From Cymodocea nodosa (taxonomy: Eukaryota; Streptophyta; Magnoliopsida; Alismatales; Cymodoceaceae), in the NCBI GenBank assembly GCA_036874045.1, contig JAZBRI010000010.1, positions 4,856,001 to 4,920,000 on the forward strand: a stretch of 64,000 bases of DNA, read 5' to 3'. Below the pieces are notes generated by a model. That model had not been told where the DNA came from, ran no database searches, and was given only the letters and a program-made list of their open reading frames with translations. Of the stretch, positions 1-64,000 are shown piece by piece. How positions within the stretch are numbered: position 1 is the stretch's first letter; each line of letters begins with the position of its first letter. A program made the translations under genes and the position numbers.

Positions 1-578
1 TATTGGATAGTTACAGCAAGTTCATAAAATTTTCAATTTCCACAAAACTTTTCAGTACTATTTTAATTCCTTTAATTAACAAACTTACATGGCTGTTACT
101 TTAATTACCTCCCCCCTATACCTACATTTTGCATTGTCCTCAATGTAAAAGATTTGACAATAAATACAGTAATTGTAGTAGGCATGAATACAGTTTCGTT
201 GATTTAGCACCTAACTCAACGAATGAGTTTAAATCTAAAATTAGGATAAGTAATCAATTACATACCTTGTTTCATTTGTATCTCCTTCTGCATATTCCGA
301 TTTTTGATTCTGAAAAACTTTTCATTCATAGATAAAAGTAGAATATATAACAAAATAACATTTAATAGATATTGATAATTCAGTATCTTGTGTGGAACCC
401 AAGCTCCTATCCTTTGGTGGCTCACAAGCAAGCCAACTGGTTTCCTAGAATAGATACCAACAAACTGGATTGATATTTTTATTTTTTTTCTTTATAAAAT
501 AAAAATGAAAACTACATTTTTTTTTTTTTTCTAAATATAAATGCAGAATACACACAACATTAAATACAAAATCACAGC
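1..578 (-). other. Non-coding tail after the F-box ORF of G1
   Basis: No supported ORF. It matches the region after the F-box in G2 (about 36297-36960). On the minus strand it holds a G-rich tract at 105-120 (complement of TTACCTCCCCCCTATA) that looks like a polypurine tract; G2 has the same tract at 36811-36830. It also has T- and A-runs around 480-535. It stops at the window edge before any LTR. Confidence 0.6.
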
Positions 579-1520
579 TTAAGAACATGATTGAAAAGTA
601 GAAACAAATGGAATAAACATGTCAGTCCAAGCAAACTTTTTAGGCATAATTCTTGCTATTAATTTTGTTTTAATGCAGTTCTTGTTCCTTCTTAGTTTGT
701 AAACATGTAATATATTATAAATTCCAAATACAAGTGTATTACCATTAATGATATGAAATGCAGTTTATCAAATTCTGTAGATGGTGGTTTAGCTATTTCT
801 CTCGATATAGGTAATATTTCTATAAAATCATTATAACTGTCTATGCTCACTATGTATAAATCAGATTCAAATGCTATTGATATATCTGTGACTAGATATA
901 CATATCCATTAAGTATGACATGCATGTTATTAATTAATGATTTTTGTCCTAGATATATCATAATATTTTCAATCTAAGATCTATTCAGAAAATTATACAC
1001 ACTTAAGCGTAATTCTTCACCCCAATTTCCTGTAGGTCTCCAATAATATAATGTTTTCAAGAATTGTAGAATTTTTATCAGAAAATATTAAAGCTGTCCC
1101 ACAATTTACAGTTGGTACTTCATATCTATTAGGTCTTCCTATATACTATTCTTCTCTTGTTATAGGATTTCTTATCAAAATATCAGGTAATAGACTTGCA
1201 TACCTTGGTCCCGTCCTGTATATGATTAATCCTTCATCTGTCCCCATAATATGATCTATTCCTTCTAATGTGTTTGGTGGAATTCCAGTAGTTTCTTCCA
1301 TAGTCAGATATTCATGGTTAATTGAACTATGATTAAATGACCTCCATATGAATCCATCTCTAATCTTAGTCATTTTTGCAACTTGTAGTCCCTGAAAATA
1401 TTTTTCTTCAATACAGTCTTTAATTTCCTTTGATACACAACATAGCCTGCATAGATCTTTAGCTGACAAGTTACTCAGTACTTCCCTTAGTGCATCCAAT
1501 GGTAATTGCATCAATTCCAT
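579..1520 (-). pseudogene. F-box protein ORF carried by G1 (degenerate)
   Basis: The start ATG is at 1520. The N-terminus MELMQLPLDALREVLSNLSA followed by KDLCRLCCVSKEIKDCI is a canonical F-box, the part that in known F-box proteins binds SKP1 of SCF ubiquitin ligases. The next 300 or so residues resemble a plant F-box-associated domain (IAFESDLYIVSIDSYNDF at about 830-880). In-frame TAG codons replace tryptophans of the G2 copy: one after ITREE near 1146 and another near 725. A frameshift lies near 1020. The ORF sits between gag and the element's 3' end in the same orientation, so it looks like cargo of the retroelement. Its target is unknown. This copy is not translatable as one protein. 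Confidence 0.75.
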
Positions 1521-1670
1521 TTGTTGATTCTATATAACAAAAACAAAAATTTAGTAAAGACAAAAATTAACATAACTACTGCACACCCTCGTGGAATTAA
1601 GGCATAACTCAACGGACTAAGTTCGTTGAGTTAAGGACTAACTCTATGATACTATTAACTATAAATAAAA

Positions 1671-1694
1671 ACATATATATATATATATATATAT
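1671..1694. repeat. AT microsatellite
   Basis: A run of TA/AT dinucleotides between gag and the F-box of G1; absent from the matching spacer in G2 (34946-35168). Confidence 0.85.
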
Positions 1695-1715
1695 AGCTAC
1701 TTTAGTTATACTGCT

Positions 1716-2894
1716 TCATTTAGCTATCCTCCTAGAAGAGGTATCAATTTCATTAACAGTTCTATTGATAGGGTTAGGTACTGCTTGCATTGGCAATCCT
1801 TTAGTAGGTCTAACTTCTATTGATTCCTTCTATCTAAAGGGTATATTTCTATTCTGATTTTGAATTGCATCATTTCCAAATACAAAATCTAGACGATTGT
1901 TTAATTGTTGGATTATCTTTTCTAATTTCTCTATTCTAGATCCTTGTTCAAGTAATGCTTTATAACTTATATTCTCCTCATTTAAATTTTCTCCTCCCAG
2001 GAAATTGTTTCTCCAAGATAAATTCGAGTGATTTCTCCAATTAGGATTATAAGAATTTCCAAAGTTATCTTTCTGATTTCTAGCATAAATAATATCTAGA
2101 TCATTAATGTTTGCATTCTTTTCTGCTAGCTTTTGATTTAATGATAACTCTTCTATTTTCTTTGTTAATTCATTTAATTTCACTTCCAGTACTTGAATCT
2201 ATTTCATGCATTCCTCGCGGCAATATTCTTTTATCTACAATAGCTTCAGCCAAGTTTTCCCACTGTGCAGTTCTTTTTGCAAAGTTTTCTAAATATGCCC
2301 ATGCTTCTTCACTACATAATTTCAAAAATCCATTTTGGCAAGTAGATTCTAATAACAATTTTGTTGAAACATCTATGCCTTCATAAATTATACCTATTAA
2401 TTGTGATTTACTCATTGCATGATGTGAACATTGAGTTAGTAAATCTTTAAATCTTTCAAAATATTTCCAGAATGATTCACCCTATTTTTGGCTACACATT
2501 AATATTTCCTTTTTCTTTTTAATCGTTTGATGTGTTGGATAATATTTTTCCAGAAAAACAGAGCAAAATTCAGTCCATGCAGAAATTGAATCAAGCGATA
2601 GAGTATATAACCATCTCTTAGCTGTGTCTTTTAAAGCAAAAGGGATATATCTAAGTTTAATAGCATCTATACTCATGTTTGGCATTTTCATCATTTGACA
2701 AACTTCGTTAAATTCTCTAAGGAAATAATAGGCATCTTCTCTTTCTAATCCATGAAAATGTGGCAATTGACTAATATAATTAGATTTCTGTTCAAACCTA
2801 TCTCCTCAAAGTTTGGCAATCAAATACATGAAGGTTCATCAACTAATTCTGGATACAAAATTTCTCCTAATGGTTTTTCTACTAGAGCAGCCAT
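1716..2894 (-). pseudogene. gag: Gag capsid region of G1, located 3' of pol
   Basis: The start ATG at 2894 opens MAALVEKPLGEILYPELV. The core has the plant retrotransposon Gag signature: LPHFHGLEREDAYYFLREFN, then FALKDTAKRWLYTL and FLEKYYPT (2766-2482). It continues with a C-terminal KLNELTKKIEELSL helix and NPNWRNHSNLSWRNN (2183-1830). No CCHC zinc knuckle is present here; that module lies at the head of pol (about 10510). There is a frameshift near 2805 and a TAG after CSQK (2482) that G2 shares at the same position. In ordinary Ty3 elements gag precedes pol; here it follows integrase and ORF3. Confidence 0.8.
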
Positions 2895-4006
2895 CTCTAC
2901 GTTCTCTTTTAAAGAAAGGTTAGCTACACCCCTAAGGATTTCGTTAAAGTCAAATTCAGAAAATGTTTCAATGCTCCTCTGTGTTGAATATTCCTAGGTA
3001 GGTGTCTTTACTAATCGTTTAGTGCTTAGAGAACGAGTCCATGTGCTCATAAATAAATAGCAGAAGATTAATTACATACTAGTCTGAAGCTTTCTATTCA
3101 GTAAATATTTGTTGACGGATGAAGTAAAATCAACTACTTCTCCTTCCAGCTCCTCCAACGCTTTTCTCCTTTCTTTTAAAAGTGCTGGTAACTTGTAAAT
3201 AACATTCTGTTTTATGTATATAATGCTCATCCATAAAGTGAATAAATCTCGTTGCAAGAACATGTCTTGCAACATGCAGCGTGGTTCCTATTTTTATGGG
3301 TACGTGTACCACTATTAATTTTAAATTTTGGTAACCGCTAAACCGACGAAGTTTTGTTTGTGATTAAAAGAATAACCATTTTGCTTAATCCATGAACTAA
3401 CCTCGTTGAGTTACAAATAACTCAACGGAATAATGTCGGTTACTGTTGCTAACTCCATGGACTAACTTCGTTGAGTTATAGATAACTCAATGGAGTGACC
3501 TTATATTATATTATTGACCTCGTGGAGTTAAGGTTAACTCAACGGACTTACTTCGTTGAGTTAACACTTAGAAACTTCTAAGTTTACTCCTCGTAAGTAC
3601 CTCTCTGTTTTTTTTTTTTCCCTATGCATTCTACTAACTGAAATAAAGTTAAATCTATGTCATTAATGCATCATTCTAATCAAAATTTGTTTAAATCTGA
3701 ACATTATATAAATTTTTAACTTGCAAGTCATTTTATGTTATGTAGAATTTAGACTTTACCTTGTAACATGTAGATATTTTCCAGATTCTATTTTTTTTCT
3801 GTCATTTAGCAAACTGTAAATCTATTAAACATTCATTCACAATATTCCACAATTTATATCATTAAGTATAGTCCATTCATTTCACATTCAAAACACGTAT
3901 GAAAAGTACATCTGAAATTTTATATTCATTAATATGAATCAATTTACATTACAAATACATCAGACATTTTTCATACAATTTTATACAAGTAGACGAACAA
4001 TACAAT
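2895..4006 (-). promoter_or_regulatory. Promoter-like spacer between ORF3 and gag of G1
   Basis: Non-coding apart from small doubtful ORFs (3072-3312). On the minus strand it holds an array of TAACTCAACG / CGTTGAGTTA words in inverted pairs (3415-3560), then a TATA-like stretch near 3213-3220, then about 320 bases of leader to the gag ATG. G2 has the same arrangement at 33060-33751, with TATAAATA at 33411. The same words occur in the LTRs, so this may be an internal, LTR-like promoter for gag and F-box. That is inference; I see no primer site or LTR termini here. Confidence 0.4.
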
Positions 4007-5410
4007 TTAGCCTCTATTCCTAAGTTCATCTACTTCCCTCTGGAGTTTTTCTAATTGTTGCTCTAATTGATTAATTCTCTCTATGGCTCCTGTAATGCCT
4101 CTAGAAGGTGTAACAATCTCTGCAGGTACAAAATTTTTGTATTCTTTCACTTAAATTGTTCTTGATTTGATCCTTTTTGATGCCCATTTAGTGAAATCGA
4201 TACAGTCCACCATCAGTAGTGGAATCAAATCTTCATAGAACAACTTTTTCTTTACTATTCTCAGCTTGGAGATAAAAATTGTAGACCAATTTATTTGAAT
4301 TCTCTTTACAACTGCAAACGTGGCCGATTTGACAAATTGACTTAGTTCTATATCATGGCCTTGTCATTGATAGACATTCTTAATTAAAATGTTAGCTACC
4401 ATGTGTGCTTTACCATTTAAATGCTTCAGTCTATTTAATAAAGGCACACCAGGATTGATAGCCAAACTGTCCTTGATTTCTTGTTCTGTCCATTCAACGA
4501 CAGTTGTACTTTCCAAAATTTCCTGCCCTTCATTCTTTAATCCAAAAATGTTGTGGAGAAGCTATGGTGTTATTTGTGCATCAGCTTCCTCCGCGTTGAA
4601 AATTAATTTTCCTCCTTCTCTTAAATTGGCATAAAAACAGGGCACTAGATTTTCATATACTGCATGCCCTCTTTCTTGAGAAATGAAATTCAATAGACCT
4701 TGGAACTCAAATAATTCTTTGATTTCTAGCATTCCATCCCAATTTACTGGTCTACTGTAAATAATATCATAACCCCTAATCTCTTGATATTTATTATAAG
4801 TTTCCTAACTCCAAAAATGTACTTCATTCAGAACTGTTGTTTTAGTCGGGTCAGGAATTTGCATTTGTTACTCTAGAGGGGTTTGTTCTTGATCTTCTTC
4901 CTCCATGTACTGCATTTGAACATGTTCTGCAGATTCTAGAATTTTTGCTTGTGCTTTTGTCTGTGGTGGTGAGTCAGCAGAACTCTCCACTCTGTCTTGA
5001 ATTCTTTCCATAAATTGTTGAAGAGTTTCTCACTCTTTAGTGGAATCTACAAAGTCATTTTTGTACAAATGGCTTCGTTCATCTTCTTCTTCATTTTTTG
5101 TTCTAGGGCAACTTCGTTGCTTGGCCTTATTTTTCTTTCCTTGCTTACAGCAATTTCCGTAGCAACCTTTATTCTTTTTTCCATTATTTAAGGTATTTGT
5201 ATACCCAAATCTACTAAAACTCTTATGAAGTTGAAAAGTTCCGATTCTACCTTCTGTAGCTCTTTTTCTCTTGTTGTATTCCTGATCTTCTGTTGCGCAT
5301 GCCATTCCTTTGACTCTTTCAGAAATTTTGATGTGTCAATAGCATCTTCCCAGAAATCGGGTGTCATCTTCCTCATCATGGAGTTACACAACGGCACAAA
5401 GTCATTTTGA
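4007..5410 (-). pseudogene. ORF3 of G1 (putative plant transposon protein-like)
   Basis: About 4790-4007 reads in one frame with IKELFEFQGLLNF, then FYANLREG, IFGLKNEG, IQINWSTIF and LFYEDLIPLLM, ending in a heptad-like helix INQLEQQLEKLQREVDEL. These match in order ORF3 of SIRE-C (50315-52591), and the pattern resembles the family often called putative plant transposon protein, found in the env-like position of Athila and SIRE elements. The N-terminal part (5380-4790) is lysine-rich and broken by stops and frameshifts, so the start is uncertain. The function of this family is unknown; no transmembrane segment is evident. Confidence 0.6.
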
Positions 5411-5918
5411 TCTTTACTGTTCTAAATTCTAAATGGTTTGCTAGATAATGCCCCCAAAACCCTAGGTTTAAGATAAATAAGCCCTAAGTTTAGGCGGGTA
5501 ATCAGGTCATTTCCTAAACCAACTATTACTTTCTCACCTGCGGTTTTAGCTACAGTATTCCATTGAGTTACAGTTAACTCAACGGAATAAGCTCGTTGAC
5601 TAACGCAAGACTCAATGGAGTAAGCTCGTTGAGTTAAGCGTAACTCAACGGACTTCCTGTACAAACAGATATAATAAAATAATAATAAAAATTCTTAAGA
5701 TAATAGTTTTTTTTTTTCTGTTTTTATTGGTTTAACTGATACTACGGTTCGGTCAGACCTAATTTTTTTCTGGTGGAACCGATACTATGTTTCAGTAAAA
5801 CCAACATTTTTTTTTGAAAATTAATATAGATATTTTTATGTTCTAGTCATATCGATGGATCTAGTCGGTTGAACCGTAATTTTTTTTATATGAAAATAAA
5901 ATAAAAATTGATTTCTTA
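5411..5918 (-). other. Spacer between integrase and ORF3 of G1
   Basis: Non-coding, homologous to 60504-61040 in G3. It contains repeated CGGTT(C/T)AAC-type words with poly-T runs (5700-5890) and a pair of TAACTCAACGGA words in inverted arrangement (5565-5655). Confidence 0.5.
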
Positions 5919-7189
5919 TTAAGTAAAGCTCGAGTAGTCCTCTACTCTAACTTCTTCTATAATTCTAAAGGAGCTTTTTGGTATTTTCAGAATAGGTTTA
6001 AGTCTTTGTCCATTTACTTTAAATATATTCTGATTTTTAAGATTTTCAATTTCAATAGCTCTATAAGGATAAATATTTCGAACTATGTAAGGTCCTGCCC
6101 ATCTAGATCTTAATTTTCCTAGATGGTTATGGAGTCTAGCCATATACAGATATACCTCTTGTCCTATTTCAAAGCTTTTTGGAATAATTTTCCTATCATG
6201 TCAGAATTTCATTTTCTCTTTTTCTCTTACAGTCTTCGAATAAGCTTCATTTCTAAATTCCTCTAATTCAATTAATTGCATTTTTCTATTTTCAGAAGCT
6301 TGAATTAAATTAGTATTAAGAGTTTTTAATGCCCAATAAGCTTTATGTTCTATTTCAGTAGATAAATGACAACTTTTTCCATATACTAGCCTAAAAGGTG
6401 ACATACCTAAGCTTGTCTTATAAGCAGTTCTATAAGCCCAAAGTGCATCTATCAATCTATTAGCCCAATCTGTTCTAGTAGGATTTACTACTTTTTCTAA
6501 GATTAACTTAATTTGTTTGTTTGCACTTTTTACTTGTCCACTTGTTTGCGGATGATATGATGTTGCAATTTTGTGGTTTACTCCATATTTATTCATTAAG
6601 GCTTCAAAACTTCTATTACAGAAATGAGTTCCTCTATCACTGATAATAGCTTTAGGTATTCCAAGTCTGCTAAATATATTGGTTCTTATAAATTGTATTA
6701 CCACTTTGTTGTCATTAGTTTTTGTAGGAATAGCTTCTATCCATTTAGATACATAATCCACCCCCAACAATATGTAATTAAATTGATTAGACATAGGAAA
6801 TGGACCCATAAAATCTATTCCCCACACATCAAAGATTTCAACCTCAACAATAGGATTAAGAGGCATCATGTTCCTCTTCGATATTCTTCCTATTTGTTGA
6901 CATCTTAAACAACTTAAGCAATATTTATGAGCATCTTTGAATAGTGTTGGCCAATAAAACCACATTGCAGAATTTTTGTAGCAGTTTTCCCTGATCCAAG
7001 ATGCCCTCCACAAGCTTGGTCATGACAAAAAGACAATATGCTCGGATATTCAGTTTCTGGAACACACCACCTTAAAACCAAATCAGGACATTTCTTAAAT
7101 AAGTATGGGTCTTCCCAATAGTAATATTTTACTCTTGAGAAAAAAATTTCTTATCCTGTCTATTCCAATCCTTAGGTGTTAAACCAGTT
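5919..7189 (-). pseudogene. Integrase of G1 (catalytic Glu changed)
   Basis: Ty3-type integrase that would join element DNA to the host chromosome. The zinc-binding part ends in CLSCLRCQQ (about 6905). The catalytic core shows Asp in [10 protein letters not shown] (about 6810) and Asp in [11 protein letters not shown] (about 6640). The third catalytic residue is Lys ([10 protein letters not shown], about 6525), where G3 has the expected Glu (QVESANKQ). The C-terminal part GKLRSRWAGPYIVRNIYPY and FKVNGQRLKP (6143-5919) is the usual Athila-type integrase end. The stretch is split by a frameshift or stop between 6201 and 6143 and by breaks upstream of 7013. Confidence 0.85.
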
Positions 7190-9630
7190 ACTAAGTAATT
7201 AACTATGTCTACATACCAAGGTATTATGTTGATGGTCATTAATTGTTCATCAAGAAAATTATCCTTAATTTCAATATTGATTTTTCTATTTGTAATATTG
7301 ATAAATGATTTGCTACTACATTCTCACATCCTTTTTTATCTTTAATTTCTAGATCCAATTCTTGTAATAATAATATCCATCAGATCAATCTAGGCTTCGT
7401 TTCTTTTTTCTTTATTAAGTGTTTTAAAGCTGCATGATCCGTGTACACTATTACTTTAGCTCAAATCATATAGGATCTAAACTTTTCTAAGGCAAACACA
7501 ACAGCTAATAGTTCTTTTTCAGTAGTTGTGTAATTAACTTGAGCATCATTTAAGGTTTTGCTTGCATAATGAATCACTCTAGGAGATTTTTCTATCTTCT
7601 ATCCCAACACTGCTCCTACAGCAAAATCAGACGCATCACACATTAATTCAAATGGATGGCTCCAATCAGGTGCTTGAATTATAGGAGTTGAAATTAAGCT
7701 AGTTTTAAGTCTGAAAAATGCTTCCTTGCAATTTTTATCAAAGTTAAATAGGACATTTTAATAGATTAGTTAAAGGTCTAGCTATCTTGCTAAAGTCTTT
7801 AATAAATCTTCTATAAAAACCAGCATGTCCTAGAAATGATCTAATATCTTTTACTGATTTAGGTTCTGGTAGATTAGAAATTACTTCTATTTTAGCTTTA
7901 TCTACTTCCAACCCTTTCTTAGAAACAACATGCCCTAAGACTATTCCTTGTTTAACCATGAAATGACATTTTTCCCAATTTAAAACTAGATTTTTTTCCA
8001 CACAGTGTTTTAATATTAAGTCTAAATTTTTTAAACAGACTTCATATGAGTTGCCATATACAGTAAAATCATCCATAAATATTTCTAAAAAATCTTCAGT
8101 CATTCCAGTAAATATGCCTTGCATACACCTTTGAAAGGTAGCTGGTGCATTACATAATCCGAATGGCATTCTCTTAAAAGCATAAGTTCCATTAGGACAG
8201 GTGAAAGTTGTTTTCTCTCGATCCTCTAATGCTACTGGAATTTGATTATAACCTGAATACCCGTCTAGGAGACAAAAATATTATTGCCCTGCTAATCTTT
8301 CCAGCATTTGATCTATAAAAGGTAAGGAAAAATGATCTTTCCTAGTCACTGCATTCAACTTTCTATAGTGTATACATACTCTTCAGCCTGATTGAATTCT
8401 AGTAGGTATCAAGTCTTGACTTTCATTCCTAATAACTGTTAATCCTGATTTCTTGGGAACTACATGGATTGGGCTAACCCACGAGCTATCAGAAATCGGA
8501 TAAATTATGCCATTATCTAACCATTTCACTATTTCCTTCCTGACTACTTCTTTAAGGTTTGGATTTAATCTCCTCTCAGGAATTCTAACAGGTTTAGCAT
8601 TCTCTTCTAAATATATGTGGTGACAACATAAAGTTGAATTTAACCCTTTTATATTAGTCATAGTCCATCCTATTGTTTCTTTATAACTTTTTACTACCTC
8701 TTTTAATTTAGTTATTTGATCCTCTTTTAAATCTAAAGCAATAATGATTGTACAGGTTCGTTTCTCTTCTAGAAATATATAGGTTAATTCAGGAGGTAAA
8801 GGTTTTAATTCTAAATGTTGCCCATTAGAAGTAAGAGCTCCTAATTGAACATCATCATTTTCTAAATTAATTTCTTCCAAATCTCCTTCTATATTTATGC
8901 TTTCACTTTCCTCTAAAATTTTAGAATTGATTTGTCTATTTAATTCTTCTTGAATCACATCATCTAACATATCTCCTTCATCTTCTAAAAAGTCTATGGT
9001 ATGTAAGAACATTTCTAATTCCTTAAACCTTTCTGGTTTGAAAATATTTAAGTGAGTATCCTCATTACCATATGATAACTTCATTACTCCAGTTTTACAA
9101 TATATAACAGCCCCTGATGTTGCTAAAAATGGTCTTCCCAAAATTAAAGATGTATCACTATTTTTATGCTTAATTTGTTGGGAATCCAAAATTACAATAT
9201 CAATAGGATATATAAAGTTTTTGATTTTAATTAAGACATCCTCTATTTTTCCTCTAGGGTATCTTATACTTCTATCAGTTAATTGAATAACCGTACTAGT
9301 AGGAGTTAAGCCTTCTAATTCTAAGGATGCAAATATATCACTTGGCATAACATTTATACCTGCACCTAAGTCTATTAAGGTTCTTTCTAGATTGGTATTT
9401 CCTATGGTGCATGATATAACAGGGATTCCAAGATCAGATAACTTTTTAGGAATTTGTGGCAGAAATAGGGAACTACTTTGCTCAACTAAAAAGACCTTTC
9501 TAAGAACTTTTCGCTCTCTTTTCTTAGTACACCAATCCTTCAAAAATTTAGCACAAGGTGGCATTTTCTGCAATAGATCTAACAAAGGAATGTTAACTTG
9601 TACTTTTTCAAAAATTTCTCTAATTTTTTC
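7190..9630 (-). pseudogene. pol: Protease, reverse transcriptase and RNase H of G1
   Basis: Order on the minus strand: a conserved pre-protease segment NIPLLDLLQKMPP and FLKDWCTKKRE; an aspartic protease with active-site region LIDLGAGINVMP (about 9380-9345; G3 has DLGASINVMP) and IILDSQQ-like flap residues; RT with FMDDFTVYG as the YxDD-equivalent box (about 8075) and MPFGLCNAPATFQRCM (8169-8120); RNase H around 7600-7280 with [14 protein letters not shown] and TDHAALKHL-type residues. 10560 to 7744 is one frame broken only by stops: TAA at about 9630 and TGA at about 8382, where G3 has Trp. A frameshift follows near 7750. These enzymes would mature the particle and copy its RNA. Confidence 0.85.
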
Positions 9631-10560
9631 TTATTTTTTAGGTATTGTTTGTTGTAATCTTTTAGGATAGGGTGCTAAAGATTGTGATTTAAAAGATTCT
9701 TTTTCTTTCGTTTGATTTGTTTGATCATTTTTAGCTTCATTAGCAGATTCAGATTGTTCTTCAGTGATTTCTAGATTTTCAGCTATTACATTTTCATTAT
9801 CATTTTGAATTTTACTCTTATCCACCTTCATATTATTTTCATTTTGAGTTTTTAGTGGTATATCAGTTCCAGATCTTAATGTTACACATACATCTTCTAG
9901 ATTTCCGTTACTCTTATGATGTTTTTGTATATCATTTTCATGATTATGATCTTCAATTGTTTTTAGTTTTAAAGTGCATTCTTTAAATTCTCTTGCATTA
10001 ATATTTTTTGTTTGCTGTATATTTTGTAAATTATGTAGATCTATAACATTATAATTTTCATTGTCCTGTTGCATAACTTGTATTTTCATTGTATATTCGT
10101 CTAATGCTTTTAATTTTCTTTCCAAATCATCTAATCTCATTGGATTCAATTTTTGATCCATTTTCATTATGGTTTTTTCAGTTTCGTAAATTATATCCAT
10201 TTTAGGTTCTAAATATGCTTCCTTATAGTTTAATTGGTTGACTTCTTGTTGCTGACACATAAAGTATTCTAATTTGTCCAGGTTTTGCTCTATACTATAC
10301 TCCAGTCTGTCATACCTATTCCAATCTTCTATGTCTCTCAACATATTACACATTCTATACTGACCATCAGTTGGGTAAACTATAGGATTCTCATACTCGG
10401 CTCTATTTTATTGAGGATAATTCATTTGTTGTTCATGGGATCTCACCATCTGCAAACATCTTAGTTTCAAATAGTCAGAAATGTCATGACCTTCAGAATT
10501 GTAGAATTCACATATGCTAACTACAGGTTTCAGAAATCTTTGAGCATAAGCATATGCCAT
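9631..10560 (-). pseudogene. Zinc knuckle and linker at the head of G1 pol
   Basis: The first ORF after the primer site. ATG at 10560 opens MAYAYAQRFLKPVVSICEF. The segment CEFYNSEGHDISDY is a degraded CCHC knuckle; G3 keeps CEFCNLEDHDISDC with spacing CX2CX4HX4C. It is followed by an acidic, glutamine- and lysine-rich linker (10353-9631) ending APYPKRLQQTIPKK, the usual link into protease. A TAA lies between knuckle and linker (about 10407). No capsid domain precedes it, which is unusual: normally the knuckle is the C-terminal part of Gag. Confidence 0.7.
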
Positions 10561-10647
10561 ATTCTCAATTACAGAAGAAAACACACAACACTCTAGTTAT
10601 TAAAACAAAATAGCTCTAACAGTTGCTTACATTAATTCAATTCAATT

Positions 10648-10664
10648 CCCCAGCAACGGTGCCA
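10648..10664 (-). other. Primer binding site, tRNA-Asp type (G1)
   Basis: On the plus strand CCCCAGCAACGGTGCCA matches the 3' end of plant tRNA-Asp (CCCCGGCAACGGCGCCA) at 15 of 17 positions. It lies just inside the 5' LTR, separated by an AGTTTTA-like spacer as in Athila elements. Confidence 0.8.
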
Positions 10665-10671
10665 TAAAACT

Positions 10672-12147
10672 TGTTCGCTTGGCTAGCACGACACTAGAAA
10701 ACTTGTTTGGATCTCGAACAACGCACTAGAAAAACTTGGATTTGTTAACTTCTGTTTTTACTTAGTTAATTTATCTTTATGCCTATTCTTCTTTTTTTAT
10801 ATAGAAGTAAACAAACAACCTTTAATACAAGTTAGATATTAATTCCAATTTGTATTTTAACTGTAAGTGCATAGTGTATATTGTATTAGTGTGCAAGTAC
10901 AGGTTGATCCCATAGGGAATTGCTTAAGAATTGAGAACTGTTCCGTTTTTAACAATCAAATTTATATATTCAATAAGCTCTCCGTTGAATTACAGTTAAC
11001 TCAACGGACAAATTTCGTTGAGTTATAGCTAACTCAATGGACTAACTTCGTGGACTTAAGTTAACTCCACGAGCTTGCATTTCCTATTTAATACTGCAAT
11101 TTATAGAGGAATTCAGCCAACCATTGGGCAGTTCCACAGATTGTAAATAACATCAATTAAGCTCCTGTTTCTGCAACTGCTACAGTGGCATATCAGAAAA
11201 TAAATAGTCCATGGAGTTATAGATAACTCAACAGACTTACCTCGTTGATTTGACTATAAAACACATGCAATAAAGAAATAAGCCGCTAACATAACGCGTT
11301 ACTTTAGTGTGTATTCATGTAACTCAACGTGTACAGTTATGCTAACTTAACGAGTTAAACATGTGCATCTCACGTGATATACTAAAGCATTTAAATTCAA
11401 AACGTGCATAAATTTAACTATCCGATGCTTAGGTGCATTTTGGATACTTACAAACTTAACTATCTGATGCCCAGATACATTTCGGATACTTACAAATAAC
11501 TCACCAATATATAACTTAAGTAAATCTACCAAATCTCGACACGTGTCATCAGCAGTTTAATAATAAAAGAAATATTTCGGAGAGTTACATGTCTAACTAT
11601 CCGATGCTCAGATGCATTTCGGATAGTTATAGCTAACTCACTGAAAATTCACTTAAGTCACTTTTCTAGAACATGACACGTGTCCACAGCTATTTTATAA
11701 ATAAAAAGGAGATTTCGGAGAGTTACACATATAACTGTTCAATGCTCAGCTGCAATTTCAGATAGTTATAGATAACTCACCGAAAGTTCACTTAAGTCAT
11801 GCATTATGGTTTCGACACGTGTACTTCAGGAAATAATAAAATATTCTTTTAAAATATAACTGTTCTGTATGTTAAACATAACTATCTAATACATGCTCAG
11901 TATGTTAAACATAACTGTCCGAAATATCAGAATTTTTGGATACTTAAGAATTTCACAGCTTGCAACTTATCGACAGTTCAGAAATGTACTAAATTACATT
12001 AATTCCCCAAAATTAAGCAGATTCTTTACCTAAAGCTTATAATAGTGCAATTATAACATAATGGCTTAATTCTCATATGATAAGCTAAATATTATGCAAT
12101 TAACCATCATTTAATCGTTAATAATATGCACTTTTTCATTCTAAACA
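10672..12147 (-). repeat. 5' LTR of G1
   Basis: On the minus strand it starts TGTTTAGAATGAAAAAGTGC, like the LTRs at 38152, 53585 and 61620, and ends in CA before the spacer and primer site. Compared with G3 it lacks a block of about 0.87 kb (G3 about 54290-55155) that holds the TATA-like box, and instead carries extra tandem repeats (11400-11860). It contains several TAACTCAACG-type inverted words and CACGTG-containing words. Confidence 0.75.
11400..11860 (-). repeat. Tandem repeats in the U3 of the G1 LTR
   Basis: About three imperfect units of 130-145 bp. Each carries a pair of facing AACTATCCGATGC / TTTCGGATAGTTA words, a CACTTAAGTCA-like word and GACACGTGT (G-box-like). G2's LTR start has related words once; G3 has them weakly. 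Variable U3 repeats often act as enhancers in plant LTRs; no function is shown here. Confidence 0.6.
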
Positions 12148-13005
12148 AGTACCTATGATCTATGCCTAATTCTTCACAAAAGGTATCCATTTGATCATTA
12201 TCAAATTCTGTACCATGATCACTCCTAAGTTTTTGAATTTTAACATTTTGCTCATTCTCAACTTTATTACAGAATATCTTAAATATTTCAAAAACTTCAG
12301 TTTTATTAGCTAGAAAATAGACCCAAGTAAATCTAGAATAGTCATCAACTAGTACAAAAGCATAATGTTTACCTCCTAGACTAGTTGTCCTAGTAGGTCC
12401 AAATAAATCCATATGCACTAGTTCTAATACTCTTTTGCTTGTTATTTCATTTAAACTTTTAAAAGATGTTTTATGTAATTTACCTAGTTGTCATGCATCA
12501 CACATAAACTCTTTTAAGTACTTAATACTAGGTAATCCTCTAACTAGATTCTTTTAGACAGCTTTTGTAATAATTTTAAGTTTGAGTGTCCTAGCCTTCT
12601 ATGCCATAAAATAACTTCATTTGATTTTTCAATTAAGCAAGCATTGTCTTTAATAATATCAGAAGGCAAATTCAGAATACAAACAGATCCTTTCTTGTAT
12701 GCAGTAAATAAAACTTCGTTTGTAGACATGTCCATAATTTTATAGGAATCTTTTTCAAAAATTACTCTGTAAAACTTCATTAAAACAGGAACACTCAATA
12801 AATTAAAACCTAAGTTTTCCACTAATAAGACATCATTTATAAAGCATTTCTCAGTTACTTGAACCTTGCCAGACCCAAGGATATTTGTTTTGCTTTTATT
12901 TCCAAAGATAACTTGTCCATTCTTGGTCTTTGTTATTTCTATAAGTAATCGCATATCTCCAGTCATGTGGCTGGATACTCCACTGTCCATTATCCATTTT
13001 GATTT
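12148..13005 (-). pseudogene. pol: Protease and integrase start of SIRE-B
   Basis: Copia aspartic protease with WIMDSGVSSHMTG (about 12995; family motif DSGAS). The pre-integrase segment LWHRRLGHSNLKLLQKLS follows at about 12600. The integrase core begins VHMDLFGPTRTTSLGG (first catalytic Asp, about 12410) and reaches IQKLRSDHGTEFDND (second Asp) before G1 interrupts it after GIDHRY at 12148. A one-base shift near 12545 and a TGA in the zinc-finger segment (about 12498) also break it. Confidence 0.8.
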
Positions 13006-13022
13006 GTGTACCTACAAAACAG

Positions 13023-15035
13023 TCAAAAAGAGATTTTATCTCTTGGAACCCATTTTTGAGTGGGTCGAAGAATTTTAGAGAGAGTCATATCAAAATTATC
13101 AATATTTTTAAACTTCAACTTATCTATTTTCTGATAATTATTTTTGCGTTTCTTTCTCTTAGTGTTATAATTATCAGAACATTTATCTCTATGTAAACCA
13201 GAGTTGAAATTTTCATTTCTGACATTATTTGATTTCCAATATTTGATATTCTTTAAATATGAAGAAAATTAATCAAGAATATTAAGATTCTCAAATGACT
13301 TAGCTTGATTTTTTTGAAAATTTCTTTTGTCATTCTTGCATCGTGTGCTATCATTTATATGATGCATTTTATCAACTTGCACATATTTTTCTCCCTTTTT
13401 AATCACACATGGAATAGTTTGTCTTTTACTATTCTTAGTACTGGAATTAAAGACATTATTTTTAGCAGTACCATCATGCAATATATAATTTTTAGAAGAT
13501 GCATCGTGTAAACCAATACCATGTTTTTCTACATTTGATATTTTACTACTAAGTTCATTTGTTATAGTTTGACTATTATTCCATTTACTTAATATACCCT
13601 TTTGATCACAAACCTTAATCTTTAACATATCAATTTCTGAATTTAAATCAGTAATAGTCAGTTCCAATTTTTCAATTTCATAGATCATTTTCTTCTTATC
13701 AACAATTAAATTTTCACAATTAGCATGCAATTTTCTTTCTATAGTAGTGAACTTTAAAATTTCCTGTGCATGCCTTTGATTTTCTTCTTTAAATTTATTT
13801 AACGTAGAGTTTAGAAAATCAATCTTATTTTCAGATTCATCTAGCATTTTCCTAGTGTTCTTTCTTTCTATTTTGATCTTCTTATATTTTCTGGCCAATC
13901 TATTGTATTCAACAAGTAATCCATCAAAACTATCAAAGTTAGCATTTTGATCAGAGGATACCTCACTGGAATTTGCCATAAAGCATACGTTTGCCAAATT
14001 TTCTTCTGAGTCGGATGTTGATGAGGATTCATTGTCTGATGTTGAATCCTTTGTTTCTTCACTTTGTGAAGCTGAAGAGTCATCCCATGTCACTTTAAGT
14101 GCCATTCTCTTTCTGAATTTCTTACTCCTAAAATTTCTCCTTGAATTCTTCTTATCTTTGTTGAGTGGACAATCAATTTGAAAGTGACCCGGTCTGTTGC
14201 ACTTGTAGCATGTGATTTTGTCTTTCGTGAATGACTTCTTCTCCATATCTCCAAATGTCTTTGCTAACCTGAAGTTTCTACGTTTCTTCAACATATTTCT
14301 AAATTTTTTGGTCAACAATAGTAAATCATTGTTAGAATCACTAGTGACTTCTGAGACTTTATCAACCTCAAAAGCCAGATCCTTTCAAGGATTTTTCCCT
14401 TTTGGATCTAAATGTTGTACTTCATAGGCTATCAGGTTTCCTATGAGATCATTGAGAGTATATGCATTTAAATCTTTGAACTCTTCAATAGATGTTGTCT
14501 TTTGAGCCCAAATTTTAGTTAAAGATCTAAGGATCTTTCTTACCAAGTCTTTTTCCTTGAATTTCTTGCCTAAAGATTTTAATGAATTTACAATCTCAAG
14601 AAAATTGGAAAACATGTCAGAGATACATTCATTTTCGTGTATTTTAAAAAGCTCATATTTATGTACTGACATATTAATCTTAGATTCCTTGACCTGGTTA
14701 GTACCTTCATTGGCAACTTCTAATGCATGTCATATCTCATATGCAGTTTGATATGCAGAAACTTTATTAAATTGATCATGAGATAAAGCACAAAACAAGA
14801 TGTTTAAACCTTTAGCATTCAATGACATTCGCTCCTTTTCATCAAAAGTCCAAGTATCATATGGAGTCATAACTAACACTATAGGATTGCTAATTATATG
14901 CCATAGTTTGAAATCGATTGACTAAAAGAATACTTTCATCCTATATTTCCAATAGCCATAATTGCTACATTTGAACATAGGAGGACAATTAGTGGTTTGT
15001 CCCTTAGTCATAACTAAGATTTTAGTATTATCCAT
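13023..15035 (-). pseudogene. gag: Gag of SIRE-B
   Basis: The frame runs 671 codons without frameshift from ATG at 15035 (MDNTKILVMTKGQTT) to a stop after KWVPRDKISF. It holds a UBN2-type Gag domain with YELFKIHENECISDMFSNF and LVRKILRSLTKIW (14672-14385), an intact zinc knuckle CYKCNRPGHFQIDC (about 14215), an acidic serine-rich stretch and a long coiled-coil-like region (13900-13600). Four internal stops break it: one TAG in VFF*SIDFK, two TGA, including EI*HALEV where relatives have Trp, and a TAA near 13269. Protease follows in another frame after a short gap. Confidence 0.8.
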
Positions 15036-15116
15036 TTTGAACAGATGATCCTGAGTAAATGATAGGAAAAATCGATTCCTAAGTATAGAAATAAAAGCTC
15101 TTAATAAAGATAATAT

Positions 15117-15128
15117 GCTCTGATACCA
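15117..15128 (-). other. Primer binding site, initiator tRNA-Met (SIRE-B)
   Basis: The minus strand reads TGGTATCAGAGC, the perfect usual copia primer site, two bases inside the LTR end. Confidence 0.9.
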
Positions 15129-15130
15129 GT

Positions 15131-16323
15131 TGTAGGATCGTCTGTATCACAAGAAGGGGGGTGAATTGTGTCTTTAGTAATTAAAATACTAGCGGATATA
15201 ACAAGAGCACAAAAGACTTGTAAATGTAATTTTATTCTTTATGTAAAGATAGAATTTATAATATCTTTTCAGCTCAATTCCCTTCTTGACGGTTTTGATA
15301 CAATAATGTTCGATATATAATTCAAATAGAAAAATAAAGCTCTTATTCAAAACTAATTTCGAATTGTATAAAACCTGATCTTTATGCACACAGCTTCTTT
15401 CCTTCTCTTTGCTCAACTTCTATATCTCTTCTTCTCCAATTGTCAAATTTCCAAACTTCTTACGTTTGCAGCTCCTTTTCTAAAATTGCTTGGAATTTCA
15501 AACTTCTTCTGATGTTGGAGAATTTTTTAGAATATGAATATTCAAACTTAACTTTTCAGTTAGGGATCCAAATTGAATATTCAGACTTGGTTTTTGAGAT
15601 TAGGGTCCTTTGTTGTAATGTAGGTCGTACTCTCTATTAGTAGTCGAACTTTGTTGTCTTTCACGTTCAGGATGTTCATCCACTTAATCCATAATCTACG
15701 TACTAATTTTTTCTTTAATCCAAATTACTATCTTTTTGTGTTTCCACTTTCTCCATTATAATTTTGAATTTCCACGATCTCCACTCGTAGATTCACCAAA
15801 ACTTTTTCTTCTTGGAGTCTTGTAGAATATCTTCTAAGTCTTTGATTTAGTTGAACACTTATCCTTTAAGTCCTGTAAAAACTCAAACACTTATATGTAA
15901 CTCTTCGAGTTTTTGCACTTGCAAAACATGTGACTGAACAAGGAAAACTTATATGTTCATTAGTCATTTTATAAAACTCGAACAGTTATCTATCCATGCG
16001 TATAAAAACTCGAACAGTTATCTAACTATTCGATTTTCATTACTGAAAGCACATGGAGAACACGTGACAACTTAAAACATTAAAAACACATGTGTAGATA
16101 ACTTAACTATACGAGTTTTTAACATAAACTATTCGACAAAAATGAAACGTTAACTATCCGAAAGTTTAACTATCGAAAATCTAACTCTTCAAAAATCTTT
16201 AACTTATCCGACATAAAAATGAAACTTTCCGATAATTTGTTAACTATTATACTTAGAGAATATTATTTAGACTTATTTAAAAACTTTAATAAAGCATATA
16301 TCATCAAAACAAAATTCTTAACA
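15131..16323 (-). repeat. 5' LTR of SIRE-B
   Basis: On the minus strand it starts TGTTAAGAATTTTGTTTTGA and ends ...CGATCCTACA before the primer site. The same LTR type is found as a fragment at 38549-39090. The U3 part (15880-16260) has many AACTATCCGA / CTCGAACAGTTATC words. Positions 15131-15420 contain only spurious small ORFs. Confidence 0.85.
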
Positions 16324-17294
16324 TAACTTTTTCAATATCCGCTACTCCAGACAATTCAGCTTGTGAACTAGTTACTGCCTCAACATTGTCAATTATATCT
16401 GCAATAACTTGTTCTATGTCAATTGCCTAATGCTCTGATTTTTTAATTTCTACATCATTAGGGCTTGAACTAATAGAAAAACTTGAACTAATATTTGACT
16501 TGGATTTCTTCTCAAGTTTTCTAGCAAGAGAAAATAAAGTCTCATTATCTTCATCAGTTTTTGTATGCTTAGAATTGATGAGTTTTTCAGATGCACTAAA
16601 AGGAATAATGTCTAGACATACATTGTCCTTTGGAAATAAATGTTCATCTGATTTTTCTTTTCCAGCAAACTTTGTTTCCTTAGATATAATTTTTTTTATT
16701 TTTCTTCTTCTATAACAAGTCAGTCTCTCTTCTTCAAGTATTGCTGTTTTCTTTTGAAATTGTTCCATAAAAGTTTTCTGGTTCAATTCTTCTATGGCAC
16801 TTTCTATTGCTATTGCCTTTCGAAGGCCTTCAACTTTTCTTTTATCCACAGCAATATTTGCTTGTTTTTCCTTTGAATACAACGGAGTAGAAATAGTAGA
16901 TTCATGTTCTTCCTCAAATGCATGTAAGTGTGTACCACTTATAGGGTTTTGAGGAATTCTAGTTGATGAACCTACACATTTTTCCATATATTTTGCATAT
17001 TATTCTAAAAAATGCAATCTTAGCACATTTCATTCTGTATTCTCTGTCATATTTACTTTGAATACCCATGTATTTAATACTTTCATCAGTATTATGAAGC
17101 TATAATCTAACTTCATTCAATATTTCTTCAGGAAAGAAGTATTCACTATAAATTTTTGCTAACCTTTTGTCTACTTGAAGTATTTTTTTAAACCAAGCTC
17201 GTGGAACTTCATCATTATCTATTTCTTTTCCTTTTCCATCTCCTCTACCTTTTCCTTTTCCTCTGCCACGACCTTTGTAGAACTTGAAGACCAT
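16324..17294 (-). pseudogene. ORF3 of SIRE-A, N-terminal part
   Basis: ATG at 17294 gives MVFKFYKGRGRGKGKGRG, then VPRAWFKKILQVDKRLAKIY, matching the SIRE-C ORF3 N-terminus (50315). It continues with a charged region (16987-16427) through EEHESTIS and DETLFSLARKLEKKSK. The frame is broken between 17100 and 16987 and truncated at 16324 by SIRE-B, so the conserved C-terminal domain is lost. The very basic glycine-lysine-rich start may bind nucleic acid; this is inference from composition. Confidence 0.65.
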
Positions 17295-18891
17295 CGTCAC
17301 ATGATGTAACAAGAACAAGTGGGAAGGATTTTCAGATAAAGGTTTATGATTAACCTAAGTGCCCATGTAATAAGTGTTTAAATAGGGTTTTAGGCGAATA
17401 GCACAACGTGTATAGTAGTCAGGTTTGGCTTTTAAATGAATATTGAATAAAGTTTATTCAATCAAGGTACCCAAAATATTCAAGTATAACTCATTGAGTT
17501 AACTAACCTAACAAGTAAAATGTTGTCTAGAGGTAGTTTTACACGTTACCTTACATAACATAACGTTTAGTTAGTACACTTTACCAAAAACAAGTTTCAG
17601 ATGTTTTCAATTGAAACCTTCCGAAGACAACACACAAGCTATAATTAACATATATAAAACATCATCTTGAGAGCATTGTAAACTATTCTAATATTCCTTT
17701 TATGAATCTAAAATAGTTTGTTTGCCTTTTAAATTATTTCATCAAGATCTTAAGAGGATTAAACTCAGATTAACTAAGATTTGTATTCTGAATTATATTA
17801 ATCTGTTTTCGACATTGTTATTCCTCCCCCTAGAAATATACTTTAAATATATTCAATAACATACAAAATATATTTGTATAAAATAGATGTTAATTATAAC
17901 TACACTTTAAATTTTCTTTCCAGATGATTTCTATCATCCTTAATTCATCATAAATGATTTGAAGAATCAACTTCATTCATATATGAATCAAAACATAACT
18001 TTAAACTTAATATGATTAACACAAGAAGAATAAAGGAATGTATCTCAAATAAACATAGTCAAAAGTACTAATGTTGATTCAATAAATCAGCAATCATATT
18101 GGTAGAAACTATATTCGATTCAAAGATATCTGTAATTAATGAAACAACTTTTTCTTTTCAAAATAGTAAATATTGATAATTTTCTTTAAAAGTTAGTTTG
18201 AAAAGATTGAATCATACAAGAGCTTTCTAATGTACCCGTGTAATGAACTTTCAGTCAACAATCCCAGATTTGATCAGGACCTTAGGCTGCTAGATTTAAA
18301 GAATCCTTTTATCAAGATAACAATCCTTACATACCTATCTGCTCAAGTACAAAAGACTCATGATCAAACTAATCAATAAACTCTCAAAGATTTTCACTTT
18401 GTGAGCACCTTCCATTTTAAGCACAATATGTATGTATTCCATTAATACAGATGCAATAAAACACAAATCTCATACAATTTTTACGTCTATGATTTTACTG
18501 AAAATATGAATCAGTTTCAATAAGCTCATACTTTTGATTAGAAGTTTAAGATGATTTACATATAAATTATTCTACAAGTTTAATTAATCAAGTCAAATTC
18601 ATGCATGATCATATGTACTGTCATTGATCCAAAGAAAATCACTTTATCAAAATTTCAGGATTTCAGAGGAATTTAATGTTTTTCATTTATACTTCCACTT
18701 AAAATTTTGAAAACTATTTAAAATTTATAAACTACGTAAAATCAATAAGATATTACTATAATTTTACAATAAATATATAGTATCTTATGTAGTAGTTTAG
18801 ATATTACTAAGATATTTATGATAAGTATATAATATCTATGAGGTAAACAACATCATCAACAAAATTTAACTTTTTGTGGAGTTTAAGCATT
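17295..18891 (-). other. Non-coding spacer between RNase H and ORF3 of SIRE-A
   Basis: No supported ORF. It aligns along its length with 48745-50314 of SIRE-C, and about 17825-18880 also aligns with the 3' non-coding region of Ty3 fragment G2 (about 36960-38000). Landmarks: 18220-18239 (complement of ATGGGTACATTAGAAAGCTC with one change) and 18325-18365. Near 17340-17520 there is a TTTAAAC box and GTTAACTCAATGAGTT-like words before ORF3. Confidence 0.6.
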
Positions 18892-21680
18892 TTACACATC
18901 ACATAGCCTACAAATACCTAAATTTAATCTTATGTTGCAGAATGTATTTTCATTTAGAGGTTTTGTAAATATATAAACTAATTGATTTTTACTAGACACA
19001 AATTCTAATTTAATTTTTCCTTTAATTACATTATCTCTTAGAAAATGATGTCTAACCTCTATATGCTTTGCTCTAGAATGCAATACAGGATTTTTGGGAA
19101 GATTTATTGCAGAACTACTATCACGATAAATTTCAGTTGTATCATAAGATAATCCAAAGTCTTCTAAAGTTTGCCTTATCCATAGAATCTGAGTGCAACA
19201 CAATGTAGTAGCAACATATTCAGCTTCAGTGGTTGAAAGTGCTACATAGTTTTACTTTTTACTAAACCATGACACCAAATTATTTCCCAATAATTGACAT
19301 ATACCACTAGTACTTTTTCTATCAGATTTAGATCCTATGTAATCAACATTAGTATATCCTATAAGATCTATTGAACTATCCTTAGAATAATATAGTTCGA
19401 AATTTTTAGTTCCTTGTATATATCTAAATATTCTTTTAGCAGTAATTGAGTGTGATTCTTTAGGATTAGATTGAAATCTAGCACAAGCACACACAGCAAA
19501 CATAATATCAGGTCTACTAGTTGTCAAATAAAGTAAAGAACCAATCATACTTCTATATTTTCTTTGATCTATTGATTTTCCTATGTCATCAATATCTAAC
19601 TTTAAAGAAGTACTTATAGGAGTTCCTCAAATCCTTGTATCACTAAAATTAAATTTCTTAAGCATTTCATCTACATATTTTTCTTGATTTAAAAATATAC
19701 ATTTATTCATTTGCTTAATTTGAAGTCCTAGAAAATATGAAAGTTCTCCTATCATACTCATTTCAAACTGACTAGTCGTCTCTTTAGAAAATATTTTTAT
19801 CGGTTTATCAAAAGTTGCTCCAAAGATTATATCATCCACATATATTTGAACAACAATTTGATCTTTATTATCTCTCTTGATGAATAGAGTATGGTCTACT
19901 TTTCCCATGATATATCCTTGTTCTATTAGAAAAGTAGATAACCTTTCATACCACGATCTAGGTGCTTGCTTCAAACCATATAAGGCTTTCTTCAATTTAT
20001 ACACAAAGTCAGGATTTTTAATATCTTCAAATCCAGGTGGTTGTTTTACATAAACTTCTTCATCAATTAAACCATTTAGAAATGCACTCTTGACATCCAT
20101 TTGATATAGTTTAAAATCCATATAACAAGCATAGGCCAATAATATTCTAATACTTTCTAACCTAGCCATAGGAGCAAATGTTTCATCATAATCTAGTCCT
20201 TCTTCTTGTGTATACCCTTGTGCAACTAATCTAGCTTTGTTCCTTATAACTTAACTAGTCTCATTAGTTTTGTTTCTAAAGATCCACTTTGTACCTATTA
20301 TGGACTGATGTTCTAGTGGAGAGACTAATTCCCAAACATCATTTCTAATGAATTGATTTAGTTCTTCTTGCATTACCACTATCCAATTTTCATTAGATAA
20401 TGCTTCTTCTATATTCTTTGGTTCCACCATAGAAACAAACATACACATACTATTTAAATTTACTGAAGCTCTAGTTTTAACTCCCTCATTAATATTACCA
20501 ATGACTTGAGTGATGGGATGTGATGAATAATAACGCCAATTTCTCTGATTTTCCTCAATATTCTCATCAACATCGGAAGGTACATCACTTTCATCATTAG
20601 TTTGATCATTTAAGTTCATATTTTTGATTTTCTCAAATAAATCATCAATCTCTCTATTGATCTCTAACTCTTTTGGGAAATTGATCATATCATCATTATC
20701 AGCTTTAGATTGAGATTCTCTAAAAGAATTTTCATTAAAGCTTACATGGAGGGTTTCTTCAATAGTTCTAGAAGTCTTATTATATACTCTATAGGCTTTA
20801 CTTCTAGTAGAGTAACCTACAAAAATTCCTTCATCCGCTTTGGCTTGAAATTTATCTCTTTTATCCTTAGTATTAAGAATAAAACACTTGCAGCCAAATG
20901 GTTTCATATAGGAAATTTTTGGAACTCTATCAAAGATAATTTCAAAAGGAGTTTTATTAACAAGAGGTCTTAAGTGACTTTTGTTAATAACATAACAAGT
21001 TGTATTCACTACTTCAACCCAAAGATTTTGAGATAACTTATGTTCATTTAACATAGTTCTGGCCATTTCCTGAAGTGATCTATTCTTTTTCTCAACAACA
21101 TCATTTTAAGACGGTGGTCTTGGAAAAGAAAATATGTGATCAATGCCATTATCTATACAGTAATTATCCATTTGATCATTATCAAATTCAGTACCATGAT
21201 CACTCCTAAGTTTTTGAATAGAGATACTTTGTTCATTTTGAATAAGATTGCAAAACATTTTAAACTTTTCAAAAACTTCTGTCTTAGATGCTAGAAAGTA
21301 TACCCAAGTGTATTTATAGAAGTCATCTACTAAAACAAATACATACCGTTTACCACCAACACTCATGATTCTTGTTGGTCCAAATAGATCCATATGTATA
21401 AGTTCTAAGACTCTCTTGCTTGATATATCAATTTTGGATTTAAAAGAGTTTTTATGAAGTTTACCTAACTCACATGTATCACACATAAAGTCCTTTAAGT
21501 ATTTAATCTTTGGTAAACCTCTCACTAAATGTTTTCTAGATAATTTATGTAATAATTTCATATTTATGTGCTTGATCCTTCTATGCCACAGATATGCATC
21601 ACTAGTTTCAGCTAGCAAACATGAATTTAAATCAACTGCACCAGAAGGTAAAGTTAAAATACATACAGAACCTTTTCTTT
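18892..21680 (-). pseudogene. pol: Integrase, RT and RNase H of SIRE-A
   Basis: Copia order. Integrase: pre-integrase LWHRRIKHINMKLLHKLSRK (about 21590), zinc segment CDTCELGKLH, catalytic Asp in IHMDLFGPTR and in RSDHGTEFD, followed by a deletion or frameshift near 21106 that removes the NGIVERK (Glu) motif. Capping and linker region 21066-20251. RT: ALYGLKQAPRSWYE and YVDDIIFG (20169-19627). RNase H: SRPDIMFAVCACARFQSNP and DRKSTSGICQLLG, ending in SSAINLPKNPVLHSRAKHIE and LADIFTKPL-like residues (19548-18892). Breaks include TAA after NETS (20251), TGA after NDTRI (19627) and TAA at 19252 where SIRE-C has Gln. Confidence 0.85.
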
Positions 21681-21686
21681 TAGCAA
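21681..21686. other. Target-site duplication, left copy (Tork-like copia)
   Basis: TAGCAA directly precedes the 5' LTR and is repeated at 27027-27032 directly after the 3' LTR. It reads as 5 or 6 bp depending on how the LTR end is drawn. It lies within SIRE-A pol, whose sequence continues across the insertion. Confidence 0.8.
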
Positions 21687-22085
21687 TTGTGATGCATGTG
21701 TCTTCCATCAAGTATATGTATGTGTCTTTGTATATGGTTGTATTTCTTTGATAATTTGTATAGGGGCAAACTTGTCTTTTATGTATCACCAACCGTTGCC
21801 CCTATATATGTAAGGGGTCATCCACGTCCAAGGGATGTCATGCCAAACCATTCCTTGATTTCGTTATCCCCCTTCTTTGTACCAGCAACCATATCCCCCT
21901 TCTTTGTACCAGTAACCATACAGCAATGAATCATGATAGATTGATCACCCGTGGACATACCCATGTTGGGGAACCACGTAAATTTGTTGTTCTTCAAATT
22001 CTCCACTCGTAATCCTCTCTTCCACGCAAATCTCTTCTCTACGCCACCCCTAGATGCTCCATGATTGTTTGATCTTTCCACACAA
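21687..22085 (+). repeat. 5' LTR of Tork-like copia
   Basis: Starts TTGTGATGCATGTGTCTTCC and ends in CCACACAA. A TATATATG stretch at about 21802 may be the TATA box. A unit of about 27 bp containing CCCCCTTCTTTGTACCAG is duplicated here (about 21867-21920) and single in the 3' LTR. Confidence 0.9.
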
Positions 22086-22089
22086 CAAC

Positions 22090-22101
22090 TGGTATCAGAG
22101 C
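22090..22101 (+). other. Primer binding site, initiator tRNA-Met (Tork-like)
   Basis: TGGTATCAGAGC, the standard copia primer site, four bases after the LTR. About 550 bp of leader without a supported ORF follows before the polyprotein start at 22652. Confidence 0.9.
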
Positions 22102-22651
22102 CAGGTTGGACATCTCTGGGTTTGCATCTGAAGTTTCGAAGAGATTGATCAAGGTTCAAGCCATTTCCGCAAGGGATCTCTCCATTGTTGTAACTACCGT
22201 CGTCGCCAGCACCAGTCTACACACTTTGACACCAAGTCGGGCGCCTTCCTTGTCCATGCTCCGTTGCATCTCAAATTTTGAGGACGTGTAGTAAGCATCC
22301 TGAAATTCCTTCCTTTAAAATTTCATGGTCAGAAGTTTCGTATTCAGAGAGATACAACAGGAGGCGTCTAGTTAGGGCACAATAGTTTTCTAGACGAGTG
22401 ACTCTTTGATTGTCAGATTTTGGGCATTTTATGATTGTGGTTTTGTGCTTGGTTTGTGCGAGTATTTGCTACTGTTTTGTGATAAGTAGTGTGTTTGGCT
22501 TGTGGCTGATTCATTTTGTTGAAATCAATAGTTTTAGTAGCATATTGTTGTTGAGATATTGCTTGCTATTGTGTATCTTGCCGTAGAATTGTGTTTGTTG
22601 AAGTCACATTGTATCTCATGTGTATTGCTAGTTGTTTGTTGTTTTGAAAAC

Positions 22652-25600
22652 ATGAATACTTCGAGGTTGAAGATAGAAAAGTTTGATGGTAAGAATAGCT
22701 TCAGCTTATGGCAAATTAAGATGAAAGCACTTCTAAAGCAACAAGGTATTTGGGCTCTTTTAAATAAGGAAACTACTCTAAACAGAAATTCACTAGAGTT
22801 TGAATTGCAAGAGGAGAAAGCTCACTCCACCATCTTGTTGTATTTGTCTGATGAAGTTATAATAGAAGTTGCTGATGAATCTACCTCATTAGGTCTTTGG
22901 CAGAAACTTGAGTCATTGTATATGACTATGTCTTTAACAAACAAGTTGTTGTTAAAGCAGAGACTGCTCTCTTTAAAGATGATAGAAGGTGTACCTCTTA
23001 AGCAGCATTTAGATCAGCTAAATGCTATTCTGATGGAACTCAAGAATATTGGAGTAATCATAGAAGATGAAGATGCAGCTCTTATCTTGCTTTGTTCACT
23101 CCCATTGAGTTATGAAAAGTTTGTTCAATCTTGTGTAGATAGAAGACATTCAATTACACTGGAAGAAGTGAGGTCCGGCCTTCATTCCAAGGAGCTTAGG
23201 CACATGATGAATGGTAGAAATGAGGCAAGTGGTGTTGGCCTCTTAGCTCAGCAGCAAGAGAATAGGGGAAGAAGCTAGAGACAAGGTGGAGGGAAGAATA
23301 GAAGCAGAAGCAAGTTGAAGGGCAAGTACTCTAGGAATACTTGCCATTACTGTAAGGAGAAAGGACACTAGAAATCACATTGTCCCAAGCTTATGAACAA
23401 AGGAAAGGCTACTATGGCAGAAACCAGTTCTACGTCAGGTGATGACTTTTCTCTTACAGTTTGTTGCAGTGCCTATTCTGATGATTAGTGGATTATGGAC
23501 TCAAGAGCTTCACATCATATGACTCCTACTAGGGAGTATTTTGACACCTAGGAGCAGGTAGAGGGTGGTCAAGTGACTTTGGCCAATGATGATATGTGTT
23601 CTAGAGTTGGTGTGGGCACTATAAAATTTAAGCTGCATGATGGCACAGTTAGAATTCTGGAGGACGTTTGGCACGCCCCAAAGCTTGGAAAAAGTATGAT
23701 CTCACTAATGGCCCTTGATGCTAAGGGTTATAGATATACAGATGGTGAGGGGAAGATCAACATATTGAAAGGCTCATTAGTTGTTATGAAGGGAACCAAA
23801 TCTGGTCCCTTATACATTTTGCAAGGCACTCCAATTGTTGGCGCAGCTACGTCAGCTATATCTGATCAACAGAATTTTTCTGTCATGTGGCACTCAAGGA
23901 TGAGTCATTTGGGGCAGAAAGGAATGCAAAAACTGAGTAGTCTAGGCAAGTTTGATGGGCACAAGGTTGCTTGTATTAACATGTGCAAGCATTGTGTCTT
24001 TGGCAAACAGAAAAGAGTGTCATTTGCACATAGTCAGCATAGCTCCAAGGGAGTTCTTGATTATATTCATGTTGATTGTTGGGGGCCTTCACGTCAACCT
24101 TCTATTGCAGGTTCTAGATATTTTCTTTCTATTATTGACTGTCATTCAAGGATGAATTGGGTTTTCTTTTTGACACACAAAAGTGAAGCTTTTTCTTGCT
24201 TCAAGCATTGGAAGAAGCAAGTAGAAAACCAAACAGACAGAAAGGTAAAATATCTTAGAACTGATAATGGTCTTGAGTTTTGTTCTCAAGAATTTTATAA
24301 CTTTTGTAAAGATGAAGGCATTAGACAACATAACACTATCAGGTATACCCCTCAGCAAAATGAAGTGGCTGAAAGATTGAACAGAACACTCCTAGAAAAG
24401 GCACGTTGTGTGCTGTCTCATGTAGGTTTGAGCAAGAAGTTTTGGGTAGAGGCTGTTAACACAGCTTCCTATCTGGTGAACAGGTCCCCTTCTAGTGCCT
24501 TAGATGGGAAGATACCTCTTGAGGTATGGTTGAAAAGATTTGCTAGTTATTCAAAGCTCAGAATTTTTGGGTGTCCAGCTTACTATCATGTGAGCAATGG
24601 CAAGCTAGAACCACGTGCCAAGAAAGGCATATTTGTGGGCTATGGTGTTGGTGTAAAGGGATATAGGATATATGATATTGAATCTCACAAAGTAATATAT
24701 AGCTGTGATGTTACTTTTGATGAGAATTCTCTTTTGCAGGCAACAGATAAACTAGCAGGTGAAACACCAAAAATTGAGCACACCCTTCCTGAACAGATGG
24801 AGATAGATGACGCACAGTAGCCACCTATCACTAATCAAGTTGAAATTAGAGAAATCTCATCTGAAACTTAGGAAAATGAAGTTGAGGAGGAAGAGGTGGA
24901 GCAACCACCACCAAGAACCATTGGCAAAGATCGTCCTAGAAGAGACGTTAGACCTCCTATTAGATATGGCTACGATAGTTTGGTTGCTTTTGCCTTACAA
25001 GTAGCAGTTGAGGTGGAGGATTCTGTTGATCCACCTACATATGAAGCTGCAATGAAAGATTCAGAAGCTGATCTTTAGATGTCTGCTATGGAGGAGGAAC
25101 TCCAATCTCTCCATAAGAACAAGACTTGGGAACTAGTGAAACGTCCAAAGAACACAAATATTGTTAGTTACAAATGGGTCTATAAGAAGAAGATTGGGAC
25201 TCAAGGCAGCGCAAGTGTGCAGCACAAGGCAAGATTAGTCACCAAAGGTTATTCACAGCGAGAAGGAGTTGACTTCAATAAGGTATTTGCTCCTGTTGTA
25301 CGTCATACATCTATTAGAATTTTGTTATCCATTGTTGCAGCATAGAATTTAGAATTGGAACAACTAGATGTAAAGATGACGTTCTTGCATGGTGAGTTGG
25401 AAGAAAATATTTGGATGGAACAACCAACAGGGTTTGTGGTGAAAGGTAAATCTGATTGGGTGTGCAAATTAAATAAGTCCTTGTATGGACTTAAAAAGTC
25501 ACCACGACAATGGTACAAAAGGTTTGATGCCTTTATAGTTAAAGTTGGTTTTAGACGTAGCAACTTTGATTCATGTGTATATGTTAAAACTCTTGATAAG

Positions 25601-26587
25601 AGTACACATGTTTATTTGTTATTGTATGTTGATGATATTCTTATAGCTGCGAAAAATATCGAAGTGATACAAGAGCTAAAGGACACATTAAAATCAGAAT
25701 TTGATATGAAGGATCTTGGTCCAGCTGGCAGAATTCTTGGAATGGAGATTAGGCGTGAAAGAAATTCTGGTAAGCTGTTTTTGAATCAACAGAAGTATAT
25801 TGAGAAGATCCTTAGCAGATTTGGTATGGCTTCATGCAAAGCCATTAGCACGCCTTATGACAGAAATGTCAAATTGTCATCTACGATGTGTCCACAAACT
25901 GATTCTGAAAAGCTTGATATGCAGCAAGTTCCTTATGCACAGGCAGTTGGAAGTCTTATGTATGCTATGGTATGCACTAGGCCTGATCTGGCATATCCTT
26001 TGAGTGTTGTTAGTAGGTTCATGTCCAATCTGGGCAGGGAACATTGGAAAGCAGTTAAAAGGATATTCAGATATTTGAAAGGAACTCCAGGTGTTGGCTT
26101 GATGTATGCAGCAGATCAAGGTTGTACTATGGCTAGTTATACAGACTCAAACCATGTAGGTGATGTTGATAGAAGGAGATCATTATCTGGTTATGTCTTT
26201 ACATTTGTAGGTTCTATTGTGAGTTGGAAATCAACTCTTCAGCCTATGGTATCTCTGTCCACAACTGAGGCTAATTATGTTACTATGAAAAAAGCTGCAA
26301 AGGAAGGGATTTTGTTGAAAGGCTTACTTGGAGACTTTGGTTGGCGCATCAATAAAGTTGATATCTTCTGTGATAGTCTTAGCGCCATTTGTCTCTCCAA
26401 AAATAATGTCTTTCATGATAGAACAAAACATATTGATATTAAGTATCACTTCCTCAGGAATGAAGACAGGATAAAGATTATGAAGGTCAACACAAAGGAC
26501 AATCCAGTTGATATGTTTACAAAGGGCATTGTTGAAAGCAAGTTCAAGCATTGCTTGGACTTACTCAATGTCTATTGCTGCTGCTGA
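22652..26587 (+). pseudogene. gag-pol: Gag-Pol polyprotein of Tork-like copia (eight TAG stops)
   Basis: One frame of 1312 codons from ATG 22652 (MNTSRLKIEKFDG) to TGA 26585. The more upstream in-frame ATG at 22559 lacks family similarity. Domains: Gag (to about 23275); zinc knuckle CHYCKEKGH*KSHC (about 23340-23385); protease WIMDSRASHHMTP (DSG changed to DSR, about 23490); pre-integrase VMWHSRMSHLGQKG; integrase Asp (IHVDCWGPS), Asp (LRTDNGLEF), Glu (NEVAERLNRT) at 24060-24380; RT with SLYGLKKSPRQWYKRF and YVDDILIAA (25620); RNase H with CTRPDLAYPLSVVSRF and TTEANYV, ending MFTKGIVESKF. Eight internal stops (23276, 23369, 23486, 23549, 24818, 24869, 25076, 25343) are all TAG, with no frameshift. 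Two sit where relatives usually have Trp. Confidence 0.92.
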
Positions 26588-26654
26588 CCTAAGTTGGGTC
26601 TTGGTGATCCATCACCTGTTCGTGGTGAAGATTAATGAAAGACAAGGTAGAGAT

Positions 26655-27026
26655 TTGTGATGCATGTGTCTTCCATCAAGTATATGTATGTGTCTTTGTA
26701 TATGGTTGTATTTCTTTGATAATTTGTATAGGGGCAAACTTGTCTTTTGTGTATCACCAACCGCTGCCCCTATATATCTAAAGGGTCATCCATGTCTAAG
26801 GGATGCCATGCCAAACCATCCCTTGATTTCGTTCTCCCCCTTCTTTGTACCAACAACCATACAGCAAGGAATCATGATAGATTGATCACCCATGGACGTA
26901 CCCATGTTGGGGAACCACGTAAATTTGTTGTTTTTCAAATTCTCCACTTGCAATCCTCTCTTCCATGCAGATCTCTTCTCTACGCCACCCCTAGATGCTC
27001 CACGTTTGTTTAATCTTTCCACACAA
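26655..27026 (+). repeat. 3' LTR of Tork-like copia
   Basis: Same start and end as the 5' LTR. It is preceded by the purine-rich stretch AATGAAAGACAAGGTAGAGA, a likely polypurine tract. Followed by TAGCAA, the right copy of the target-site duplication. Confidence 0.9.
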
Positions 27027-27032
27027 TAGCAA

Positions 27033-27357
27033 TAAACTTAAGTTCATCCATACTTTTATCAATAATTTTGCATACATTATCTTCAAATAATACGTAATAT
27101 CCATTATTAGTTAGTTTTATAACACTCAGCAAATTAAATCTTAGGTTTTCTACATATAGTACATTCGAAATAACACAAGTAGGAGTTATTTGAACATTCC
27201 CCATACCTATGATTTTATCCTTGCTTTTGTTTCCAAATGTAGCATTTCCTTTCTTGGTATTTATAAAATTTTTTGGTAGATTTTTCTGTTCGGTCATGTG
27301 ACTTGATGCTCTACTATCCAAGATCCATTTTGATGTTGTTTCCTCTTGCAACACAAA
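27033..27357 (-). pseudogene. Protease of SIRE-A
   Basis: WILDSRASSHMTEQ is the copia protease active-site region with the usual Gly changed to Arg (SIRE-C keeps WILDSGASSHM). It continues IGMGNVQITPTCVISNVLY and NLLSVIKLTNNGYYVLFEDN to the Tork insertion point. The pre-integrase segment resumes at about 21680 on the other side of the insertion. A stop (TGA, 27358-27360) separates it from gag. Confidence 0.8.
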
Positions 27358-29615
27358 TCAAGAAGAACTGTTTCTTGGTACCCAATGTTGTTGAGGACCA
27401 AGTTCATTATACACATATTTCTTCTTTTTGTTTAAAAATAGTTTAACATTATCATTTACATTCTTATTAGTTGTAAGTAATAATGATTTATCATTAGCAT
27501 CATACTTACTTATAGCATTATTGCTCTTATAATCATTCTTTTTGTTTTCAGATGTAGTATAACCAAGACCAAGCTGATTTTTATCAGATGTTAATTTATT
27601 TTAGTCATGCTCATACATTTCAGTAAGTTCAAACCAAGATTTTGTACTTGTATTTGAATTTTCAGTACATATAAAATCTTTTTCTGCACAAAAATTTTCA
27701 GATAAAGAACATGCAGAATGAGTAATTGGTCTAACACTAGAGTTTTGAATTTCATGCTCAGGTTTCTTAATTTTCAATTTACTACGATTGTTTGACATTT
27801 TTGAAACATTAGTAACTGAATTTCTAGAACAAGAAACAAGATTTTTAGAAACATTGATAGTCATGTTAGAAGTACATTTAGATAAATCACATTGATTTAT
27901 ATTATTACTATATAATTCATCCCTTGAAGTACCTACTTCTATATATTTATTACCTTGTTTCATGATAAAAGTAATTTTAGTCATAGATTTACTTGAACTA
28001 CAATTAATAAATACTTTATTGGCTTGAGATTCAGGATATTCAAGATAATCAAATCCTTAGCCAAATATATATGACACTGTAGGGGTACTAGTTTGTTTGT
28101 CTAACTTAGTTTGACTTAAATTCCATTTCTCAATGGTGGAATTTAAATCTAGCTCTCTCATTTTTAATCTATCAATCTCTAACTCAAGATCATTTATATT
28201 ATTTCTTAATTTTTCATTTTTAGATTCTATCTTTAATTTTTCAGCATTTGTATTCTATATTTGTTCATGCAAGACACATTCATTAAATCTAAATTTATGC
28301 AAATCTCCAGCATGATTTTCATTATCACATTTAAAATTTTCTAAAGTAGTAGACAGGAAACAATTTTCTTCTTCCAAAATGGACAAAAAATTTCTAATAT
28401 TCTTATTTTCTAGTTTACAAACTTTAAGTTTTTGTAATAATGCATGATAAGCACATAATAATTCATCAAAGTTGAAATCTGAATGACTTTCAGGATCAGA
28501 TATTACCTCAGACTCATCTGCCATGAAGCACACATAAGCAACGTCTTCTAACTCTTGTTCTTCTTCTGAATGTGAAGATTTTGATGATGATTCCTCAGAT
28601 TCAAATTCTTCTGACATGTCATCCCAAGTAACCTTCAAAGCCTTTTTCTTGTAAAACTTTTTTTGAGTTTTCTAAGCCGTCTTCTTCTGATTTGTCCATC
28701 TATGCTTTTCATTTTTCCTTATAGGACAATCTAGAGAAAGATGTCCAGGTTTCTTACAGTTGTAACATACATACTTTCTGGATGAAGAATTCTTGTCATT
28801 CAATGATTTTGATGTTGAGGCTTTTTCATTTCTGTTCCTTTACTGTTTCCTAGCTTTCCATGCTTTCTTGAATTTTCTAGTCATAAAATCAAATCCTCCT
28901 CAAAATCAGTAGATATATTAGAATCTAAATTAATTTCGACGGCTATTTCTTTCTTCATTTTTAGTTTGTTATGACTCAGTGATTCATTTAATTGAACTTC
29001 ATAAGCAGTTAAGTTTCCTATAAGTTCATTTATGGTATAAACATTTAAATCTAATGATTCCTCAATTGATGTCACTTTTTGAGACCATTTAGAACTTAGG
29101 GATCTGAGAATTTTCCTCACCAAATCCTTGTGTTCAAAATTCTTTCCTAAGCATTTTAAAGAGTTTATGATATCAAGGAATCTGGAAAACATCTCAGAAA
29201 TACTTTCATCTTCATACATCTTAAAGAGTTCATACTTATGAATTAACATGTTAATCTTAGTCTCTTTAACTTGAGAAGTACCTTCATGTGAAACTTCTAA
29301 TGCATGCCACACCTCATAAGCAGATTTATATGCCGACACTTTACTGAACTGTTCATAACTCAATGCACAAAATAAAATATTTAAGCCTTTAGCATTTAGA
29401 GTTTCATTTTCTTTTTCAGTAATTGTCCAAGTATTATAAGAAGTAGTTAACGGAGTATAAGGTTTAGAGATCATGAACCACAACTTATGATCTATACTTT
29501 GAAGAAAGTATGTCATCCTATATTTCCAATATTGAAAATGTATTCCATCAAATAAAGGAGAACGATTAAGATTTTAACCTTCATATAAAGAAAAATTACC
29601 ATTTCCAGTAGGCAT
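27358..29615 (-). pseudogene. gag: Gag of SIRE-A
   Basis: ATG at 29615 (MPTGNGNFSLYEG). UBN2-type Gag domain: LTTSYNTWTITEKENETLNA, YELFKMYEDESISEMFSRFL, LVRKILRSLSSKWSQKVTS (29516-28881). Intact zinc knuckle CYNCKKPGHLSLDC (about 28770). Acidic serine-rich stretch SEESSSKSSHSEEEQELED (about 28600), then a coiled-coil-like region with NDLELEIDRLKMRELDL (about 28180). It ends in HWVPRNSSS and TGA. There is a frameshift between 28881 and 28638 and a stop at about 28256. Confidence 0.8.
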
Positions 29616-29801
29616 CTTACCTTAGAGTTTTCAACCTATTTGATTTTAAATAGTTTAAAAACTTTAAAACAACTTGAGCCTTAAATCAAAAGAGTTAAGA
29701 GTATGCTTAAATATCAATTTCTGTTTGAAAACAAGGAAGGCAAAATAACCAATGATATTAAATAAGTTGGTATCGATTTTATATCAAAGATTATTAATGA
29801 A

Positions 29802-29813
29802 GTTCTAATACCA
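29802..29813 (-). other. Primer binding site, degraded (SIRE-A)
   Basis: The minus strand reads TGGTATTAGAAC, two changes from the copia primer site TGGTATCAGAGC, both C-to-T/G-to-A type, adjacent to the LTR end. Confidence 0.75.
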
Positions 29814-29815
29814 CT

Positions 29816-31364
29816 TGTAGGATCATATGGCTACACAAGAGGAGGGTGAATTGTGTTTTTCAATATTTTCAATTATAATTGAAACTTCAAAACTCAAAAA
29901 CAAGTCAAAACATTATTTTCATAAAATCATTTTTATTCAAGGTTTCAATTACAATATACAATTCAATTCTCCTTAGAAATTGTATATGCAATTATATATT
30001 GATATCATGTTTCATCTATACAATTTCATAACTACAAACAGAGACAACTAATTTACTGAATTTAAAATATTTCTCCCTGTTTGAGATTTTTCTTCTTCTT
30101 CTTCTTTTTCTTATTCAGCAATTCTTCAGTGACACATATCTTGCCTTTCTCTACGTCACCAAATTTACTTTCTTCTGATACTTCAGATCTTTAGTGACAA
30201 AGATCTTACCTGTTTCTACTTCATTGAATTTTCTTCCATTTGAGAGCTTTTCCCTGAAGAGGTGTTTTTGATCTTTGAAAATTTTTTTCGTTTGGTGTGT
30301 AGGGATAATTAATCAACGAGAATTCTATGCCTTTTATACTGTATCTTCATTTCATGCATATCCTCCACGTTTAATCACTACCAGTTTTCCACTTCTTCAT
30401 GTCTTTTCTTTTTCCTTTATCGAAATACACACGTTCTAACCCACGTTTACATTTCGAATTTTCTTTCATCATCAATCCTAGATCTCCAAAAATTTCCTGT
30501 AAAATAAACTTTCTCGTCCAAAATTTTTCATCAAGTGTAATAAGAAGTTGTTACTTTAATGTTAACTAAATGAGTAACACAAGTAGATATATAACTTAAC
30601 GTTTCTAACTTAACGAGTTCCTCATGTGCCAACTCACGTGATAAGTACTGTAGCTAACTCAATGAACTAAGTCTATGGTGTTACGATAACTCAACGAACC
30701 AACTTTGTTGTATTACAAATAACTCAATGAACCAGTAATAAACAAATGTTTTTATAATAAGAATTTTACCACATGCAATAATAACAACGTAAGTTTATAA
30801 CACTAACCTAACGCGTTCCCTTAGTGTTCAATATAGTAACTCAACGCGTGTAGTTATGTTAACTTTACAAGTTAAACATGTGTACCTCATGTGATACAAT
30901 ATAACATTCGTAACTTTTAATTTCACCACGTGTACAACACTAACTTAATGAGTTCTTTTCTTCTTTTACTCACTAACTTAATAAGTTCTCACGTGACCTA
31001 TTTTAACCTTTAAGTCTCTAACTTAACGAGTTCTCACGTAACCTTTATACAAATAACACTCTAACTTAACGAGTTGTCTAAACATGCACTGTTCGTGATA
31101 TAGAAAATATAACTTTAAAACATATCATATTTTTCAATAAAAACACACGTTAACTTAACGTTTAGTTAAATGAGAAATTAATGCAACGAAACGACTAGTT
31201 ATTTAACTTAGTATAATTTCAGATCCAATACAAACAAGTATTTATATCAATAAACTTTTTTCTATATTAATTGATGTTTTTAATTTCTTTTCACAAGCAA
31301 TAGTAATTGAGTAAATATGATTACTTTCACTTAGTACACATCATCAAAACAAAATACTCAATAA
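29816..31364 (-). repeat. 5' LTR of SIRE-A
   Basis: Ends (minus) CTACA next to the primer site. The start reads TATTGAGTATTTTGTTTTGA, the TGTTGAG start of SIRE-C with G changed to A. U3 (30540-31200) holds many CGTTAAGTTAG and TAACTCAACG words. Around 30795-30950 it aligns with the LTR of Ty3 element G1 (about 11281-11420). Confidence 0.85.
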
Positions 31365-32562
31365 ATCAACATCAAAATAGTATATGAAATTTAATTTAAA
31401 ACATTTAAAATAAAGATTCATGCATGAAATTTTCATCTTCAACACATACAAACCATACTCATACATATAAAATTTCAAAATATGAAAACCTAGTATGAGG
31501 ATCTCTCCTTTCCATCATACCTTTATGTCTTCCACTTTTCTTCAAGCAAGAACTCCCCAAAGTCCTTGAAACCAATGCTCCACAAGGCTGTCACCACCTA
31601 TAGCACATCCAAGTGAAACTTCTAGGGCTGCCTTGAAGAAGACGGGTTCACGTCTTTAAGATCTAGCCTCCAAGACCCACAACTTTGGCTTCCACATCCA
31701 AGGATGATGCTTCCTATTACTCAACCTTGAAGATCGTAACCTTTTGCTCCACTCCAAATCGGTCACACGAGCCTCCCAATCCACCAAGATCAACACCCAA
31801 GGGAGATCCTAACATATGACCATCTGAATTAAAGAGAAGGTGTCTTCTAGGAAGAGGGGAAGACGCCAAGGCTCACCATTCTTGAAGGGAGCTTGTTCAA
31901 GATCAAGGAGAAGATAGGACTTGCCGGATGAAGTTGCTAGAAGGATTGGAACTACCAGCTACAATTTGTTTGGAAGAGAAGGAGATAGCCTAGGTTTGAG
32001 TGGTCAAACACTTTAAATAGTCTAGGCTATTGTTGCTTGATCTCCAATAAGTTGCATCTAATGGCCCACATTTTTTTCTCTTTGATCCACCTTGATTTCA
32101 TGATTTATTGACCTTTAAAACTCAAAACCAAGTTGGATGCACATATACATTGAATATAAATCATATGATGCAAATATAGTATACATGCATGCATGAGTTG
32201 CCATATATGGAAAGTTGCCAAATTAGGAAGGTTTTAGTCCACAACTTCTTCACATGTGCATACATGAATTACTTGAAGTTCTTTAGTTTAACATCATATT
32301 TAAGTGATTTGGCAATCATACCATGTATATAAAGTCCTGCATTGAAGAATTATAGGAATCATGTCTAATACAAGGGCTATTGACTAGGTGTTTAATTGAT
32401 AAAGGATAAATTTGTACATTATCAACTATTTAATCCATAATTCATGCATATGTCTAAAAATATGATTTTCATGTAATACGTTATAAGAACATATATAATG
32501 ATGACTTATAATCCTTAATATGCATGAATTAACATATATAAAATGCACAAATTGATACTTTA
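31365..32562. other. Unidentified block between SIRE-A and G2
   Basis: About 1.2 kb, less AT-rich than its surroundings at 31500-32000. No ORF of note. On the minus strand it reads like a transcribed leader: a TTTAAAG box near 32013, then non-coding sequence with an AAGGTATG splice-donor-like site near 31520. It may be a solo LTR or UTR of another element; I see no clear terminal repeats or duplication. Confidence 0.35.
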
Positions 32563-32641
32563 CATAGAGCATATAAATCAATTAGAGCAACAATTAGAAA
32601 AACTCCAGAAGGAAGTAGGTGAATTAAGAAAAAAACATTAA
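32563..32641 (+). pseudogene. ORF3 C-terminal tail of G2
   Basis: INQLEQQLEKLQKEVGELRK with a TAA stop is nearly the same as the end of G1 ORF3 (about 4090-4007). Only the last 20 or so codons remain; homology stops at about 32563. Confidence 0.7.
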
Positions 32642-33751
32642 ATGTATCAACCATCTACTTATATTGTAACATTTGTTTGTTGTAATACAAAACATTTCAA
32701 TATATATATATATGAATGTTTGAAGCAAAATGTTGTTGAATTTGTATGAAAGTGAATACAATATTTAATTCAAAATTGTACTAAATGAAAATATTATATA
32801 TATATGTGTTAAAACTGTTTGAAGTTTTTTCAAAAATTTTATGAATGACATAGTTAAATGCACGATGATTAGATAATATCTAAACATATCTGTATATTGA
32901 AAAGTAAAATTTAATTTCTACATTGCTAGTATTGAACTAAAAGTTAAATGTAAAGCACTAATTTCATATTCTAACTTTTATATTTAAGTTTATTTGAGTT
33001 GATGACATGTAGGAAATGAAATATTGAAGTTAAGATGAAAAGTAAGTTTTAAGAAATTTGCCAAGTGTTAAATTAACGAAGTAAGTTCATGGAGTTAACC
33101 TTAACTCCATGAGGTCAATATTAAAATATAAGGTCACTCCATTGAGTTATCTGTAACTCAATGAAGTAAGTTCATGGAGTTAGCAAATAGAAGTTATAGA
33201 TAGTCCGTTGAGTTATCTGTAACTCAACGATGTTAGTTCGTGGATTAAGCTAAATAGTTATTCTTTTAGCTAGGAATAAAACTCTATGGGTTTAGTAGTT
33301 ACTGAAATTTGAAATTAGAAGTGGAACACATGTCCATAAAAATAGGAACCATATTGCACGTTACAAGACACGTTCTTGCAACGAGATTCATTTGCCTTAT
33401 GGACGTGCATTATAAATATAGAATAGAATGCTATTTACTAATTACTAGCACTTGAGGAGAGAAAAGAAAATTCATTAGGGAACTGGAAGGAGAAGCAACT
33501 GATTCAACTCATCCGTCAACAACTATTTATTGAGAACAAAGCTTCAATCTAGTATGTAATTAATCTTCTACAATTTTACTTTATGTTAAGAGTTTATGAG
33601 CACATGGACTTGTTCTCCTAGCACTAAATAATTAGTAAGAATACTTAAACGACATTATTTAACATAGAAGTATACTGAAAATTTTTTTGAAGATGACTTT
33701 AACGAAATCCTTAGGGGTGTAGTTAACCTTTCTTTAAAAGAGAACGAAAAT
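32642..33751 (+). promoter_or_regulatory. Promoter-like spacer before gag of G2
   Basis: Counterpart of 2895-4006. It has inverted TAACTCAACG / CGTTGAGTTA-type words at 33075-33240, TATAAATA at 33411, then about 340 bases of leader. A TA-repeat lies at 32701-32712. Whether it drives transcription is inference. Confidence 0.4.
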
Positions 33752-34945
33752 ATGGCTGCTACAATAGAAAAACCATTAGGGGAAATTCTATATCCTAAAC
33801 TAGTTGATGAACCTTCATGTATTCGATTGCCAAACTTTGAGGGAGATAGGTTTAAATTGAAATCTAATTATATTAGTCAATTGCCACACTTTCATGGATT
33901 AGAAAGAGAAGATGCCTATTGTTTCCTTAGAGAATTTAATCGGATTTGTCAAATGATGAAAATGCTGAATATGAGTATTGATGATATTAAACTTAGATAT
34001 ATTCTTTTTGCTTTAAAAGACACAACTAAGAGATGGTTATATACTTTGTCACCTAATTCAATTTCTGCTTGGATTGAATTTTGCTTTGTTTTTCTGGAAA
34101 AATATTATCTAATACATCGAATGATTAAAAAGAAAAAAGAAATATTAATGTGTAGCCAAAAGTAGGGAGAGTCATTTTAGAAATATTTTGAACGATTTAA
34201 AGATTTACCGACTCAATGTCCACATCATGCAATGAGTAAAGTATAATTAATAGGTATAATTTATGAAGGCATAGATGTTTCAACTAAATCTTTATTAGAA
34301 TCTACTTGTTAGAATGAATTTTTAAAATTGTGTAGTGAAGAAGCATGAGCATACTTAAAAAACTTTGCAAAAAGAACTACATAGTGGGAAAATTCAGCTA
34401 GTGCTATTACAGATAAAAGAATATTACCAAGGGGAATGCATGAAATAGATTCAAGCACTATGCTTGAAGTTAAATTAACTAAGTTAACGAAGAAAATTGA
34501 GTAGTTATCATTAGATAAAAAACTAGTAGAAAAGAATGTAAATATTAATGACTTAGATATTATTTATGCTAGAAACTAGAAAGATAACTTTGGAAATTCT
34601 TATAACCCTAATTGGAGAAATCACCCGAACCTATCTTGGAGAAATAACAATTTCCAAGGAGGAGAAAATATAAATGACAAAAATACAAATTATGAAGCAT
34701 TAATTGAACAAAGATCTAGAATAGAGAAGTTAGAAAAGATAATTCAACAATTAAACAACCATTTAGACCATGTATTTGGAAATGCTACCATTCAAAATCA
34801 AAATATGAATAAAAATATACCCCATAGATAGAAGGAATCAATAGAAGTTAGACCTACTAGAGGATTGTCAATACAAGCAGTGCCTAACCTTGTTAATAGA
34901 ACTGTTAATGAAATTGATACCTTCTTTGGGAGGGAAACTGAATGA
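33752..34945 (+). pseudogene. gag: Gag capsid region of G2
   Basis: 398 codons in one frame from MAATIEKPLGEILYPKLVDE to a TGA, with no frameshift. Core: LPHFHGLEREDAYCFLREFN, FALKDTTKRWLYTLSPN, FLEKYYLIH. Tail: NPNWRNHPNLSWRNNN. There is no zinc knuckle. Internal stops: after CSQK (TAG, shared with G1), SF* (TAG; G1 TGG), KV* (TAA; G1 CAA), TC* (TAG; G1 CAA), EEA* (TGA; G1 TGG), TT* (TAG; G1 CAG), IE* (TAG), RN* (TAG; G1 CAG), HR* (TAG, shared). The surviving frame argues that the protein was kept until recently. Confidence 0.8.
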
Positions 34946-35168
34946 AGTAGTATAACTAAAGCAACTTTGTATAATATAGTAAGTAGAAAAATATAAAAAG
35001 AAAAGAAAAGAAAATGTAAGTTTAATTATAATTAGTAGTATCATAGAGTTATTACTTAACTCAACAAACTTAGTCCGTTGAGCTATGACCTAACTCCAAA
35101 AAGGTATGTAAGTAGCTATGTTAATTTTATCTCTACTAAAATTTGTTTATATTACTGAATCACAACAA

Positions 35169-36296
35169 ATGGAATTGATGAAATTACCACTAGATGCACT
35201 AAGGGAAGTATTGAATAACTTATCAGCTAAAGATCTATGTAGATTGTGTTGTGTGTCAAAAGAAATTAAAGAATGTGTTAGAGAAAAATATTTTCATGGA
35301 CTACAAGTTGCAAAGATGACTAATATTAGAGGTGGATTTTTATAGATGTCATTTAATCGTAGTTCAATCAACTATGAATATCTGAATATGGAAGAAAATG
35401 CTGGAATTCCACCTAATACATTAGAAGGAATAAATCATATTATGGGGATAGATGAAGGATTAATTATTTACAGAACCAAACCAAGGTATGCAATTCTGTT
35501 ACCCGATATTTTTATTAGAAATCCTATCACTAGAGAAGAATGGAATATAGGAAGGCCTAATAGATTTGAAGTACTAATTGAAAATTGTGGGTCAGCTTTA
35601 ACATTTTTTGATAAAAATTCAACCATTCCTAAAAAGTTGTATTACTGGAGACCAACTAGAAATTGGGATGAGGATCTATGCTTAAGTGTGTATAATTTTC
35701 TGAATAGATCTTGGACTGAAAATACTATGATATATCTAGGATAAAAAGCATTAATTAACAACATACATGTCATACTTGATGGATATATATATTTAGTCAT
35801 GGATATATCAGTTGCATTTAGATCTAATTTATACATAGTAAGCATAGACAATTATGATGATGACTTTATAGAAATATTGCCTATACCTAATGATATAGCT
35901 GAACCACCATCTGCAAAACATGATAAAATTCAATTAGGAGTATAGTTTAATGAATATGATGATCCTACTTTATGTTTAGTAAGATGGTGGGATGAATTGA
36001 TGAAATTTCAAATATGGATTATGAAAGACCTAAATGAATGGAAGTGGGAAGAGGAATATATTGAAATATATAAAGAAAGAGAAACAACTACATTATCTTG
36101 GAATAGAAAAGGATCTCTTTCTACATTTCAATTCATTAATGGTAATACCCTTATATTTAGTATTGATAACATACTACAAGTTTACAAGTTAAAAAGGAAA
36201 GTAGACTGCATTAAAACAGAATTAATAGCAAGAAGAATTATGCTTAAAAAGTTTGCTTGGACTAACACGTTTATTCCATTTGTCACTACTTTTTAA
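35169..36296 (+). pseudogene. F-box protein ORF carried by G2
   Basis: 376 codons in a single frame: MELMKLPLDALREVLNNLSA, KDLCRLCCVSKEIKECV (F-box, residues about 5-45), then an F-box-associated-like region: FIRNPITREEWNIGRPN, VAFRSNLYIVSIDNYDDDF, LVRWWDELMKFQIWIMKDLN, ending near residue 375. Only three stops break it: TAG 35343 (G1 has TGG), TAA 35742 (G1 has CAA) and TAG near 35946. An upstream in-frame ATG at 35118 exists, but G1 has no matching extension. It lies 223 bp after gag in the same orientation. Known F-box proteins recruit substrates to SCF ubiquitin ligases; the target here is unknown. Confidence 0.78.
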
Positions 36297-38137
36297 TCAT
36301 ATTTTTAAATTGTGGTTTTGTACTTTTAATGTTGTGTGTACTCTGCATTTATTTTTAGAAAAGAAAGAAAAATTTTTAGTTTTTGTTTTATTTTATAAGA
36401 AAAAAACAAACAAAATATTAATCTAATTTGTTAGTATCTGTTTTGGAAAACCAACTAGCTTGTTTGTGAGCCACCAAAGGCATAGGAACTTGGGTTCCAT
36501 ACAAGACACTGATTTAACAATTTATGTTTTGTTGTTAAATGTTATTTTGTTATATATTCTGCTTTTATTTGTGAATGAAAAGTTTTTCAGAATCAAAAGT
36601 TGGAAGATGTTGAAGGAGATACAAAAGAACAAGGTATGTTTGATTACTTGCCCTAAATTTACATTTAAACTTAGTTTGTGGAGTTATTCATTAACTCAAC
36701 GAATTAAGTTTGACGAGTTAGGTACTAAGTCAACGAAACAATACTCATGCTTGCTAATATTTATTGTATTTACTATAAAATCTTTTACATTGAGGAAAAT
36801 GCAAAATATAGGTATGGGGGGGAGGTAATTAGATTAAATCCAAGTAATTTTGTTAATTAGAGGAACTAGGATTGTGCTACAAATTTTCGTAGAAATTGAA
36901 AATTTTTTTATTATGAATTTGCTGTAACTAGTCGAAATTTCCTATAACTATCCAATAATTGAAATTGTAAAATTTTTAAGAACTATAGCTGCTTGAATGT
37001 TATATTTAGAATCTTATATAAGATGCTACAAATTTTACTATTAATACACTGGATATGGTATCTTATGTTTTTATTGAATTTTATGAGTTTAACAGTTTCA
37101 TGATTTTAAAAAAGAAATCAAAATGCTTAACTAAAACTCAATAAATTATCTAAAATCCTGAAAGAGTTGAAATGTTGATTTTGGATTAAATGAAATACAT
37201 ATGATCAAGGATACATTTAATTTGATTGATTAAACTTGTAGAATGATTTATGTGTAAATCTTATTAAACTACAGAAAAAGTATGAGCTTATTGATATGGA
37301 TTCATGTTTTCAAAAAATTATAGAAGTAGGATTATATGAGATTTGTGTTTTATTGCATCTGTATTAATGACATACATATATATACTATGTTGAAAAGGAA
37401 AAAAGAGGAAAAAAAAGAAAAAAACTTTGAGAGTTTATTGATTTGTTTGATCATGAGCCTTTTGTACTTGAGCAGATAGGTATGTAAGGATTATTGACTT
37501 AAAAAATGACTCATTAAATCTAGCAACCTAAGATCTTGATCAAATCTGGGATTGTTGACTGAAAGCTTAATACATGGGTACATTAGAAAGCTCTTTTATG
37601 ATTCAAGATTTTCAAATTAACTTTTAAAGTAAAAATATGCATATACTATTCTAAAAAGATAAAAGTATTTTGTGAAATACAGATTTTTTTTGAATCTAGT
37701 ATATTTTTTGTTATCTAAGATTACAAAAGTATGAATCTAGATTAGACTTTCGAAGTTGTTTATTTGAGATACAATTCATTATTCTTCTTGTTTTAATCAT
37801 ATTGAGTTGGATTATGTTTTGATTCGTATATAGAAATTTATTCTGGAAATCATATTGGAAAATTCAAGATAACAAATGTTTGAAAAGAAAAAAAATGATA
37901 ATATAATTACCACCTATGTGATGCTAGTATATTTTGTATATAATTTACATATGTTTAAACATATTTGCAAGTTGGAGAGGAGAAAACAATGTTAAATAAA
38001 ATTACTAAAAAATGCAGAATATCTTTATATTAATCTAATTTATGTATTCTAAAGAAAAAAATGAAGAATTAGTTCTAGCACTTTAGAAAGACCAAGTAGT
38101 TAGATCTTAGTAGTTTGCTAAGGGACTAGCAAAAGTT
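36297..38137 (+). other. Long 3' non-coding region of G2
   Basis: No supported ORF. It includes a G-rich tract GTATGGGGGGGAGGTAATTA at 36811-36830 (also in G1). From about 36960 to 38000 it aligns with the spacer between RNase H and ORF3 of the copia elements SIRE-C and SIRE-A. Landmark: ATGGGTACATTAGAAAGCTC at 37574-37593, identical at 49393-49412. Confidence 0.65.
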
Positions 38138-38151
38138 AAGTATAGGGGAAG
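38138..38151 (+). other. Polypurine tract of G2
   Basis: AAGTATAGGGGAAG lies immediately before the LTR start TGTTTAGAATG, the expected place for plus-strand priming. Confidence 0.7.
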
Positions 38152-38548
38152 TGTTTAGAATGAAAAAGTGCATAATATTAATGGTTAAATGATGGTTAAT
38201 TGCATAATATTTAACTTATCATATGAGAATTAAGTTATTATGTTATAATTGCACTATTATATGTTTTAATGAAAGAATCTGCATAATTTAACGGAATTAG
38301 CGTTAATTAAATATATTTCTAAACTGTTAGTGAATTACAAGCTTTTTAATTCTTAAGTATCTAAATTTTCTATTATTTCGGAGAGTTACATTTCATGTAC
38401 CGGACAGTTATATTTTAAACGCTTAAAGAATATTTTATTATTTTCTGAAGTACACATGTTGTAACCTTAATGTAAGACTTAAGTAAATGTTTGGTAAGTT
38501 ATCTGCTAACTATCTGAAATGTGTTTGAGCATCAGATAGTTAGGTTTG
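38152..38548 (+). repeat. 3' LTR of G2, truncated
   Basis: Starts TGTTTAGAATGAAAAAGTGC like the other Ty3 LTRs here. It contains TTCGGAGAGTTACA and ATCAGATAGTTAG-type words as in the G1 LTR. Cut at 38548 by a copia LTR in the other orientation. Confidence 0.8.
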
Positions 38549-39090
38549 TGTAGGATCGTTGTATTACAAGAGAGGGGGTGAATTGTGTCTTTAGCAATTA
38601 AATTTACTAGTAGATAAAACAAGAGCACAAAACACTCGTAAATAAAATTCTATTCTTTATAAACTTTAAAGACAGAATTTACAATATCTTTTTAGCTCAA
38701 TTCCCTTCTTAACAGTTTTGATACAGTAATGTCTGATATACAATTTAAATAGGAAAATGAAGTCCTTATTCAAAACTAATTTCAAATTGAATAAAACCTG
38801 ATCTTTATGCATGTAGCTTCTTTCCTTCTTTTTGCTTAGCTTTTGTATCTCTTCTTCTCCAGTTGTTAAATTTTTAGACTTCTTGCATTTGTAGCTCCTT
38901 TTCTGAAATTGCTTGGAATTTCGAACTTCTTCTAATGTTGGAGAATTTTTCTAGATATGAATATTCAAACTTAACTTTTCAGTTAGGGATCTAGATTGAA
39001 TATTCAGACTTGGTTTTTGAGATTGGGATCCTTATTGTAATGTAGCTCGTACTCTCTATTTGTAGTCGAACTATGTCTTCACGTTCAGCA
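38549..39090 (-). repeat. Copia LTR fragment (SIRE-B type)
   Basis: Aligns with the 3' half of the SIRE-B LTR (15131-15670), ending CCTACA on the minus strand at 38549. Homology stops near 39090. It marks the 3' end of a minus-strand copia that landed in the G2 LTR. 39091-39323 is non-coding with no recognised feature. Confidence 0.75.
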
Positions 39091-39323
39091 TGTAAGGAAA
39101 ATTTGCTAAGTACATATCGTTCAAAAAGATATTTTAAAACATGCATAACTTTCATGGATAAGCATAAATTGTTTAAAGAAAAACTGTTTTAAACATAAAT
39201 TGTCAAAAACAATCACATGATCATTAAGTGTAATAAACAGTTTACATAATGCGATTTCTTTACATAAATAATTTTTGGTAACAAATTACAAGAAAGAAAT
39301 CATGCAATACATAATTTTTATAA

Positions 39324-40520
39324 TCACAAGCCATGTTGTCTTCGAAAAATATTGATTAGAGTATCTGAAATTTGCCTTGCAATTTCTATACTTACTCTGT
39401 TTATCTGATCAATTGCTGCTTGATTTAAATCATTTTGTGAAACTTGTGATGATTGCTGTAAAAATTCAATATTTATGTCTGTATTTAAATCTCTATGTAT
39501 ATCTTTATTTATACCTGTATTTGTATCTGTATGTTGCTGTTGTTCTGAAAACTATGTCGATTGTTGCTGTTGCTGTTGTGACTGAGTTTGCTGATCCTGT
39601 TGTGGTTGTTGAATTACAGGTGCATCTGCTTCCTAGTATTTTTGTAGTTCATTTGTAGAGAAAGATCTTGACTTTAATTTTTTTTGTGGCCAAGGTGTAA
39701 TATCTATTTGACTTGCCATAATTCTCAAAATCGTATCTCCATAAAATAATTTACACTGCAAATTTAAGATATGAGAAACAAAAATATCATACTAGTTCAC
39801 CTGTATATGGTCAATTAATGCATATGTAGCATAAAGACAACATCTGCCAACTTCTGCCCCATGACTAAACCTCTGAAAGAGTCAAGCATGCAGTATTTTT
39901 GCAATAAAATGTGCTTGGCCAATTAAATCATTTAGTAATCTCATTGGATTGTTGGCAGTCAAATCTTTGGCTAAACTTTTAATGTCTCATCCCAACTGAT
40001 AACCCTATTTTCTTTCTGATAATTTAACTCCTTCATTTTTCAAACCAAGTACTTGATAAAGTAATTCTAGAGTTAAATATATATTGTAGTCTTATATATT
40101 GGAAACAGGAATACCTTCTTCCACTGTTAAGTTTGAGTAAAAATAATTTACAAGTTCTGGTATAATAAGATGGTCTGGCTGTTGTGGAAGTAGAGTCAAC
40201 AAGCCTTGAAATTCAAACATTTCTCGTATATGTGCCATCCCTTCAAACTTAACTAGTCTTGAATATAAAACTTTTAAAGTTTTATATGTATGAAATTTTT
40301 CATAATAGGAACTATTTCTGAACCATAACAATGTATTTTCATCTAAATTCTATTTAGGATTAGGTATTTTCCTGTCATGATATTCAGATCTGGGACTGGT
40401 TTCAATATTATCAGTAGTATCTATATTTTCAGATCTTTTAGAACTAGTGGAATTTCTATCAAAGCTAGTATAAATGTCTGAAATATCTCTATATTGATTG
40501 TGAAAGGTTAGATCACACAA
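39324..40520 (-). pseudogene. ORF3 of the minus-strand copia remnant
   Basis: The core matches the other ORF3 copies: LLWFRNSSYYEKFH, HIREMFEFQGLLTLLP, LVNYFYSNL (40331-40092), VLGLKNEGVKL, LFQRFSHGAEV, IQVN*YDIF, LFYGDTILRIMA. A glutamine-rich stretch follows (QQDQQTQSQQQQQQST, about 39600), then a tail with IDQINRVSIEIARQISDTL, ending at a TGA (39324). Stops and small shifts break it near 40090, 39970 and 39540. It begins only a few bases after a Ty3-type primer site, which is odd for a copia element. Confidence 0.6.
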
Positions 40521-40525
40521 CTAGT

Positions 40526-40603
40526 CACTGGCAACAGCGCCAGAAATGCTTGTTCTTGGGTTTTGTTAACTTCTATTTTTAAACATGTTTAATTTGTCTT
40601 TAT
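40526..40603 (-). other. Relic Ty3 primer site and LTR end inside a copia remnant
   Basis: CACTGGCAACAGCGCCA (40526-40542) matches the tRNA-Asp 3' end at 14 of 17 positions. The adjoining 40543-40603 resembles the LTR end of G1 (about 10672-10790: GTTAACTTCT..TTT, TTT(A/G)TCTTTAT). It sits between RT sequence (from 40604) and ORF3 of a copia remnant, all on the minus strand. Confidence 0.6.
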
Positions 40604-41608
40604 GGACTGATTTTCAGGTGATGGAACTAGATCCCATACCTCATTTCTTATAAATTAATTTAGCTCATCTTGCATAGCTAAATACCAAAATTCATCTTCT
40701 AAGGTATCTTCAATTTTCTTAGGTTCTAGTAAAGAAACAAATGAGTAAGCACCACAAATGTTGACTATTGATGACCTAGTCCTAACTCCTTGATTAGGAT
40801 CGCCTATTATCTGATCAATAGGATGAGATGAAGCAAAACGCCAATTTCTATGTTGTTCCACATTTTCTATAGGTATCACATTATTTTCTTCTAAATCTTC
40901 GTCATTTAAGTTTATATTTCTTATTCTATCAGATAATCTCTCAATTTCTCTATCAACATCATTTGATACCATTTCTAGGAGAATTTTTGAATCAAAGTTT
41001 TCAACATGTCTAAAATCCAAATGAAAGTTTTCATGAAATTTCACATGTAGAGTTTCCATAATGGTTTTTGTTTATTTGTTATATACTCTATATGCCTTAC
41101 TTTTAATGGAATAACCAACAAAAATACCCTCATCTGATTTGGCTCTAAATTTGTCTCTTTGTTCCTTAGTGTTGAAAATAAAACACTTACAGCTAAAAGG
41201 TTTTAAATAACTTATTTTGGGAACTCTATTATACCATATCTCATAAGGAGTTTTATCCAAAATTGGTCTTAGATGTATTCTCTTTATAACATAAGATGCT
41301 GTATGAACTGCTTCTACCTAGAGAGGTAGGGGTAACTTATTTTCATTTAACATGGTTCTAGACATTTCCTGAAGTGATCTGTTTTTACATTCTACTATTC
41401 CATTTTGTGAAGGAGCTCTTGGAAATGAGTACCTATGATCTATTCCTAATTCTTCACAAAAGGTGTCCATTTGATCATTATCAAATTTTGTACCATGATC
41501 ACTCCTAAGTTTTTGAATTTTAACATTTTGCTCATTCTGAACTTTATTACAGAATATCTTAAATATTTCAAAAACTTCAGTTTTATTAGCTAAAAAATAG
41601 ACCCAAGT
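40604..41608 (-). pseudogene. pol: Copia integrase and RT start, remnant
   Basis: Integrase from TTWVYFLANKTEVFEIFKIF with Asp in RSDHGTKFD and Glu region SQNGIVECKNRSLQEMSRTM (41605-41330), nearly the same as SIRE-B. The capping region MDKTPYEIWYNRVPKISYLK and GIFVGYSIKSKAY follows (41260-41072), then a linker and RT start AMQDELN (to 40655). Truncated upstream by SIRE-C at 41609 and downstream at 40604 by the Ty3 LTR/primer-site relic. It includes stops at 41071, 40654 and near 41320. Confidence 0.8.
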
Positions 41609-43198
41609 TGTTGAGTATTTTGTTTTAATGATGTGTGTTGAATGAAAGTAATCATATTTAATCAATTACTATTGCTTGTGAAAGGAAATTAAAAACATCA
41701 ATTAATATAGGAAAAAGTTTACTAGGAAAAAGTTTACTGATATAAATATTTGTCTATATTGGATCTAGAATTATACTAAGTTAATAACTAGTCGTTTCGT
41801 TGTAGTAATTTCTCATTTAACTAAACGTTAAGATAACGTGTGTTTTTGTTGAAAAACATGATATGTTTTAAAGTTATATCTTCTATATCATAAACAGTGC
41901 ATGTTTAGACAACTCGTTAAGTTAGAGTGTTATTTGTATAGAGGTCACGTGAGAACTTGTTAAATTAGAGGCTTAAAGGTTAAAATAGGTCACATGAGAA
42001 CTCGTTAAGTTAGTGAGTAAAAGAAGAGACGAACTTGTTAAATTAGTGTTGTACACATGGTGAAATTAAAAGTTACGAATGTTATATTGTATCACATGAG
42101 GTGCACATGTTTAACTCATTAAGTTAACATAATTAAACGCGTTGAGTTGCTATATTGAACACTAAGGCAACGTGTTAGGTTAGCATTATAAAACTTAAGT
42201 TGTTATTTTTGCACGTGGTAAAAATCTTTTTATAAAAACATTTGTTTATCGCTGGTTCGTTAACTTATTTGTAACACAATGGAGATGGTTCGTTGAGTAA
42301 TCGTAACACCACGGAGATGGTTTGTTGAGTTAGTGTAATACCATGGACTTAGTTCGTTGAGTTAGCTATAGTACTTGTCACGTGAGTTGGCTCATGAGGA
42401 ATTCGTTAAGTTAGAAATGTTAAGTTATATATTTACTTGTGTTACTCATTTAGTTAACATTAAAGTAACGACTTATTATTACATTTGATGAAAAATTTTG
42501 GACGAGAAAGTTTATTTTGCAAGAAATTTTTCAGAGATCTAGGATTGATGATTAAAGAAAATTCGAAATGTAAACGTGGGTCAGAACGTGTGTATTTCGA
42601 TGAAGGAAAAAGAGAAGATGTGAAGAAGTGGAAAACTAGCAGTGATTAAACGTGGAGGATATGTATGAAATGAAGATACATTATAAAAGGCATAGAATTC
42701 TTGTTGATCAACTATCCCTACACACCAAACGAAAATCTTTTCAAGGATCAAAAACACTCTTCGAGGAAAAGCTCTCAAATGGAAGAAAATTTTGTGAAGT
42801 AGAAAAAGTTAGATTTATGTCACTGAAGATCTGAAGTATCAACAAAAAGAAAATTCGGTGAAGCGGAGAACAACAACATATTCATCATTGAAGAATTGCT
42901 GAAGAAGAAAAAGAAGAAGAAGAAGAAAGATCTAAAACAAGGAGAAATGCTTTAAATTTCGCAAATTAGTTTTCTCTATTTGTTATGAAATTGTATAAAT
43001 GAAACATGGTATCAATATATAATTGCATCTACAATTTTTTAGGAGAATTGAATTGTATATTGTAATTGAAACCTTGAATAAAAATGATTTTATGAAAATA
43101 GTGTCTCGACTTGTTTTTAATTTTGAAGTTTCAATTATAATCGAAAATATTGAAAAACACAATTCACCCCTCCTCTTGTGTAGCTATACGATCCTACA
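41609..43198 (+). repeat. 5' LTR of SIRE-C
   Basis: TGTTGAGTATTTTGTTTTAA ... CGATCCTACA. U3 has repeated AACTCGTTAAGTTAG words (41911, about 42000), CGTTGAGTTA words (about 42290-42365) and CACGTG sites. ATTATAAAAGG near 42680 is a good TATA box. About 41900-42215 aligns with the Ty3 LTR of G3. Confidence 0.9.
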
Positions 43199-43200
43199 AG

Positions 43201-43212
43201 TGGTATCAGAGC
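43201..43212 (+). other. Primer binding site, initiator tRNA-Met (SIRE-C)
   Basis: TGGTATCAGAGC, two bases after the LTR end. Confidence 0.92.
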
Positions 43213-43398
43213 TTTATTAATAATCTTTGATATAAATCAATACCAACTTATTTAATATCATTGCTTATTCTACCTTCCTTGTTTTTAAACAGAAATTAAT
43301 ATCTGAGCATATGCTTAACCTTCTTGATTTAAGGCTCAAGTTGCTTTAAAAAGTTTTAAACTATTTAAAATCAAATAGGTTGAAAAATTTAAGGTAAG

Positions 43399-45655
43399 AT
43401 GGCTACTGAAAATAGTAATTTTTCTTTGTACGAAAGTCAAAATCTTAATCGTCCTCCTTTATTTGATGGAATACATTTTGAATATTGGAAATATAGGATG
43501 ACAGTATTTCTTCAAAGTATTGATTAGAAGTTGTGGTTCATGATTTCTAAACCATATACTCCGTTAACTACCCCTTATAACACTTGGACAATTACTGAAA
43601 AAGAAAATGAAACTCTCAATGCTAAGGGCTTAAATATTTTATTTTGTGCATTAAGTTATGAACAGTTTAGTAAAGTGTCGACATATAAATCTGCTTATGA
43701 GGTGTGGCATGCATTAGAAGTTTCATATGAAGGTACTTCTCAAGTTAAAGAGACTAAGATAAACATGTTAATTCATAAGTATGAACTCTTTAAGATGCAT
43801 GAAGACGAAAGTATTTCTGAGATGTTTTCTAGATTCCTTGATATCATAAACTCTTTAAAATGCTTAGGAAAGAATTTTGAATAGAAGGATTTGGTGAGGA
43901 AAATTCTTAGATCCCTAAGTTCTAAATGGTCTCAGAAAGTGACATCAATTGAGGAATCACGAGACTTAAATGTTTACACTATAAATGAACTTATAGGAAA
44001 TTTAACAACTTATGAAGTTCAATTAAATGAATCACTAAGTCACAACAAATTAAAATGAAGAAAGAGATAGCCTTCGAAATTAATTCAGATTCTGAAATAT
44101 CTACTAATTCTAACGAGAATTTGATTTTGCTGACTAGGAAATTCAAGAAAGCATGGAAAGCTAGGAAACAGCAAAGGAACAAGAATGATAAACTCTCAAC
44201 GTCAAAATCACTAAATGACAAGAATTCTTCATCAAGAAAGTATGTATGTTACAACTACAAAAAACCTAGACATCTTTCTAAAGATTATCCTATAAGGAAA
44301 AATGAAAAGCATAGTAGGACAAATCAGAAGAAGACATCTTAGAAAACTCAGAAAAAGTTTTATAAGAAAAAGGCTTTGAAGGTCACTTGGGATGACATGT
44401 CTGAAGAGTCTGAATCTGAGGAATCATCTTCAAAATCTTCACATTCAGAAAAAGAACAAGAATTAGAAGACGTTGCTCATGTGTGCTTCATGGCAAATAA
44501 GTTTGAGGTAATATTTAATCCTGAAAGTCATTCAGATTTTAACTTTGATGAATTGTTATGTGCTTATCATGCATTATTACAAAAACTTAAATTTGTAAAC
44601 TGGAAAATAAGAACATTAGAAATTCTTTGTTCATTTTGGAAGAAGAAAATTGTTTCTTGTCTACTACTTTAGAAAAGTTTAAATGTGATAATGAAAATCA
44701 TGCTAGAGATTTGCATAAATTTAGATTTAATGAATGTGTCTTGCATGAACAAATACAAAATACAAATGTTGAAAAATTAAAGATAGAATCTGAAAATGAA
44801 AAATTGAGAAACAATATAAATGATCTTGAGTTAGAGATTGACAGATTAAAAATGAGAGAGCTAGATTTAATTTCCATCATTGAGAAATGGAATTTAAGTC
44901 AAACTAAGTTAGATAAACTAACTAGTACACCTACAGTGTCATATAAATTTGGCTTAGGATTTGATTATCCTGAATATCCTAAAACTCAAGCTAATAAAGG
45001 ATTTATTAGTTGTAGTTCAAGTAAATTTAAAACTAAAATTCCTTTTATCATGAAACAATGTAATAAATATGTAGAAGTAGGTACTTTAAGGGATGAATCA
45101 TGCAGTAATAATATAAATCAATGTGATTTATCTAAATGTACCTCTAACATGACTATTAATGTTTCTAAAAATCTTTTTTCTTGTTCTAGAAATTCAGTTT
45201 CTAATGTTTCTAAAATTTCAGACAATCATAGTAAACTGAAAATTCAGAAACCTGTGCATGTAATTCAAAACATTGGTATTAGACCAATTACTGGTTCTAC
45301 ATGTTCTTTATCTAAAAATTCTTGTGTAGAAAAAGATTTTGTATGTATTGAAAACGTTAATACAAGTACAAAATCTTGGTATGAACTTATTAAAATGTAT
45401 GAGCATGACCAAAATAAATTAACATCTAATAAAAATCGGTTTGGTCTTGGTTATACTACATCTAAAAACAAAAGGAATGATTATAAGAGCAATAATGCTA
45501 TATGTGAGTATGAAGCTAATGATAAATCAATAGTACTTACAACTAATAAGAATGTAAATGATAATGTTAAACTATTTTTAAACAAAAAGAAGAAATATAC
45601 ATTTAATGAACTTAGTCCTCAACAACATTGGGTACCAAGAAACAGTTCTTCTTAA
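43399..45655 (+). pseudogene. gag: Gag of SIRE-C
   Basis: ATG 43399 (MATENSNFSLYES). Gag domain: YELFKMHEDESISEMFSRFL and LVRKILRSLSSKWSQKV (43740-43950). The zinc knuckle is damaged: CYNYKKPRHLSKDY, two Cys lost relative to SIRE-A. Acidic serine-rich stretch at about 44400, coiled-coil-like region 44800-44900, then an asparagine/serine-rich tail ending HWVPRNSSS and TAA (45653). TAG at about 43527, 43882 and 44341; frameshifts near 44053 and 44620. Confidence 0.8.
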
Positions 45656-48600
45656 TTTGTTTTGCAGGAGGAAACATCATCAAAATGGATCTTGGATAGT
45701 GGAGCATCAAGTCACATGATCGGACAGAAAAGCCTACTGAAAAATTTTACAAATACCAAGAAAGGAAATGTTACATTTGGAAACAAAAGTAAAGATAAAA
45801 TCATAGGTATGAGCAATGTTCAAATAACTCCAACTTGTATTATTTCGAATATACTATATGTAGAAAACCTAGGATTTAATTTGCTGAGTGTTATAAAACT
45901 AATTGAGAATGGATATTATGTAGTGTTTGAAGATAATATATGAAAAATTATTGATAAAAATACAGAGGAACTTAAGTTTATTACTAAAAGAAAAGGTTCT
46001 GTATGTATTTTATCTTTACCTTTTGATGTAGTTGATTTAAATTCATGTTTGCTAGCTGAAACTAGTGATGCATATTTGTGGCATAGAAGGATCGAGCATA
46101 TAAATATGAAACTGTTACATAAACTGTCTAGAAAAAATTTAGTGAGAGGTTTACCAAAGATTAAATACTCAAAAAACTTTGTGTGATGCATGTGAGTTAG
46201 GTAAACTTCACAAAAACTCTTTTAAATCCAAAACTGATATATCAAGTAAGAGAGTCTTAGAACTTATACATATGGATCTGTTTGGACCAACAAGAATCAT
46301 GAGTCTTGGTGGTAAATGGTATGTATTTGTTTTAGTAGATGACTTGTCTAGATACACTTGGGTATATTTTCTAGCATCTAAGACAGAAGTTTTTGAAAAA
46401 TTTAATATGCTCTACAATCTTGTTCAAAATGAACAAAGTGTCTCTATTCAAAAACTTAGGAGTGATCATGGTATTAAATTTGATAATGATAAAATGGATA
46501 ATTACTATATAGATCATGGCATTGATCACAAATTTTCTTTTCCAAGAGCACCATCTCAAAATGGTATTGTTGAGAGAAAGAACAGATCACTTTAGGAAAT
46601 GGTTAGAACTATGTTAAATGAACATAATTTACCTCAAAATCTTTGGGCTGAAGTAGTGAATACAGCTTGTTATGTTATTAACAGAAGTCATTTAAGACCT
46701 CATGTTAATAAAACTCCTTTTGAAATTATGTTTGATAGGGTTCCAAAAATTTCCTATATGAAACCATTTGACTACAAGTGTTTTGTCCTTAACACTAAGG
46801 ACAAAAGAGATAAATTTTAAGCCAAAGTGGATGAAGGAATTTTTGCAGGTTACTCTACTAGAAGTAAAGCCTATAAAGTATATAACAAGACTTCTAGAAC
46901 TATTGAAGAAACCCTACATGTAAGCTTCAATGAAAATTCTTTTAAAGAATCTCAATCTAAAGTTGATAATGATGATATGATAAATTCTCCAAAAGAATTA
47001 GAGATAAATAGAGAGATTGAAGATTTATCTAAGAAAATAAAAAATATGAACTTAAATGATCAAACTAATGATGAAAGTGATGTACCTTCAGATGCTGATG
47101 AGAATATTGAGGAAAATCAGAGAAATTGGCGTTATTCTTCATCACATCCCATTACTCAAGTCATTGGTAATATAAATGAGGGAGTTAAAACTAGAGCTTC
47201 AGTTAATTTAAATAGTTTACGTATGTTTATTTCTATGGTGGAACCAAAGAATATAGAAGAAGCATTATCTGATGAAAATTGGATAGTGGCAATGCAAGAA
47301 GAACTAAATCAATTCATCAGAAATGATGTTTAGGAATTAGTCTCTCCACTAGAAAATTAGTCCATAATAGGTACAAAGTAGATCTTTAGAAACAAAACTA
47401 ATGAGATTAGTTGCACAAGGGTATACATAGGAAGAAGGACTAGATTATGATGAAACATTTGCTCCTTTGGCTAGGTTAGAAAGTATTAGAATATTATTGG
47501 CCTATGCTTGTTATATGGATTTTAAACTATATCAAATGGATGTCAAGAGTGCATTTCTAAATGGTTTAATTAATGAAGAAGTTTATGTAAAACAACCACC
47601 TAGATTTGAAGATATTAAAAATCCTGACTTTGTGTATAAATTGAAGAAAGCCTTATATGGTTTTAAGCAAGCACCTAGATCGTGGTATGAAAGGCTACCT
47701 ACTTTTCTAATAGAACAAGGTTATATCATGGGAAAAGTAGACCATACTCTTTTTATCAAAAAGGATGATAATGATCAGATTGTTGTTCAAATATATGTGG
47801 ATGATATAATCTTTGGAGCAATTTCTAAAAAATTGATAAAAATATTTTCTAAAGAAATGGCTAGTCAGTTTGAGATGAGTATGATAGGAGAACTTTCATA
47901 TTTTCTAGGACTTCAAATTAAGCAAATGGATAAAGGTATATTTTTAAATCAGGAAAAATGTGCAGATGAAATGCTTAAGAAATTTAATTTTAATGATACA
48001 AGGATTCGTGGAACTCCTATGAGTACTTCGTCAAAGTTAGATATTGATGACATAGGAAAATCAATAGATCAAAGAAAATACAGAAGTATGATTGGTTCTT
48101 TACTTTATTTGATAGCTAGTAGACCTAATATTATGTTTGCTGTGTGTGCGTGTGCTAGATTTCAATCTAATCCTAAAGAATCACTCTCAATTGCTGTTAA
48201 AAGAATATTTAGATATATACAAGGAACTAAAAACTATGGTCTGTATTATTCTAAGGATAGTTCAATAGATCTTATAGGATATATTGATGCTGATTACGTA
48301 AGATCTAAATCTGATAGAAAGAGTACTAGTGGCACATGTCAATTATTGGGAAATAACTTGGTGTCATGGTTTAGTAAAAAGCAAAACTATGTAGCACTTT
48401 CAACTACAGAAGCTGAATATGTTGCTGCAGCACTGTGTTGCACTCAGATTCTGTGGATAAGGCAAACTTTAGAAGACTTTGGATTATCTTATGATACAAC
48501 TGAGATTTATTGTAGCAGTAGTTTTGCAATAAATCTTTCCAAAAATCTTGTATTACATTCTAGAGCAAAACATATAGATGTTAGACATCATTTTCTAAGA

Positions 48601-48744
48601 GATAACGTAATTAAAGGAAAAATTAAATTAGGATTTGTGTCTAGTAAAAATCAATTAGCTGATATATTTACAAAACCTCTAGATGAAAATACATTTTGTA
48701 ACATAAGATTAAATTTAGGTAATTGTAGGCTATGTGATGTGTAA
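45656..48744 (+). pseudogene. pol: Protease, integrase, RT and RNase H of SIRE-C
   Basis: Protease WILDSGASSHMIG (about 45690). Pre-integrase LWHRRIEHINMKLLHKLSRK (about 46080), zinc segment CDACELGKLH. Integrase Asp in IHMDLFGPTR, Asp in RSDHGIKFD, Glu in NGIVERKNRSL (46560). RT from 47467: ALYGFKQAPRSWYERL and YVDDIIFGA (about 47800). RNase H to 48744: SRPNIMFAVCACARF, STTEAEYVAAALCC, ending LADIFTKPLDENTF and a TAA. 47467-48744 is an intact 425-codon stretch. Upstream are TGA 45941, a frameshift near 46175, TAG 46594 (SIRE-A CAG), TAA about 46818, TAG 47331, 47358 and 47379, and a small deletion near 47408. Confidence 0.88.
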
Positions 48745-50314
48745 AATGCTTAGACTCCACAAAAGATAAATTTTGTTGATGATGTTGTTTATCTCATAGA
48801 TATTATATACTTATCATAAATATCTAAGTAATATCTAAACTGCTACATAAGATACTATGTATTTATTATAATGTTATAGTAGTATCTTATTGATTTTACG
48901 TAGTTTGTCAAATTTGATGGTTTTCAAAATTTTAAGTGAAAGTGTAAATGAAAAACATTAAATAACTCTGGAATCCTGAAATTTTGATTAAATGTTTTCT
49001 TTGGATCAATGAAAATACATATGTTCATGCATGAATTTGACTTGATTGATTAAACTTGTAGAATAATTTATATGTAAATCATCTTAAACTACTAATCAAA
49101 AGTATGAGCTTATTGAAACTGATTCATATTCTCAATAAAATCATAGACGTAAAACTTGTATGAGATTTGTGTTTTATTGCATCTGTATTAATGGAATACA
49201 TATATACTATGCTTAAAATGAAAAGTGCTTACAAAGTGAAAATCTTTAAGAGTTTATTGATCAGTTTGATAACGAGCCTTTTGTACTTAAGTTGATAGGT
49301 ATGTAAGGATTGTTGTCTTGATAAAGGATTCTTTAAATCTGGCAACCTAAGGTCCTGATCAGATCTGAGATTGTTGATTGAAAGCTCATTACATGGGTAC
49401 ATTAGAAAGCTCTTGTATGATTCAAGCTTTTCAAACTAACTTTTAAAGAAAATTATCAATATTTAATGTTTTAAAAAGAAAAAGTTGTTTCATTAATTAC
49501 AGATATCTTTGAATTGAATATAGTTTCTACCAATATGATTGATGATTTATTGAATCAACATTAGTACTTTTGACAACGTTTATTTGAGATATATTCTTTT
49601 ATTCTCCTTGAGTTAGTCATATTAAGTTTAAAGTTATGTTTTGATTCATATACGGTTGGAATTGATTCTTGAAATCATTTTTGATGAATTAAGGATGACA
49701 AAAATCTTCTAAAAAGAGAATTTAAAGTGTAGTTATAATTAACATCTATATTATACAAATATATTTAAAGTATATTTGTAGGGGGAGGAATTACAATGTC
49801 CAAAACAGATTAATATAATTCAAAATACAAATCTTGGTTAATTTGAGTTTAGTCCTCTTAAGATCTTGATGAAATAATTTAATAAACAAACAAACTATTT
49901 TAGGTTCATAAAAAGAATATTAGAATAGTTTACAATGTTCTCAAGATGATGTTATAAATGTTAAGGTTTAGCTTGTGTGTTGTTTTCGAAGGGTTTCAGT
50001 TGAAAGCATTCGAAACTTGTTTTTGGTAAAGTGTACTAACTAAACACTATGTTATGTAAGGTAATGTGTAAAACTACCTCTAGACAATGTTTTACTCGTT
50101 AGGTTAGTTAACTCAATGAGTTATGCTTAAATTTTTCGGGTACCTTGATTGAATAAACTATATTCAATATTCATTTAAAATCCAAACCTGACTTCTCTAC
50201 ACATTGAGTTAGTAGCCTCAAACCCTATTTAAACACTTATTACACGGGAACTTAGGTTATTCGTAAACTTTGTCTAAAAATCTTTCCTGCTTGTTCCTGT
50301 TACAACCTACGACA
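48745..50314 (+). other. Non-coding spacer of SIRE-C with cross-family homology
   Basis: No supported ORF. About 48780-49800 aligns with G2 36960-38000 and with SIRE-A 18880-17825. It ends in a G-rich TGTAGGGGGAGGAATTAC tract near 49779-49796. Further on (50090-50270) GTTAGTTAACTCAATGAGTT and a CTATTTAAAC box precede ORF3 and may be a promoter. Confidence 0.65.
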
Positions 50315-52591
50315 ATGTTCTCCAAGTTCTACAAAGGGCATGGCAAGGGAAAAGGAAGAGGAAGTGAAAAAGGCAAAGAAATTGTAGTAGATGATGTTCC
50401 TCGTACATGGTTTAAGAAAATTTTGCAAGTTGACAAAAGGTTAGCTCAAATTTATTGTGACTATTTCTTTTCTGAAGAAATACTAGATGAAGTTAGACAA
50501 GAACTTCAGAATACAGCTGACAGTATACAATATATGAGAATACGAAGTAAATATGATAAAAAATATCGCATGAAATGTGCAGAGATAACATTTTTAGAAC
50601 AATATGCTAAATACCTGGAAAAAGGAGTAGGTTCATCAAATAGAATTCCTTAAACACCCATAAATGGAATTAAATTACAACCATTTGAGGAAGAACATGA
50701 CTCTGCAATACCTACACCCTTATTTTCAAAGGACAAACAAACACAGATTATTGTTGATAAAGAAAAAGTTGAAAGTCTTCGAAAGGCTATAGCAATAGAA
50801 AGTGCCTTTGAAGAATTAAAACAAAAACCTTTTTTGGTTCAAATTCAAAAGAAAACAGCAACAATAGCAGAAGAATAGTTGACCTGCTACAAGAGAAAAA
50901 GATCAAGAAAAATGAAGCAAATGAAGATTGTTTCTAAGGAAACAACTATTGTTGTAAAAGAAAAATCAGATGAGGTTTTATTTCCTAAAGGCAATGTATG
51001 TCTAGACATTGTTCCTTATAGTGCATCTGATCAACTCATCAGTTCTGAGCATATAGAAATTGATGAAGATGATGAGACTTTATTTTCTCTTGCTAGAAAA
51101 CTTGAGAAGAAATCCAAGTAAAATATTAGCTAAAGTTTTTCTATTAGTACAAGTCCTGATGATACAAAAATTGAAAAATCAGAGCATCAAGCACCTAATA
51201 TCGAACAAGTTATTGCATATATAATTGACAATGTTGAGGTAGTAACTAGTTCACAGGTTGAATTGTCTAGAGTAGCGGATATTGAAAAAGTTAAGACTCT
51301 AGAAGAGTTTAATGTCAACCAACCTTCTTCAGAATCTATAGAAGTAGAGTCTGAGAATTCATAGCATGTATCAATGGAGATATTTGTTGAACAAAATGAA
51401 CAATTATAGACAGATACACTAGTTGTAGAATTTGTAGAAAAATTGAACTCTGACCATTCTATAGAAACTGAACCAATGAATGTAGAGGATATTGGAAATA
51501 TTCCTAACACTGTTGAAGCTGAAGAATCAAGCTTACATGAACAGCTTCAAGATAATATTTTGATAGAGGAACAAAATGACATTCATTTTGAAGAAGAGGT
51601 TCCTAAAGATGAATTAAACTCTGAATCAAGGCTTCAAGTATCACCTTCTTTGTGTACAATATTACAAATTCAAGGTAATTCAATTCATTTTAGATCTGAG
51701 GAAGCATTACAGAAATACAATAATCTAATTACATGTCAGATTCTGCATGCTCATCCAATAAAATTCAGAAATTTGATGGAAATAAGAGATCTATTTGAGT
51801 TTCAAGGCTTAATTTAATTCTTGCCAATTGGAATGAAATGGAAATAATACAAAGAGCTTATTGCAGCTTTCTATAGCAATCTGGTCAAGAATGAAAATAT
51901 ACTAACAACTCAAATAAATCAACAGGAGTTCACATTGTCTCCTGAATTAATTTTTGAAGTTTTAGGTTTAAGAAATGAAGGTATTGTTGTTACAAACAGA
52001 TTTGACATGGTTAGACAACTGGAATGGGACATTCAATCTTTATCACAGATTCCAGGTGTATATACTGAAATGAGACTCATGGAAAATCTAAATGCAAAGG
52101 CAAGGTTTAATGCAAATATTTTGCATGCCAATTTATTTCAGAGAGTCGGATACAATATGGAAGTCAGCAGAAGTTGTCTATATGCAACCTATGGTCTACT
52201 GAATAAAATTCAAATCAATTGGTTTGATGTTTTTACTTCTCAACTACAGCATATGAGTTCAAAGTTATTTTTTGGTGATGCTGTATGTAGACTCCTTGCA
52301 AGCGAATTGAATTTATCCGACTAGCCCTCTGAAACTAAAGGCATGAGAGCTTTTAGTGTAAAAGATTTACAAAGATTCCAAGCCATGCATCAACCTCAAT
52401 AGCAACAACAACAAACAGAATGTACAAAACATATTCAACCACAACAGCCAAGTTATTCAAATCAACTGAAACAGCAACCCCAGCTACCTCCTTCCCTAAA
52501 TGATGTGCTTAACGACATCAGAAATGAATTTAGGCATCTAGGAGATAAAATATGTAATGCTATCAGTGATATAGTTAGGAGGAATAGATAA
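50315..52591 (+). pseudogene. ORF3 of SIRE-C (putative plant transposon protein-like)
   Basis: ATG 50315: MFSKFYKGHGKGKGRGSEKG, a very basic Gly-Lys start. Then VPRTWFKKILQVDKRLAQIY, a long acidic middle (51440-51640), and a conserved C-terminal domain: MEIRDLFEFQGLI, AAFYSNLVKNENI, VLGLRNEGIVV, ILHANLFQRVGYNMEVSR, IQINWFDVFTSQL, KLFFGDAVCRLLA (51770-52320). It ends with a glutamine-rich tail and FRHLGDKICNAISDIVRR. It occupies the env-like slot between RNase H and the 3' LTR. Stops: TAA 50651, TAG about 50877, TAA 51121, TAG about 51362, TAA about 51815, TAG about 52322 and 52397. I see no signal peptide or membrane segment, so env-like describes position only. Confidence 0.7.
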
Positions 52592-53109
52592 ATGTCAAGT
52601 CATTTGTCTGTTTGCTTGATTCTAAATATAAATTGTAATGTTTGTATTTATTATTTAATTATTTGAACAATACATTTTTTCTGTAAATGTTTACAATTCT
52701 TATTATTGTTTATAGAAAGCTTTGTTGTAAATATGTCTCTTGCTTTATATACTATGTAATCATCTTTTTAATTAATGACAAAATGGGGGAGAGTTGTTAT
52801 AAATTCAAAAGAAGAAGATGATTATGATGTTAATTGTATATATTATAAAGGGAGATGATATTTAAGTGGTTATGACAGATGATAATGTAATCTGAAAGAT
52901 AATTATGTGGTTATTAAAATCTGAAGATACTTATGTAATTATTGACATCTGAAAGTTTTATTTCTAAGAGGTGAATTTTACACAAACAATAGAAATAAGT
53001 TTAAGTGAACTTAAGTCAACAAACTTTGTTGAATTAAAGATTAACCCAATGAAGGTGCTTTGTTGAGTTAAATATATTTCATAATTGATTTAATATGGTT
53101 TTGTCATCA

Positions 53110-53125
53110 TCAAAAAGGAAGAGAT
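53110..53125 (+). other. Polypurine tract of SIRE-C
   Basis: CAAAAAGGAAGAGATT directly precedes the 3' LTR start. Another G-rich stretch, AAATGGGGGAGAG, lies near 52782-52794. 52592-53109 is otherwise non-coding. Confidence 0.6.
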
Positions 53126-53584
53126 TGTTGAGTATTTTGTTTTGATGATGTGTGCTGAATGAAAGTAATCATATTTAATCAATTACTATTGCTTATGAAA
53201 GGAAATTAAAAACATCAATTAATACAGGAAAAAGTTTACTAATATAAATACTTATCTGTATTGGATCTAGAATTATATTAAGTTAATAACTAGTCGTTTC
53301 GTTGCAGTAATTTCTCATTTAACTAAACGTTAAGATAACGTGTGTTTTTATTGAAAAGCATGATATGTTTTAAAGTTATATCTTCTGTATCATGAACAGT
53401 GCACGTTTACACAACTCGTTAAGTTATAGTGTTATTAGTATAGAGATCACATGAGAACTCGTTAAGTTAGAGGCTTAAAGGTTAAAATAGGTTACGTGAG
53501 AACTCGTTAAGTTAGTGAGTAAAAGAAGAGATGAACTCGTTAAGTTAGTGTTGTACACATGGTGAAATTAAAAGTTACGAATGT
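53126..53584 (+). repeat. 3' LTR of SIRE-C, truncated
   Basis: Starts TGTTGAGTATTTTGTTTTGA and follows the 5' LTR for about 460 bp up to AAAGTTACGAATGT, where the G3 LTR begins. Confidence 0.88.
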
Positions 53585-55547
53585 TGTTTAGAATGAAAAG
53601 TGCATAATATTAAGGGTTAAATGATGGTTAATTGCATAATATTTAGCTTATCATATGAGAATTAAGCCATTATGTTATAATTGCACTATTATATGCTTTA
53701 AAGAAGGAATCTGCATAATTTTAGGGAATTAATGTTAATCTCGTACATTTCTGAATTATCAGTAAATTGCAGACTATGAAATTCTTAAGTATCCGAATTT
53801 TTTGTTATTTCAGAGAGTTATGTTTAATATACCAAACAGTTATGTTTTAAATGCTAAAAGAATATTTAGGTGAACAGTAACAACTCATTGAGTTAGGGTT
53901 CTTTTTGTTAAATGATCATGTGCCAACTCGTTAAGTTACAGGTTTAAAGGTATAAAAATATCACGTGAGAACTCGTTGAATTAGCGAGTAAAAACCTTAA
54001 GTTATATATCTGAACTCGTTAAGTTAGATTTATGGACGTGTTGAATTTAAATGCTTTATTATGTCACGTGAGATGTGCACATGGTTAACTCGTTAAGTTA
54101 GCATAACTGTACACATTGAGTTACATGAATACACACTAAGGTAACGAGTTATGTTAGCAGCTTATTTCTTTATTACACGTGTTTTATAGTTAAATCAAGG
54201 AAGTAAGTCCGTTGAGTTATCTATAACTCCATGGACCATTTATTTACTAATATGCTACTATAGCGGTTGCAGAAATAGGACATTCAAAGGAAAACCACGA
54301 TTGCACGTATCACGTAGGAATTCGCTCGTGGAAGGAAGAAGAAATCACCATCGTTGACATGAACGAAGGAAATCCAACCGATCATCTAAGCAGAAGCAGT
54401 TACTACTAAGAAATATAAAAGAAAAGGAGAAAGACGAAGTGTGTGTATGTGTAGAGGTGGAGGATCGTGCTAACTGTAGGTAGCGTCGGAAGTTCCCTGA
54501 AGCTCCACACCACCAACACCACCATCACCATAATCACCAACCATCGGAGGTCTGTGAGGACACTTTCCTGATGTTGGGTCGATTCCGAGCCAAACACGAT
54601 GCTTGACAACCACTGTGAGGAGTGATCACGTCGCAAGAAGGAAAGCCATTTTCACCAAGCACCAACTCATATCTCAAGAGATTGTAAAGCTTCTAGCCTT
54701 GGTTTCAGGTTGATGCCAGTTTACTAAAGAGGAGATCATCTTGCAATTCTGGATTCGCGATTCTATAGGGAGAGGAGGTAGGATTGTAAGTGATTAAGTT
54801 TTCAATGATGTAATCACGTCGCATGTAGTGATGAAAGTTTTTACTGTCGATAGAGATTACTTTTACATTTCACCTTTCGCCCATTTTCATGATCATATCA
54901 AAACAAAAACACCAAAAACAACAAATTATCTATGTTTACATTTCGTATTTAAGTGTTGTATTATTTGTTTTGTACCATGATTAATGTTAGTATTGTCAGT
55001 ATTGAAAATGTTTCATTTTTGTTTGATTCAGAAAATAGAAAATAACATTATAGTTTACTTAAATTGATTAGTTCCTAATACTTAAAGATTTTAATGGTTA
55101 CTGTTTGAAATATCTGAAAGTTAGTGTTGCTGAATGATAAATCTAATATTAACTAGCATTAAAGATGCTTAATGGATGTTATTTACAATCTATGGAACTA
55201 CCCAATGGTTGACCAAATTCCTCTGTAAATAGCAGTATTAAATTAGAATGATAGCTTCGTTGAGTTAATTCAATTCCACAAGGTTAGTTTGTTAAGTTAG
55301 CTATAACTCAATGGAGTGCTTCCTGAATATATAAATTTCATAATTAAAAACGAAATAGTATACAGTTCTTACTCAATTCTCTGTGGGATCGACCTGTACT
55401 TGCACACAAATACAATATACACTGTGCACTTGCAGTTAAAATACAAATTGGATTAAATATATAATTTGTGTGAAAGGTTGTTTATTTACTTCTAAAAGGA
55501 ATTATTGATATAAGTAAGTTTAAGATTTAACTTTTCACAACAATACA
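53585..55547 (+). repeat. 5' LTR of G3
   Basis: TGTTTAGAATGAAAAGTGCA ... AATACA, 1963 bp. U3 (53880-54185) carries AACTCGTTAAGTTAG words and aligns with the SIRE-C LTR. A TATA-like AAATATAAAAG lies at about 54410, followed by a more GC-rich transcribed part (54420-54850). Small ORFs here (for example 54406-54636 minus) are not supported. Confidence 0.8.
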
Positions 55548-55554
55548 AGTTTTC

Positions 55555-55571
55555 TAGCACCATTGCTAAGG
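55555..55571 (+). other. Primer binding site, tRNA-Asp type, degraded (G3)
   Basis: TAGCACCATTGCTAAGG against the tRNA-Asp complement TGGCGCCGTTGCCGGGG; most differences are G-to-A or C-to-T. Same place and spacer (AGTTTTC) as in G1. Confidence 0.65.
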
Positions 55572-55654
55572 ACTTGAGTAGCTAAGCAACTGTAAATGCT
55601 GTTTTGTTTTAATAGCAAGAGGAGTATTGTGTGTTTTCTTCTATAATTGAGAAT

Positions 55655-56583
55655 ATGGCATATGCTTATGCTCAAAGATTTTTGAAACCTATAGTTAGCA
55701 TATGTGAATTCTGCAATTTGGAAGATCACGACATCTCTGATTGTTTGAAACTGAAACGGTTGTAGATGGTTTGATCACATGAACAACAGATGAATTATAT
55801 TCAATATAATAGAGTTGAGTATGAGAATCCTATAGTTTACCCAACTGATGGTTAGCTAAGAATGTGTAATATGTTGAGAGATAATGAAGTTTGGGATATG
55901 TATGACAGACTAGAGCGTAGTTTAGAACAAAACATGGACAAACTTGAACAATATATGTGTCAGCAACAAGAAGTCAACCAATTAAACTATAAGGAAGCAT
56001 ATTCAAAACCTAAAATTGATATTATATATGAAATTGAAAAAACTATAATGAAAATCAATCAAAAATTGAATGTAATGAGATTAGATGATCTAGAAAGAAA
56101 ACTAAAAGCATTGGATGAGTTTACAATGAAATTACAAGTTATGCAACAGGAAAACATAAATAAAAACTTTAATGTTATAGATTTGCATAATTTGCGAGAC
56201 ATACAAACAACAGAGAATACCAATGCAATAGAACTTAAATAATGCAATTTAAAACTAAAAACAGTTGAAGATCATAATCACGAAAATGAAATACAAGAAC
56301 ATCAAGAAAGTAACGAAAATCTGGAAGATGTATGTATAACACTAAGATCTGGAACTGATATACCATCAACAATTCAAAAAGAAAGTAATATGAAGGTAGA
56401 TACGAACACAAATCAGAATGATAATGAAAATATAATATCTGAAAATATAGAAATCAATGAAGAAAAGTTTGAATCAAAAAATGAGACTAAAAATGATCAA
56501 ACAAATCAAATGAAAGAAAAAGAATCTTTTAAATCACAATCATTAGCACCCTATCCTCAAAGATTACAACAAACATTTCCTAA
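55655..56583 (+). pseudogene. Zinc knuckle and linker at the head of G3 pol
   Basis: MAYAYAQRFLKPIVSICEFC... with an intact CX2CX4HX4C knuckle CEFCNLEDHDISDC (about 55700-55745). It then runs through a glutamine-rich and acidic linker, ending APYPQRLQQTFPKK. There is no capsid domain between primer site and knuckle, as in G1. Stops: TAG about 55764 and 55854 (G1 CAG at both), TGA about 55772, TAA 56240. Confidence 0.7.
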
Positions 56584-59150
56584 AAAACAAGAAAAAATTA
56601 AAGAAATTTTTGAAAAAGTACAAGTTAACATTCCTTTGTTAGACTTATTACAGAAAATGCCACCTTATGCAAAATTTCTTAAGGATTGGTGTACTAAGAA
56701 AAGAGAGTGAAAAGTTTTAAGGAAAGTCTTTTTAGCTAAGCAAAGTAGTTCCCTATTTATGCCACAAATTCCTAAAAAGTTATCTGATCCTAAAATTCCT
56801 GTTATATCATGCACCATAGGAAATACCATTCTAGAAAGAACCTTAATAGACTTAGGTGCAAGTATAAATGTTATGCCAACTAATATATTTGCATCCTTAG
56901 GATTAGAAGGCTTAATCCCTACTAGGACTATTATTCAATTAGCTGATAGAAGTATAAGATACCCTAGAGGAAAAATAGAGGATGTCTTAATTAAAATCAA
57001 AAACTTCATATATCCTATTGATATTGTAATTTTGGATTCCCAACAAATTAAGCATAAAAATAGTGATACATCTTTAATTTTGGGAAGACCATTTTTAGCA
57101 ACATCAGGGGCTGTTATAAATTGTAAAATTGGAATTATGAAGTTAGCATATGGTAATGAGGACACTTAATTAAACATTTTCAAACCAAAAAAGTTAGAGG
57201 AGTTAGAAATGTCCATACATACTATAGACTTTTTAGAGGATGAAGGAGATATGCTAGATGATGTGATTCAAGAAGAATTAAATAGGCAACTCAATTCTCA
57301 GATTTTAGAAGAAAGTGAAAGCATAAATGTAGAAGGAGATTAGGAAGAAATTAATGTAGAAGATGATGATGCTCAATTAGGAGCTCTAGCTGCTAATGGG
57401 CAACAATTAGAATTAAAAGCTTTACCTCTTGAATTAACCTATATATTTTTGGAAGAAAAATGAACATGTCCAATCATTATTGATTTAGATTTAAAAGAGA
57501 ATCAAATTGCTAAATTAAAAGATGTAGTAAAAACTTATAAAGAAGCAATAGGATGGACTATGACTAATATAAAAGGGTTATGTGCAACTTTATGCTGTCA
57601 CCACATATATTTAAAAGAGAATGTTAAACTTGTTAGAATTCCTAAGAGGAGATTAAATCCAAACCTTAAAGAAGTAGTCAAGAAGGAGATAGTGAAATGG
57701 TTAGATAATGACATAATTTATCCGATTTCTGATAGCTCATGCGTTAGTCCAATCCATGTAGTTCCCAAGAAATCAGGATTAACAGTTATTAGGAATGAAA
57801 GCCAGGACTTGATACCTACTAGAATTCAATCAGGCTGGAGAGTGTGTATAGACTATAGAAAGCTGAATGCTGTAACTAGGAAAGATCATTTTCCCTTACC
57901 TTTTATAGATCAAATGCTAGAAAAATTAGCAGGGCAAGAATATTTTTGTTTCCAAGATGGGTATTCAGGATATAACCAAGTTCCAGTAGTATTAGAGGAT
58001 CAAGAGAAAACAACTTTCACCTATCCTAATGGAACTTATGCTTTTAAAAGAATGCCATTCGGATTATGCAATGCACCAGCCACCTTTCGAAGGTGTATGC
58101 TCACTAGAATGACTGAAGATTTTTTAGAAATATTTATGGATGATTTTACTATTTATCGAACTTCATATGAAGTGTGTTTAAACAATTTAGACCAAATATT
58201 AAAACGCTATGTGGAAAAAAGTCTGGTTCTAAATTGGGAAAAATGTCACTTCATGGTTAATCAAGGAATAGTCTTGGGACATGTTTCAAAGAAGGGGTTG
58301 GAAGTAGATAAAGCTAAAATATAAGTAATTTCTAATCTACCAGAACCTAATTCAGTAAAAGATATTAGATTATTTCTAGGACATGTTGGATTTTATAGAA
58401 GATTTATTAAAGATTTTAGCAAAATAGCTAGACCTTTAACTAATCTATTAAAAGATGTCCCATTCAACTTTGATAAAAATTGCAAAGAAGCATTTTTCAA
58501 GCTTAAAACTAGCTTAATTTCAACTCCTATAATTCAAGTACCTAATTGGAACCATCCATTTGAATTAATGTGTGATGCATTTGATTTTGCTGTAGGAGCA
58601 GTGCTGGGACAGAAGATAGACCTTTATTAAAGATTTTAGCAAAATAGCTAGACCTTTAACTAATCTATTAAAAGATGTCCCATTCAACTTTGATAAAAAT
58701 TGCAAAGAAGCATTTTTCAAGCTTAAAATTAGCTTAATTTCAACTCCTATAATTCAAGTACCTAATTGGAACCATCCATTTGAATTAATGTGTGATGCAT
58801 CTGATTTTGCTGTAGGAGCAGTGCTGGGATAGAAGATAGAAAAATCTCCTAGAGTGATTCATTATGCAAGCAAAACCTTAAATGATGCTCAAGTTAATTA
58901 CACAACTATTGAAAAAGAGCTGTTAGCTGTTGTGTTTGCCTTAGAAAAGATTAGATCATATCTGATTGGAGCTAAAGTGATAGTATACATGGATCATTCA
59001 GCTTTAAAACACCTAATAGCAAAAAAAGAGACTAAACCTAGATTGATCCGATGGATATTATTATTACAAGAATTTGATCAAGAAATTAAAGATAAAAAAG
59101 GTTATGAGAATGTAGTAGCAGATCATTTATCAAGATTACAAATAGAAAAA
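56584..59150 (+). pseudogene. pol: Protease, RT and RNase H of G3
   Basis: Protease with LIDLGASINVMP (about 56850). RT with VCIDYRKLNAVTRKDHFPLP, MPFGLCNAPATFRRCM and FMDDFTIYR (57840-58150). RNase H with [20 protein letters not shown] and [14 protein letters not shown] (58860-59020). From 55655 to about 58400 only stops break the frame (TGA 56708 and 57462, where G1 has CGA; TAG 57342; TAA 57167 and 58322). A 220-bp tandem duplication (58403-58842) then shifts it. Small in-frame losses occur near 58090 and 58285. Confidence 0.85.
58403..58842 (+). repeat. 220-bp tandem duplication in G3 RT/RNase H
   Basis: Two direct copies (about 58403-58622 and 58623-58842), nearly identical: I see three differences, all C/T, including CAG in the first and TAG in the second (CTGGGACAG / CTGGGATAG). 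220 is not a multiple of three, so it destroys the frame. Confidence 0.85.
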
Positions 59151-60503
59151 TCAAATATGGAAATTAAAGATAATTTTCCTGATGAACAATTAATGACCAT
59201 CAAAACAATGCCTTGGTATGTAGACATAGTTTATTACTTAGTTACTAGTTTAACACCTAAAGGTTGGAATAGACAGGATAAGAAATTGTTCTTTTCAAGA
59301 GTAAAATATTACTATTGGGAAGACCCATACTTATTTAAGAAATGTCCTGATTTGGTTTTAAGGAGGTGTGTTCCAGAAACTGAATATCAGAGCATATTGT
59401 CTTTCTGCCATGACCAAGCATGTGGAGGGCATTTTGGTTTAGGAAAAACTACTGCCAAAATTTTGCAATGTGGATTTTATTGGCCAACACTACTCAAAGA
59501 TGCTCATAAATATTGCTTAAGTTGTTTAAGATGTCAACAAATAAGAAGAATATCAAAGAGGAATATGCTACCTCTTAATCTTATTGTTGAGGTTGAAATA
59601 TTTGATGTGTGGGGAATAGATTTTATGGTCCATTTTTTATTTCTAATCAATTTAATTATATATTGGTGGGGGTGGATTATGTATCTAAATGAATAGAAGC
59701 TTTTCCTACAAAAACTAATGACAACAAAATGGTAATACATTTTATAAGAACCAATATAATTACCAAATTTGGAATACCTAAAGCTATTATCAGTGATAGA
59801 GGAACTCATTTCTGTAATAGAAGTTTTGAAGCCTTAATGAAGAAATATGGAGTAAACTACAAAATTGCAACATCATATTATCCGCAAACAAGTGTACAAG
59901 TAGAAAGTGCAAACAAACAAATTAAGTTAATCTTGGAAAAAGTAGTAAATCCTACTAGAACAGATTGGGCTAACAGATTGATAGATGCACTTTGGGCTTA
60001 TAGAACTGCTTATAAAACGAGTTTAGGTATGTCACCTTTTAGGCTAGTTTATGGAAAAAGTTGTCATTTACCTACTGAAATAGAACATAAAGCTTATTGG
60101 GCATTAAAAACTCTGAACATTAATTTAAATCAAGCTACTGAAAATAGGAAAATACAATTGATTGAATTAGAAGAATTTAGGAATGAAGCTTATTCGAAAA
60201 CTGTAAGAGAAAATGAAGTTCTAGCATAATAGGAAAATTATTCCAAAATCCTTTGAAATAGGACAAGAAGCATATCTTTACATGACTGGACTCCATAACC
60301 ATCTAGGGAAATTAAGATCTAGATGGGCAGGACCTTACATAGTTCAAAATATTTATCCCTATGGAGCTATTGAAATTGAAAATCCTAAAAATCAGAACAT
60401 AGTTAAAGTAAATGGACAAAGACTTAGACCTATTTTGAAGATACCAAAAAGTTCTTTTGGAATTGTAGAAGTAAGAGTAGAGGACTACTCGAGCTTTACT
60501 TAG
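59151..60503 (+). pseudogene. Integrase of G3
   Basis: Zinc part: [14 protein letters not shown] and CLSCLRCQQ (59410-59540). Core: Asp in VWGIDF (about 59620), Asp in [11 protein letters not shown] (59790), Glu in QVESANKQ (about 59905; this Glu is Lys in G1). C-terminal end: GKLRSRWAGPYIVQNIYPYG and VKVNGQRLRP, to TAG 60501. Breaks: frameshift near 59630, TGA at about 59690 (expected Trp), breaks near 60229-60282. Confidence 0.85.
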
Positions 60504-61089
60504 TAAGAAAGTTTCTAAGTATATATAAAATATATAATAATAATAATAATAATAAACTTATTTAAAACATAGTCACGGTTCAACTAAAGGGAATTATCGG
60601 TTTTACCAAAACATATTTTAAAAGAAAAAAAATCATTGCGGTTCAATTGAAAGGTTCCATCAGTCTGACCGGAATGCAAAAATATAAAAAATCTATATAT
60701 TATATTTAGTTAAGTGTCGGTGTTACTAAAGTATAGTATCGGTTCAATCGGTAGAAGAAGAAAAAAAACATTTAATTTCGGTTCAACCGAGAAATATAAC
60801 GGTTTGACCGAAAATTCTAAAATGTTGGAAAATTAAGAATTGATTAGATCGGAAATTCTTTGGTCTTGATCAAGGTAAAAAGTATTATTATATGTATTTT
60901 TTATTAGATATAACTTTACGAAAAGTCCATTAAGTTACACTTAACTCAATGAACTTACTTCGTTGAGTCTAGGATAAGTTAACGAACTTACTCCATTGAG
61001 TTAACTATAACTCAACGGAGTACTGTAGTTAAGTCAATGGACTTAGTCTAAAGATTTTATTTTAGATACATTCGAACAGGATCCATCGA
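60504..61089 (+). other. Spacer after G3 integrase
   Basis: Non-coding; homologous to G1 5411-5918. It has an ATA/ATT trinucleotide run at about 60536-60555, CGGTTCAA(C/T)-type words, and TAACTCAACGGAGT / CGTTGAGT words at 60925-61040. Homology to G1 ends near 61040; 61041-61089 is unassigned. Confidence 0.5.
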
Positions 61090-61618
61090 TCCAAATTTTA
61101 GTTAAAGATCTAAGGATCTTTCTTACCAAGTCTTTTTCCTCGAATTTCTTGCCTAAAGATTTTAATGAATTTACAATCTCAAGAAAATGGGAAAACATAT
61201 CTGAGATACATTCATTTTCGTGCATTTTAGAAAGCTCATATTTATGTACTAACATATTAATCTTAGATTCCTTGACATGATTAGTACCTTCATTGGCAAC
61301 TTCTAATGCATGTCATATCTCATATACAGTTTGATATGCAGAAACTTTGTTAAATTGATCATGAGATAAAGCACAAAACAAGATGTTTAAACCTTTAGCA
61401 TTCAATGTCATTCACTCCTTTTCATCAAAAGTCCAAGTATTATATGAAGTCGTAACTAACACAATAGGATTGCTAATTATATGCCATAGTTTGAAATCAA
61501 TTGACTAAAAGAATACTTTCATTTTATATTTCCAATAGCCATAATTGCTACCTTCGAACATAAGAGGACGATTAGTGGTCTGTCCTTCAGTCATAACTAA
61601 GATTTTTGTATTATCCAT
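61090..61618 (-). pseudogene. Antisense SIRE-B-type gag 5' fragment inside G3
   Basis: Matches the first 530 or so bases of SIRE-B gag (15035-14505): MDNTKIL-type start at 61618, then YELSKMHENECISDMFSHFL and LVRKILRSLTKIW. It starts within a base or two of the gag ATG and directly abuts the G3 right LTR (61620). It carries stops at the same places as SIRE-B in the segment matching EI*HALEV. Confidence 0.75.
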
Positions 61619-61619
61619 T

Positions 61620-62914
61620 TGTTTAGAATGAAAAAGTGCATAATATTAACAGTTAAATGATGGTTAATTGCATAATATTTAGCCTATCATATGAAGATTA
61701 AGCCATTATGTTATAATTGCATTGTTATATGCTTTAATGAAAGAATCTACATAATTTCAAGGAATTAGCATTAATTTAATACATTTCTGAACTATTGGTA
61801 AGTTGCTGGTTTTTAATTCTTTAGTATCCAAATTTTCTGTTATTTCAGAGAGTTATATTGCATGTACTGGACAATTATGTTTTAAACGCTAAAAGAATAT
61901 TTAGGTGAACAGTAACAACTCGTTAAGTTAGATTTATGCACGTGTTGAATTTAAATGTTTTATTATGTCACGTGAGATGCACGTGTTTTATAGTTAAATC
62001 AATGAAGTAAGTCCGTTGAGTTATCTGTAACTCCACGAACCATTTATTTTCTAATATGCCACTGTAGCAGTTACAGAAATAGGACATTCGAAGGAAAACC
62101 ATGATTGCACGTATCACGCAGGAATTCACTTGTGGAAGGGAGAAGAAATCACCATCGTTGATATGAATGAAGGAAATCCAATCGATCATCTAAGTAGAAG
62201 TAGTTACCACTAAAAAAATATAAAAGAAAAAGAGAAAAGAAGAAGAAGTGTGGTCAGTGTGTGCAGAGGAGGAAAAACCAAGCTATCTGTAGGCAGCGTA
62301 GGAAGTTCTCTAAAGTACCACACCAACCACCACAACCACAACCATCACACCATAATCACCAACCATCGGAGGTCTATGAGGATACTTTCTTGATGTCGTG
62401 TCGATTCCAAGCCAAATATAGTGCTTGACAACCATTGTGAGGAGTGATCGCGTCGCAGGAAGGGAAGCTGTTTTCACCAAGCACCGACTCATATTTCAGG
62501 AGATTGTAAAGCTTCTAGCCTTGGTTTTGGGTTGATGCCAGTATGTTGAAGAGGAGATCATCTTTCAATTCTAGAGTAGCGATTCTATAGGGAGAGGATG
62601 TAGAATTGTAAGTGATTAAGTTTTCAGTGGTGTAATCACGTCGCATGTAGTAACGGAAGTTTTTACTATCAATAGAGATTACTTTTACATTTCACCTTTC
62701 ACCCATTTCCATGATCATATCAAAATAAAAATACCAAAAGCAACTTATCTGTGTTTATAGTTAATATTTGAGTGTTGTATTGTTTGTTTTGTATCATGAT
62801 TGATGTTATCATTGTCAGAGTTTTGAATGTTTCATGTTTATTTAATTTAGAAAATAGAAAATAGTTTTACAGTTTATTGAATTGAATTGTTCATGATACT
62901 TAAAGATTTTAATG
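61620..62914 (+). repeat. Right LTR of G3, truncated at its 3' end
   Basis: TGTTTAGAATGAAAAAGTGC start; follows the G3 5' LTR through the TATA region (about 62218) to AAAGATTTTAATGG, where homology stops near 62914. U3 is shorter than in the 5' LTR: several hundred bases with AACTCGTTAAGTTAG words are missing near 61970. Confidence 0.75.
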
Positions 62915-64000
62915 GGGAGAGCCAAATGGTAAATTAAAACCAGGAGTAGTATAATTTTGTTGATAGGAGATAGGAGCTGTGACATCATCATGAAGGATTT
63001 TGTCGAAGTTAAGGTGGAATCTCACAACAAGATCTTGATCTCAACCCTGAAGATGTCGTGACCTTCATACCTATAAGCGGTTTTTATAGCAATGAAGGCT
63101 CCAAAAGTGAATGAAAACATGGAGGACACCATGGAATTCATCACGCATTTCTACTATCATACAATTTTATTTACATAACCTGAAATGTGATGTTGAGAGG
63201 TGTGATGGAATGTGCCATTACATTTTACCTGGGTTTTCTCTTACATTTTTTTGTGTTCGAACAGATCCAAAAAATTTATCAGTAATTTCTTGCCTTACTA
63301 CTTGAAATGAAGGATGTCTCCTTTGCATCATGTTAGTTACATTAAAATACATAAAAGATGATCTGATATATAAAATTTTGTTGTTTATCAAGAAAAGCAC
63401 AAAATGTTTTTGTATGATTCAGCCTACAAAGAAATTCATAAGTTTGTTTAGAAAATTTGTCCCTAAATGCTACATGCCATATTTGGACATTTTATACACC
63501 TAACAATGAGTATTTCAATATCTTAGATAGTTTAAGTATATGTCTTTGCATATCTGATAATTTAAAAGTCTGCATATTTATGTGTGTCACATATCCAAAG
63601 GGGTACTTTAGGAAATAATAGATTGGACAAATATCTATTATCATATAAGTCTAAATTGCCATTTCAAATTTTTTGTACCCTCATCTAAGTACATACGAAA
63701 TTCAAGGATTTTCCTCGTCATTTATACATATTAGTGTGACATCCTCCTTTGCATAAATTTTTACATTTGTACATATTATCTTATTATAGTCAAGCAATCT
63801 AAAAGGAAATGATGAAGAGGACTAGAAGGAAGACAACCCCATGGGTGTCTTCTATTGCATAAATCAAACGTTGAAAGAGAAGTGGACAACTCCTTCTGTG
63901 CCCACCTAAATCACATCATTTTTGTTTTTATATTTCCTTTCAAGATTTAAGATAATGATGGCAAAAAACAATGGGTGCCCACCATCCTCCTTTTACGACA
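62915..64000. other. Unassigned sequence at the right edge
   Basis: No convincing gene or element. A few short ORFs of about 60 residues (63111-63305 plus, 63218-63400 minus) overlap on opposite strands and have no recognisable motif. It may be the pre-insertion host DNA or another decayed element. Confidence 0.3.

Follow-up and report, generated by a model that had tools for sequence, protein, structure and literature searches.

Sireviruses, in the part of the published account that bears on this work (PMC2829016), have a long linker with internal AGGGGGAG sequences and LTRs with repeated boxes; their AT/TG junction is accompanied by an inverted repeat, and their primer site is of the Met type. 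SIRE-C, one of the Ty1 elements analysed here, resembles them in each of these features. In the same part of that account, palindromic boxes are found in 13 of 21 elements and, with one exception, have a CGG-CCG core, whereas the boxes described below are of the AACTC-GAGTT type; and Sirevirus linkers hold several identical AGGGGGAG PPT copies, the last of them at the 3′ LTR, whereas SIRE-A and SIRE-C have one exact octamer each, located before ORF3, and the terminal PPT of SIRE-C reads differently. The Results of that paper, to the extent covered, describe no block shared with Ty3 elements. On the Ty3 side, the sections considered of two reports (PMC11963269, PMC7264820) present elements that, like the family of our copy G2, have a long region with extra ORFs between pol and the 3′ LTR, for which recombination with other genetic material has been considered (PMC11963269). 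Unlike those elements, as portrayed in these sections, the G2 family has a gag-like ORF in the sense direction, an F-box ORF and a block in common with Ty1 elements; the word 'F-box' has no occurrence in either main text.

Recombination of LTR retrotransposons is already described within families and lineages. In the passages that concern us, recombination between distant families of Athila gave rise to new, successful lineages (PMC2410132), a likeness to the present case that is limited by its confinement to Athila ('copia' does not occur in that main text). Likewise, switching between co-packaged RNAs yields chimeric elements in Triticeae (PMC1950507), but the passages considered concern three-LTR complexes of like elements and include no cassette that crosses superfamilies. 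Among the literature matches listed, we recognised no description of a non-coding block shared by Ty1 and Ty3 elements.

The stretch analysed, referred to as the window, comprises 64,000 bases of the 375-Mb genome of Cymodocea nodosa and is a nest of LTR retrotransposons in which insertions within insertions are frequent. SIRE-A and SIRE-C are Ty1 elements whose pol contains rve and RVT_2. In SIRE-C, RVT_2 matches 47431-48741 (1.4e-54), within a Ty1-type reverse transcriptase/RNase H region at 47431-48744 (+), and ORF3 begins at 50267-50653 (+), where no Pfam family scores above its cut-off. The SIRE reverse transcriptase has at least 120 listed relatives of 46-66% identity, and the named ones are nearly all from plants. 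A Met-tRNA primer binding site, TGGTATCAGAGC at 43201, follows the 5′ LTR; the PPT/3′ LTR junction reads GAGAT/TGTTGAG and is surrounded by an inverted repeat with arms at 53104-53115 and 53140-53151 (one mismatch in 12). The octamer AGGGGGAG, described as the Sirevirus PPT, lies at 49780-49787 (+). On the basis of these domains and motifs, SIRE-A and SIRE-C are provisionally termed Sirevirus-like. Between nested Sirevirus-like pieces, 22090-26587 is taken up by another Ty1-like element, which has long open frames and a Met primer site of its own.

G2 appears to represent the 3′ portion of a long Ty3 element. It has no recognised pol domain itself, and contains a gag-like ORF piece at 33668-34165 (+) (Retrotrans_gag, 0.00052, below the curated cut-off), an F-box domain ORF piece at 35112-35342 (+) (PF00646, 3.3e-11), for which no homologue of the 77 residues was found, and the start of a 3′ LTR at 38152-38548 (+). 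At 38549-39093 this LTR is broken by a stretch that matches part of a family-D LTR, D being a second Sirevirus-like family. The Ty3 order of protease, reverse transcriptase, RNase H and integrase is seen in sisters of G2 at 9630 to 6204 (-) and 57464 to 60226 (+), with the protease match and the second rve below the cut-off. The minus-strand sister proceeds from an LTR at 12148 through pol (9630-6204) and a long linker to a gag-like and F-box region that extends to position 8. Elsewhere in the genome, integrase-side sequence is joined to the gag-like region across a gap (locus L064); in L065 it is joined to the gag-tail/F-box region, with the gag domain absent and a further element intervening. 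We note that the gag-like domain and F-box ORF of this family are located downstream of integrase (12148 to 8 (-) and 33668-36296 (+) in the window; L064 and L065), and that the two 5′ ends in the window, after 10664 (-) and ~55556, reach a gag C-terminal/protease-like region within a few hundred bases. Three of four sister copies fetched (L061-L063) have ~850-900 extra bases where the window copy (5097-5099) has none, and a comparison of this segment with the window gave no hit at E 1e-5.

The primer site of the sister at 10664 (-), TGGCACCGTTGCTGGGGA, is two differences away from a string that we take to be of the Asp type. The G2 family thus uses a tRNA other than Met, judged from that sister, as do non-chromovirus Ty3 elements, which, according to the relevant portion of PMC6317226, do not employ tRNA-Met.

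The original prediction held that the region between the F-box and the PPT of G2 aligns with the spacer between RNase H and ORF3 of both SIRE-C and SIRE-A on the corresponding strand, and the alignments bear this out at ~77% identity over ~900 columns. In a blastn comparison of the window with itself, G2 37071-37934 matches SIRE-C 48887-49766 (76.5%, 891 columns, E 5e-169, 591 bits) and G2 37128-38021 matches SIRE-A 18689-17784 (77.5%, 923 columns, E 0, 634 bits), with the strands of the three blocks in correspondence. Among 300 dinucleotide-preserving shuffles of the G2 block, made for the SIRE-C pair, the best reached 38.3 bits against the real 591, which rules out chance similarity in AT-rich DNA. 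Alignments with other copies widen the homology to approximately 37006-38055 (+) in G2, which ends ~100 bases short of the 3′ LTR start at 38152. The counterparts are at approximately 48835-49850 (+) in SIRE-C, downstream of the pol end (48744) and upstream of ORF3, and at 17784-18807 (-) in SIRE-A, where 18689 is the limit from the G2 comparison and 18807 that from other Ty3 copies. Two stretches named in advance as identical or nearly so are both exact: ATGGGTACATTAGAAAGCTC at 37574 and 49393, and GAGCCTTTTGTACTT at 37455 and 49274 (expected near 49275). Identity declines toward both ends of the block, and many of the alignment gaps are not multiples of three, which disfavours a coding block. 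At the start of the block, both families have an inverted repeat, ATAAGATRCTA...TATCTTAT (37018-37066 and 48847-48890).

The block belongs to its host elements throughout the genome. Thirty Ty3-type loci (one being G2) and thirty SIRE-type loci (one being SIRE-C) were chosen as the best by similarity. Of the 29 other Ty3 loci, 27 span no fewer than 1100 bases of the 1313-base interval 36840-38152 (L017 and L025 fall below this threshold), and all 29 other SIRE-type loci span at least 1300 of the 1526 bases of the linker. In our reading of the best nine hits per locus, the block is joined to Ty3 sequence on at least one side in all 29 other Ty3 loci, which rules out local nesting in the window, and on both sides in 26, with L016, L017 and L025 joined on one side. 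A 33-base core has 7067 genome matches at three or fewer mismatches and its control none; 30-mers designed from the two alignments give 2956 and 2581 raw pattern matches with no control matches.

Twenty-one core matches, all exact and all on one contig, were read from among 100 listed. Their flanks are Ty3 in 14 cases and Sirevirus-like in six; the remaining match has a Ty3-type block cut by a family-D LTR upstream and was assigned by block type. Independent insertion of a separate transposon into the ancestors of the two families, a possibility raised along with the original prediction, is very improbable as the origin of the block: the two families are otherwise unrelated, as such insertions would allow, but no free copy outside them occurs among the 21 core matches on that contig, the identity fades toward both ends, and segments of the LTRs are common to both families too. 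Non-coding homology between Ty1 and Ty3 elements, unexpected when first proposed, is real. The two superfamilies have in common, by descent, a non-coding segment that is integral in both, exists in thousands of copies and has a slowly changing core.

A second Ty3 subfamily, T (four copies), is 81-86% identical to the two copies listed of the G subfamily. In a tree of 25 blocks, the SIRE sequences join near the base of the two Ty3 subfamilies, a position that leaves the direction of transfer undecided. As a rough guide only, dS between SIRE-C and D is 0.74 (120 codons), and the Jukes-Cantor conversion for the block gives ~0.3.

The differences between families are unevenly distributed along the block. 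We aligned 28 Ty3 and 31 SIRE rows, including SIRE-A but leaving out L017 and L025 because they are short. Fixed differences occupy 161 of the 965 columns and are strongly clustered, with a dispersion of 2.2 that none of 5000 permutations reached. A conserved core at 37229-37623 (+), with bounds set post hoc, has 33 fixed differences in 390 columns versus 124 in 570 outside, 11 of the 33 falling in the single window at 37379; the longest run free of fixed differences, 52, is unexceptional beside a permuted maximum of 73. The core is slow against both Ty3 subfamilies (the T-S and G-T identity profiles correlate with rho 0.81), and in the G-T comparison the similarity of the 3′ flank almost equals that of the core. 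These observations bear on whether the block is a neutral relic of one ancient recombination, its core slow by chance or as a mutation cold spot. Within families, variation shows a mild unevenness, matched by 68 of 2000 permutations, which together with substitution patterns that lend no support to an RNA fold (see below) would suit such a relic, but the fixed differences are clustered without correlating with that variation (rho 0.15, p 0.41), and slowness against both subfamilies likewise makes this explanation improbable. The smaller divergence of the core than of its flanks, taken with an invariant motif that resembles a splice donor, supports in part a selected cis-acting signal.

That motif, the 17-mer ATAGGTATGTAAGGATT at 37476-37492 (+), is the longest stretch without variation among 20 aligned copies; five of these were obtained through a pattern containing it, the other 15 independently of that pattern. 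SIRE-C has the identical 17-mer at 49295-49311 (+). We provisionally call it donor-like for its resemblance to a 5′ splice site, and ATTAAACTTGTAG, a conserved site at 37229-37241 (+), acceptor-like in the same way. Acceptor-like ends are at 37241 and near 37966, where G2 differs from most of the G copies shown, and the putative donor would be set between them. Splice-like motifs are common in AT-rich DNA. Because the donor-like motif is invariant and the sense orientation constant, we favour a role in RNA processing over a regulatory role at the DNA level; in Ty3, a splice signal would have no clear use, since the block lies 3′ of the last recognised ORF.

The suggestion that the block is a shared RNA signal fares unevenly: the slow core with its invariant donor-like motif speaks for a cis signal under selection, and the predicted fold shows almost no covariation, in a test of low power. 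Pairing of the two best conserved islands produces a predicted long hairpin at 37425-37629 (+), suggestive only, as its bounds were taken from the fold itself. Its z score in 20 sequences ranges from -1.4 to -3.7 in the sense and from -0.1 to -2.6 in the antisense direction, the antisense hairpin being weaker in 17 of the 20. Across the 20-row alignment, 2 of 96 predicted pairs have changes in both partners, and in one of these the changes separate the families. The proposed covariance analysis over many copies lent no support to conserved structure, if with little power owing to the high conservation: in 69 distinct sequences, 1 of 44 pairs has a double change versus a shuffle mean of 1.4; in the same analysis, paired columns vary less than unpaired ones (0.035 versus 0.087). 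Minor alleles at paired sites number 90, of which 34 preserve the pair and 56 break it (G>A 24, C>U 17). Since the substitutions give no support, no conserved RNA fold is put forward. A second candidate, small hairpin B, was rejected: its window z is ~-3, but single-sequence values run from -1.3 to +1.2, and two minus-strand windows reach -3 as well.

In some retroviruses, CTE-like elements lie between env and the 3′ LTR. The block could be a comparable element for RNA export or packaging, given that it precedes the 3′ LTR in Ty3 and that the hairpin is more stable in the sense direction, with less variable paired columns and the two double-sided changes. We consider this distinctly unlikely, because double changes are no more frequent than in shuffles, pair-breaking minor alleles outnumber pair-keeping ones, the hairpin bounds derive from the fold, and no Rfam family matches in the window at the gathering cut-off.

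Homology between the two families extends to their LTRs. A Ty3 LTR segment at 53880-54159 (+) (offset ~296-575) aligns with the SIRE-C 5′ LTR at 41909-42185 (+) (offset ~302-578) at 70.6% over 289 columns, scoring 140 bits versus 33.7 for the best shuffle. The match is present in 12 of 13 judgeable Ty3 loci; the raw count is 14 of 15 loci with that part in reach, of which L015 and L016 were excluded because a nested SIRE LTR explains their matches. AACTCnTTrAGTT boxes (at most one mismatch) are clustered in both LTRs, five per LTR, and number 21 in the window versus one in the reversed window.

Family D has a third shared segment: both copies read carry a 300-375-base piece of Ty3 LTR 1120 bases past the RNase H end, and the match of the G2 LTR to the family-D linker (280 bits versus 33.7 for the best shuffle) is found in 14 of 15 loci. 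The piece occupies 1840-2214 of L067 and 1219-1594 of L068, shortly after the AGGGGGAG octamer (a variant of it in L067). The two family-D linkers read show chance-level matches to the block at most (best E 0.004). The D LTR has matches to the SIRE-C LTR solely at both ends and none to the Ty3 LTR, and the D linker matches neither the LTR nor the linker of SIRE-C.

The LTR boxes raise the alternative of a regulatory module acting at the DNA level, in which block and boxes together would form a promoter or enhancer, before ORF3 in the Sirevirus-like elements and beside U3 in Ty3. The clustering of the boxes in both LTRs, one perfect palindrome of this type before ORF3, the Ty3 LTR piece in the family-D linker and the palindromic boxes reported, in the relevant part of PMC2829016, in Sirevirus LTRs and upstream of env are what such a module would lead one to expect, and promoter action is equally compatible with the shared boxes. 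We nonetheless rate this as rather unlikely: the block has no box in 36996-38152, the LTRs are not enriched in palindromes as a whole, and the best conserved motif of the block is donor-like.

We prefer the reading, about which we are evenly divided, that the block acts in cis as a 3′ non-coding cassette, that a Sirevirus-like (Ty1/copia) and a Ty3 element exchanged it before the sampled subfamilies diverged, and that parts of the LTRs were exchanged too. The exchange may have occurred by template switching of reverse transcriptase or through a chimeric RNA of nested copies. If the switch took place at the 3′ end, linker and U3 would move jointly, and the following cycle places a copy of U3 in each LTR, according to the portion of PMC1950507 that deals with it; provided that the Sirevirus-like partner lacked an ORF3, a single step could then have exchanged block and LTR segment. 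The core would have been retained for a post-transcriptional role, most likely in splicing or handling of the element RNA, in the same sense orientation in both families. As to direction, the AGGGGGAG octamer at the block end, where the Ty3 copies differ, would favour a Sirevirus-like source, and the fact that each of the three shared segments involves Ty3 would point to a Ty3 source. More tentatively, and leaning somewhat against it, we put forward the wider proposal that a transferable cassette of 3′ linker and LTR parts passes between Ty1 and Ty3 elements, with one Ty3 family as the partner throughout, and that its core may perform the same post-transcriptional task in both.

If the wider proposal is true, two unrelated families use a common control signal. 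A shared kilobase together with LTR parts would show that cis modules are exchangeable parts, independent of the enzymes they serve. The pair of families is a natural experiment, in that positions invariant in both mark a signal that two different machineries may need, and it makes the function of the long 3′ non-coding regions of plant retrotransposons testable. Annotation by nucleotide similarity can, in the presence of such segments, mislabel superfamilies.
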